64,000 nt of DNA. Source: Loxodes magnus. Its lineage: Eukaryota; Ciliophora; Karyorelictea; Loxodida; Loxodidae. Below are positions 1 to 64,000 of this stretch, piece by piece (within the stretch, counting starts at the first letter, position 1; each line of letters starts with the position of its first letter). Position numbers and translations under genes: made by a program. The notes beneath the pieces are model-generated. The model ran no database searches and was not told the origin of the DNA. It was given only the letters and a program-made list of their open reading frames with translations. Location: the NCBI GenBank assembly GCA_946699065.1, contig CAMPDV010002857.1, positions 1 to 64,000 on the forward strand. Reading direction: 5' to 3'.

Positions 1-539
1 ACTAAAAATATAATTGTATACTTAAATAAATACATCAAAAGACTTTTATTATATATATTCCCTGCTTTTATTTCTATAAAAGAGCTATTGTAAATAAATA
101 TTTTATAAATGGATTTTATATCATTTAGCACATTAAAACTTTTAATCATTATTCATTCAATCATCTTAATATTCTACTATTAAGAAAAACTTTTTTATTA
201 TTAATGTTTTGATAGTAATCTCATATCTTATTGATAGTAGCTTACGTTTAGAAAATTAAAGTACAACAATACAATTTCTCTTTTACAACTTTTTAAATAA
301 AGAAGGATTTGATAAAAATTAATACGAAAAGTTTTATATAAAGGTTTCTAATAAAAGGAACTTTATGCTTAATAACTTTTTGTGATGTTCGATTGAATTT
401 TTTAAATTTGATATGAGTAATCTTTAATTTACTAATAAAAATTAGCTATAATTACAGTTTTAAAAATACTATGCTAGAAATATTTATTTATCTCTTGTTA
501 CAAAATTCGAAAAGGCATTTTAGTAACTCTCAAGGAGTA
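1..539. other. AT-rich region, nothing recognised
   Basis: Low-complexity AT-rich sequence. No tRNA, repeat match within the window or convincing protein motif was seen on either strand. Confidence 0.5.
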
Positions 540-900
540 AAAGTAAGCTACATTCTAGAATCTCTAGGACTAAAAAAATACCAGGACAAAAAACATTTCA
601 GAAAAAAGATAAGAAAAAATAGAAAAAAAGTGCTGGTACTATAAACAAATAAGCCATGTTTTACTACAATTTTTTCCAAAAAAATTCAAGTCAGGAGAAC
701 AACAAAAAAAAGTGAAGGATGTTGAATTACCTTGAATAACTGAAAAGGAGTTTATAAATAGAAATTTCTATCAAGAACTGATGATATTTTTTCAGTAACC
801 TATCAAATATGAAAAAAGTCGTGGTTTTCATCCAATTTAAAAAATGGCAGAATGTACCTAGTTGAAAGCCAAGAACAACTAAAGCCGTAACACTTAAGTA
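540..900 (+). CDS. Possible coding fragment, lysine-rich, related to the 3.5-kb ORF
   Basis: I do not recognise a family. Read with TAA/TAG as Gln and TGA as Trp, one frame gives a Lys/Gln-rich stretch with several aromatic residues. Near 795-880 it has the motif KKSWFSS, which resembles KKRSWYSST at the low-coordinate end of the minus-strand ORF around 3.45-3.6 kb; the DNA of the two places is also similar (a shared gtaacctaNca... segment). That paralogy is the only support for coding, since open frames are cheap in this code. No start or stop was fixed. It may be a decayed fragment. Confidence 0.25.
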
Positions 901-1894
901 TATTATTAATATTAATATGATAAAATAAAATAAAATAAATCTTGTTTCTTACATTTTGAAGTATTCATTTTTTACCATTATTTAATTAAATATTTATTTA
1001 TTTTCATATTTATTCTAATTTTCTTATTAAATATAATTGTCCATATTTCAATTCTATTTCCCACTATTTTAATTTTTATATTTATTTTTTATTTATTTTT
1101 ATAAAAGATGCTAAATAACTATTTTATAAATTTTTTTTTTAATTATTGAGTAATTAAATATTAAAACTAAACATATTTTTCTTGGAATTTTTAAATGATA
1201 TAAAAAGATTCGAAAATATTACTAGTAAATTTAATTTTTCTTTATTTTAATTTTATTATTATATTTTTCCCTTAGAATGTATTATTATATCTATATTTAA
1301 CATAATAAAAGCGGTTCATTGAAAAATCTCCAGAAAACTTTTAAATTTTAAATTAAAGTATCAAAATAGCAATTTTATGTTTTTTCTTTCTTAAATTAAA
1401 TTTGCAAATTATTTTATTAGTCGATCATTCTTAAATTCTTTCTTTATTCTTAATACTTACATTAATCAAAATTTTTTTATTTCATCTTTATTTTTTTGCA
1501 TGATAAAATAAAGTAATTTTTTATTTTTCTAATTTCCTTAAGATAAATAGATTATATAATAAAAAGAATTATAAAATTATAAAGTAAAATATAAGTAAAC
1601 TTATACAAGAATTAATAAAATAAGAATGACGGTTATTTTCTGAGAATGGGATCCTAAAACTTAAATAAAGAATTAAATGAAAAATTAGGTCCTTACTATT
1701 GACCGCAGTATAGATAAAAAAGGTAAATAAACAATTTAAAAAGGAAATTTATAGTAGATTTGTAACTTAAGAGGTAAGCATGGAAATCATATAAACAGAA
1801 AGAGGATTAACTGTTTAGATTATATATAAAAATTAATAGTCCAACAAAACAGATAATTGGAAATCTTTTTGCATATTGGGAAAGAGCGAAAAAC
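901..1894. other. AT-rich intergenic region
   Basis: Dominated by A/T runs up to about 1,600. From about 1,620 composition is less extreme, possibly the 5' flank or an older 5' part of the R2 element that follows. No gene recognised. Confidence 0.4.
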
Positions 1895-2420
1895 CTTTAC
1901 AAGGCTAAATTCACAAGGGAATGCTAGCACTGTGGAAGGACTTATGTAAAGAATTTTTTAACTTAAAAATCTTTATTAAAGAGCTGCGCACCCTTGAGGT
2001 GCTACGAGCTCTATAATCTCATTTATTTATAAGAAAAATAACTATAAAAGGAATAATATTTATAAACTTAATTTATTAAAATTTTTAAACATTATATTAT
2101 TAAAATAGATTAATATAAATGATATTAAGGTAACAAACTAATATTTAATGGGCTACAATTATAAAACTTATTTAATTTGTTCTTATAAATTTAAAAATTT
2201 GCTCAAAAAATAGTTTATAGGTAATAGATCTATTTATGATAGAAAATTATTAAAAAATAACTGAAAATAAAAGGGAATATAGAATTTTAGGATATTTTAT
2301 ATTGTTTAGATCTTTCTTACCTGCTTAGAAAACTAAATATAAAAATTTATAGATTATATTTTAAAATTTTAATTTCTTAATATTCTATTTCATAATTTAA
2401 AATCGTTTTTATACTTTTTA
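1895..2420 (+). mobile_element. R2 retroposon copy with 3' hairpin
   Basis: This segment is repeated at about 14,205-14,730 and, partly, at 30,505-30,770. It contains the block reading gctagcactgtggaaggac followed by a GC-rich hairpin (aaagagctgcgcaccc, loop, then a paired ggtgctacgagctct) at about 1,977-2,015, then an ATTT-containing tail and a shared AT-rich 3' segment. The same hairpin ends R1 and R3. I infer a non-autonomous retroposon. This copy is 5' truncated or diverged compared with the 14.2-kb one. No long coding frame was identified. Confidence 0.6.
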
Positions 2421-2429
2421 TTTTATAAT

Positions 2430-2840
2430 TAATATGATTATTGAGCGTATTGCACCTCGTTGGTGTGCAATTCTTTTAATATTAATATTGGAAAAGATAT
2501 TATCATACTTCCTGTAGTCATTCTAGCTGTCCAATGAATCTCGTCATCTTCTCCAATTGGTATCTACTTATTAAAAATTATTTTTGAGACTTGAAACAAA
2601 TGCTCCAGTCTTCTTGAATAAGATCAAAATAAGAATTAGTAATTTAGGTTATTAGATGACCTGTAAGTCAAACTTTCATTCTGTTAGTGAGAACTTGCGG
2701 GCAAATTAGACTTGTTTCTTCCGAGCTTGTTCATCTTTCCTCTTGGTGGTATCTAGTGCGAGATTACTCGCAAAGCGAAAAACACTACACCAGATTACAT
2801 AGTAGTTCTCCTGACTGCGACCAACATCTATATTTTTATA
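2430..2840 (-). mobile_element. R3 element with the shared 3' hairpin (minus orientation)
   Basis: On the minus strand a relatively GC-rich ~390-bp stretch ends in ttaaaagaattgcacacc, an accaacgagg loop and gtgcaatacgctcaataat (about 2,437-2,480). This aligns along its length with the R1 and R2 3' hairpins. I infer a diverged third family using the same tail. Just upstream one minus-strand frame reads plausibly as protein (for example EDDEIHWTARMTTG), so it could be the 3' end of an element ORF. The short standard-code ORF on the plus strand here is taken as a shadow. Confidence 0.45.
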
Positions 2841-3447
2841 TAATAAAATTTTTAATTATTTTAAGAATAATTAAATAAAATATTAATTAATCTCCTCTAT
2901 ATTAAATATTTTCTTAAGAGGAACATTTATTTTTAGTTAATTAGAATTGTCCTTTTTTATCTTTTATAAGATAGAAAATTTAATAATAACTTTATAGAAA
3001 AATAATTAGAATTTAATTAAGTGAATCTTGCAAAATAGAAACTTATTTTAAAAGAGACTAAAATTGATATCTAAATTTTATAATTATCAACGTTTTTTTG
3101 ATAGCAATTTTTCTTAAATTTGATAAGACATTTTTTAGAAAATGGTAAATATGAATCCAGACATTATCTCCTAAATTTTTTCCTGAACTCTTCTTTCTAG
3201 TAAAATATTTGTGTCAGAGTTTAGTAACGGTAGTTATTTTATAATAAAAAATAAAGAAATTTACAGAATTCGATGGAGAGAGATATTAAAGTGGAAGAGA
3301 GCTATTAATTTAAAATTCGATATTTTTTCAGATTTTCCATTAAAGTAAGATTTTATTATACTACTATCGTTAACTTAAATGATATTCTGAGTGTTTAGTT
3401 GATCGTAATAATAATAATAATAATAATAATATATACTTAATTTTTTT
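2841..3447. other. AT-rich spacer with an (AAT)n microsatellite
   Basis: No gene recognised. A run of about eight AAT units lies at 3,408-3,431. Confidence 0.6.
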
Positions 3448-3449
3448 AA

Positions 3450-4125
3450 GTATTTGCTCTCCCTGAGCTTTCAAACAGGTACCTGCAGCCATTTTTTTTA
3501 CGTCGATGAATACCACGACCTTTTTTTATACGTGGTAGGTTACCACTAATAGCTATTTTCAGTTCTCGCTAAATTTTCTATTTATAAATTTCATCTTTCG
3601 TTATTCAGAGTTTATTAAGGTTTCTTCATGTTCTTCGTTCTTCTTTTATTTGAAGTTTCTCTCAAGCTCAACATTGTCGTAGAATGTGATTATTCGTCTT
3701 ACAGTATCTGAAATTTTTAGTCTATTTTTCTTAAATCTTCTTCTAAAAACTTTTTTTCCAGTTTCTCTATTCTCATTTATAAGTTTATATCAATTTTTTT
3801 CTTCTTGTTTCAATTATTAGTCAGTTAATTTAACCTTATTCTTTTTTCTTAATCATGTTCTATTATTAACTAACTATGGATAGCCATTGTTCATAAAGTT
3901 ATAATTATGTTACTAAGTTATTTTAGATTAACTGACGGACGTAGTATTAATAATTCATTATTTTGGTCGTAAATACCGTTCATTAATTCCCTTATTTTTT
4001 CCCTTGATTGTAAATTATTTCTTCGTATTTTTGGATTAGTTTTTTCATTTGATCTAACTGACTTTAGAGCTTTTATCAGCTTCACTCTTAGATTACTGAA
4101 TATCGATTGGTCTGACAATATCTTT
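3450..4125 (-). CDS. Hypothetical coiled-coil protein, probably fragmentary
   Basis: The family is not recognised. The minus strand carries a Lys/Glu/Arg-rich frame. The part at 3,918-4,118 is open even in the standard code (begins MSDQSIFSNLRV). With TAA/TAG = Gln the frame around 3,600-3,800 continues as a heptad-like helix (RIEKLEKKFLEEDLRKIDQK). Its C-terminal part contains KKRSWYSST, similar to the 0.8-kb fragment. The two parts are not cleanly in one frame, so either a frameshift is present or the gene is decayed. Start and stop are uncertain. Confidence 0.35.
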
Positions 4126-4199
4126 TCCTTCAGAAGAAGAACTTGAATTTACTTTTTGCTGTTAAATTTTCTGCATTTCTTTTTTGCTTTTCTTTTTAA

Positions 4200-4542
4200 G
4201 TTACTTAGTTAATTCTTTGAGAGACGAACAGATTATCCCAATTTTTTTCCTTTTAGTTAATCGTATTAATGCTCAAATTTATATACTTAAAATAAATAAT
4301 GTTTCAATAGAAAGTTTAATTTAAAATTCATAAATATGCACTAGAAGAAAATTACAAGTAAATAGATGCTTCAAACAACTTAATTGAATAATTAAAAACA
4401 TAAACTAACAATTTCTTCATCGCTTTATAAATAATTTATACATTTATTCTTTAATTGCATGATATTTATAAATCTTATTAGATTATAATTTTATATTATA
4501 CTGATTTTTATTTAAATGTCAATATCATATTTCATACATTTT
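4200..4542. other. AT-rich spacer
   Basis: No gene seen. It ends in tttgtctatag just before the coiled-coil reading frame, which could be a 3' splice site. Confidence 0.35.
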
Positions 4543-4857
4543 TGTCTATAGATTTTTTGATGAAAAAGTGGTTCTGGATCTTCAGAAAGAGGTCAAAAAG
4601 CTAAAGAAAGATAATAAGAGATTGATGGAAAGACTTGAAATAGAATTGAAAACTCATGACCTAATAAAGAGATCTTATTGCTTTTTGAAATATTTTGAAA
4701 GATCAGAAAAACAAATAAAAGAACTAACAATAGAGGCATAAAGAACTGGATAGAAAAGATTAACAAAAATTAACAAAAAAAGAGAAAATGAATCTAAGAA
4801 AAATAAGGAATTGATTTAATTTGATATCATAATGAATAGTCTAATTACAATAAAATA
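4543..4857 (+). CDS. Coiled-coil protein fragment or exon
   Basis: About 104 codons with strong heptad character: the reading starts FDEKVVLDLQKEVKKLKKD and stays Lys/Glu/Leu-rich, using TAA and TAG as Gln. Codon use (AAA, GAA, CTA, TTG) differs clearly from flanking spacer. No ATG lies at the left edge; a CTATAG just upstream suggests an exon boundary, or the piece may be a gene fragment. No domain beyond coiled coil can be named. Confidence 0.45.
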
Positions 4858-5131
4858 AAAAATTAATCTTATAAATAAATTATATTTTATATAAATATAA
4901 AGAAATTTTATTTATAAATTCCTTTATTTATTTTTATTTCCTAATTTAATAATATATTTAGTATCAATTTATCACTTTAATTTACTGAGGAACTTTTCTT
5001 ATAATTAAATATAACCAAATTTTTCAAAAGTAATAAGAAAGTTAAGTGCTTCTCAATGGTGTATAATTATTGGCTAATTTATCTTCCTAAGTTTATAAAA
5101 ATGATAGTTGTCATTAAAATAATCTTCAAAA
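4858..5131. other. Spacer upstream of the tRNA cluster
   Basis: AT-rich, nothing recognised. Confidence 0.5.
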
Positions 5132-5203
5132 AGGCTACTGAGGGGATCGAACCCTCGACCTTTTGATTACAAATCAAACGCACTACCACTATGCTAAGCA
5201 GCC
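5132..5203 (-). tRNA. trnT-UGU: tRNA-Thr (TGT anticodon)
   Basis: The minus strand folds into a full 72-nt cloverleaf: 7-bp acceptor stem (ggctgct with agtagcc, one G-T pair), 4-bp D stem, 5-bp anticodon stem tttga/tcaaa around loop tttgtaa (anticodon TGT), 5-bp T stem gaggg/ccctc with loop ttcgatc. Discriminator is T. No intron and no encoded CCA. It reads ACA (and possibly other ACN) threonine codons. It looks functional. Confidence 0.93.
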
Positions 5204-5472
5204 TAGTTAAATGCACTTCTTGTTTCATTTAAAAAGATATTATAGTCTATTAATACAAGATTTCTACTCTATAACAAAACCTTTATTCTAATTTAAAAGT
5301 ATTCCAGTATAATAAAATGTATAATACTTAAATCTTAATAAAAGCTAAGATGTGTTTAATATAGAGTAGAGAAGAACAAACTTAATAGTAGTAATAATAT
5401 TTTTATAAATCAGTTGGATGAGAATTTTAATATTATAAGTATTAGTTCTGATATTCCTTTTATTAATAAAAA
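5204..5472. other. Spacer between tRNA genes
   Basis: AT-rich, nothing recognised. Confidence 0.5.
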
Positions 5473-5540
5473 TGCGCTATCTGGGACTCGAACCCAACTG
5501 CTTGGAAGGCAGTTATTCCTAACCACTAGACTAATAGCGC
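5473..5540 (-). pseudogene. Broken tRNA-Gly (TCC) copy
   Basis: Clearly derived from the same gene as the intact tRNA-Gly at 34,411-34,482: same acceptor stem and anticodon arm (actgc cttccaa gcagt). About five bases (gggtc on the plus strand) are missing between the anticodon and T arms, removing the variable loop, and there is an extra base near the D arm. Without a variable loop the cloverleaf cannot close normally, so I call it a pseudogene. A sequencing deletion is a less likely explanation. Confidence 0.75.
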
Positions 5541-5664
5541 CTTATTTTATAAGTAATAAACTCTTTTTTAAACTAAAATAATGTTCTAAACATTCTAAGT
5601 GAATATTGACACTATCTTTTAAAAGGTTAAATAAGCAGAACAATTTATAAAAATTTGCAAATAA

Positions 5665-6500
5665 AAAAAAAAATTTTATTTTTATTCTAGGATATATCTC
5701 ACTAAGTTGGAATAAAATGGAAGAAAATTATCTTTCATTTATAAGTTAAACCTATAACAAATTTTAGTCAATAATAAAATAAAAAAGAATCTACATTTAC
5801 GCTAAAAACTCAAGGGTTTTAATATATTCTGACTTGGGCATATGATTAAAAATCTCGAAAGCTATTAAGTTATAATAATATTTAAAGAAAAGTATATAAA
5901 TTTTATAAAATAACTATCTTTCTTTATTAAATTAGTATTTTTATTTAAAAAGGATATAAAAATTAATTTTAAATCATATACTAAAAGTTTAAAGAGAGAT
6001 TCTATATAGTAGCCACATAATGTATAAGGGAAATATAACTTAATGTAAAGGGAGTCTAATAAAATTATGTATTATTTGCTATTATAAATTGAGAATATTA
6101 GCATCAATATGATTAAGACTTATAAATTGCATTAGTCTAATAGATTTTTATATCTTTCAGAGTTTGGATTTCCTCTTTAAGTTAATATCAGAATATTAAT
6201 AATCAAACATTTTTATATATTTAAGCAAAGTTTAACCATAAATATAAGGCTCTATGGTGTAAGGGTAGCACGTGGGCCTACGGAGCCCAAAATTGGGGTT
6301 CAAATCCCTGTAGAGTCGTTTTTTATTAATGTTTATAAAAATGTAGCTTAGCAAGTGAATTAAATAAGGAAAAGAGTGATTATAATATCAGTATCCATAG
6401 CTAAAATAGATCATATTATAAGTAAATACTCTCTAAATAATAAATACAAATATACTAAAATTAGATGCTCTAATTTATTTACAATTTTAATATTTTATTG
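5665..6500 (+). repeat. tRNA-Arg-bearing duplicated segment, copy A
   Basis: About 830 bp matches 52,155-52,985 in the same orientation at high identity with scattered small indels. It includes the tRNA-Arg gene and flanks. Copy A keeps an intact tRNA, copy B does not. Similarity ends just after ttgataactyt near 6,505 and 53,000. Confidence 0.9.
6248..6318 (+). tRNA. trnR-ACG: tRNA-Arg (ACG anticodon)
   Basis: 71-nt cloverleaf: acceptor ggctcta/tagagtc with one G-T pair, D stem gtgt/gcac, anticodon stem tgggc/gccca around loop ctacgga (anticodon ACG, presumably modified to inosine), T arm with loop ttcaaat whose stem has two wobble pairs. Discriminator G. A degenerate copy lies at 52,745-52,817. 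The folding supports a functional gene. Confidence 0.88.
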
Positions 6501-6559
6501 ATAACTTTATTTATAATCAAAATACAAGTTAAAGTTCTTTCTAAAATTCCTATGACAAA

Positions 6560-7255
6560 GATAAAATTTGGTGAAATAAAATAAAGATTTGCTTAAAACT
6601 TAGAACATTAAGTATTTGTATTTCTGTAAAATTAAGAGATTTATTTGATTACTTTTGAAGGAAATTTTAAACATAACTTCGTTTATACTTTGCATTATTA
6701 TAATCATCCAACTCCTTTTAATTGTTTAGTGCTTGATTCTAATTTAAAGAGATTTGTTAGTGGCTTGCATTATAAAAAATATTTAAATATGATAAACATA
6801 CCATTTGCTATAGTTTATTTTACCTAATTTTTATTAAAATAAATTATTAGCTAATGAACTATTAACTTTATTTAATAAAGCTAAGTCTGAACCTTATTCA
6901 ATGTCAGTTATGTTGTAGTATCTCCTAATTTTATCATCTCTTGTTGAAAGATTTAAAAAGTATTTAGAACTAAAAAGCTAAGTATAGCTTAACCTGCATT
7001 TAAAGCTTATATTAATTAAAAATTTCTAAAAATTTCTATAAAGATGCTATTAGATTCTACATAACTTATAACTAAGATCTCTAGAAAATTAACATATTTA
7101 AATATTTCAATTAATATTTAAAAAATTTGATAGCTGCATCTAAGATCTATTTAGTGCTCTATGAAATAAGCCCTTATTCTATTTAAACTTAAGAATAAAA
7201 TTAATTATTTACTTTATATTCTCAAATTATATAATGTTAAAAGCTTTTAAAATAA
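6560..7255 (+). CDS. Hypothetical gene U, copy 1 (convergent with TRIM-like gene)
   Basis: Unrecognised protein. The reading from about 6,645 (TFEGNFKHNF...) runs through NMINIPFAIVYFTQ and then, after a likely indel near 6,840, into a helical stretch (NELLTLFNKAKSEPYSMSV). The first part is paralogous to 23,450-23,650 (NMLNTPSAIFYSTYQ) and to the minus strand near 56,600. In all three places the gene runs tail-to-tail into a TRIM-like gene. Start is not determined; no ATG is obvious upstream and TTG at 6,645 is only the edge of a standard-code ORF. Possibly a pseudogene. Confidence 0.4.
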
Positions 7256-7269
7256 GTTTTTTAAGTTTT

Positions 7270-8742
7270 TCAATCGAAAGCTATAAAGAAATCTAATAGT
7301 GGTCCTTTTTTGTAAAGAGAAGAATCACCTGCTGGAATGTTCTAAGTCTCATAAAGTTCTAGAGTATATTAATTTACCCTTACGTAAGTCTTGAAATAGT
7401 CTATATCTCCACAATACATATTTCCACCTTCAAACACAATCATTAAAGTGTATATCTAGTTTGCTTATATATTTATAAAATAATTCCATGTTTTTATAAG
7501 TTCGGCTGCATTAGGAGTTGAAGAACCAAGTTCAGCTGATCCTTCAAAGGAATGTACTATTTCGCTTTAAAAATCTGGATGAGCTTTGGTACCTTTATGA
7601 ATCTAGAGATTTCTAATATAAACAATTTAAGATTTTTAGCATTTACCTAAAAATCCTAACTTATAAATATAGCAATCCTTATTTACTTTTAAAAGTCAGA
7701 AAATTTCTTTATCCTGTTATCTTTCAGTTACTATAAACGCTAAATTTTGTATTTAATTTAAATTTTAAAGTTTTTAATTTTAGACCTAATTCTAAAAGTA
7801 AGATATCGAGAAGTTATCTATTTGAAGCAGCTTCTTCAGATTCTACTATACTTGAAAAATATTACTAAAACAAAGTTTCTATTTATTCGTGCATTTCAAA
7901 ATAATCTTATTCTCCTAATAACTTTTCTTTAATTTCTAGTATTCAAGTGGCTTCTTCGTCATTCTATTAAAATAATTCAGTTAAATGTTCTCCTACTGTT
8001 TTATAATATTTTTAGGGCTTTTTAATCAATATATTTTATCATTTTGATAGTTTCAGAAGCTTTTAATCTGATTTATAGTAACTTGGAAATGTTTTGATGG
8101 TTTGTATTTGATTGACTCTATAGTTTTATTTTTTTGTCCAGAGAGATAGTAATTTTTTTGATTTATGAAGTTAGTTAATTCTTTGTAAAGTTAAAAAAGA
8201 TTTTGTAAATTTATTTCTTTGAATCTATTTGCTATTTTATTCTAATAGATGATTATTTACATATCTCTTTATTATTTTATTTCATATAGTTGTTTATTTT
8301 ATTTTATAGATTAAATAGCCTGCCTAATATTTAATCTGTTTTAGTTATTTTAGAGTAATTTAACTTTTAAGTTATCTATTCTTTTATATTTATTAGATTA
8401 TTTTAAGTTTATATCACTTAACTCTTCCAATATCTCTATAGGTTATTTTTATTTTCCATTACTAAGTTCTAGATTCTAGAAAACTAATCTTAGAGCTATT
8501 TTTATTACTCTATTCCTTGAGATTTAGAAATTAGTTATTATAGAATAATCTCCTCAGGTTATAGTTAATTAATATTCACTTCAAATACCTGGAAATCTAA
8601 AGGACACATAAAAAGATTGATATGAATTTATGATTAAATGCAGCAATCAAAGGCAAACAACATGAGTACATAAGAGTTTTTTAGGAGAATAATTTTTAAA
8701 ATCGTAAATTTGGCTACAGTTATAGCACTAAAGCTATTCCAT
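7270..8742 (-). CDS. TRIM-like RING-coiled-coil protein, left arm of block 1
   Basis: Starts at ATG 8,742 (MEQLQCYNC...) and ends at TGA 7,270-7,272 after the conserved FFIAFD, about 490 codons, typical TRIM length. Residues ~6-60 form a C3HC4 RING: CYNC, LLCTHVVCL, a following CC pair and MCPLDF. Next comes a long Gln/Lys/Asn-rich coiled coil, then a conserved C-terminal domain (HKGTKAHPDF, MIVFEGGNMY, GDSSLYKKGP). Predicted role, by family, is a ubiquitin ligase that dimerises through the coiled coil; the C-terminal domain is unrecognised. An extra A near 8,653 breaks the RING frame relative to copy 2, so this copy may be mutated or contain a consensus error. It is convergent with gene U. 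Confidence 0.7.
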
Positions 8743-8859
8743 TTAATATAAATTTTAAAAGTTAAAAGTTTAAATAATTTAATTACAAACTAAAATTAAA
8801 ATTATTAATATCCTTTATATTTTGGCTATAGTAGGATGTATAAACTATATTTCTAGGTA

Positions 8860-9530
8860 TATTTAACTCACTTAAAATTAGGATAAAGGGAATTTAAGAA
8901 AATAAGCTAATTTTACTGAAATACAAATATTAAGATAGGAACTTTAGTCATTTAGCAAGAAATGTATATTTAATGTAAAAATAAATTACTATTGACTGAA
9001 AATATTTCGAATCCTCCTTCTGGTAATCTTTTATTTAACTTATAGTGAGATTAATAATTTTTTTATTCATGGTTCACTTAATTATTTTGATTTTCCTGAG
9101 TTTGGCAAAATTAAAATTAATAACAATATGGATACAATTTAGTTTTTGATTCATTAAGATACTAAAAATAGTAAATTTTAAACTATTCTTATGCCTTTGA
9201 TACGAATAAGCTTATCAAAATATAAGAAAATATTTCCTATATAAGGAAATAAAATATAAGGATATAGTCCATTAAATGACAACTGAGCCTATTTTTTATA
9301 TCTGGGTTATTAATCCAAATCATAAAAACTAAAAAAAACTTTAAAAAACTTGGTTCAGATAAAAGATGCCAATATATTTATTAGATGCCTAAATAACACA
9401 AGGCTTCTGGTATAATATTTAAATATTGCTTACTGCAAGTGGAACAAGCTTCTTTAACAAGAAAAAAATGAATAGAAGCCAAAAGCTTAAATTAGAATAA
9501 TTTTAAAGTTTATTCTCAATATATGACTGA
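8860..9530 (-). CDS. Hypothetical membrane-associated protein, block 1 copy
   Basis: Unrecognised. The minus frame is best established by comparison with the plus-strand copy at 54,900-55,640. Features are a CSTCSKQYLNIIPEAL segment, a hydrophobic helix (YILIFYFLI) likely to span a membrane, a motif near YLNESK, and LPEGGFEIF. It lies just upstream of the TRIM-like gene in the same orientation in all three blocks, suggesting linked function or simply shared duplication. Start and stop are undetermined. This copy has more frame breaks than the 55-kb one. Confidence 0.4.
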
Positions 9531-11041
9531 GATAATAGTATGAAAATGATTTAAATAAGTCTAGTCTATTAAACTTTCTTAGAAAATCATTATAAATAAT
9601 CTTGGTTTTTCTAAGAATAATATATTTATTATTATCATATCTTACATGCAATATAGGATTTAAATAAAGAGTAGGTTTTAAGAAAACTTAAGAAATTATT
9701 TTAAATTCTGGTTGCTTTAATTTAAACTTAGATATTATTAGATTATTTTTCTATTATTGCTCTATATTTTAGTTTTAAAATTTATTTATATATTACATAC
9801 TTTAGAATTTAAAACTTAATCTATAATAATTTTAAGGTTTATAAAATATCTTAAAGCTTGCTTTTATAGAAATCTATCAAATAAATTATTTTTTTATTTC
9901 TTAAAAGTTCCTTTCTCTTCACTAACTAATTTTAGCAAACAAGTTTGCTTACTGTGATTTCCAAATGTATATAGTAATATATTTTCGCCTTCTATTTAAG
10001 ATATTTGATAAAAAGCTTTTCATTAGAATTAAGTACTTTTATACATTTTTTTCTTGTAGACTTATTCTATGTAAGTTATTCCAAAACCTGGTAAATTAAT
10101 AAGAAAAATTTGGGATAACTAACTTCAAACTAAATCAAAATGCTAGATATTTATTGGCTTAATCTTATCCTTATTTCTACCATTTGGTATTATCGTTCTT
10201 AAAGTGTATAATAATTTAATTTTTTTATTAACGTGGAAATTAAATAATCATAAGCCGTCAAATGATCAGAGTAAAAATATTAATTTAATAATTGATAATT
10301 CACACTAAAGCTTAGGCATTATATATTTTTATTTATAATTTAGCAAGCATTGGATATGTTTAATAGTAGGTATTTATTAGTTATGCTTTAATTAAATATC
10401 AGATGCTTAATTAAATATATTGTAAATTTTAGCGGAAGAGAACAAGCTTAAATTCATAAAATGATTATTATACATAATTTATTTTATTTTAAGTTGATAT
10501 TAATAAGGTATTTTTACTTAAAGATATAAGCTTAATCCTTATATAAAAGAACTTTAAATTCAAAGTTTAAAGCTTATTAAAACATTTAAGATATTCATAC
10601 TAAATATTTTTATTTTTGCTTATTTAGCTTATTTTAAAGGATCACTTTTATTATTTTCAAAAATTAAATAGTTTAAGGATTTGATAGCAAAAAATTTATT
10701 AATCCCTTAATTTTAAATTATATCTGCTTCTGGAAAAAATTATTATGAGAAATTAATATTTTTTATAAAAATTCTAAGCTTACTCTTTACTTTAGCCATC
10801 TTTATGTTTATCATTTATTTTAAAAGGTTTTTAGTACTTTTTATTAATTTATAGATTATTTATCTTTCTAGCTTTTATTAATAATTCTTCAACCTTAATA
10901 TCATGATTCAGATTTAAAAAAACACATAATTTTAATTTAGCTTTCCTTATTATTGCTTCCCTTTACTCCTTTTTTTTAAAAAGAATTTATAATCAAATCC
11001 ATTATTAGTTACGCTAGGAGATTCTTTAAATTTTATATGTT
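9531..11041. other. Interior of block 1, no recognised gene
   Basis: Nearly identical to 26,235-27,768. AT-rich on both strands. Frames are open only because the code has few stops, and no domain was seen. It may hold 3' parts or introns of neighbouring genes. Confidence 0.4.
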
Positions 11042-13190
11042 TCAAATAGTTTTTAAGTAATATTTTTCAAAGCTTTATGAAAATTACATTTCACAATATC
11101 TCTTTAAGCGAACATTTTTTAGATTCAATTGTTCTCCAACAAATCCCATAAGCAAACTGTTTTAATTTTAGTTTTTTATTTAGTTCTTTTACAAAATCTA
11201 ATAACCTCTTAACCCCATTAAATGATAGGATAAAACTTAATTCTAAATTATTAGATTTGAGACTATCTAAAAATTATATAGGTTTGGATACTTCTTATCT
11301 AATTTTAGACTTTTACTTTTAAAAATTTCACTTTTTTCCTAAAATTATTTTAAATCCTGATAAATCAAAATAATTTTTTGTAAATTCTGCTTATTATCAT
11401 TATTAGCCTTTTCTTTTATACATTTTTCTTATAAATTCTTTTGTAAATAATTTTTATTCCTCCAACTATAATGAGAGGATCTAATATAACACACTAAGAT
11501 TAGCAACAGTTTCAGGAAGATTTAAATTACATTTGTTTCAATAATCATTCTTAATATCATATTTTCATATATCACTCAAATATTAATCATTTTAATTTAC
11601 TCCTCCAAATGAATAAATATTTTCTTCTTTTTTATCAGTTACTAAAGTTTATTAGAATATTCCAAATGGAAATTAAGAACAGTATTATTTTTTATTCTAA
11701 TTTTCCTATCTTTAATTTTTCTACTGTATTTAAGTAATTACTATTATAGTTTTTCGAAGGTGAACAACAAGGTCATCTTCATCAGAGGTTGGGGGAAGTT
11801 AAGTACCCATAATCGACTTTATGTCTTCCTCTGCTTTGGTTTTGGCCTCGAGACATAAGATTCTTAGACCTTCGACGTTGGCTTGACTTGATTTCGTTTA
11901 TTTTTAAACTACTGGAACAAAAAAGAAATAATATTGCGAGCTTCATCAGAGGTGGGGAATTTAAGTACCCATAATTGACACATGTCGTCCTCTGCTTTGG
12001 TGATGCAATGAGACACAATCTTGCCATGTCCTTGGACCTCCAGCAAGTATTAAAGATTAACGAGTATTCTAAAATTATATCAGTATTGAACATTTTTATC
12101 AGTACTGAATAATTATACCAGTATTGAACAAGGTTATCAGTATCTGATAATTTTATCAGTAACAAACATTCTTGTCAGTATGAAACATTTTTTTTTAAAG
12201 AGCTGCGCACCAACGAGAGTGCTACGCGCTCTATAATCAAATTTATTTATTTATTATTATTACTAAAACCTCCAACTACATAAATAAAGCTCTAAGCTGC
12301 TGCTATTCCGAAATCAACTCTTCCTTAGTTAAGTTCATTTAGTTTTCTACTATTTCCTTTAAAATTCGAATTATCAAGTTTCTTTCAATCCTAACTCATT
12401 TTTTTTCCTCCGACTAAGAATAATTAATTTTTATATTCAATACTTCTACTTAAAGAAGGAACTTTTACTTATATTTCTATATTTTTTATTTATTCTGTTT
12501 GTATATTAAATAACAAAAGAAATTTAGTTTCTATTATGAATCAGTGAATATATTATGATTCCTTGTGAATATAATCTTTTTATCTTGTTTATTTTATATC
12601 TTCCTAAATAATTTTTTAATCTTCTTTCTTAGGTTTTAGTTATTTTCTTCTGCTATAATTTTAGAATTTAAGTCTGTTAAGATTTGGAAAGGATATTACT
12701 GAAGGTGAAATAATTTTGTCATTTGATTTTTTTATTTTGAATATTTGATCTTAGATGAGTTGAGTGAAAATCATATTTGAGTTATTGTTCTCTTAAAAGT
12801 GTTTTATTAGAATTATATTATAATGTGTTATTTGACTGAATTAGATTTAAAAGCTATTAGCTAATAATTTTATTATATTTTACTTATTTTATTTTACTTT
12901 TCTATTATTTAACTCTTCAGTTCCTAAGTTTCTATTCTTATTGCTATCTTTTTTATAATTTATTCTTCATTCTATTTCAGTATATTCACTCACTCATCGT
13001 TAATAAATAAATCTTCGAATTTGAATCTAAACACCTTATAGCAAATACAGCAACTCATTTAATCCTATAAATACTTCTAAGTCTTTAGAATTAAACTGCA
13101 GAAAGTATGTCCACAAGGTAAGAAAGTAGGGAATAAGATTTAGTTAAGTTAAAAGGATAGAAGCAACACTAGCATAGTGAGATAGATTAT
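11042..13190 (-). pseudogene. RING-coiled-coil-Kelch gene, block 1, interrupted by R1
   Basis: Minus-strand gene. The N-terminal RING is near 13,175-13,020 (CQCC, LPCGHTFC, CCICYK). A Gln/Glu-rich coiled coil follows, then Kelch repeats: LFLVGGKK, RVDFGIAAAQSFIYVVGG, ENIYSFGG and LSDIWKYDIKNDYW. The Trp of DIWKYD and of NDYW are TGA, at positions where Kelch blades want Trp. R1 (11,749-12,262) is inserted inside the Kelch domain just after YVVGGFSNNN. Relative to copy 2 a stretch upstream is also shifted. Candidate TGA stop at 11,042. Kelch-RING proteins are typically substrate-recruiting ubiquitin ligase components, so that role is inferred. No in-frame ATG could be settled. Confidence 0.7.
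11749..12262 (+). mobile_element. R1 retroposon, copy a
   Basis: About 510 bp, begins ttttcgaaggtgaacaac and ends with the hairpin aaagagctgcgcaccaac...gtgctacgcgctct (12,196-12,232) plus an ATTT tail. Contains two diverged internal repeats, each with catcagaggttgggg-type and agtacccataat motifs, and a block of short ATCAGTAYTGAAYA-like units (12,065-12,180). Same copy and site as 28,471-28,978, so insertion predates block duplication. It disrupts the Kelch gene. Confidence 0.85.
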
Positions 13191-14030
13191 ATTTGATTAT
13201 AAATAATTGATTAAAGGAGGTTTAAAAGTATAATAATAACAGTTTAGATAAGAAATAAAATATTAGTATGATAAAGGAAATTTTATAATTTAAGTTTTAA
13301 ATATCTGCTATAAAAACATATTTTCTGATAAAGATTCTTATTTAAGAAGTATTTTGATATAATTTATATTAGTTTTTTAATTAAAAGTTGTAAATGAAGT
13401 TTTTAATTTCCATAAGCTATACATTAAAAGAGGATTTAACTTAAAGATTGATTGAAATAAGGTATTTATAGTAGACTAATATAGTTTAAAGTAAATAACT
13501 ATAGTTATCTTATGAGAAATTTAAAAATATAAAATATAAAAATGAATGAAAGTTAAAAGAATAGTAAGTTATAATAAATATTAGTATACAAATATTTTAA
13601 AATAAAATAATAATGTAAAATGTATGTGATATTCATAAATATAGTAAATATTCATAAAAATACATATAATTTTACTTTCTAAATATAAATTATTATTATA
13701 TATAAGAATTCTAAATAGTTAGCTTAAAGCCTAAAATAATTAATAAAACTAATAAAACTGATTAAACTAAAATTAATTAATTTATAAATACTAGAAATAA
13801 ATTAAGAATATTTATAATTAAAAATTTATAAATAAAAATAACAAAATAATTTAACTTATATTCAAATAAAATACTTCTAATCAAAAAACTATTATCTATA
13901 TCATAAATACTATAAAAAACTATTATTATTATTATTATTTATAATTATTCAAAATTATCAGTAATTCATGATAAAATTAAAACATCAATGTAAGAGAAGT
14001 TATATATCATAAATATTAATATTATATATA
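13191..14030. other. AT-rich region between Kelch gene and inverted-terminus element
   Basis: A plus-strand frame here reads like protein (for example KGNFIIQVLNICYKN), but no family is recognised and the other strand is the 5' flank of the Kelch gene, so I leave it uncalled. Contains a TTA microsatellite near 13,921-13,941. Confidence 0.35.
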
Positions 14031-15233
14031 AATAGGGAGGAGCAAAACCTCCAACTGAGACTCACTTAAATTCTTGGTACCAGGAAGTACCCCATAGGTG
14101 AAGAACTATCCAAGAGAAGACGAGATCGAAGAGGCATCAAGTGCAATAATGACGAAAGATGCTCGATATTCAGGTCTCTTAGGGTAGCATTCTGAGCGCG
14201 GTCATATAGAAGACAAAATTTGCAAGGGAGTGCTAGTACTGTGGAAGGACTTCAACAAGGAATTTTTTTAACTTTAAAAATCTTTATTAAAGAGCTGCGC
14301 ACCCTTGAGATACTACGAGCTCTATAATCTCATTTATTTATAAGAAAAATAACTATAAAAGGAATAATATTTATAAACTTAATTTATTAAAAATTTTAAA
14401 CATTTATATTATTTAAATAGATTAATATATAAAATGATATTAAGGTACAAACTAATATTTAATAGGCTACAACTATAAAAATTATTTATCTTGTTCTTAT
14501 AAATTTAAAAATTTGGTCAAAAAATAGTTTATAGGTAATAGATCTATTTATGATAGAAAATTATTTAAAAATAGCTGAAGAAATAAACAAAAGGAAAATA
14601 TAGAATTGTAGGATATTTTATTCTGTTTAGAATTTATTTATCTGCTTAGAAAACTAAATATAAAAATTATAGATTATATTTAAAATTATAATTTCTTAAT
14701 ATTCTATTTCATAATTAATTAAATAATTAAAAATAGTTTTGCAGTAGTTCATGACCGCTGTTCAAAGAAAGTTTATAAATTTGTGAGAAGGTCGCTCTTG
14801 AATATCATAAAGTTTTATTCTCTTTAAGTTCTGTTTAATATAATCATAGCAGTTGTTAATTTTCTTTTCTTCTATAGATTTATCTTTCTTGATTGCAATA
14901 AAGTTGTTCTCTTTTTCTTTTTTTCCTAGATTCAATAATGTTTTTTAAATTTTAAGAATTTTCAGCAATTTCTATATAAAATTGTTATTAGCTACTACAG
15001 TAGTAGCAGCGGTTCCTTTTACTTATTTTCATTTTTCACTATTATTATTAATTGTTTTCTTTTTTTATTTCCATGCTTTTAAATTGGGAGTTAAGGTTTT
15101 AACTTTGAAGAATGATTTAAAAGCTGTTAATTTTAGGTCCTATATCCTTTAAGCTTAGTTATTCGCCTATGGGGTACTTCCTATTACCAGAGTTTAAATC
15201 AGTTTCAGTTGGAGGATTGATCCTCCCTATTTA
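14031..15233. mobile_element. ~1.2-kb element with ~80-bp inverted termini
   Basis: The left end (aatagggaggagcaaaacct...gtaccccatagg, 14,031-14,110) is repeated in inverse orientation at 15,165-15,233. Both ends begin CCCTATTT/AAATAGGG and carry a GAGG...CCTC mini-palindrome. Flanks are AT-rich (ttaatattatata left, ttaatataatata right), compatible with a short duplication. The interior holds an R2 copy and a hydrophobic ORF-like stretch around 14,985-15,233. Probably a DNA-transposon derivative (MITE-like). Copy 2 keeps only the right ~770 bp (30,500-31,269). Confidence 0.6.
14205..14730 (+). mobile_element. R2 retroposon copy inside the inverted-terminus element
   Basis: Matches 1,895-2,420, including gtgctagtactgtggaagg, the aaagagctgcgcaccc hairpin (14,288-14,325), ATTT tail and following AT-rich segment. 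A relatively GC-rich 5' part extends back to about 14,110. Confidence 0.6.
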
Positions 15234-15274
15234 TTAATATAATATAATTTTACAATTTGCAATAAGACACTCAT

Positions 15275-16013
15275 ACTAATCTTTAGTACAGGAGCATTTT
15301 AAAAAGAGTAAATAGTTTAATTTGTGGTAGTTAACAAGATAATCCAAAAGTTGTTAAAATGATTTAAGATAGACAAAGTGATGAAGAAATTAAATTTATC
15401 TCTTATTTAAAAGAAATTAGAATGGAAAATACTAATTAAAAGAGAGATTAAATATAAATAACTTTTGAATATTTTGGCATAATAAATAGTTGATAATCAG
15501 ATAAATAGTTTCATATTATTTAGTATTAAGAAACTTTTAATTATAATTTTCAAGTATTAAATAAAAAATTAAATTAATACATAAAATATCTTCCAAATTT
15601 TAAATTCGAAAGAAATCTTAGTGAGAAAATCCTTGAAATTAGATGCTTTAAAAGAGTAAAAAATCAGCGTAGATGTAAAAGAGTATATAAAAGTATATTA
15701 AAGTAAAAAGAAAATTAATTAAAGAATTAAATTAATTCCTATAAAAATCAAGAAATTAGATAAAGAAATAAAATTCACTTAAATTGTTTAGGCAAGCAAA
15801 AAAAAAGAAGAGAAAATAAAATAAATATTGCGTGAAATAAATAAGGATAATTTGTTTATACTTTACAAAATAAAATGCTACAAAAATAAAGAAAGAGAAA
15901 CTAAATTTAAGATATTTTTACTGTTGAAAATATCAATAGTAGTATTAGAAGTTTAGTAGGAATCATTTAATAAGTTTTTAAGCAAAATTTTATATAAGTT
16001 ATTTAATTTAAAA
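15275..16013 (+). CDS. Hypothetical basic protein, block 1 copy
   Basis: Unrecognised. From ATG 15,359 (or upstream, since ICGSQQDNPKVVK precedes it in frame) about 215 codons read as a Lys/Arg/Gln-rich protein beginning MIQDRQSDEEIKFISYLKEI and ending near VENINSSIRSLVGIIQQVF. The copy at 31,394 is similar but carries different indels. Its upstream part may have been cut by the inverted-terminus element that ends at 15,233. The stop was not found. It could be part of the Gag-like element that follows. Confidence 0.4.
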
Positions 16014-16070
16014 TAATTTAGAAATTTAAGTTATAGATATTTATTCTTTTAATAATATATAAAAGAATAA

Positions 16071-16882
16071 ATGGAATTTCATATCGGGCAACATCTTAGT
16101 AAAGGCGAGAAAAAGAAGGCTAAAAAAGCTCTTCTTATTTAAAATTAAAAACAGCAGGCCACTGAGAACTCAAGCTCCTCATCTCCTTATTAAGGTAAGC
16201 GCATGGTTGGTGCTGAAACTTATGGAATTGACGCAGAACAAATAGGGTAACTTAAATCAGTTATCAAGAAACAAGAGGAAACTATTTATAACCTTTCGAT
16301 TTAACTTAGAGAAATTTTAACCAACTATGATCAACTAAACAATGAAATAGATTAACTCAAGACTATATTGGTAAATAACAAGTAAATTACTAGATAATAA
16401 ATTTGATCTTAATCTTAATAACCTCCATCATCAAGTGTAGCAATGCAGGTCGAAGTTGTATAAGAAAAACTAAATAATCTCTCAATCTGCAGTACAACAA
16501 GTTGAAGAAGGAAATAGAATTGAAACAATTTAAATGAAAACAAGAATTGATTAAATTGAAAGATTTTTGAATTTAAAAACTTAAACGAAAACCTAAAGAA
16601 AAAAAATGCTTATTTTGTTAATCTCAAAATCACTTATTAAGAAAATGTTGAAACTTTTAAATGCTCAAAAGAAATAATGAATAAAAAACATGAAAAGAGA
16701 TCACAAGACTATTTATAACTAAAAATGGAGTTTATAAAAGAAAATTGTTCCAGTCAAAAGATTCTGTGCATGAACTTTTAGGTTAAGCTTCCAACACAAA
16801 AAGCTTGTGGAATCCAACCACATAAAAAAATAGTGGTCATCGGAAGCAGGTTGCAAATCCTGTCAAAGATAAACACTTTTGA
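16071..16882 (+). pseudogene. Gag/ORF1-like zinc-knuckle protein, frameshifted copy
   Basis: Begins ATG 16,071 (MEFHIGQHLSKGEKKK) and ends at TGA 16,880-16,882. Lys-rich N-terminus, Ser run, coiled coil (EQIGQLKSVIKKQEETIYN), then a perfect CCHC knuckle CLFCQSQNHLLRKC (C-x2-C-x4-H-x4-C). Two +1 homopolymer changes relative to copy 2 put it out of frame (length 812 bp versus 813). The architecture resembles retrotransposon Gag or LINE ORF1 proteins that package RNA. Base composition is less AT-rich than the flanks, consistent with transfer by a mobile element. No pol is adjacent. Confidence 0.6.
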
Positions 16883-17035
16883 ACTTTAAGTATATTATAT
16901 TATTATATTAATAATATATTAAAATTAAAGAAATATAAAATTAAATTAAACTTTTATTTTAGTAAAACAATAAAATAATTTATTTATTAATCTTAAAATT
17001 TTATTTACATTTTTAACTTTTAAAATTTATATTAA

Positions 17036-18813
17036 ATGGAATAGCTTTAGTGCTACAAGTGTAAGCAACTTTATGGCTTTTTTAAATTACTCTCCTAAAA
17101 CTCTAACGTACTCATGTTATTTGCCTTTATTGCTGCATTTAATCATAAATTTATATCAATCTTTTCATGTGTCCTTTAGATTTCCACATGTTTGAAGCAT
17201 AGATTTTTTAAAATAAAACCTGATGTGAATATTTTATAATTACTAACTATTAAATCCCAGAAAACAGAATAATAAAATTAACTCTAAGATTAGTTTGCTA
17301 GAATCCAAAACTTAGTAATGGACAATAAAAATAATTTATAGAGATATTGTAAGAGTTAAGTGATATAAACTATAATAGTAAATATAAAAAGAATAAATAA
17401 CTTAAAAGTTTAATTACTCTAAATAAATTAAATAGATTAAATATTAGGCAGGCTATTAATTAATTTTAAACTTAAAGAGTTTTGGACTGCAACTTCTTGC
17501 AGTTTAACGACCCCAACACTCCCTTCATGGGATAACGGGGATATCCTGTTGCTTTCGAAAAGCAACTGCCAGGGAGCTCCATCGCTATGGGCAGCCAGGC
17601 TTCAAGCCCCTACCAGGAGTGGATAATCAAAAGGAAGGCGTTCCATTGCAAAGGTTGATTTTGACCAGGGACTTTATCAGCGACAGGAAAGGAACTTGTT
17701 CCTAGCCATAAAGCCAGAAAGTATGATTCAGAAGGTCAATCTCAGCTCCCACCATCTTTTTAATTATATTAGGCAGGCTATTTAATCTATAAAATAGAAT
17801 AAACAATTGTATGGAAATAAAATAATAGAGGGATATGTAAATAGTCAATTATTAGAATAAAATAACAAATAGATTCAAAGAAATAAGTTTACATAATCTG
17901 TTTTAACTTTGCAAAGAAATAATTCGCTTTATAAATCAGAAAGATAATGATCACTCTGGACAAAAAATTAAAATATAGAGTCAATCAAGTAGAATCATCA
18001 AAACATATCCAAGTTAATAGAAATCAGATTAAAATTTACTGAAACTATCAAAACAATAAAATATATTGATTAAAAACCCTAAAAATAATATAAAACAGAT
18101 GGAGAACATTTAACTGAATAATCCTAATAAAATAATGAAGAAGCAACTTGAATACTAGAGTTTAATGAAAAGTTATTAAGAGAATAAGACTATTTTGAAA
18201 TACGCGAATAAATAGAAATTTAGTTTTAGTAATATTTTTCAAGTATAGTAGATTCAAGAGAGGCTGCTTAAAATAGATAACTTCTTGATATCTTGCTACT
18301 AGAAATTGACTAAAAACTAAAAACGTTTATTTTTCACTAAATATAGTATCTATAATGAATGAAAGATTACAGGGCAGAGAAATTTTCTGACTTTTAAAGT
18401 GAATGAAGATTGCTATATTTATAAAATAGCTGTTTTGGCTAGACATTAAATTTCTTAAACTATTTATATTAGAAAACTTTATATTCATAAAGGTAACAAA
18501 GCTCATCCAGATTTTTAAAGCGAAATTATTCATTCCTTTGAAGAATCTTTAGAACTTGATTCTAAAGATACTAAAGCAGTCGAGCTAATTAGAACATAAA
18601 ATTAATTTATAAATATATCGGCAACTAAATTTGCACTTTTTGATTGTGTTTGAAGGTGGAAATTTTTATACTGGAAGCTTAGAAGATTTCAAAACTTTTA
18701 TAAAAGTAAAATAATAGACTCTACAACTTTATGAAACTTAAGACATTCCAAAAGGTGATTCTTCTCTGTAAAAATGAGGACCATTAGTAGACTTCTTTAT
18801 ATTTTTTGATTGA
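17036..18813 (+). pseudogene. TRIM-like gene, right arm of block 1, split by a SINE
   Basis: Inverted paralogue of 7,270-8,742. ATG 17,036 (MEQLQCYKCKQLYG), RING with CYKC and THVICLYCC, coiled coil, then the C-terminal domain (ITGQRNFLTFKVNEDCYIYK, HKGNKAHPDF, IVFEGGNFYTGS, GDSSLQK) and TGA at 18,811-18,813. A 308-bp SINE-like element at 17,458-17,765 sits in the coiled-coil region, and a +1 shift lies near 18,630. The gene is therefore likely inactive unless the insert is removed. The C-terminal reading gives the clearest sequence of this unknown domain. Confidence 0.7.
17458..17765 (+). mobile_element. SINE-like element from a structured, probably Pol III RNA
   Basis: A 308-bp relatively GC-rich unit flanked by a perfect 17-bp direct repeat, atattaggcaggctatt (17,441-17,457 and 17,766-17,782). 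The uninterrupted target is seen in the left arm at about 8,318-8,336. It has several strong hairpins (gttgcttt/aaagcaac, aggaac/gttcct, ctgcc/ggcag) and ends in a T run (catcttttt), as Pol III transcripts do. A ggcttcaagcc segment resembles a B box or T arm. The source RNA is not recognised. Second copy at 34,015-34,321. Confidence 0.8.
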
Positions 18814-21800
18814 AAAACTCGCTAAGATTAAAAAAAATTAAAAATAATTAAATTTTAAAATTAAAATTAATTAAAGCACTAGGTTAGTAATAAGGTTGAT
18901 TATAAAATATTAATTTATTATTTGCTTTATTTAATAACCATTTAGATTTAATAACTATTTATACTTTTTATTTTTAAGATATTTTAATAATGTTTCTTTA
19001 TTTAAAACTTTAGAAAAATCTTATAATTTTAATTTATAACTTTAAAGAAATATAGTTTAAATTATATAATCTCATTTTTATAGAACCAAATGGATTATTT
19101 TATTTGTCAGCTTCTTATAAAATCTTGAAGAAATGAAGGCTTTCATTTGTCTAATTTTATTTTTTGTTTATTTTAATAAATCTTCATCTGCAATGCATTT
19201 CAGCACTATTTTAAAGAGCTTTTTCAATTTAATCTTTATCACTTTTTACTCCACTCTATTTTATTTTCTAATTCTTTATTTTTGTTTTATTAAAATTGTT
19301 CTTTAATTTCTCTATCTTCAAAATATTTAGTCTCTAATTATTTATCCTAAAATATATTTCTTTATAATTATTTTTAATTTCTGGTAATTTTTATATTTTC
19401 AAATTACTAAATTTTTTCCTAAAGTTCAGTTTAAGTTTAATCTATAGCAAGGCTATAATTCCAACTAGTTAATTTCATTTAACTAAGATTTATAAAATTC
19501 CAAGAATCATTTTAGAATTTCATTTTTTTCATTCTATTAAAGCTTCAAATAAAGCTGCAATAGAAACTTTTTTTGTCTAAATTTAAAGAAAAAAAGAAGC
19601 ATTAAGAGAAAGAAAAAGCTTAAAATATATAATTAAATTTGCTTATAATATAAAGCTTAAAAGTTAAAATGAGGGATTCAAATACTTGTTTAAAACTAAG
19701 ATAGAGTGGTGATTTATATGTAACTTAAGCTATTAAATCAATCAAAAAATGAAAAGGAAAATTTATTATAAAAATTTAGGTGCAAAGTTAGATAATACCA
19801 AGTGGATTTAAACTAAATCTGAAATTTCTGATATTAATAAAAAATATAAGAACCATTTTATAAGCGATGTAAAGACTTGTAAAGAATTAAGAAATTTAAA
19901 TAAGTTAAATTTAAAATTAATAGCTAACTTAATAAGCATAATACTGAGAATTTAATCTAAAAATATTTATAGAGAGTAAAGCAACCAAAAAAATCTATTA
20001 ATTGGACATTCTAATACATAATAATTAAGCATTTAAGATTTATAAATTAAAGACTTAAAATAGGAAATATAACAAAGATAAAATATTAGAAAATATTTAA
20101 ATTTAAGAAATTATATATGATGGATTTTTAATTGAAATATATCTTATAATTTTGTAAAGGACCAAACAATTAAAAAAATTTATAGAAAGATAAAATTTTT
20201 ATAAAAAGGAATATCATAAATAAATAAAATTCTGAGAAATATTAATTATAAATAAATTTAATAACTAAATATTAAAGTCTTATGCAATAAAACTAAATAA
20301 TAACTAAATTTTGTGTTTATCTTTAATTTAGTAAATTTATTTATATTAAATAGTCATAAGTTTTAAATTGAAAGAATATTTATTAGTAAGAAGTCTAAGT
20401 ATAGAAAAACCATATTATAATTTTTATTAAGTTTGAAAATATTCATGCTTTTTAATTTAAATCTAAGCAAACTTTGGCTATTATTATTTGTGAAAATAAA
20501 GTTAATTTTAGCTTCTATAATTTTATTTTAATAATCCTTAGAAGTATCTCATGTTACTTAATATAATTAAAAGGCTAAAAAATAAAAATTTATTTAATTT
20601 ATTTTAAAAATATTGCTATAATGAAATAGCATTGATAGACTTTTTAATTAATTCATAAAACTTAATTATTACTCGAGTGTAAATGGATTTTTTCCTTCCA
20701 ATTCATAAGATCCAAAATAATAATCATTTTAAATTATTGCAAAACACATTTTTTAGTTTGATAGTAAATCTAACTGCAACTATTACTATAGAATTTTAAA
20801 AATTATCTTTTAAACCTTTAAATTATCAAATTTATTAAGAACAAAAAGCTTATAAATGTTTTTCTGAATCCCTGGATCATATTTTAAAATTTTTAACTCT
20901 AGCAGTTATATTAAAGATCTTAGGTGTTAATAAAAGTCTATAATGCTAATAGTAAGCTGATTACACTACTTAAAATTTGTAAACGCCTAAAAGGAAGCAA
21001 TTTAATTAAGAAAGAAAAATATTTTATTTTTTCTTTAATAGAAATTTGTAAATTTCGTTAGACAAATTTGATTAGGCAAATATCTATATATCCTTTATTT
21101 TATTTCTCTTCTAAAGCTCTCTTTAACTCCACTTTATTAGATTACTAAATAATCCATTCCTAGTAAGAAATTTATTAATTTTCCGCTTTTTACATAGTTA
21201 AGATTTATTAATCAAGATTCCTTGAATAATTAGCTTAATCTTTAGGACATTAATTCTTATATCTATCTAAGAGAGCTTTCAAAATTTTAAATTCTCTAAG
21301 TTACATTAATGCTTGAATAATTATTGCATGAATAACATTTTTCTTTTATAAGAAATATTCTTCTGATCCTAATTCTTATAGTTGGCTAATAATCTTATTT
21401 CTATAATTATTCCAACATAACCATTTAATTCTAAATTAATTATTTTCTCGATAATTTTTGTTAGAGAAATTTGCTTCTTTGTTCTATGATGGTAAAAAAT
21501 TAATCTCATTTTGATCTAAATGAACTCTTTTATTTTTCCTCTAAATAAAATAAATAAATAACGCTTAAATTACTTATACGCTTTCTCAGTTGTTTCTATT
21601 TAATTTCTTTGAAATGTTTGTGTCTTGAAATAATTTTTAATTTATTTCCATTATTTTTTCTATTTTAAGATGATATTTGGAGCTTATTTACTTTATTTAA
21701 GTTATGCTTTTTAGTGTAATTTATAGAAAATTTCCAGATTATTAATTTTTATTCTCTTCAAAAATAAATTGAATAAAGTTACTTAAAATTTATTTTTTAA

Positions 21801-22320
21801 ATTAAAGTTTTGAAAAATCGTATAGCAGCAAAAGGAAAGGAAAAAAGCAAAAATAAAAAGTTTACTAGTCTTTTTAAATTAGTCTAAGTTATCTATGAAA
21901 GTAGCTTTATTTTTTAATTATCTAAGTAAATAATTACTATAAATCAATGGTTATTAAGCTATTTATCATTAAATATAGTTGCTCACACTCCTAGTTATTT
22001 TATATTTTCTTTATTAAACATACTAAAACTTATTATTATGCTTTATCTCTTAAAATTGTTTAAATAATCATTAATAATAGCTATCGAAATAATTTCCTTT
22101 TATAGAATTAAGCAAATGGAGTATGGAAGGTTTTAGATAGCTAGAATAATTATAGAAGTAGCTTATCGTTTTGGTTTAAAGCTTCTATTTAAGTAACTAT
22201 ATCTATTACTTTTAAGAACCTTTTTTTTATTTTTTTATTTATGTTCCTTGCTTTATAATGAATAGCTATTTTGAAACATCCTACGATGAATTTTGTAATT
22301 TATTAATTAGGAAGAAATTA
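18814..22320. other. 3.5-kb AT-rich region without recognised genes
   Basis: No match elsewhere in the window was noticed. A minus-strand stretch at about 19,100-19,560 reads as a weak Lys/Gln-rich coiled coil, but nothing fixes its frame. No tRNA or hairpin repeat seen. Confidence 0.35.
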
Positions 22321-22329
22321 TAAAGAGGA

Positions 22330-23995
22330 AATCATTATAAAATTAAGTTAAAAAGAACAATGAAAGAATAAGCTTTCAATATAGATAGTAAGTTAGTGAA
22401 ATAAGGAAAGAAGCGCTTTAAAATAAATAAATCTTCTTATTTTCAGACAGCTGAATGATTTAAGGCTATGATATATGAAATTATACAAAGGAAGAATATA
22501 AATAAAAAAAGGAAATATAATTAATTAATAGTCAAATAAATATTTAAATGAAGCAACTTTTATAAAGCTAATTATTTCTATATCAGATAGAAATAAAGAA
22601 GATAAAATTTTAAATTAAATAAGTATCATCACAATTATATTTTATAACTAGATAATTCTTCTAGTTTAACTATTTCACTAAAGAATTATTTAAAAAAAGT
22701 TCTTAGTATAAATCTTAAAATGGATAATATTAGCATTCATCCATAAATACACAATTTTTATAAATTTAAAAAGTATTTAGTATCTTAAAAAAATCTAGCA
22801 TTATAGACCAAGAATAAGCATTCATATATCATAATTTTTGGAAATTATTCCTTAATCAAAAAATATAAGCCTTTTAGTAAGTTTCTGTTAGAATTGTGGA
22901 AATTGATTTAAACTAATTAAAATTAAGTTTTTACCTAATGAAATCAAATTTTCAGCTTTTATGAATGTTTAGATAATTAAAAAGGAGTTTATAGCTTACC
23001 TTTATTGTTTTTTTTCGTTATCTTTCCCTATAGATTTGTTAAAGATTTGAATGCTCTCAATTAATTAATTTACCTTAGAAAACAAAAGAAGGAATATTTT
23101 AAAATTTAAAATTAGATAAAAATCTACAGTGAAGCAATTTAAAGTTTGAGAAGTATTTAAGTACTTTTAAATTAATAAAATACTTAAAGATTAAAGAAAT
23201 AGCTGAAAGAATTCTAACACAGAAATAACTTAAGAGAGAAATTAACGAAAGAGTAGATAAATATTTGATTTAGTATTAATTTAATTAAAGGATATAAAGC
23301 TAGATTTAATGATTAGGGTGAATAATAGTGACTAAGCTAAGCTTTATATATTTATCTTGTAATAGATATATTTTGTAGATATATCATATAGACATTTCTT
23401 ATATCTTATTAAGTTTTACCTTGCTGTAAAATGAAATGATTCATTTGAATGCCTTTTGATGGAAGACATAAATATAACTTAATACATATTATACTCTATT
23501 AAAATCAGCAAACTTCTCTTTTTAATTTGGCTCTTGATTGCTAATTATATAGAGATTAATTAGAGACTTACTATAAAATATTTAGTAAACATGCTAAATA
23601 CACCATCTGCTATTTTTTATTCTACTTACTAAATAAATGAATGCAATAAATCATTATTAGTTTACTTTTAAACTCATTAAATAGAGAATTTAGAAATAAA
23701 AAAGAAAAATCAGCTTTATTAAGCATTTAAGGCTTGTATTAATTAAAAAAGATCTACAAGGATACATTTAGATTCTAGATAGCATGTGACTAGGATTTCA
23801 AGTAAAATACATTTCATTAATTTAAATATAAAGCAATATATATTCAAAGTGATAATTGTATTCTTAAATCTATTAATGTTCAAGAAATATAAGTTTATTT
23901 GTCTAACCTTAGGTGATTTATTTAATTTAAGTTGAAAAATAAAGATAAGTTTGTTGCTTATTCCATAGTATAAATTAAATAATGTAAAAGTTTAT
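22330..23995 (+). CDS. Hypothetical gene U, copy 2
   Basis: Unrecognised protein, the longest of three paralogues. The whole stretch is about 85-90% similar to the minus strand of 56,200-57,700. Plausible segments include SWMIQGYDIWNYTKEEYKQK near 22,450, a Lys/Leu helix near 23,180, and NMLNTPSAIFYSTYQ near 23,590, which matches the 6.6-kb copy. It ends within about 100 bp of the TGA of the convergent TRIM-like gene at 24,016. Start, stop and exact frame joins are uncertain; indels are likely. Conservation of the pair in three places argues that it is a real gene family. Confidence 0.4.
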
Positions 23996-24015
23996 AAAAT
24001 AAGTTTTGTATATCA

Positions 24016-25485
24016 TCAATCAAATGCTATAAAGAAATCTACTAGTGGTCCTTTTTTGTAAAGAGAAGAATCACCTGCTGGAATGTTCTAAGTCTCATAA
24101 AGTTATAGAGTATATTACTTTACTTTTATAAATGTTTTGAAATCTTCTATGCTTCCAGTATATAAATTTCCACCTTCAAACACAATCATTAAAGTGTAAA
24201 ATTAATTTCCCGATATATTTATAAATGAATTTCATGTTCTAATAAGTTCGATTTCTTTGGGATCTTTAGAATCAAGTTCTAAAGATTCTTCAAAAGAATG
24301 AATAATTTCGCTTTAAAAATCTGGATGAGCTTTGTTGCCTTTATGAATCTAGAAACTTCTAATATAAACAATTTAAGAAATTTAACGTCTAGCCAAAACA
24401 GCTATTTTATAAATATAGCAATCTTCATTCACTTTAAAAGTCAGAAAATTTCTCTGCCCTGTAATCTTTCATTCGTTATAAATGCTATACTTTATATTTA
24501 ATTTAAATCTTAAAGTTTTTAATTTTATGCCACATTCTAGAAGTAAGATATCGAGAATTTATCTATTTTAAGCAGCTTCTTCAGATTCTACTATACTTGA
24601 AAAATATTACTAAAACTAAGTTCCAATTTATTCGTGCATTTCAGAGTAATCTAAATCACTTAGTAATTCTTACTTAGCTTCCAGTATTCAAGTTGCTTCT
24701 TCGTCATTTTATTAGGATTATTCAGTTAAATATTCTCCTATTGTTTTATATTATTTTCTAATTTTTATATCATAATATTTTATCATTTTGATAGTTTCAG
24801 AAGCTTTTAATCTGATTTATAGTAACTTGGAAATGTTTTGATGGTTTGTATTTGATTGACTCTATAGTTTTATTTTTTGTCCAGAGAGATAGTAATTTTT
24901 TTGATTTATGAAGTTAGTTAATTCTTTGTAAAGTTAAAAAAGATTTTGTAAATTTATTTCTTTGAATCTATTTGCTATTTTATTCTAATAGATGATTATT
25001 TACATATCTCTTTATTATTTTATTTCCATATAGTTGTTTATTTTATTTTATAGATTAAATAGCCTGCCTAATATTTAATCTGTTTTAGTTATTTTAGAGT
25101 AATTTAACTTTTAAGTTATCTATTCTTTTATATTTATTAGATTATTTTAAGTTTATATCACTTAACTCTTCCAATATCTCTATAGGTTATTTTTATTTTC
25201 CATTACTAAGTTCTAGATTCTAGAAAACTAATCTTAGAGCTATTTTTATTACTCTATTCCTTGAGATTTAGAAATTAGTTATTATAGAATAATCTCCTCA
25301 GGTTATAGTTAATTAATATTCACTTCAAATACCTGGAAATCTAAAGGACACATAAAAAGATTGATATGAATTTATGATTAAATGCAGCAATCAAGGCAAA
25401 CAACATGAGTACATAAGAGTTTTTTAGGAGAATAATTTTTAAAATCGTAAATTTGGCTACAGTTATAGCACTAAAGCTATTCCAT
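24016..25485 (-). CDS. TRIM-like RING-coiled-coil protein, block 2 (best intact copy)
   Basis: ATG at 25,485, TGA at 24,016-24,018, 1,470 bp = 489 residues plus stop. The RING is in frame: CYNC, KKLLCTHVVCLDCC and MCPLDF. A long coiled coil with Gln from TAA/TAG follows, then the unknown C-terminal domain with VFEGGNLYTGS and GPLVDFFIAFD before the stop. Family knowledge: RING plus coiled coil is the core of TRIM ubiquitin ligases, with the C-terminal domain usually choosing the target. The gene is a chimera: its 5' two thirds equal block 1's left arm, while its 3' third (24,016-24,775) resembles the right arm. Convergent with gene U. I did not verify every codon. Confidence 0.72.
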
Positions 25486-25589
25486 TTAATATAAATTTTA
25501 AAAGTTAAAAGTTTAAATAATTTAATTACAAACTAAAATTAAAATTATTAATATCCTTTATATTTTGGCTATAGTAGGATGTATAACTA

Positions 25590-26235
25590 TATTTCTAGGT
25601 ATATTTAACTCACTTAAAATTAGGATAAAGGGAATTTAAGAAAATAAGCTAATTTTACTGAAATACAAATATTAAGATAGGAACTTTAGTCATTTAGCAA
25701 GAAATGTATATTTAATGTAAAATAAATTACTATTGACTGAAATATTTCGAATCCTCCTTCTGGTAATCTTTTATTTAACTTATAGTGAGATTAATAATTT
25801 TTTATTCATGGTTCACTTAATTATTTTGATTTTCCTGAGTTTGCAAAATTAAAATTAATAACAATATGGATACAATTTAGTTTTGATTCATTAAGATACT
25901 AAAAATAGTAAATTTTAAACTATTCTTATGCCTTTGATACGAATAAGCTTATCAAAATATAAGAAAATATTTCCTATATAAGGAAATAAAATATAAGGAT
26001 ATAGTCCATTAAATGACAACTGAGCCTATTTTTTATATCTGGTTATTAATCCAAATCATAAAAACTAAAAAAAACTTTAAAAAACTTGGTTCAGATAAAA
26101 GATGCCAATATATTTATTAGATACCTAAATAACACAAGGCTTCTGGTATAATATTTAAATGTTGCTTACTGCAAGTGGAACAAGCTTCTTTAACAAGAAA
26201 AAAAATGAATAGAAGCCAAAAGCTTAAATTAGAAT
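25590..26235 (-). CDS. Hypothetical membrane-associated protein, block 2 copy
   Basis: Near-identical copy of 8,860-9,530 with small indels. Same CSTCSKQYLNII-type segment, hydrophobic helix and PEGGFEIF motif. Unrecognised; start and stop unclear. Confidence 0.4.
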
Positions 26236-27768
26236 AAACTAGAGAATATTCTCAATATATGACTGAGATAATAGTATGAAATGATTTAAATAAGTCTAGT
26301 CTATTAAACTTTCTTAGAAAATCATTATAAATAATCTTGGTTTTTCTAAGAATAATATATTTATTATTATCATATCTTACATGCAATATAGGATTTAAAT
26401 AAAGAGTAGGTTTTAAGAAAACTTAAGAAATTATTTTAAATTCTGGTTGCTTTAAATTTAAACTTAGATATTATTAGATTATTTTTCTATTATTGCTCTA
26501 TATTTTAGTTTTAAAATTTATTTATATATTACATACTTAGAATTTAAAACTTAATCTATAATAATTTTAAGGTTTATAAAATATCTTAAAGCTTGCTTTT
26601 ATAGAAATCTATCAAATAAATTATTTTTTTATTTCTTAAAAGTTCCTTTCTCTTCACTAACTAATTTTAGCAAACAAGTTGCTTACTGTGATTCCAAATG
26701 TATATAGTAATATATTTTCGCCTTCTATTTAAGATATTTGATAAAAAGCTTTTCATTAGAATTAAGTACTTTTATACATTTTTTTCTTGTAGACTTATTC
26801 TATGTAAGTTATTCCAAAACCTGGTAAATTAATAAGAAAAATTTGGGATAACTAACTTCAAACTAAATCAAAATGCTAGATATTTATTGGCTTAATCTTA
26901 TCCTTATTTCTACCTTTGGTATTATCGTTCTTAAAGTGTATAATAATTTAATTTTTTATTAACGTGGAAATTAAATAATCATAAGCGTCAAATGATCAGA
27001 GTAAAAATATTAATTTAATAATTGATAATTCACACTAAAGCTTAGCATTATATATTTTTATTTATAATTTAGCAAGCATTGGATATGTTTAATAGTAGTA
27101 TTTATTAGTTATGCTTTAATTAAATATCAGATGCTTAATTAAATATATTGTAAATTTTAGCGGAAGAGAACAAGCTTAAATTCATAAAATGATTATTATA
27201 CATAATTTATTTTATTTTAAGTTGATATTAATAAGGTATTTTTACTTAAAGATATAAGCTTAATCCTTATATAAAAGAACTTTAAATTCAAAGTTTAAAG
27301 CTTATTAAACATTTAAGATATTCATACTAAATATTTTTATTTTTGCTTATTTAGCTTATTTTAAAGGATCACTTTTATTATTTTCAAAAATTAAATAGTT
27401 TAAGGATTTGATAGCAAAAAATTTATTATATCCCTTAATTTTAAATTATATCTGCTTCTGGAAAAAATTATTATGAGAAATTAATATTTTTTATAAAATT
27501 CTAAGCTTACTCTTTACTTTAGCCATCTTTATGTTTATCATTTATTTTAAAGGTTTTTAGTACTTTTTATTAATTTTAAGATTATTTATCTTTCTAGCTT
27601 TTATTAATAATTCTTCAACTTTAATATCATGATTCAGATTTAAAAAAACACATAATTTTAATTTAGCTTTCCTTATTATTGCTTCCCTTTACTCCTTTTT
27701 TTTAAAAAGAATTTATAATCAAATCCATTTATTAGTTACGCTAGGAGATTCTTTAAATTTTATATGTT
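26236..27768. other. Interior of block 2, no recognised gene
   Basis: Copy of 9,531-11,041; nothing recognised. Confidence 0.4.
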
Positions 27769-29920
27769 TCAAATAGTTTTTAAGTAATATTTTTCAAAGC
27801 TTTATGAAAATTACATTTCACAATATCTCTTTAAGCGAACATTTTTTAGATTCAATTGTTCTCCAACAAATCCCATAAGCAACTGTTTTAATTTTAGTTT
27901 TTTATTTAGTTCTTTACAAATCTAATAACCTCTTAACCCATTAAAATGATAGGATAAAACTTAATTCTAAATTATTAGATTTGAGACTATCTAAAAATTA
28001 TATAGGTTTGGATACTTCTTATCTAATTTTAGACTTTTACTTTTAAAAATTTCACTTTTTTCCTAAAATTATTTTAAATCCTGATAAATCAAAATAATTT
28101 TTTGTAAATTCTGCTTATTATCATTATTAGCCTTTTCTTTTATACATTTTTCTTATAAATTCTTTTGTAAATAATTTTTTATTCCTCCAACTATAATGAG
28201 AGGATCTAATATAACACTAAGATTAGCAACAGTTTCAGGAAGATTTAAATTACATTTGTTTCAATAATCATTCTTAATATCATATTTTCATATATCACTC
28301 AAATATTAATCATTTTAATTTACTCCTCCAAATGAATAAATATTTTCTTCTTTTTTATCAGTTACTAAAGTTTATTAGAATATTCCAAATGGAAATTAAG
28401 AACAGTATTATTTTTTATTCTAATTTCCTATCTTTAATTTTTCTACTGTATTTAAGTAATTACTATTATAGTTTTTCGAAGGTGAACAACAAGGTCATCT
28501 TCATCAGAGGTTGGGGAAGTTAAGTACCCATAATCGACTTTATGTCTTCCTCTGCTTTGGTTTGGCCTCGAGACATAAGATTCTTAGACCGTCGACGTTG
28601 GCTTGACTTGATTTCGTTTATTTTTAATACTGGAACAAAAAAGAAATAATATTGCGAGCTTCATCAGAGGTAGGTAATTTAAGTACCCATAATTGACACA
28701 TGTCGTCCTCTGCTTTGGTGATGCAATGAGACACAATCCTGCCATGTCCTTGGATTTCCAGCAAGTATTAAAGATTACGAGTATTCTAAAATTATATCAG
28801 TATTGAACATTTTTATCAGTACTGAATAATTATACCAGTATTGAACAAGGTTTATCAGTATCTGATAATTTTATCAGTAACAAACATTCTTGTCAGTATG
28901 AAACATTTTTTTTTTTAAAGAGCTGCGCACCAACGAGAGTGCTACGCGCTCTATAATCAAATTTATTTATTTATTATTATTACTAAAACCTCCAACTACA
29001 TAAATAAAGCTCTAAGCTGCTGCTATTCCGAAATCAACTCTTCCTTAGTTAAGTTCATTTAGTTTTCTACTATTTCCTTAAAATTCGAATTATCAAGTTT
29101 CTTTCAATCCTAACTCATTTTTTTCCTCCGACTAAGAATAATTAATTTTTATATTCAATACTTCTACTTAAAGAAGGAACTTTTACTTATATTTCTATAT
29201 TTTTTATTTATTCTGTTTGTATATTAAATAACAAAAGAAATTTAGTTTCTATTATGAATCAGTGAATATATTATGATTCCTTGTGAATATAATCTTTTTA
29301 TCTTGCTTATTTTATATCTTCCTAAATAATTTTTTAATCATCTTTCTTAGGTTTTAGTTATTTCTTCTGCTATAATTTTAGAATTTAAGTCTGTTAAGAT
29401 TTGGAAAGGATATTACTGAAGTCTCTGATAAGGTGAAATAATTTTGTCGTTTGAGTTTTTTATTTTGAATATTTGATCTTTGATGAGTTGAGTGAAAATC
29501 ATATTTGAGTTATTGTTCTCGTAAAAGTGCTTTATTAGAATTATATTATAATGTGTTATTTGAGTGAATTAGATTTAAAAGCTATTAGCTAATAATTTAT
29601 TATATTTTACTTATTTTATTTTACTTTTCTATTATTTAACTCTTCAGTTCCTTAAGTTTCTATTCTTATTGCTATCTTTTTATAATATATTCTTAATTCT
29701 ATTTCAGTATATTCACTCATTCATCGTTAATAAATAAATCTTCAAATTTGAATCTAAACATTTTATAGCAAATACAGCAACTCATTTAATCCTATAAATA
29801 CTTCTAAGTCTTTAGACATAAACTGCAGAAAGTATGTCCACAAGGTAAGAAAGTAGGAATAAGATTAGTTAAGTTAAAAGGATAGAAGCAACACTAGCAT
29901 AGTGAGATAGATTATATTTG
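27769..29920 (-). pseudogene. RING-coiled-coil-Kelch gene, block 2, interrupted by R1
   Basis: Cleaner frame than block 1. RING: ISLCQCCFYPF, FLPCGHTFCS and MSCCICYK. Then FEDLFINDEWVNILK, a Gln-rich coiled coil (QEQKLKELKSQIIEKQNKIS), a linker, and Kelch blades (LFLVGG, IYVVGG, IYSFGG, LSDIWKYD). R1 copy b (28,471-28,978) interrupts the Kelch domain at the same site as in block 1. C-terminal sequence after the blades (LDPLIIVGGIKN...) stays coherent to a candidate TGA at 27,769. An in-frame ATG exists at 30,043, but the residues before the RING look non-coding, so the true start is open. Likely ubiquitin-ligase type protein by domain; probably inactive because of R1. Confidence 0.7.
28471..28978 (+). 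mobile_element. R1 retroposon, copy b
   Basis: Same position and orientation as copy a. 3' hairpin at about 28,917-28,954 followed by the ATTT tail. Confidence 0.85.
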
Positions 29921-30499
29921 ATTATAAATAATTGATTAAAGGAGGTTTAAAAGGTATAATAATAACAGTTTAGATAAGAAATAAAATATTAGTATGATAA
30001 AGGAAATTTTATAATTTAAGTTTAAATATCTGCTATAAAACATATTTTCTATAAAGATTCTTATTTAAGAAGTATTTTGATATAATTTATATTAGTTTTT
30101 AATTAAAAGTTGTAAATGAAGTTTTTAATTTCCATAAGCTATACATTAAAAGAGGATTTAACTTAAAGATTGATTGAAATAAGGTATTTATAGTAGACTA
30201 ATATAGTTTAAAGTAAATAAATATAGTTATCTTATGAGAAATTTAAAAATATAAAATATAAAAATGAATGAAAGTTAAAAGAATAGTAAGTTATAATAAA
30301 TATTAGTATACAAATATTTTAAAATAAAATAATAATGTAAAATGTATGTGATATTCATAAATATAGTAAATATTCATAAAAATACATATAATTTTACTTT
30401 CTAAATATAAATTATTATTATAATATAAGAATTCTAAATAGTTAGCTTAAAGCCTAAAATAATTAATAAAACTAATAAAAACTGATTAAACTAAAATTA
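29921..30499. other. Upstream flank of the Kelch gene, block 2
   Basis: AT-rich. The junction at about 30,490 joins sequence equivalent to 13,765 directly to sequence equivalent to 14,470: a ~700-bp deletion, flanked by short aaattaact repeats, relative to block 1. Confidence 0.5.
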
Positions 30500-31269
30500 A
30501 CTAAAATTAACTACAATTATAAAATTATTTATCTTGTTCTTATAAATTTAAAAATTTGGTCAAAAAATAGTTTATAGGTAATAGATCTATTTATGATAGA
30601 AAATTATTTAAAAATAGCTGAAGAAATAAACAAAAGGAAATATAGAATTGTAGGATATTTTATTCTGTTTAGAATTTATTTATCTGCTTAGAAACTAAAT
30701 ATAAAAATTTATAGATTATATTTAAAATTATAATTTCTTAATATTCTATTTCATAATTAATTAAATAATTAAAAATAGTTTTGCAGTAGTTCATGACCGC
30801 TGTTCAAAGAAGTTTATAAATTTGTGAGAAGGTCGCTCTTGAATATCATAAAGTTTTCTTTTTTAAGTTCTGTTTAATATAATCATAGCAGTTGTTAATT
30901 TTCTTTTCTTCTATAGATTTATCTTTCTTGATTGCAATAAAGTTTGTTCTCTTTTTCTTTTTTCCTAGATTCAATAATGTTTTTTAAATTTTAAGAATTT
31001 TCACCAATTTCTATATAAATGTTATTAGCTACTACAGTAGTAGCAACGTTTCCTTTTCCTTATTTTCATTTTTCACTATTATTGTTAATTGTTTTCTTTT
31101 TTTATTTCCATTATTTTAAATTGGGAGTTAAGGTTTTAACTTTGAAGAATGATTTCAAGCTGTTAATTTTAGTTCTATATCCTTTAAACTTAGTTATTCG
31201 CCTATGGGGTACTTCCTATTACCAGAGTTTAAATCAGTTTCAGTTGGAGGATTGATCCTCCCTATTTAT
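30500..31269. mobile_element. Truncated inverted-terminus element with R2 tail
   Basis: Equivalent to 14,470-15,233. Keeps the R2 3' segment and the right terminus (tcagttggaggattgatcc, then TCCCTATTT) but has lost the left terminus and the R2 hairpin. A 78-codon standard-code ORF at 31,019-31,255 (MLLATTVVATFPFPYF..., very hydrophobic) overlaps the right terminus; it may be fortuitous. Confidence 0.6.
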
Positions 31270-31309
31270 TAATATAATATAATTTTACAATTTGTAATAA
31301 GACACTCAT

Positions 31310-32050
31310 ACTAATCTTTAGTACAGAAGCATTTAAAAAGAGTAAATAGTTTAATTTGCGGTAGTTAATAAGATAATCCAAAAGTTATTAAAATGATTTA
31401 AGATAGACAACGTGATGAAGAAATTAAATTTATCTCTTATTTAAAAGAAATTATGATGGAAAATACTAATTAAAAGAGAGATTAAATATAAATAACTTTT
31501 GAATATTTTGGCATAATAAATAGTTGATAATCAGATAAATAGTTTCATATATTTAGTATTAAGAAACTTTTAATTATAATTTTCAAGTATTAAATAAAAA
31601 ATTAAATTAATACATAAAATATCTTCCAAATTTTTAAATTCGAAGAAACCTTAGTGAGAAAATCCTTGAAATTAGATGCTTTAAAAGAGTAAAAAATCAG
31701 CGTAGATGTAAAAGAGTATATAAAAGTATATTAAAGTAAAAAAGAAATTAATTAAAGAATGAAATTAATTCCTATAAAAATAAAGAAAATTAGATAAAGA
31801 GGTAAATAAATAAAATTCACTTAATTGTTTAGGCAAGCAAAAAAAAAGAAGAAAATAAAATAAATATTGCTTGAAATAAATAAGGATAATTTGTTTATAC
31901 TTTACAAAATAAAATGCTACAAAAATAAAGAAAGAGAAACTAAATTTAAGATATTTTTACTGTTGAAAATATCAATAGTAGTATTAGAAGTTTAGTAGGA
32001 ATCATTTAATAAGTTTTTAAGCAAAATTTTATATAGTTATTTAATTTAAA
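31310..32050 (+). CDS. Hypothetical basic protein, block 2 copy
   Basis: Copy of 15,275-16,013, from ATG 31,394 (MIQDRQRDEEIKFISYLKEI). Indels near 31,555 and 31,640-31,810 shift the frame relative to block 1. Unrecognised. Confidence 0.35.
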
Positions 32051-32108
32051 ATAATTTAGAAATTTAAGTTATAGATATTTATTCTTTTAATAATATATAA
32101 AAGAATAA

Positions 32109-32921
32109 ATGGAATTTCATATCGGGCAACATCTTAGTAAAGGCGAGAAAAAGAAGGCTAAAAAAAAAGCTCTTCTTATTTAAAATTAAAAACAGCAGGC
32201 CACTGAGAACTCAAGCTCCTCATCTCCTTATTAAGGTAAGCGCATGGTTGGTGCTGAAACTTATGGAATTGACGCAGAACAAATAGGGTAACTTAAATCA
32301 GTTATCAAGAAACAAGAGGAAACTATTTATAACCTTTCGATTTAACTTAGAGAAATTTTAACCAACTATGATCAACTAAACAATGAAATAGATTAACTCA
32401 AGACTATATTGGTAAATAACAAGTAAATTACTAGATAATAAATTTGATCTTAATCTTAATAACCTCCATCATCAAGTGTAGCAATGCAGGTCGAAGTTGT
32501 ATAAGAAAACTAAATAATCTCTCAATCTGCAGTACAACAAGTTGAAGAAGGAAATAGAATTGAAACAATTTAAATGAAAACAAGAATTGATTAAATTGAA
32601 AGATTTTTGAATTTAAAAACTTAAACGAAAACCTAAAGAAAAAAATGCTTATTTTTTTAATCTCAAAATCACTTATTAAGAAAATGTTGAAACTTTTAAA
32701 TGCTCAAAAGAAATAATGAATAAAAAACATGAAAAGAGATCACAAGACTATTTATAACTAAAAATGGAGTTTATAAAAGAAAATTGTTCCAGTCAAAAGA
32801 TTCTGTGCATGAACTTTTAGGTTAAGCTTCCAACACAAAAAGCTTGTGGAATCCAACCACATAAAAAAATAGTGGTCATCGAAAGCAGGTTGCAAATCCT
32901 GTCAAAGATAAACACTTTTGA
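32109..32921 (+). CDS. Gag/ORF1-like protein, in-frame copy with damaged zinc knuckle
   Basis: ATG 32,109 to TGA 32,919-32,921, 813 bp = 270 residues. N-terminus MEFHIGQHLSKGEKKK, Ser-rich linker, coiled coil (EEGNRIETIQMKTRIDQIER), then CLFFQSQNHLLRKC. The second Cys of the CCHC knuckle, present in the 16-kb copy as TGT, is TTT (Phe) here. The C-terminus is basic and ends PVKDKHF. Known role of such proteins is binding and packaging of retroelement RNA. Coding evidence is good: internal TAA/TAG/TGA read through, a proper start and TGA stop, and length a multiple of three. The reverse transcriptase at 61.8 kb could belong to the same family, but that is not shown. Confidence 0.65.
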
Positions 32922-33072
32922 ACTTTAAGTATATTATATTATTATATTAATAATATATAAAATTAAAGAAATATAAAATTAAATTAAACTTTTATTCTAG
33001 TAAAACAATAAAATAATTTATTTATAATCTTAAAATTTTATTTACATTTTTAACTTTTAAAATTTATATTAA

Positions 33073-34014
33073 ATGGAATAGCTTTAGTGCTACAAGTGTA
33101 AGCAACTTTATGGCTTTTTAAATTACTCTCCTAAAACTCTAACGTACTCATGTTATTTGCCTTTATTGCTGCATTTAATCATAAATTTATATCAATCTTT
33201 TCATGTGTCCTTTAGATTTCCACATGTTTGAAGCATAGATTTTTAAAATAAAACCTGATGTGAATATTTTATAATTACTAACTATTAAATCCCAGAAAAC
33301 AGAATAAATAAATAAATAAATAAATAAATTTGATTATAGAACGCGTAGCACTCTCGTTGGTGCGCAGCTCTTTAAAAAAAAAATGTTTCATACTGACAAG
33401 AATGTTTGTTACTGATAAAATTATCAGATACTGATAAATCTTGTTCAATACTGGTATAATTATTCAGTACTGATAAAAATGTTCAATACTGATATAATTT
33501 TAGAATACTCGTAATCTTTAATACTTGCTGGAAATCCAAGGAAATGGCAGGATTGTGTCTCATTGCATCACCAAAGCAGAGGACGACATGTGTCAATTAA
33601 GGGTACTTAAATTCCCCACCTCTGATGAAGCTCGCAATATTATTTCTTTTTCGTTCCAGTATTAAAAATAAACGAAACCAGTGCCGAAGGTCTAAGAATC
33701 TTATGTCTCGAGGCCAAACCAAACAGAGGAAGACATAAAGTCGATTATGGGTACTTAACTTCCCCAACCTCTGATGAAGACGACCTTGTTGTTCACCTTC
33801 GAACAACTATGGCGGTTTTTAAATATATATATAATAAAATTAACTCTAAGATTAGTTTGCTAGAATCCAAAACTTAGTAATGGACAATAAAAATAATTTA
33901 TAGAGATATTGTAAGAGTTAAGTGATATAAACTATAATAGTAAATATAAAAGAATAAATGACTTAAAAGTTTAATTACTCTAAATAAATTAAATAGATTA
34001 AATATTAGGCAGGC
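33073..34014 (+). pseudogene. TRIM-like gene, right arm of block 2, truncated
   Basis: Equivalent of 17,036-17,457. RING start MEQLQCYKCKQLYG at ATG 33,073. Interrupted by R1 copy c (33,304-33,831) and cut off by the SINE and the block boundary, so the rest of the coiled coil and the C-terminal domain are missing. Confidence 0.75.
33304..33831 (-). mobile_element. R1 retroposon, copy c, with matched empty site
   Basis: In minus orientation, with (AAAT)n tail on the left (33,304-33,330), hairpin 33,338-33,372, and head ending ttcgaacaactatggcggt. Block 1 has the uninterrupted site at about 17,268-17,280 (cagaataataaaattaac). The flanking aataa/ataata bases suggest a short target duplication. 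This insertion postdates block duplication. Confidence 0.9.
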
Positions 34015-34321
34015 TATTAATTAATTTTAAACTTGAAGAGTTTTGGACTGCAACTTCTTGCAGTTTAACGACCCCAACACTCCCTTCATGGGATAACGGG
34101 GATATCCTGTTGCTTTCGAAAAGCAGCTGCCAGGGAGCTCCATCGCTATGGGCAGCCAGGCTTCAAGCCCTTACCAGGAGTGGATAATCAAAAGGAAGGC
34201 GTTCCCTTGCAAAGGTTGACTTTGACCAGGGACTTTCTCAGCGACAGGAAAGGAACTTGTTCCTAGCCATAAAACCAGAAAGTATGATTCAGAAGGTCAA
34301 TCTCAGCTCCCACCATCTTTT
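34015..34321 (+). mobile_element. SINE-like element, copy 2
   Basis: About 97% identical to 17,458-17,765. Left target repeat is present (ending about 34,014), right one absent: after the terminal T run the sequence becomes unrelated. The block boundary therefore coincides with the element end. Confidence 0.8.
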
Positions 34322-34410
34322 TAATTATTATTTAAAGGTAATTATCTCTCTAATTATACTTCCTTTGTATCTTTAATATAATATTTATAATTATTAATTA
34401 TATGAAAAAG

Positions 34411-34482
34411 TGCGCTATCCGGGACTCGAACCCGGGTCAACTGCTTGGAAGGCAGCTATCCTAACATCTGGACTAATAGCGC
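34411..34482 (-). tRNA. trnG-UCC: tRNA-Gly (TCC anticodon)
   Basis: Complete 72-nt cloverleaf on the minus strand: acceptor gcgctat/atagcgc, D stem gtcc/ggat, anticodon stem gctgc/gcagt around cttccaa (anticodon TCC), variable tgac, T stem ccggg/cccgg with loop ttcgagt, discriminator A. Reads GGA/GGG. The broken copy at 5,473-5,540 derives from the same gene. Confidence 0.95.
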
Positions 34483-35398
34483 CTTATTTTATAAGACATC
34501 ATTCTTATTTAAACTAAATTGATTGATGAATTGAGATTTATTGTAGAGGCCATTATAGATCTTTTAACTACTTCTATTGAATACTTAAGGGAAGTAATCT
34601 CTAGATAAAAGGAGACTTAATTAATTTCTTACGAAGCTCATATTTATTTGCCAATTCTTACCAGTAGATACGAGATATTGGCAATTACTATTGACCAACA
34701 TAATATAATATGATATCTAATTTATTTTTGGAAGTAAGCTTAATATTTCAAAATTAAAACTAGAAATAGCATTAGCACTTGGTCAAAATGGAATATTTCT
34801 GATTTATTTTGTTTAGAATGTTCTTAATTGATCCAAATTAGATATAAGCTATTTTATTAACTCCTTTCAGTCTTATTTTCTAAATATTATAATTAATTTG
34901 TTCAATCTTGTTTATGTGGTTTCTTAATCTTATAAAAAAGGATAAAGCTTATCTTAATTATAAGCTTAATAAAGAAGCAATGACACTTTTATTTTATCCT
35001 TATAGTGATTTCTTATTTCTAATATAAATTGACTAAATCTTAAAGGAGTTTAACTATCTTATGAGTACATAAAGACATTATTTATTATGATTCATACCTC
35101 TTTATATGTCTAAGCATTCATTTAAGACTTTTATTCATTTTCTTTGATCGTTTACTTCTTACAAACTAGTTTATATAAATATCTAAAGCTACAATTATTT
35201 AAAAAGAAGGATTATGATAATCTTGACAATATAAAGCAAAATAATACCTAACTTTAATATTTCACAAGCAATCTAACTTAGAAGTTTAAAAGTAAATCTC
35301 TTTATCATTGTTAGTAAATATAGCATATAGCTATTATTTAATCCTTTATAGCTAAATATTATTTTTATAGCATTGTTAGAATAAAAAATTATCTAATA
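34483..35398. other. Spacer, nothing recognised
   Basis: AT-rich, no repeat match or motif found. Confidence 0.4.
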
Positions 35399-35645
35399 AT
35401 GGCCACAAACAATATTTTTATTGCTTAACTATACTTCTAAACTTAGAGAGGTCGTGGTGGATCCAAGATCTTGAAGGGAACGAATTTATATAATTATCTT
35501 CCCTTGATATGAGCTCAAGATTTATGATTATGGAGTATGCATTTATTACTCATAGTAATCCCTGCTTGTAGAAACTTGAGTGTAAAGTATCTTAGTAATC
35601 ACATAAAGAGAAAGTTCAGAGAAAGGACCGTATAAAAATCATAGC
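35399..35645 (+). CDS. Possible small coding segment
   Basis: A GC-richer island. From ATG 35,399 one frame begins MATNNIFIAQLYFQ and reaches RGRGGSKILKGTN; another frame gives RSWWIQDLEGNEF. The two frames compete, so coding is uncertain. The stretch 35,458-35,530 can also fold (atcttga/tcaagat outside agggaa/ttccct), so a structured RNA is possible. No family recognised. Confidence 0.25.
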
Positions 35646-36023
35646 TGTCATTAAACATTGATAATTAATATCTTAAATTATTAAATTAAAAAGAGAAAAT
35701 ACTTATTTAAGCATTTTATTAGTCTTCTTGATAATTAACTATTGCTCCAATTCGACGAATTAATAAATTACAATTTCATCTAATAGTTTATAGAATTTAG
35801 TAGTTAAATACTAATTTATAATAATATAAGCATTATAAAAGCTATAATCCTTTCAACTTTTTATCTTTATTATTATTACAACAATTGTGTTTATAAAGAC
35901 GCAACTAATCAAGCTTTTTTTATTTAGAACTTTTAATTAAAGAATGCTTGTGCTTTTTATATTTTCTTATTAAATAAGCTAGATTATTGTATATTTTAGA
36001 CTTAATCATCTAAATTAAAAGTT

Positions 36024-38033
36024 TCAAAGTTTAGCAGTATAAGTAATTAGAAAAAGGGGAAGGCATAGATTATTCTCGTAAACGATATGCATTCCATGTC
36101 CGTTTGTGTAACTATCTTTACCTCCAAGCGACTCTTTGGTGTTATTAAAGCCTTATCCTGCTGTTGATTAATCACCTGTTATAACATCTACTAAGAGCAT
36201 TTAGCATTTCTAATCTTTAGAAAAATGAGTATAGCCTTAACAAAATTAAAAGCTCTCATGGAAATAAATTCCTTTACCATATAAACCTTGCTTTGCGAAT
36301 TCTATCTTTAGTCCAATTTTGTCTTAAATTATAAGAGAAGGATCATTTTATCTAGTACCGTGAAAGAGTAACTTTCTATCAACAGGTTTGCCTTACTTTT
36401 TGGTAAGTAAGTCTATATTAGCTCTAAATCTTATGTACTGATCATAATTGAGAATTCTTTAAATGGTTAGAACTTTTACTTAACTGGTTTTATTTATCAA
36501 TCTTAATATCTCATGCCAATCCGCGCTGTCTTCTTATAGAAATACAACATCAAAATTTCTTAATCTATTTATTTCTTGAAATCCTGGAATTTAGAATCCA
36601 CTAGCACTCTGCATTTTACTACATTAAAATATAGCACTGTGATTTTCTTAACAGTATGGACATATGTAAGCCTCACAAATTAAGCACTACTAGAACTTTA
36701 TTTTGCTTGAAAATTGATATTCAGATAAGTACTTATCTATAAACTATTTAGGTACTTTCATCTGTCCTTCTTAAATTGCCATTTATTCGGTTATCTATTC
36801 TATGAAATAAAACTTTAAATCAATTTCCTTTTGCTCTATATATTTGGTAAGAAGCTAAACGAACTTTTCTTTCTTAATGAAGTCTTAAAGGAAACCTTAA
36901 TAAAATACCAATTCTTTTGTTTTTTCATCATCGTACTGAGCTCATACCATAGCCTAGCAACTTTGCAATACTCCATATCCATTTTATAATAAAGACTTCA
37001 ACATGCTAGCTTGAAATTCAAGTATATTATATAAGTCTTCTATTTGAAGTTCTCTAAAATTACTTGACATATTTGCCTTATTTTAGTTAAGGAAAGACTC
37101 TTAATCACTAACAAGAATTACGCATTCTTTATTTTAGCATGTTTAGCAATTTATTATATTAAATCTATTTAACTTGGCTAAATCAACTTATTCTTTCCTG
37201 AATAATTCTTTTTCGCATTCTTTTTCTCCATTAGTTTTTTATTTGCATATACAGCAAAAGTTCTCTTTACATATAAAGCAGTAAAATTTCTTTTCATTTT
37301 AATCGAGTTCTTGTTCTCTTTTGCATTATCCACATTGGACTATTTTGATTGTCATATTTTTACTATTGATTTTATCTTATATTTATATGAACTACTAAGA
37401 TAATCTTCCTTTTTAAGCTATTATAGCTACTTCACTTTCTTTTAATAATTTCTAGCAAATTAAGCATTCTAGTGTGATATCTAGCTAAGACAACTTTTAA
37501 ATTAATCTTTAAATTAGAGGTTCGTAGCATGTTTTATGGCCACATTTTTCAGTATTATATATTTACTTATTCTAAAGTCACTTTCTACAATGCTAGCAAA
37601 ACTAATATTTTTGATTTATTTCTTAAATAGCTGAGTAGACAATCTGTTAATCTATTACTTGGTTACATTCACATTTAAATTTGCCATAAGGAATGTTACT
37701 TTATGGAATGGATTGCTGAGAAGGTAGTTCTTTTTTATAAGTTTCAAAGATGCAAAAAAGACAGTAGAAGTGATTACATCTCATCATGCTTACTATATTA
37801 TCTGGGTTCTCTTATAAATCTTCTATTCTTTTGCACCTTACACAGCTTTTTCAAATTTGTATATTTTTAAATTGAGCTGACTTTACTGTTATTTCCATAT
37901 TCGAGTTTTTCAAGTCTGCACAAATTTTATAAATCATCTACTACAAGTCAATTTTCCTCATTTGACTATCTAGTAGCTCTTTTTGCAAAATGTTGATTTA
38001 TTCATTCAAGCTTAAATTTGAAGAATTTTACAT
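36024..38033 (-). CDS. RBR-like RING protein with PARP catalytic domain
   Basis: ATG 38,033 to TGA 36,024-36,026, exactly 670 codons with no frameshift. Helical N-terminus; RING at residues 64-94 (CVRC, MRCNHFYCLFC) plus C121-E-C123; then further Cys/His pairs (CQHC, CGHKTC, CLIC, CGQC, CFIC, CCIC) like the in-between and second RING of RBR ligases; a region with CLICEAYICPYC; PARP domain from about residue 500 with LFHGTRQNDPS (H558), GLYGKGIYFH (Y590), LLVDVITGD and FLITY. The aligned third catalytic residue is Met648, not Glu, so mono-ADP-ribosylation is predicted. W61, W152 and W364 are TGA; TAA/TAG read Gln throughout. It would join ubiquitin and ADP-ribose chemistry in one protein, cytosolic or nuclear. 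The frame integrity makes this the most secure gene here. Confidence 0.88.
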
Positions 38034-41000
38034 TTTTTAATTGAGAAAAATAGCTAAAAATTATTTTAGAAACAAATTAATTAATTTAAAGCGTCTATCA
38101 CATAATAAGCACTTATCCTCTAATATTCAAGTCTATTAGTTAGCAGGATTGTATAAGTAAGAAATTTATATGTGAATTCTCAAGCAAATAATAAAAAAGA
38201 TTTTCCTTAATTGTTTCATTCTCGGAATTACTTCTTTGGATTTATTAATTTCATGTTATATTTTCATTCTAAATTTATACTTCCTTACTTTCGCATTAGA
38301 TGGCAGATATATTTTATTTTAGATACTTATGAATATATTTATTTAGAATGAAGCTTTTAGAAAATGCTTCCTTTGGAAAATTTCAAGAGTATTTTACTTT
38401 CAATTTGTTTTTATTAACTCCTTGAGCTTCTTATAATTAATATTTAATATTTATCTTATATTTTATAGATCATTCATACCTTTTTATTTTATACCTTTAG
38501 TCATTTTAAATTTTTTAGACAACTTTCTTTCAACTTAATTTAATATTCCTTTGTTTCTTATATTTTAAGCCTTTACTTTATAAGTTTATCAATTTGAAAT
38601 ATCTGATAATTTATTTATTTAGATATTTTCCTGAAATAAATTCTTTTTGCTTTAGTGAGAAAAATAAAGACATATTATTTCTCTTAGTCATATAAATAAA
38701 TTTAATATCTTCGTTAAATAAAAAAGAAGTGTATTTAGCAATATATTCTATTAATTTAATTTTTCTTCTATTTCTTATCATTTAGGTTTTACTGTTTTTT
38801 AGACTTTTTAGATTTTACTTATTTGCCTAAAACTAATTTAAGTTATAGGCATTTTTAATATTCTTTGCACAGAGATAAAGATACTCTTTACAAGCATTAA
38901 ATTTCTATTTGATGAAATTAATTAAAATTTAATCAAATATAATAAAAAACGTAAGAATCTCTACATCCGTTAAATCTATTTGAGTAGCTAAAGTAACTTA
39001 TTTGAACTAGAAATACTAAAAAATTAAATTTAATAAAAGAACTTTTCTTTCTAAATGCTAGGCAAAAAACTTTTTCTTTAAAAAGACACCAAATCATAGA
39101 ATCGTAGGTAAGATTCTAAAATTAATTTAAAAAATAATACAAATTTTTTTGATATAAAATGAGATAAAAAACAGGTTAAATTATGAAAATAGATATCAGC
39201 AGCAATAATAATTAGCAGCTAAACTAACTGGTAATTTCTAAATTTATTAAATAATAAGCATATCTTATTCTAATCATTTGATAGATATTTTATAAGCATG
39301 CATAAATTAATAAATTATAATTGCTAAATTAATTAAATAAGCTTTAGATTTTATTCATGTATTGCTAGCTCTAAATAAGAAAATTCTCTTGCAAATTTTT
39401 TTATATATCCTTTTTATTTTAATGGAATATATAATTAATTTATGTATAAAGCAAACAAAAAGAAATATGACAAATATATTAGCCATAGCTTTTACCCTAC
39501 TTATTTAGACCTCTTTTTTATTATAGATATATGATTTTAAAAAAGCCAAAATTATTATTTTGCTTTTGATGATTTATTTTAGCTATTTTACTCAAAAATC
39601 ATAATGCTTTAATTAAATAAAAATGTATTATCATTTTAATATTATAATAATTATTTTAATATTTTTATTAATCCTAAAATAACAAATAGAAGCAAAATAA
39701 ATTACATTTTTTATTATATAATCCTTGCTATCTGTGAATAAGCGCCTTAGATACTAACTGAGCAAGATAATTCTTTTAAAAAATCAAGATATCTAATCAA
39801 AGCAAAGTAAAAATTTGAAATTAAATAAAATCTGCATAAAAGAAAGAGAAAATCGATGATAAACGTTTTCAAAACAACATATTTTAAATTTTTTTAATTT
39901 ATGAGTAGGCTATAATTTCTTTATTCTTAATAATGAATTTATAAATTTTATTTTTTGTTTAATTTTAAAATAATATTTTACTCAAACTAAACTATTTTTA
40001 TTTATTTATTTATTTTTTTAAAGTTTTTTAATTAATTTTATCTTTTAATTTTTTAATTTTTATTATTTTTAAATGTTTTAATAAAAAATAATATACCTAA
40101 AACTTCAATTTTACATTTTTAATACCTTTAAATTCAGAAAATCGACTAATTTTATTTATATTATTAGTATAAAATGTTATAATTTATTTCCTTTTTAAAT
40201 CTTTTTTTATATGGAGATTATTTTATTATATTTTATTTAATAAATTTATTATTTTAAATACATTTTTTTTCTATCTATTATATTTTAACTATTTTAATTT
40301 TTTTTTCTTCTTCTTATTCTTTTCTTCGTTAAAAAATTAATGTTTTTACGTTTAATCATAATTATTAGAATTTTTGTATTTAAATTTATTTTATTATTTT
40401 ACTTTTTTATATTTTAGCTTTTTATTAATTTATTGATACTCAATTTTATTATTTTATACATTAAATATATATCTTTTAATAAAAATTGTCTTTTGCTATT
40501 TTAATGAAATTTAATTGCATGTTAATTTACTTTTTCTTTTAATTTCTATTGAAAATATATTTTATTGTTTTTATATATTTTTTAATATTTATTTATGTAA
40601 AATTTAGTTTTCTTATTAATGTACTGATACTGCAAATTAATTTATCTGATTTATAAAATTGTTTATATTTTTACTTATTAAACTTTTTAAAATCTTCTAA
40701 TTTTATGTGATTTAAATTAAAATTAATTCCTTCTTTTCTTTATCTATTAGATTTTTTATTTATATAGATAATTAAATATGGAACCGAAGAGAAATAGTAA
40801 AAGGAGTTAAACTTCAAGTTATTATTTTTTTATTGCTCCCTTTAGATTGTTTTATGAGATATTGTGCCTATTTAATTATTCCTGAAAGATGAGTCTTCGC
40901 AATAAAGACTATTGGAATATAATATTTCGTAATTTCTTCTTTTGGATTGCAGAGTAAAAGGTGGCTCTGCCCTGCCTAAATATTAGGTAAAGAAGATCAA

Positions 41001-43532
41001 TCCTCAAACATAGCTTCTTGTAATTATATTTTTTTACTATCTAACTTCCTAAAATCCAAAATCCTGAGCTTTTAGCATAAATAATATTTTTCATAAAGTT
41101 AAAGTAGTAAAATAAAAAATACTTAAAATAAAGTAAAAATAATAAAAATGATGAAAATAAACAATTTAAAATACTAAAATATCTATAATAATTATAAAAA
41201 TTAAAATTAAATATAAATATTAAAAATACCTAATTTTATAATATAAAAATTAATAAAATTAATAAAATTAATACAAAAATATATTAAAAATAATTATACA
41301 AAATTAGTTAATAAAATATTAGCAATTATTAAAAAAATCCTATTTAATATGCTAAAAACAAAGGGAAAATAAAAAGCATAAGTACTATTAATGAAAAATT
41401 CTTCACATATTAATATATTAATAAAAATTATAAAAATTATCATTAATATTTATAATAAAAATATAAATATTCTACAACAATAAAAAAATAAAGTTTTAAA
41501 TTAATTAATTTTTTAAATTAATTAAAAGAAATTTAGAAAGATAATTTATATTTTAAATAATGTAAAGCCAACAATAATAATAAAATGTTTATATTAATTA
41601 TTTTAATTAATTAATATAATAATAATTTTTTATATAGATATATAATAAACATTTAATCTATTATAATAATTATAATCCTTATTAATATGGTTATTATAAA
41701 ATAATTTTTAATTACAAAAATAAAAAATATTTAACTTTTTAGTAGCTTGATGATGAATGATCTATATGAAGAAAATAAATGAAACTAAAATTAATTTAAA
41801 TCAAATAATATTAATTTAAATCAAAAGCACGAAGAAAAGGTGATTTTATTATGTTTATTTATATCTCTTAGTATATGACATGTTAGCAATTTCTAAATAT
41901 TTTATAATTGTTTATTTTTTACTTTTATTACTATACAATTCAAATCCCAACAGAGATTATATTCTTAAATGAGATTTATTTACTTTAATAATAATATAAA
42001 TTAAATAAAGGATAAAAATATAAAGAAAGAGAGAAATTAGATTGAATTATAGTAAAGAATTAGCATAGAATAATTATTATATAAGCTAAAAATTAAATTT
42101 ATTTATATTAAATGGAATAGCTTTAGTGCTATTCTAATTAGATACTAATTACTTTTATATAATAGATGAACAATCTTATCTTTCTTCTCTAGTGGAATTA
42201 TATTTATATCCACTTAGCATAGAATTAACTTACAAATGATTTCTTTATAAACTTTAAGTAAACTAAATTAAAAATAAGAAATTATCTTATTCAACTATAG
42301 ATATTAAAGTTTATTATTAGCTAGAAATAGAATATTTAGAACAAAATCCATATAAAATAAATAGAAAATGTTAAAGTCATAACTAGTCAAAGTTAAAAGC
42401 AGCGACTAGAAGCGAGTAAGATAAAATTAAAATTAGCAAACTGATTATATAAGTTAAACTGTAATATTTATACTCTATAGATAGATTTAATAGTTATAAT
42501 AGTTATTTTTTATCTATAAAATATAAAGTGATAGCTCAGCTTTTAAAAACATTTAATTTAATAGAAAGATTTAATATAATATAGAATATTCTTAGTTATA
42601 AATAAACTATTAATAAGTAATTTATAGCAAAAACTTATTTTTGTATTACACTTTATCTTTAATTAAAGTTGAGTTTACTTGTCTTTAGAAAATTAAGGCT
42701 TTTCTATAAATTTTTTATTTTAGCAAACTTAAATTTAATTTTAAATGGCTATTCATTTAAAAAAGGATTGATAGTTAACTTAGAAACTGAATCAAAGATT
42801 TTAATTTATTAATTTAATAGTCTCTAATATCGTCTCAATAAAAAAGGCTGAAGATTAAATTAGTTTACAAACAAGCAACTATGTCTTTTGTTTAATAATT
42901 TGTGAGATAAACATAACTTACTAAGCTTTTTTAATCATATAAATTGCCAAATCCTTTTGATATGACCTAAAGTATTAAATAAATAAATGAAGCAAAAACT
43001 TTAAATCTAAATTAATTTATATAATTTAGGCATTAATTCTCATTTTATATACCTTATAGAGTAATTATTTCTGAAATTTATAAGATTGTAAAAATAATAA
43101 AAACTAAAATATGAGTAAAATATACGTAAAGGTTGCTTATTTCTATTCAATTTTCACATTTAGATATTTAGATATTTAGATATTTAGATATTTATTTTTG
43201 AAATTTATAATCTTTGATGTAAAGCCAAGATAATAAATATACTAATTTGGTAAATCAAAAAGCTCAACTTTCTAGCATCTGCATAAAATGATACTAAGCA
43301 GGGTTAATAAAAATATGTTAATAGGCTATAATAAGAATGATTTATAAATTAACAAACTAGTGCTGTTTAGTTTAATAGATGATTGTTTATTTTATAAATG
43401 GCAATTTCTAGAATAATTTATAGTATAAGTTAATGTTTATCTTGCAACTAAGTTATAATGATGATTCTTTTATAAAGATTATAAAATTATGAAATAATTG
43501 CTTTATAAACTATTTTTCTCTTTATCTTTATA
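38034..43532. other. 5.5-kb AT-rich intergenic region
   Basis: Very AT-rich low-complexity DNA, most extreme at 39,600-41,750. A fragment at 42,105-42,134 (attaaatggaatagctttag...) matches the first codons of the TRIM-like genes and nothing beyond, a stub of that family. A 10-bp tandem repeat (atatttagat, about 4 units) lies at 43,160-43,193. No other gene seen. The first few hundred bases and the last hundred should hold promoters of the flanking PARP genes. Confidence 0.5.
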
Positions 43533-46502
43533 ATGAATCAAGACTGAATTTCAGAATATGGTCTTAATAATATTAGATAAAAGCTAAATTTATCTGAACT
43601 TAAAAGTGAACAGTTGGCGGAATTTAGCTTATAAGAAACAGAAGATCTTTCAGAGACTTTGAAATTAAGTAATCAAGAAAAAGTCTAGCTGCTAGAAACT
43701 TGACGGAAAAAAGACTGATGAAGTAAAATAAAATAGTTTAAACTAGAACGAATATAGGAATAATTGCTAAAGCTGTTTCCTTGTGAAAGTTCTTTCATAA
43801 ATCTAAATTTAGATTAGGTCATAAAAATATTTTCTGATAATTAGATTCAGTTAATAGGAACTGAAATTAATAAAATAAAGCTAGCTCATAACAAATTGCG
43901 AGAATATTAACAGTTAGTTAATTCATCTTAGCAAGAAAATTAAAAGGAGAACTAAGCTGTACTATAAAATACTAACTAACAAGAAAATATAATGTTTCCC
44001 TAATAAAAGCAGAGCGAATAAATTTAAAACGAATAATTATCGCAACAGATCTAACTATTAGATTTAAATATTGTTCACTAAGATTCCAATTAGATTGAAG
44101 AGATAAAAAAGATATAATTCGATAATTATTAATTTCCCATATATAAATTGTGATTAAAGAAATAGAAAAAAAAAATTAAAAAAAAAGTTAAAAAAAAAAT
44201 TAAAAATTAAAATTAAAAAAGATTTAATAGAGGTATAAGGAACTTAGCTTTAAATCAATTAATTTATACAAAAATTTGATAAGTTAATTTCAAAAATAGA
44301 AACTGAATAAATTTAGTTAAGCTAAGATTCTTTATAGAAGTTTCAATAAATATATCTATGCAAATAAGAGTAAAAAAATAAGTATGAGAAATTAAGAAAT
44401 GATTATCCATTCTGTGCATTTTAAATTTTGAATTAATCTCTTTAAATTGAAGGAGTTTCTGAGAATAAAGAACAAGCGAAATAAAAAATAAAGAATGATT
44501 TCGAAGTATTAACATAATTTGTTATATCCATAGAATAGCAAAAGTTTCAATGTATATAAAATATTTAGAAATTGAATAGGCAATTTTTAACTTTATTTCA
44601 GAACTAGGATATAATTTCCTATAAATTTGGCGAAGATTAAATTTATATTAAAGCATATAGCAAGAATACTTAAATTAACTTGTAAAATCAAATAAATACA
44701 TTAGTTTAGTAGATAAAGCTTGAGGAGAAAAAAATAGAGATCTATAGTATTTCAGAGCTCTAATATTATAAAAGCGAAGTAGGTTAGCAAGATCTTTAAA
44801 CTTTAAGTTAAGTTAATGAAATCCAATTAACTTTATATGTAAAAGTGAAATCCAATAAATTTAAGCCATAATCATTATAAACTTAATAACCTAATCTTTC
44901 CTATGAGTGGTAATGAAAAAATGATTTTGGGAAATGAACTTCTTATCCAAAAATTGTATAGCAAAAAATTGAGGAAAGTTATGCTTAGAACTAAATACAG
45001 AAATGCTTAATCATAGTACCTTCTGATGAAGACAGTTAGTAAAAATATCTTTAATTAGATTTTATAGCTTAAAAATAAACTAATAATTAAACTTAGTTTA
45101 AAAGAGACATAAGAAGAATGGAAAGCAATTTTCAAGCACAGCAATCTATTAAATCTTATGATTGACAATGACTAGATGATTAAAAATAATGAAATTCATA
45201 TGATTAAGCAAGTTAACTTGAAATAGAAGAAGCTTTCTAAAAGGATAACAAAAGTAAAATGTGGATTAGCCTAGTTTCAAATAATACAAAATAGCCAATT
45301 AAATATAAAATTAATTTTGTTAAGATGGTCTAGAAAAAATATAAAAACAAAGTTTGAAAGGCCTTTGCAAAGAGTAGTATTAAGTAACTCTTAAACATCA
45401 TAAGCTGAAAACTAGTGACTCTGGATAGAAGACTCTACTTATAAAGCTTTTGACACCCAAATAAATAATTAGATAGACTAAGCTTTTTAATAAGGATAAG
45501 AAAAAAATCTATATTAAAATGAACTTCGTTAAATATGAAGTAGATTTAGTTAAAAACAACTTATATAATATATATATCAATGAAGTGATGAAAATAGTTA
45601 AAAACATAGATATAAAAACCAAATAGGTTATATAATCCTAAAGGGATTATTAGAAGATATAGAGTTAAGCACTATAAAATTTTAGGAATTCTAGAGTTGT
45701 AAATAAGTTACTGTAGACAATTTTGAAAAAGCACTCGATATTGCTAAGTAGCATAATGTGCTTTTAATTTTCAAGGATAATGAATTTTTCCTTTTGGGAT
45801 ATACGAGTGAAGTATAGAAGGCTAAGGAAAAGTTGACAATCATTAATTATGGTATTTGAAATAATGCAAATCAGTTAGAAGTAAAGTATCCTGAATATTG
45901 AGAGTAATCATAATAGCTTTATTGCTAATATGATTTAAGCTAAAATTCAAAATTGTTTAGACAAATTTAGACACAATTTCAATAAAACTGTTCCACAAGG
46001 TAAAGTTGTAAGAATATCTGTCATTTAAAATAAGGCCCCTATACTAAAGATATTGAAACGAGTTATAAATTTTTAAAAAATATATATGGAAAGAATCCAA
46101 GAGTAGAACATTTATATCATGGAACTAAAGGAACACCTCCAGAAGAAATATGTAAAGGAGAAATAGGAATTGATAATAAATATACATTGGAAAAAAAGCA
46201 TTTATGGAAAAGGCAATTATTTTGCTATTGAGAAGCTTCTTATTCTAATAATGGTTACGCTTACAAGGTACCAAACCAAAATATTTAATACTAGATGATT
46301 CTGTGTGACGTTATTGTTGGAGAAGTTTTCTAAGCTTAAAATTAGCAAAAATATTAATATCCTCCTATTAATACTAACTTCACTAGTTTTGAAAAGCGAT
46401 ATGACTCAATAACTAACAAAACTTTAGATGTATATAGTATTCGAAAATGAAAGGGCTTATCCTTCGTTTATCATTACTTATAACTTTGCTAAAACACCTT
46501 GA
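43533..46502 (+). CDS. SAM-WWE-PARP protein, probably frameshifted
   Basis: ATG 43,533 (MNQDWISEYGLNNIRQ) to TGA 46,500-46,502, about 990 codons. An N-terminal SAM-like helical domain (residues ~5-50) is homologous to the repeats of the 49-50.8 kb gene. Coiled and Lys-rich linker; KH- or RRM-like stretches; WWE domain 1 at 44,905-44,990 (SYEWQWKNDFGKW...IEESY), WWE 2 at 45,155-45,240 (YDWQWLDDQKQW...IEEAF), a possible third near 45,420; PARP domain from ~45,990 with HLYHGTKGTPPEE, YGKGNYFA, MILCDVIVGEVF and AYPSFIITYNFAKTP. Most WWE Trp codons are TGA. WWE domains bind ADP-ribose units, so this resembles macro-less PARP14/PARP11-like proteins. Single-base shifts lie near 44,160-44,330, 46,190, 46,235 and 46,430: either decay or consensus error. 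Confidence 0.82.
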
Positions 46503-49326
46503 AAATATACTTTATTTTCTTATTAATCAGTAAATTTTATAGTAAATGTATAATTATATAAACTAAAGGAATATAAATAAATATAAAATGATAAAACATT
46601 TAACTTAAATTGCTATATAACAAACATTATATAGTTCAACTTCTCATCAATAAACAGCAAATTCTTTATTTAAACATACTCAAAATTTATTTTTAAATGT
46701 CTGATAATAAAATAACGAGAATTATATATTTTTAGACTTATAAAAAGAAATAAATTATACATAGCTATTGAAGATTACACTACAACAAGCAAAAGTTTTA
46801 AACTTCCTTACTTATGTAAACTAAATAAACAATAGATATAATAAAATGTATTATTTGCTAATAAAGCGTTATTAATTTTTAGTTTTCTTTAAAGAAAAGT
46901 TTAACAATATGAAATGATTATTTCAAAATAAATTCCTACTCTACCCAATATTTTTAATAATTATAACTACACTTTAAAGAATCTATTTAAAACAAAATTT
47001 AGCAAGCAAAGCGAAGAAACTAAGTTGAATAAGTATACAATAAATAAATTTTTTTAATTATGAAGATAGAAATTATTTTCAACAAAGGGCTTAGCAGTAA
47101 TTATAAATTCCTATTGAATATGTCAGTCTAATTGAATAAGTATTATTAAGATTTAACTAAGTTTAAGTTTTACTATTATTTCTCTTTTTACTTATTAATT
47201 CTTAAGCTTTAATTAAAAGTTCTTAATTTATTAATAAAAAGGAACTATAAAGGTTAAAAGATTCTATTATGCTTGATACTTAAAACATCTCAACGACAAA
47301 ATATTTGACTTATAATTTACGTAATCCTTTAAAGAATAGATGTAGTCTAAGTTATTTAGAATTAATATAGTAAATTTAATAGCGAAAATTATGATTTTGT
47401 TTGCTTAAAAAGTTGATTTAACAAGCTTTTATATTCCACATAATTAAAATATTTCTCTTCCTAATTTTTATCCTTTTAGATTTAAATAAATGATGGATAA
47501 GTATTATAATAATTCCATATGCTTGAAATCTAAATTTATTATATTAAAATATAGAGAAATCTCATTTTAAAAGACTTTAGTAGTTAGCACTTTAATAAGT
47601 TATATAAATTTTAAAATGATGCTATATATCTACTTCTGAAATAGGTCTTATAGATTCTAAAAATTATTTAATTTAAAAATTATTTTTAATTTATATTCAG
47701 GTGATGAAATAGAATCGCTTTTATCATTTATAGAGTTCAACTCAAATTTTAGAAGTATAGATTAAAAAATTTATTTTGATTTAGATATAAAATATTATAA
47801 ATTTTCAATTTTATTATTCCTTTTTTATTTCTAACTAAGTAGCATAATGAAAGATATATAATAATAATAATCATTTTTATTTAATTATTTTAGCTTTTTT
47901 TGTATATAAATTAATTTATCAACTTTAAAATAAGCTTTCAAAGATAATTTTAAATTTTAGAATTAATTTATTAAACTTAGTGAGTTCCACAAGAGTTCCT
48001 TATTTAAAATTATTTATTTGATGAATAGATTTAAATGGAGATTTAAGCTTTATACAACCAATTTTGATTAATTAATAATTTTAAATCTAAAGAGAAATAA
48101 TATTTATCATCTTTTAAATATTTGCCAAATCTTATGTTTTTCCTATTTGTTAAATAATATTTATTTATTTATTTATTTTAAAATTACAAATAACTTGATA
48201 TTACTATATTTGCAAATACCTTTGGATAAAAATTATTAAAGGTTTTAAATTACTCTTTCATATATAAAGTTTATTTAGAGGAGAGAATTCTTAATAGATA
48301 TAGCCTTTACAGTAGATAAGAAAGTTTATATTTAATTAGCCTCATTATGCCTTACATTTTTATTATTTTTTAAAATCTTAAGTTTCATTGTTTTAGTAAT
48401 TAAATATTCTATTTTTCTCCTAAATTAATACATTCTTAATAAAGTCTAAACTAAATATAATTTCTTAAACAGATCTATTAATAAATATTTTCATGGATGA
48501 AATTATAGGTGAAACACTTCTAAACTTTATTTTTGATTGAACTTCAATGTAGATAAAAGCAGAAACTATAAAGGAAGATTAGCAAATCTGCTTTTCAAAC
48601 TGTAACTAATTTAAATTGAATGTCTAAGTATTATCTTTAGTTATATAAGCAAACATAAAAAGTTAATTTACATTCAGTTGAATTCATGGTATTTGAAAAT
48701 CCCACCAAGATAAATTAATTTTTGTTTTTAAAAGTGGAGACTAAAAGTTTAAATTAATGCATTGAAATAAGTTATATCAATAGGATTTAAATTAGATATA
48801 TAATACATTTTTTTTAATTTTATCAACTAAAATTTATTATTACATTTCTTAATAAATTCATTTAAAATGCTAACACTCATTAATACTTTAAGTGGGTTTA
48901 ACTGGTCAATTTCATTGTCTGTGATATGAAAATAAAGAAAAGTAGAAAATTTAAGAGATAGCTAGGTTTATTTTAAGAGGTGATGCAAATATCTTTGCTA
49001 GCTACAATTTTTTAACTAAGTTTATTTTATTATTTTTAAGTTTTTGTTTGCTCGTTATCATTGCTATAAATATTACAATTGAGCAAGCAAATAATTAAGT
49101 CTCTAAACTTTACTTATAAACTTTAAAGAAATTTAATTTATTATTTTTTGTTTTTTTATGCATGAATATTTGATTTTAAAATAAAATAAAAATTATGGAG
49201 TCATAAGAGTATTAATAGATAATCTTTTTAGAATATAAAATAGAGAAATTGTAACAATTGATTTGATATTGCTAAGAACCAATTATTAAGAATCAAATTT
49301 ATAATTTTTATAAATGTTAAGTTATT
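46503..49326. other. Intergenic region between PARP and SAM genes
   Basis: AT-rich. No domain, tRNA or repeat match noticed on either strand. Confidence 0.4.
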
Positions 49327-50807
49327 TCAAGCTTTTTCTTGTCTTGATCTTTAACTTACTTTGTCCAAAAACTCCATATTCTCAGAATTTACTTAGATAT
49401 CCTCTTCTTAAAAATCGTATTGAGATTCCAAATTCTTAAGTTTATTTTGAAATATATTGAACTTTTCTTGATCGAATGCTTGGAGTTCAAATACGATATA
49501 TTGCTTATTATATAAATTACTCTTTAGAATATTTTTATTTTATAAAAGTTGTTTGAATTGTTTTTTGTTCTTTTAGTTGGTCAAACTTTTCCTTTTCTAT
49601 TCTAGTTTGAAAATATTTTACCGTTTAATAAGAATCTTCTATTTTAGACTTTGCTTAATTTAAATTATTAGAAGTTCCTTCGATTTATAATTAGTCTTAT
49701 CGAAATTTTAAAAGAACAGCCTTAAAAGTCTTTTTATATATTTTTTGAAACCTAAACTTTACTAAGTTTTCAGATAGATACTTTCTTTCGAAGGATGAAA
49801 GAGATTCTTGACTTAGCTTTAGTTCTTCTTTTTTTTAAGCTTAAGTTTAATCTTTCAAATGATCTCTTAAATTTATTTATAGAACTTCTTTATCCCTACA
49901 TCTCTATATAATTGCAGTTAAAGATCAACTTATTCTAAATCAGATATTTTTTCCCATTAATTTTCTTAAAGTCATTAATAGTAAAATTTGATATTTGTAG
50001 TTCTCAAATTATATCCTTTATTTTTCGCTATAATAATAATCAAAGATAGTTTGTTATTTCGTTAAGTGTTTCTATTCCCCTTCATCTTCTTAATTTTGTT
50101 AAGTAAAATCATTTTCCAATTTTACTTCTTAGGAATTTTGGATGTTTTCGTTATTTTAAACTATACTAGTGACTTAAAACATTTTAAGGTATGTTTTCTT
50201 AATATTTTGTATTAGTAAGTTACTTTCGAACTTATTATAGTTGTTGAATTTAACTCAAAGTTAGTTCCATTAACTCAAATAGCTCTTATAGTTCTTGCTC
50301 ACTATAACTAACTAATTGTTCAGCTGTAATTCCACTATTTTCTAACTGGTTTCTAATATTATTTAAAATTGCTTTTTGAAATTCAATCTAAGGACTCTAC
50401 TTTTTGAGTATTTTTGCTTTAACTTTAATTTAAAATTAGTAACTAATTTAGCTTGTTCTAGCTATTAAATCTAGCTAGGATTTAATTCCATTAGTTCATA
50501 TAAATCAGATAATTCTTACTCCGTATAACTTACTAAATTTTCTTCTGTCATGCCACAATTTTCTAATTAGGTCCTAATATTGTTTAAGTTATAATGAGAT
50601 ATTCAATCACTATCTAGTTTTCCTTTTCAAACTTTGCTTAACTTAATTTATCTACTATATTTAGCTTTAATTCAGTTCCATTAGTTCAAAAAGGTCTAAT
50701 AGATCTTGCTCTTTATGATTTATTAACTATTCATCAGTCAGACCACAACTTTCTAACTATTTTCTCATACTATTAAGATTAAATTTCTGAATTCAATCTT
50801 CTTACAT
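49327..50807 (-). CDS. Triple SAM-like repeat, coiled-coil protein
   Basis: ATG 50,807 (MQEDWIQKFNLNSMRKQLES) and likely TGA 49,327-49,329 (after SRQEKA). Three tandem ~60-residue repeats share (D)WI...LN.(I/M)R.QLE..G(L/M/I)T.E.L....EQ.L..L.ELMEL..SQIQQ, a helical pattern with a leading Trp that fits SAM domains. The leading Trp is TGA in all three repeats. The same module opens the SAM-WWE-PARP gene 3 kb away, transcribed towards this one (convergent). The rest is Lys/Glu-rich coiled coil (RIEKEKFDQLKEQK, IVFELQAFDQEKF). SAM domains polymerise, so the two proteins may co-assemble (inference). Length 1,481 bp is not a multiple of three; shifts occur in the C-terminal half. Confidence 0.7.
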
Positions 50808-52154
50808 TTTAAACTTAGAATAAAGCTTCTTAATATTTTAAGTTATAGTGTAATTTACTAATTATAAGGTAACTATATAGATAATTAGCATGTTATAATA
50901 TAAACAAATAGCTTTCTAGACTTAAACTTAGCTTTATATTATATTAATTATATTAATGCTTATGCTTTCAGTGCTTATCTAAATTTTATCAATTTACTCA
51001 TTTACTATATTTGCTATTATAGATTAAGATTGACTTCTAATGAAGATACAGCTTAATTTAAGTTATTACCTATATTTGTGCTTAGATTAAACTTTTTTTT
51101 ACATAATGGTGATTTATGCTTAACATTCTTAATTTTTAAATTTTAATATTTCTTTGGCTTTTTCTTTAGTTGCTGGCCTCTAAATTAAAAAAATACTCTT
51201 TTTATTTACTTTTTTAGTTGAAAAAATGTTTCTTTTTCCTTTAATATTTATATAGTCATTTCTGTTTTAAATTATGACAACTCTAAGGAAAAGAGCCTCA
51301 ATTATAATGATTACTATCAAATTAATTTAACTTTCTTGCTCTGTCTCGTGGAATGATCCTCATTTAATAGAGTATTAATTTATTTATTAATTAGGTTGTA
51401 TTATTTACTTTTATATATAAAACTTCTCTTTATTAAAACTTCAATATGATTCAGATTTATTAGAAGCTACTATTTTCTAGCTGAATTATTATAATTAACG
51501 ATTTTCTTTAATTATATTTATTTAATTTGTTTGCTATTAGTTTTTAATAGATAAAGGTAGCTTCTCTATAATTGAATGCTATAAAATAGATAGGTTTTTA
51601 CCTTTGTAGACATATTATAAGCTTAAACTATATAAATTGAGTAAGGAATTAAAGAGAATATAGATATAAATTTGCTTTTATCTTTAAATTAAGCAGAAAT
51701 TAAAGATAAATGGTTTATCTAAATTATCCTTACAAGTTTATTAGTTATACTTTAATTCTTTTTATAGTTGCTTATGGTTATATCATTTCTTTACTTAACT
51801 TTAGAAATTTAACTAAATTTAATTTAATTCTTAACTTTAAGGCAACAGCAAAAGGAAAGCTATAATTAAATTTAGAATTTATAGACAATTAGCAAATCAG
51901 AGGATATGCTTAAGGCTTATATGACTTATTAACTTTAATTAAGCCAACAAAAACCTATATTAAGATTTTGCGTGCAGGATACATAACTAAACCAATAATT
52001 CGTTGGAATAGATATAATTATGATATTCTACTAAAAAGTAAATAAACATAATTTTAGATTTAATAAAGAAATTTCTAGATAAGTTTATACTAAAAGCTAA
52101 TATAAACAAAAATAGATTTATAAGATAAAAAGAATAAAATAATAAACTAGCTTT
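50808..52154. other. Spacer with no recognised gene
   Basis: AT-rich with a slightly GC-richer patch at 51,830-51,990. Nothing named. Confidence 0.4.
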
Positions 52155-52985
52155 AAAATAAAAAAATATTTATTTTTTATTTTAGGATATATCTCACTAA
52201 GTTTGAATAAAAATGGAAGAAAATTATCTTTCATTTATAAGTTAAACCTATAACAAATTTTAGTCAATAATAAAATAAAAAAGAATCTACAATTTACACT
52301 AAAAAACTCAAGGGTTTTAATATATTTTGACTTGGGTATTATGGTTAAAAAATCTCGAAAGCTATTAAAGTTAAATAATATTTAAAGAAAAAGTATATAA
52401 ATTTTATAAAATAACTATCTTTCTTTATTAAATTAGTATTTTTATTTAAAAAGGATATAAAAATTAATTTTAAATCATATACTAAAAGTTTAAAGAGAGA
52501 TTCTATATAGTAGTCACATAATGTATAAGGGAAATATAACTTAATGTAAGGAGTCTAATAAAATTATGTATTATTTGCTATTATAAATTGAGAATATTAG
52601 CATCAATATGATTAAGACTTATAAATACATTAGTCTAATAGATTTTATATCTTTCAGAGTTTGGACTTCTCTTTAAATTGATATTTAGAATATTAATAAT
52701 CAAACATTTTTATATATTTAAGCAAAGCTTAAGCATAAATATAAGGCTCTATGGTGTAAGGGTAGCACGTGGGTCTACGGAGCCCTAAAATTGGGGTTAA
52801 AAATCCCTGTAGAGTGGCTTTTTATTAATGTTTATAAAAATGTAGGTTAGTGAATTAAATAAGGAAAAGAGTGATTATAATATCAGTATCCATAGCTAAA
52901 TAGATCATATTATAAGTAAATACTCTCTAAATTATAAATAGAAATTATACTAAATTAGATGCTCTAATATATTTACAATTTGAAT
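52155..52985 (+). repeat. tRNA-Arg-bearing duplicated segment, copy B
   Basis: Partner of 5,665-6,500, with substitutions and indels. Duplication of a tRNA neighbourhood without its flanking tRNA-Thr and Gly. Confidence 0.9.
52745..52817 (+). pseudogene. Degenerate tRNA-Arg copy
   Basis: Copy of 6,248-6,318. The anticodon stem has C to T and an extra T after gccc, the T loop is ttaaaaat (too long and missing the TTC), and the acceptor end reads tagagtgg, losing the outer pair. The cloverleaf no longer forms well, so I call it a pseudogene. Confidence 0.8.
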
Positions 52986-52989
52986 ATTT

Positions 52990-53640
52990 TATTGATAACT
53001 CTAATTTAGAATCTAAAATAGAAGTTAAAGCTCTTGTAAATTCCTTTTATCTATCCAAGCTCTAATCTTTAGTTATAATTGATAAATTAAAAATACTAAT
53101 TTAGATCTAAAGCTGTAAGATAACTATTTAAATGACTTAATTAATATTAATGCTGATGATTATATCTCTAGAAGATAAATCTGAAATAATATTAAATATT
53201 CCTATATACTTTTTACTAAAAGCTTGAAGGTATATAGTAAAGATATACTATAAAAGGATTAAATACTTAATTAATAAATAAAACCTAATAAGCACTTCTA
53301 AGACTTCTTGCTTTCTTTGTGTATTTAAATTCTTAAGCTTGCTATGCTAAAAGATGTATAACCTTCTATTTTAATTTCAACATAAGATTAATATTAAAGC
53401 AAGTTAGCAATACTAAAAATATATAAGTCAAATATTAGCTGCTTTAATATGCTAAATGTGTTTCACAAAAAGAGATGGAAATATTTTAGAAAGGCTTCAG
53501 AGGTAATTCTCATGGATTTATAAGATGTAAAGCTATGAAATTAATAAATAATCAAATTAAATTATTAGAAATGTTAATTAAATAGTCCCAGGAAAAAAAG
53601 AAACTGGAGACGTCATTAACAGTTTTATATGATGGTATTA
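52990..53640 (+). other. Possible coding fragment
   Basis: One plus frame near 53,460-53,640 reads SQKEMEIFQKGFRGNSHGF and on, plausible but unsupported by any family. It runs toward the 3' end of the GT13 gene on the other strand. Confidence 0.25.
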
Positions 53641-54567
53641 TAATAGTAGGCATAGAGTTATTATAGCTAACTGAAAAAATCTACTATCTTTATGTCTTCT
53701 ACTAGATCTAGAATCCATTATTTTTTCAGCCTTATTTTATGAATACTATCTTTAGTTTTCCTCCCTTATGAATTCCTCTACTAATAACAGGACTTAATAT
53801 TGTTTTACGCAAGTTTTAAATTAAAGTATCATAGCATTCTTGTTGGTCAGTCGCATCCTGTAAATATAATTTTAAAGTCAGGTCACATATAGTTTGGGAC
53901 GATAAAATTGAAACTTCATTCTATTTTAATCGATATAAAATTGAAAAAGAGACTCATGCTATGTTAAATTGGTAGGCGAAGTTGTCAATAAAACAGCTCC
54001 GATTCTTTTACCCCCAATTAGTGCTATGAATAAATTTTTGATTTACTCATTTACTATATTCGAAAAAATCTTTAGACATAACTACATCTTCTTCACAGTA
54101 GACGACTGATTTAGCTTTCAAATGACTAAAAGTTATATTAAATAGAAAAAATGCATTTGAAGCGCTTTTAAATTAAATAAACTTTTTTCTAAATAGTCGT
54201 TCATATTCTACTTCAGGATGCATTACATGAATTATATTCAGTATACCTTTGCTTTTATGCTTGTTTATTAAGCCTGTCACATTTTCATAGTTTCCATCTT
54301 AAGATATTATAATAATGGTTTCTTTAATTCCATCAGCTTTCTCAAGAGACTCTAAAGTTTCTCTCAGATTTTCTAATCTTTTATAAACTGGCATTATAAT
54401 AGGAAACAGCTCTTCTTATTTTAAGCTGAGTCTTCCTATTAATTGTTCGTATTAGTAACGGACTTAGTCATAAATTTCAGGATGCCATTATTCAAAACTA
54501 TAAGGATTGCAAGCTTCTTAGTGAATATGCATAATAGGAGTAAATCTTTAATCAGCAAATTAGCCAT
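53640..54567 (-). CDS. GT13-family N-acetylglucosaminyltransferase-like protein
   Basis: ATG 54,567 (MANLLIKDLLLLCIF) opens a hydrophobic N-terminus suited to a type II membrane anchor, as Golgi glycosyltransferases have. After a frameshift near 54,415 come FPIIMPVYKRLENLRETLES, IIIISQDGNYENV, HPEVEYERLF, then SVVYCEEDVVMSKDFFEY, matching the order and spacing of the MGAT1/POMGNT1 family (a nucleotide-sugar fold with an acidic E-D-D metal motif, here EED near 54,087-54,095), and later SPVISRGIHKGGK. It would add GlcNAc from UDP-GlcNAc to mannose in the secretory pathway. Another shift lies near 53,760 and the stop is not settled. Overlaps no other firm gene. Confidence 0.62.
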
Positions 54568-54899
54568 AATGATTTTTTACTTATCTGGAAAACATCTTAA
54601 ACTGCATGAATCTAGTTTTTTTCTTCTTGCATTGGAATAAAGTTATAGTATTCACTCTTCATGTAAGTCTTTTTAAAATAATTCCCTAAACTATTTTTAA
54701 AGGCTAGATCTTCGTCTCTTGAAATTTAGTCTAGTAGTTTATATTAATTTTTAATGTAAAAGTTCATAAACTTAAACCAATTAAAATTTCCTACTATTTC
54801 TTTACTCAACTAATGTATTGGTAATTTCTCAATCACTTAAGCACCTAATCTAAATCTTCTTCCAGTTTACATTAATCTATAGTAGTTTTAGTCATATAT
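54568..54899. other. 5' flank of the GT13 gene
   Basis: AT-rich, and the start of sequence related to block 1 near 9.5 kb at its right end. No gene recognised. Confidence 0.4.
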
Positions 54900-55640
54900 T
54901 GAGAATATCCTTTAGTTTATTCTAATTTAAGCTTTTGGCATCTATTCATTTTCTTTCTTGTTAAAGAAGTTTGTTCCACTTGCAGTAAGTAGTATTTAAA
55001 TATTATACCAGAAGCCTTGCTCTATTTAGGCGTCTAAGTAAATATATTAGCATCCTTTATCTGAACCAAGTTCTAAAAGTATTTCTTTTTTATTTTAATG
55101 ATTTTTATTTATAACCAGATATAAAAAATAACCTCAGTTGTCATTTAATGGACTACATCCTTATATTTTATTTCCTAATATTGCAAATCTCTTTTCTTAT
55201 ATTTGGATTAGCTTATTCGTATCAGATGCATAAGAATAGTTTCAAAGTTACCTATTTTTAGTATCTTAATGAATCAAAACTAAATTATATCCAAATTGAT
55301 ATTACAAGCTCAGGAAAATCAAAAGAATTAAGTGGACCATGAAAAACAAATTATTCACCTCACTATAAGTTGAATTAAAGGTGGCCAGAAGGAGGATTCG
55401 AAATATTTCATTCAATAGTACTTTTATTTTACTATAACTATACGTATTCCTTGCTAAATGACTAAAGTTACTAATTTAATATTTTTATTTCAGTAAAATT
55501 AGCCTGTATTCTTATTCTTCCTTTATCCTAATTTTTAATTTTAACTGAGTCAAAAATTCCTACAAATATAGTTACAAATCCTACTATAACCAGAATATAA
55601 AAGGTATTCTAAATTTTCATTTTTAGTTTGTAATAAAATT
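54900..55640 (+). CDS. Hypothetical membrane-associated protein, third copy (best frame)
   Basis: Homologous, in opposite orientation, to 8,860-9,530 and 25,590-26,235 but clearly diverged. The frame read from about 54,990 holds for some 200 codons: RRLSKYISILYLNQVLK, a hydrophobic segment (YILIFYFLILQISFLIFGLA), YLNESKLNYIQIDITSSGKS and RWPEGGFEIF. One or more membrane spans are likely. No family recognised. It precedes a TRIM-like remnant in the same orientation, as in the other blocks. Confidence 0.45.
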
Positions 55641-55673
55641 ATTTTAACTTTAAACTTTTAAAATTTATATTAA

Positions 55674-56166
55674 ATGAAATAGCTTTATTGCTTCAAAGTA
55701 AACAACTTTATGACTTTTAAAATTATTCTCCTAAAATACTCTAATGCACTCATATTCTTTGCTTCGCATGCTGTACTGAATAGTAAATTTATAGCCATTT
55801 TTTCATGTATCCTTTCGATTTCCAGGTATTTGAAGTAAAGATTAATTAAATATAATCCTGATTTTTAATGGAAATTATTCATTCTTTTGAAGGATTTTAT
55901 GAATTAGAAACTTCATATCCTGGAGCAGTCGAACTTATTAGAACATGAAATTAATTTATAAATATATCGGTAAATTAATTTTAATACTTTAATGATTGTG
56001 TTTGAAGGTGGAAATATGTATACTGGAAGCATAGAAGATTTTAAAACTTTTGTAAAAGTAAAGTAATATACTCTACAACTTTATGAAACTTAAGACATTC
56101 CAACAGGTGATTCTTCTGTGTACAAATAAGGGCCATTAAGAAAACTTCTTTATAGCCTTTGATTGA
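55674..56166 (+). pseudogene. TRIM-like remnant, third locus, internally deleted
   Basis: ATG 55,674 (MKQLYCFK), RING core KILQCTHILCFACC, then a jump of about 1 kb so the coiled coil is gone, then the C-terminal domain (HSFEGFYEL, MIVFEGGNMYTGS, GDSSVYKQGP) to TGA 56,164-56,166. Single-base shifts lie at 55,690 and 55,990. The codon after AGA ACA is TGA here (55,946-55,948) where the 7.5-kb paralogue has TGG. Probably dead, though RING and C-terminal parts remain recognisable. Confidence 0.75.
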
Positions 56167-56189
56167 AAATATATAAAATTGATTTAATA

Positions 56190-57700
56190 AACTTTACATT
56201 ATTTAATTTATAATATGGAATAAACAAACAGACTTATCTTTATTTTTCAACTTTTATTAAATAAATCAACTAAGCTTAGACAAATAAACTTATATTTCCT
56301 GAACATTTAATAGAATTAAGAATTCTATTATCACTTTATATATATATTGCTTTATATTTAAGTTAATGAAATGTATTATTTTACTTGATATCTTAGTCAC
56401 ATGTTATCTAGATTCTAAATGTATCCTTATAGACCTTTTTTAATGAATATAAGCCTTGCATGTTTAGAAAAGTTGATTTTTCTTTTTTATTTCTAAATTC
56501 TCTATTTAATGAGTTTAAAAGTTAACTAACTAATGATTTTATTGCATTCATTTATTTTAATTAGGTAGAATAAAAAATAGCAGATGGTGTATTTAGCATG
56601 TTTACTAAATATTTTTATAGTAAGTCTCTAATTAATCTCTATATAATTAGCAATCAAGAACTACCCAAATTAAAAAGAGAAGTTTGCTGATTTTAATAGA
56701 GTATAGGATGTATTAAGGTATATTTATATCTTCTTTCAAAAGGCATTCAAATGAAGCACTTCATTCTACAGAAAGGTAAAACTTAATAGATATAAGAAAT
56801 GTCTTTATGATATATCCACAAAATATATCTACTTCAAGATAAATAAATAAAGCTTAGAGTAGTCACTATTGTTCCTCCTAATTATTAAATCTAGTTTTAT
56901 ATCCTTTAATTTAATAATACTAAATCAAATATTTATCTACTCTTTCATTTCATTTCCTCTCTTATGCTATATTTCGAAGTTAGAATTCTTTCAGCTCTTT
57001 CTTTAATCTTTAAGCATTTTATTAGTTTTAAAGTAATTAAATATCTCTCAAACTTTAAATTATTTTCACTGTAGATTTTTATCTAATTTTTAATTTTAAA
57101 GTATTTCTTTCTTTGCTTTTCTAAGATAAATTAATTTAATTAAGAGCTTACAAATCTTTAATAAATCTATAGTGAAAGATAACGAAAAAAAGCAATAAAT
57201 GTAAGCTATATACTCCTTGTTAATTATCTAAACATTCATAAAAGCTTGAAACTTAATTGCATAAGTAAATAAGTAATTTACATTAGTTTAAATCATTCCA
57301 CAATTCTAAAGAAACTTACTACAAAGCTAATATTATCCCTTTTCAGATTTTTGCTAAGGCTTTTTTAAATTAATTCTTTAGTGAAATAGTTAAACTTAAA
57401 GACTTATCTAATTATAAAATATGATTGTGATGATACTTGTTTAATTTAAAATTTCTTCTGCTTATTTCTATCTGATATAGAAATAATTAGCTTTATAAAT
57501 AGTTGTTTCATTTAAATATTTAGTTGACTATTAAAGAATTAGATTTCCTTTTTTATTTATATTCTTTCTTTGTATAATTTCATATATCATAGATTTAAAC
57601 CATTCAACTGTTTAAAAATAAGAAGATTTATTTATTTTAAAGTTCTTCTTTCTTTATTTCACTATCTTACTATCTATATTGAAAGCTTATTCTGCCATTA
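56190..57700 (-). CDS. Hypothetical gene U, copy 3
   Basis: Inverted, 85-90% similar copy of 22,330-23,995, convergent with the TRIM-like remnant. Carries the NTPSAIFYST segment near 56,590. Unrecognised. Frame joins, start and stop undetermined. Confidence 0.4.
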
Positions 57701-58149
57701 TAATATTTTAACTTAATTTTATAATGCTATAACCTTATAAATAACTATCAACTCATCAAATTTTATCATTAAATATATTATTATTTTAAAGATCTATACC
57801 GAAGTATAAGCAATTTATTTGATAGATTAGTATTATTATAAATAGCTTAAATTGCTTTATATGAAACTAACTTTTTATTTCCTTCAATTTTAAGATTTTT
57901 TAGTGTATGATTATATCGATCTTTCTAAGGCTAATATGCTATCTAGTTTACTCTTATTTTAATGCCTATTTATTTATAAAGACGGTATTTTATATTTTTA
58001 GGAACTGTATATTTGTTTATAGATTTAAGTTTGGTTAAAATAAAAATCCTTAATTGATAAATGAAATAGAGAACAAATATTCTATGTAAATATACACTAA
58101 TGAAGATATAGTCAATTAATCAAATAATTTCTTTATATGAAGTTGTAGC
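57701..58149. other. Spacer downstream of the histidine kinase
   Basis: AT-rich, nothing recognised. Confidence 0.5.
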
Positions 58150-60583
58150 TCAACAGTCGTATTTTTTTATTTCTTTCAAAATATCTTAATTTTTAGATGG
58201 CTTGAATAAAACCTTATTCATCCCAGCTTTCAAGCATCTTTCTACATCTTGCTCATGTGCATATGCTGTATATCCTACTATGGCTCCTTGGTAGCCTATC
58301 TACCTCAAAAATTCTTACTGCCTCCCATCCATTTAAAACTGGCATTTCGCAATCCATTATTATTACTTGAAACTATTTACAGCATTTGCTTCTTAATCTT
58401 TATTTTACTTGGTCTACAGCTTCCTTTCCATTCACAACTGCTTTAAAAGTATAGTTGTTTTCTTCTAAAATTTATGATAAAATCATTCTTATTATCTCTG
58501 AATCATCTACCAGCAAAATTTACTCACACTAGCATATGGTGGGGATTCTACTTAAATAAGAATCAAAATTTTCCAAACTATCAAAGGAAGGGATCATCAG
58601 CTAGCTCTATTTCTCAAGCATTTAAGAAGAGGTTATTAGCATTTTGATAGTCTTGGCCTTCTTCTTAATTTTTCTATTTCTCTACTGTTACTCAATAATT
58701 TAATGCTTCATAACTTTGCTAATATTTTTAGATTTTATGTTAAACGAAAACTTGCTGAATTTATTAAGTTCTGATTTTATTTTATATTCTACTCTCCTAG
58801 TAACAAAGCTATTTTCTGAGCTATATACAACCACATTCCACATCCTTAAGGTTTATCTAGATCTATTTCTTGTCTATCAAACAATTGCTTGAATAAATAT
58901 TTCTGCTTTTCTTCACTTATTCCTACTCCACTATCTTTCACTCATACTTTATAGTTTATGAACTCGTTGTCTTCATTTATTAATTCGCTTTTTTTATTCC
59001 TAGATAAATAAACCCTGAGTTTGTATATTTCAAAGCGTTGGCTAAGAAAATTTGTAGAATAAAGAGAATTTTTTATTTATCTGTAGAAATCTCTTCAGGA
59101 ACGTCAAACTTGATAAACTATAAAAGTTGAATTGGTTTACTTTGAATATGAAACTTAATAGTTTTAAAAGCTTCTTCAAATAAAGTTTTTATATTAATTA
59201 CTTCATACACTAGCTTTTGATTTTCATCTTATAAGAACTAGGTTAAAGAGAGTGTCATGTTTATTAGGTTTTAGCTTTCTTATTCTATTATTTCAGCCTT
59301 ATAAACTGATTCACTATGTCGTATTCTACTTATGCTCTTTAATTTAATTTTTCTCACTTTAAATAGAAGGACTTTTGATTTAATTATTGATTCTGCTCTG
59401 TTTATTTTAGCTCTAAAGTTGGATTTTCTTAGCGTCATGGTTTCTTCGCCTTCTTTTTCAGATAAAATTTCAGAAATTTATTGAAAAGAAAGATTGCTCC
59501 AAATTTCTTCCTTACTCTCAGTGTCTTTTTTATTAGAAAAAGACAAGGAATTTTAGATTTACTGAGCCATGCTCATTATTAGAGTAGTAGGATGTCTTAC
59601 TTGGTGATTGAACTCTCTTAGAAACAGAGTTTTATACTTATTAGATAAGTTTTATCTCTCAGCATTATAAGATTCAGTCAAGTTATTAATATTAAGTAGC
59701 ACTGCTTCTTCATTTTCCCATATAGTATTAAGAGCTTAAATTTAGAAATACATTAACTTGGAGCTTTTCTTTAGCTTCCAAAATTACTTTACTTTCACTA
59801 TATAATTTTCAGACTATTCTTAACTTTTTGAGTCGATGTATTTATCAAGCGCTTATTTGAAAGTATTTCCGATGACTTAACTAAAGTCAGCTCTTTCAAG
59901 GAATTCATAGAAACAGGCAGTGTTAATCATTTTTCTTAGTAGTTTATTGCTGTACATTATTTAGTTTTAGTTGAAGATTATTATCCCTGTATTACAGTTG
60001 TTAGTAAGAAACTTCAAAGTCTATATTTGCTTCTGAATCAGAAGCTGCTTTTCAAAGCATTCTTTGGTGAACTTCTGATTGTTAATAATAGTACTGAAAC
60101 TTATTCCGAATGCTATAAAGAGAGTCATGAAAAGTTCTGACTTAATAGTGTTGAAAAAACCATTTCAAATAGCAAGCCCAAAGCTTGTAAAGATTTAAAG
60201 AATTATAAATATTAAGGTTAGCTTTTAGTTCTTGAGATATATATTGTTGGACATTGGAATCATCAACACAAAAAGAAGCGAAACTCAGGTATCGTTAGCA
60301 TTCTGCAGTGAGTATTTAAAAGATTTAAATATGAAATAAAAGAAAAGAGCGAAGGCAGGAACTTTACTATTTTCAAAATATCTTCACGAAACTTTAATTC
60401 CTTCCATTATCAGAACTCTTATGCACGATATCAGTACTTGCTCGGATTCTTGATACCACAGAATACTTTAAAAAAGTTAAAAGTAAACAACTGGAGTAAT
60501 GATGAAATATAAGACTGACTGATCATTTCTAATAGCTTAGTTAATAAATGTTTGGTACCCCGCTTTTCTTTAGAAGGCTCCAT
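58150..60583 (-). CDS. Hybrid sensor histidine kinase with receiver domain
   Basis: ATG 60,583 (MEPSKEKRGTKHLLTKLLEM), TGA 58,150-58,152 (after KKYDC), about 810 codons. The N-terminal third is hydrophobic and may be membrane-bound. H box FLREFNHQVRHPTT near 59,590-59,630 carries the phospho-accepting His; N box LFILQIFLANALKYTNSG near 59,010-59,060; G1 VKDSGVGI and G2 GCGMWLYIAQKIALLLG near 58,840-58,950; then a receiver with ILLVDDSE, phospho-acceptor in IIMDCEMPVLNGW (~58,352), a Thr in VGYTAYAHE, and Lys in VLFKPSK. It autophosphorylates on His and passes phosphate to its own Asp; the signal is unknown. Frameshifts near 58,308 (extra T) and about 59,950 may be sequence errors since all catalytic motifs are perfect. 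Confidence 0.85.
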
Positions 60584-61765
60584 ATTTAATAATTATGCTT
60601 TATTAACTAAATTTATCCTAAAAGAATCATATATCAATTAAATATACCATTTCATGCTATACTCAGTATTTTTTAAGTTCTCATTATATCAGCTTGCTAA
60701 AAGTAAAGCAGTATATCTTATGTATTATTCACTAGCTACTATATCAACTATAACCTACTTCTAGTTTAAGCTTTAAATTCTCATTAACAATTAAGAGTTT
60801 TCTTTATAGTGATTAATTAAAATCCTTATTAAATGAATCAAGGAATAAATTATGATATCAAGGAAGAAGTTAAGCAAGCAAATATCAATTACTAAAATAA
60901 ATAGCTAAAAAGTATGCTCTACTATGTTTCTATGATTTTCCTTTATCTTTACTAAAATTATAGCTAATTATACAATGCTTCAGCACTAACTATTTACAAT
61001 AGCCTTGTTTATGTCTTACTTTAATGAAGGATTTCTATTCTTGTGTATACTCTTTAAAAGCTTAGATTAAAATTATTAAAAGCTAGTAATAATGAAATCT
61101 TTAAGAACTAGAAGATATTAACAAATATTAATTAGTAAGAGAAGCTTTCATTATCTTGTATAATCAACTTTAGTAGTAGAAACTAATGCTAGCTTCTAGT
61201 GATTCCTTTGTATATATCTAGTTAAATTAATTGATAAATAAATTAAGCTTTATAGTAATAAAATTAGGTTATCATTTTTCATATTACTAGTAAAACAAAG
61301 CAATCATTTAATAAAATAATACCCTTAAGTATCACATTTTCTGTGCTTACTTAGTAGATGTAATTATTAATTTCCTTGTATGAGTTTGTATATATTTAAT
61401 ACCATTTATTACAGTTTCATTCTGAAAAACTAACTTTAAAAGGTTTATATAAATATTTTAATATAATGAAAGTAATTTAAATTTTAAACTTCATATGTTT
61501 AAAAAATAATCTCTTTAGCTTTTCCTTAACTATCTTAATTCTGATAAATTAAATATATAAGGAATTAAATTAATTTTAATTAGTAACTTAGTAACTCCTT
61601 TATTGATAACTGAGAATCCTTTCTGTTAAATAAGCATTAAAATGTAACTAAGGAACTACTTAATTTTAGTAAACGGTAAATAGATCTCATTTATAGAAAT
61701 CCTTAACTTATCAATTACCCATCTTCTAAATAAAATTTTCAAATTTTCAAATTTTAAGAAATTAT
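60584..61765. other. AT-rich spacer upstream of kinase and LINE
   Basis: Should contain the kinase promoter. No gene or repeat match recognised. Confidence 0.45.
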
Positions 61766-61771
61766 TCAACA

Positions 61772-64000
61772 TATTCCAAATGCCAGGCAGCTGGACCTGA
61801 TGGAATAAAGGGTGAACTCATCAAGTATGCTAGAGAAGAGTTACAATAAATAATTCACTGTTTTATCAATAATATGATGCGACTTTAATAAATTCCATAA
61901 AAGCTGAATACCTCCATTATCATTCCTATTTTCAAGAAAGGTAGTAAGAGTGATTGGAAAAACTGAAGTCCAATTTCCCTTATGAATACTATATTGAAGA
62001 TTTACGACAAGGCTTTAACAGAAAGGACTTACAAAATTCTTTAAGAACGAAACCCCCATACATCCTGTATAAATGGGATTTCTCAAGAAGAGACAAACAG
62101 CCCACTAAATATGATAATTGTAGCAGATAATTGACCTCTATTAGAGTAAAGGGAAAGATTAAACAAGGATGCTTGCTACTCCTATTGATGTTGAGAAGAT
62201 GTTTGATGATATTGAGAGAAGACACTTTTTCAACATCTTAGGAGAATAAAACTACCTCTGGGATTGATACTGACACTAGAGTCTTTCTACAGTAACCTGA
62301 ATTCCTCTTTTCTAATCGATGGGTAAACAACTCGACGACTTCGGTACAACAATGGAGTTATGCAAGGGAGCTCACATGGTCCTATACTCTCCCTCCTATA
62401 TTATGATATAAATAAATAAATTTGATTATAGAGCGCGTAGCACTCTCATTGATGCGTAACTCTTTAAAAAAAAAACGTTTCATACTGACAAGAATGTTTG
62501 TTACTGATAAAATTATCAGATACTAGTAGACCTTGTTCAATACTGGTATAATTATCAGTACTGATAAAAATGTTCAATACTGATATAATTTAAGAATTCT
62601 CGTAATCTTTTCTACTTGTTGGAGGTCCAAGGACATGGCAGGATTGTATCTCATTGCAACACCAAAGCAGAGGACGACATGTGTCAATTATGGGTACTTA
62701 AATTTCCCACCTCTGATGAAGCTCGCAATATTTTCTTTTTCGTTCCAGAATTAAAACTAGAATAGGCCAGTCCCGAAGGTCTAAGAATTATGCCTCGAGA
62801 CTAAACCAAAGCAGAGGAAGACATAAAGTCGATTATGGGTACTTACTTCCCCAACCTCTGATGAAGATGACCTTGTTGTTCACCTTCGAACAACTATGGT
62901 GGTTTAAAATTTTTTTTTTTAATAGTAATCAGATATCTATAGGAAAGAAATACACATCTAGGTATCAATCTGCAAATATGAACTTTGTATGAGAGTGTGG
63001 TCAGATGACCTTATACTCCTTTCTTGTTCTGCTTAAAGGATGTAATAACTTATAGATTAATGCAACAGAGATGTTCAGTGAATTTTTCCGTAAATTAACA
63101 CTAGTAAATGTGAAGCAATATAATTTGTTAAAAAAAGAAGAGCTAAAAATATCGAATTAAAATTGAAACTGGAAGGTTAACATATCAAATAGAAGAATCA
63201 AGTGACATACCTTAGAGTCATAATACAAGAAAATGATCTTTTGATCAATCACTATAAATAGAGAATTTAAACATATTTAGAATCGGTAAAAAAATGCATT
63301 TATACTCTCAGCCGATACAAAAATATTACTCCCTGACACTTAAAATGCTTTGTCTCATGTTTACGTCGCCTAAGGCTGAATATGGTGGAGAATTGGTTCC
63401 TTGAACTATAATGAGAGGCTCATAGTCTATGAAAGAGAAGATAAACAAAAGTATGCGTATAATTGCGAGGAAGGCTTTACAGTCGCCTATCTCTGTCTTT
63501 AATGAGTCCTGTTACATAGACTTTAACTGACTCCCTTTTGAGCATATTATGGCTAGACGCTTTTTCCGTTTCTACTTTAAAATACGGAAAGAAGCTAGGA
63601 CTTATCCGGAATCCGATATAGGAAGACTCTTTGAATGCAATTGAAACTAAAAATCCTTGCATTTTTAGTAAGTTAAAAGGATGCTTTAATATTACGGAAT
63701 TAACAATGACGATCAAGCCATGATTTCTAATTAACTTTCTTTTGAGAATCTTATTGAAGAAAAAATAAGAAACAACTTCTATTAAGAAGCAACTATATGA
63801 TATAGAGACATGCCTACTGCACAGATATTTAGAGAGCAACTTGTAGGACTTTTGAAATTTCCTGAAATAAATTACACTAAACTAAGCAAATAATATAAAA
63901 AAGAAATCATCTCAATCTTTAAATTACGAACTAATTCTTACAGTTTTCAATATGACTTACATATGCGTCATTATCCTGTAAAAAATTACCTCTGTAAATG
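61772..64000 (+). pseudogene. LINE reverse transcriptase, 5' truncated and broken
   Basis: Reverse transcriptase of a non-LTR retrotransposon. It enters at CQAAGPDGIKGELIKYA (the typical pre-motif-A PGPDGI block), SIIIPIFKKGSKSDW, PISLMNTILKIYDKAL; motif A IDVEKMFDDIERRHFF after a +1 shift near 62,185; motif B GVMQGSSHGPILSLLYYD; R1 copy d is inserted here; motif C VWSDDLILLS at 62,998-63,025; then thumb-like TYLRVIIQENDLLINHYK and a long C-terminal part running past the window edge. Upstream endonuclease is missing. TAA/TAG = Gln and TGA = Trp again give the coherent reading, so it was written in the host code. It is a candidate source of the machinery for R1-R3, unproven. Confidence 0.8.
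62410..62921 (-). mobile_element. R1 retroposon, copy d, inside the LINE
   Basis: Minus orientation, (AAAT)n tail at 62,410-62,421, hairpin near 62,430-62,464, head ending caactatggtggtttaaaa with a T run. It separates RT motif B from motif C. Joining the flanks at gatat (left) and gatatc (right) restores the expected LINE frame, so gatat is a likely short target duplication. Confidence 0.85.

Follow-up and report, generated by a model that had tools for sequence, protein, structure and literature searches.

The window, i.e. the whole 64-kb stretch of DNA that was analysed, is contig C2857 of the assembly used for the genome-wide searches, which comprises 705,730,643 bp in 7,843 contigs. By base counts, its GC content is 22.8%. 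The region of interest contains a minus-strand gene with a PARP domain, a plus-strand gene or gene relic with two WWE domains, and a group of three minus-strand repeats, with the following features:

36,024-38,033, minus strand: PARP-domain gene, 670 codons including the stop, ending ...TYTAKL-TGA
36,024-36,026, minus strand: TGA as stop of the PARP-domain gene
43,533-46,502, plus strand: WWE gene or gene relic, ending ...FAKTP-TGA
43,545-43,547, plus strand: TGA as Trp of MNQDW, close to the beginning of the WWE gene
44,908-45,117, plus strand: WWE domain 1, with TGA at 44,914 and 44,935, in both Trp columns
45,160-45,354, plus strand: WWE domain 2, with TGA at 45,163, 45,169 and 45,190; the profile match proper covers 45,175-45,354
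46,500-46,502, plus strand: TGA as stop after FAKTP
50,383-50,385, minus strand: TGA as leading Trp of repeat 3 (LDW)
50,603-50,605, minus strand: TGA as leading Trp of repeat 2 (SDW)
50,793-50,795, minus strand: TGA as leading Trp of repeat 1 (EDW)

The PARP-domain gene contains 55 TAA or TAG codons as well as internal TGA codons at residues 61, 152 and 364, and it matches the Pfam family PARP with an E-value of 2e-11. This confirms the initial annotation, which had described a gene of 670 codons with many internal TAA/TAG and three internal TGA codons, and places it on the minus strand. The antisense frame of this gene is equally open, so that the evidence for the gene is the domain match and not the length of its frame. 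For the same reason, open frames under NCBI table 27, the code described for Loxodes in which UGA is the sole stop and also encodes Trp (PMC11441545), were rejected as evidence altogether: no frame ever closes under this code and frame length therefore proves nothing.

Under the standard code, the stop-to-stop frames in the window all fall short of 150 aa, and reading TGA alone as Trp does not produce a single frame of 200 aa. Reading TAA and TAG as Gln yields 51 frames with a length of 250 aa or more. Many of these overlap one another on opposite strands, and long frames under table 6 were rejected as evidence on this ground. The absence of standard-code frames of 150 aa fits the earlier statement that gene finders using this code will miss nearly every gene here. 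Such programs recover almost nothing from DNA of this kind, and a gene finder built for table 27 is already in print (PMC11441545).

The plus-strand gene matches Pfam WWE over two stretches (4.3e-14). All five TGA codons to which Trp residues of the WWE domains had initially been ascribed are present, and they lie in one frame. When the TGA codons of this domain pair were scanned with 20 residues, Trp scored 60.1 bits as compared with 44.2 bits for Phe, 42.7 bits for Tyr and 36.8 bits for an unknown residue. The first part of the gene (43,533-44,072) is SAM-like by eye only and matched no Pfam family, and the PARP-like character of its end was likewise assigned by eye, with no Pfam match for 45,272-46,228 in one frame. 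Between 46,100 and 46,502, the gene shifts frame three times by eye, leaving no space for an intron. Given the three frame changes and the missing Pfam match, this WWE copy may be decayed or may contain assembly errors. A simple gene model stopped short of the FAKTP end and bridged two of the frame changes with putative introns; it was not relied on in this part.

The three minus-strand repeats start with EDw, SDw and LDw (w being TGA) at 50,801, 50,611 and 50,391, each in another frame. They had been described as a SAM gene in which TGA is the leading Trp of every repeat. The TGA indeed leads all three repeats, whereas the SAM label is weak: repeat 1 matches SAM_2 with an E-value of 0.015, short of the family cut-off, and repeat 2 has no SAM match in Pfam.

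The genome of this ciliate is rich in WWE domains, several of which often lie side by side; a profile search of the whole genome gave 101 matches over many contigs. The meaning of TGA was examined in a sample of 60 regions, consisting of the 20 best matches and 40 regions chosen to favour TGA, some of which contained several matches or overlapped the first 20. The profile was built from 17 TGA-free sequences, and TGA was masked as X. The resulting 86 domains include those of the window and duplicates, and 63 of them remain below 80% identity. In line with the check proposed in the initial annotation, TGA favours the columns in which Trp is conserved: the 47 TGA codons in match columns coincide with a mean Trp frequency of 0.447, compared to 0.029 when columns were drawn at random from the same rows (reached in 0 of 2000 draws). 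After removal of redundancy at 80%, the respective values for 31 TGA codons are 0.522 and 0.030 (0 of 2000 draws). The control codon TGG gave a column Trp frequency of 0.79, and the codons TGT, TGC, AGA, CGA, GGA, TTA, TCA, CAA and CAG, as well as TAA and TAG, gave 0.00-0.02. The Trp-rich columns 4 and 11 take 30 of the 47 TGA codons, the other 17 being located at positions in which Trp does not predominate. Column 2, which has the most conserved Trp, contains TGG in 47 of 47 cases, which is partly an alignment-edge effect of masking TGA. Within genes, TGA encodes Trp.

TAA and TAG encode Gln. In the first of two eRF1 genes found in the genome, the Gln codon of the GGQ motif is TAA, and further glutamines aligned to human ones are encoded by TAA or TAG. 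A scan for Gln in the WWE pair of the window was rejected as evidence, as it is circular: the seed had been read with TAA and TAG as Gln, and Gly (61.5) even scored above Gln (60.1). At the level of tRNAs, a loose tRNA-Gln pattern matched 364 places in the genome and none in the reversed control. ARAGORN, applied to 30 loci cut from these matches, reported 25 tRNAs with anticodon UUA, 5 tRNA-Gln(UUG) and one tRNA-Ala. Based on the standard code, the program labels the UUA tRNA as "Stop"; its body is close to that of tRNA-Gln(UUG), which suggests that it carries Gln. Both TAA and TAG would be read by this abundant UUA tRNA with a Gln-type body. One contig contains a tandem series of tRNAs with the UUA anticodon in units of about 275 bp (C214:232597-237603).

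At the ends of genes, TGA serves as the stop. All nine histone H4 genes found end with ...GFGG-TGA, and the 40 bases that follow have a GC content of 10-23%. The two eRF1 genes, which are located about 35 kb apart on contig C196 and are 95.7% identical, are complete single frames without internal TGA, and both end with TGA. The best match to eRF1_1 (locus L105) was rejected as eRF1, since its sequence looks like Pelota/Dom34. In the window, the five protein ends listed in the initial annotation lead to eight matching gene ends, each of which is followed by TGA. This applies to FFIAFD at three of three places, to KDKHF at two of two and to FAKTP at its only place. For TAKL and KYDC, the claim holds at one place each, with TGA next at 36,027 (one of three places) and 58,153 (one of two), the remaining occurrences being other contexts. 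As these ends had been chosen by the reader who proposed them, they cannot serve as independent proof, which is provided by the nine H4 genes.

Domain columns and conserved proteins show the meanings of the codons, and TGA is found at the ends of known proteins. Since each of these meanings is backed from outside the window, the code is table 27, and the initial assignment to this table is upheld by the WWE columns, by eRF1 and by histone H4. The genome shares with the karyorelict code of Loxodes and Parduczia the reading of TAA and TAG as Gln, TGA as Trp internally and TGA as the stop at the ends examined; the AT-rich sequence behind the H4 stops also matches table 27 systems, and no difference was found. 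The window is almost certainly nuclear DNA of the karyorelict ciliate Loxodes magnus, and the earlier suggestion of a Loxodes-like organism is supported by the same code having been published for Loxodes (PMC11441545). The macronuclear assembly of L. magnus described there has 706 Mbp and is repeat-rich, a feature it has in common with the present sequence in addition to table 27. In a code in which every codon is potentially sense, the end of a gene is set by context, which challenges the textbook notion of a dedicated stop.

For the terminal TGA, such a context is suggested by comparison with other ciliates. Nearness to the poly(A) tail has been proposed to decide between stop and sense in Condylostoma and Parduczia (PMC4967479), and coding UGA is reported to be depleted right before the stop in L. 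magnus, the 3' UTRs of which are short (PMC11441545). By analogy, a terminal TGA would be taken by eRF1, which ends translation, and it would probably act as a stop through its closeness to the poly(A) tail behind a short 3' UTR. Distance to the poly(A) tail would then decide between stop and sense. Both eRF1 proteins differ from human eRF1 by E55A, T58R, S60Q and S70A and by the change of YxCxxxF into FxCxxxF, so that several sites of stop recognition are altered, and the NIKS motif is kept. Position 70 is the site that is changed to Gly in Blastocrithidia (PMC12153298), and single eRF1 changes have been described as not tracking code changes (PMC4967479). The same source describes selenocysteine as an additional, third meaning that UGA has in Condylostoma and Parduczia.

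As to the reading of internal TGA, a tRNA-Trp pattern allowing anticodon CCA or UCA matched 165 places in the genome and none in the reversed control. The anticodon is CCA in all of the 100 matches listed, and the loci fetched were typed by ARAGORN as tRNA-Trp(CCA). With respect to the tRNAs for which a search had initially been advised, UUA was found as expected, no CUA anticodon occurs among 100 listed of the 364 loose tRNA-Gln matches, and the tRNA-Trp listed has CCA instead of UCA. Exact searches revealed 124 tRNA-Trp(CCA) genes with a short anticodon stem, in which position 27:43 is U.C or A.C, versus 3 normal genes with a U-A pair, all three of which are located on contig C110. In the short-stem form, 28-31 pair with 39-42 as usual, leaving an anticodon stem of 4 bp below the unpaired 27:43. 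These counts cover 127 of the 165 loose matches, about 38 not being among those typed, and about 10 of the 124 short-stem genes lie outside the stretches fetched. Most copies are found in two dense arrays, which together account for 113 of the 124 copies:

C67:482318-491186: dense tRNA-Trp(CCA) array, 48 copies with a unit length of about 187 bp, 27:43 = A.C
C148:155459-173027: dense tRNA-Trp(CCA) array, 65 copies mostly in 241-bp units, 27:43 = U.C; one separate copy on the same contig also has U.C

Read-through of UGA in reporters increases when tRNA-Trp(CCA) has a short stem, as described for the tRNAs of Blastocrithidia and Condylostoma (PMC13092985), and the short-stem form has already been noted in Loxodes (PMC13092985, PMC12005148). 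The combination of a CCA anticodon with a broken top pair is shared by Blastocrithidia, Condylostoma, Blepharisma, Loxodes and Amoebophrya (PMC13092985, PMC12005148, PMC12153298). In Amoebophrya, U and C are unpaired at the same place under another numbering; there, one of seven copies is reported to have the short stem, in contrast to the 124 versus 3 copies found here, which lie mostly in dense arrays and include A.C as a second type of mismatch. By analogy with these systems, internal TGA is most likely read as Trp by tRNA-Trp(CCA) with the broken 27:43 pair and four remaining pairs, and this short-stem tRNA would be the one that reads UGA in the L. magnus cell. The alternative is a cognate tRNA-Trp(UCA) that reads UGA, with the short-stem CCA genes being incidental. 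Cognate suppressor tRNAs are described as the commonest solution elsewhere (PMC13092985), and such a gene could be among the about 38 matches outside the typed set. This alternative is nevertheless unlikely, as the pattern admitted UCA and the 100 matches listed of the 165 are all CCA.

An increased dosage of tRNA-Trp was considered with tRNA-Thr as a control. The window itself contains the following tRNA genes:

5131-5204: tRNA-Thr(UGU)
5473-5540: tRNA match by Rfam only, 40 bits
6248-6318: tRNA-Arg(ACG)
34410-34482: tRNA-Gly(UCC)
52745-52818: tRNA-Arg(ACG)

With a tRNA-Thr query from the window, 163 matches were obtained genome-wide, which are mostly dispersed among the 100 listed. Another contig contains a loose series of ten tRNA-Thr genes with a spacing of about 2.6 kb (C336:99773-123526). 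Since the total of tRNA-Trp is not raised beside tRNA-Thr, dosage gives no support, and a special dosage of tRNA-Trp was rejected on the basis of tRNA-Thr and the loose tRNA-Gln pattern, a comparison that covers these families only and uses patterns of different strictness. What remains beyond dosage are the dense arrays and the ratio of 124:3. Two kinds of mismatch, U.C and A.C with a common C43, break the pair, and this would be consistent with the broken state as such being selected. The tRNA-Trp set could have been almost wholly converted to the short-stem, UGA-reading form. In that case, this form would carry Trp by default to both UGG and UGA, with the few normal copies as relics or specialists; this reading is a tentative one, and we rate it slightly short of an even chance. 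The census allows the idea that a broken top pair enables CCA to read UGA to be tested in an organism in which the short-stem form is nearly the sole one seen.

As a whole, the data are best explained by a table 27 code of the L. magnus type, in which UUA tRNA-Gln reads TAA and TAG, short-stem tRNA-Trp most likely reads UGA and termination probably depends on nearness to the poly(A) tail, and we consider this explanation very probably correct. The Condylostoma magnum code (table 28; PMC4967479) shares with it that all 64 codons can be sense and that termination depends on position. The meanings inside genes would be identical under this code, in which TAA and TAG are also usable as stops. The abstract of a 2022 karyorelict study reportedly allows for a small minority of UAA stops, which would be in favour of such a code. 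In contrast, the conserved ends are TGA in 11 of 11 cases (nine of nine for H4 and two of two for eRF1), with TAA or TAG in none, a small sample in which rare TAA/TAG ends could be missed. A code of the Condylostoma type is very improbable here. Least credible of all is table 6 with TAA and TAG as Gln and TGA as stop only, for which the depletion of TGA in coding frames relative to the DNA around them (log-odds -0.95), the frame breaks of the 43.5-46.5 kb gene and the size of most Loxodes introns, at most 25 bp (PMC11441545), could be cited, but the internal TGA codons would then lie in introns or pseudogenes or be errors, none of which would favour the Trp columns that TGA occupies in many WWE domains, and TGA as Trp outscores every other reading of the WWE pair of the window.

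The dual-meaning code, its taxon, the matching gene finder and the short-stem tRNA-Trp of Loxodes are already published, and the tRNA census is a modest new detail on a known code. The term "tRNA" is absent from the main text of PMC11441545, and neither the tandem arrays nor the 124:3 ratio turned up in the literature searched, with supplements and eLife RP93502 lying outside that search.

Apart from its genes, the window contains a large segmental duplication in pieces, with 7224-17276 and 23972-33312 being about 96-98% identical. A repeat of about 500 bp is present in both orientations at 11746-12261, 28468-28981, 33307-33818 and 62408-62905, with an identity of 90-95%.
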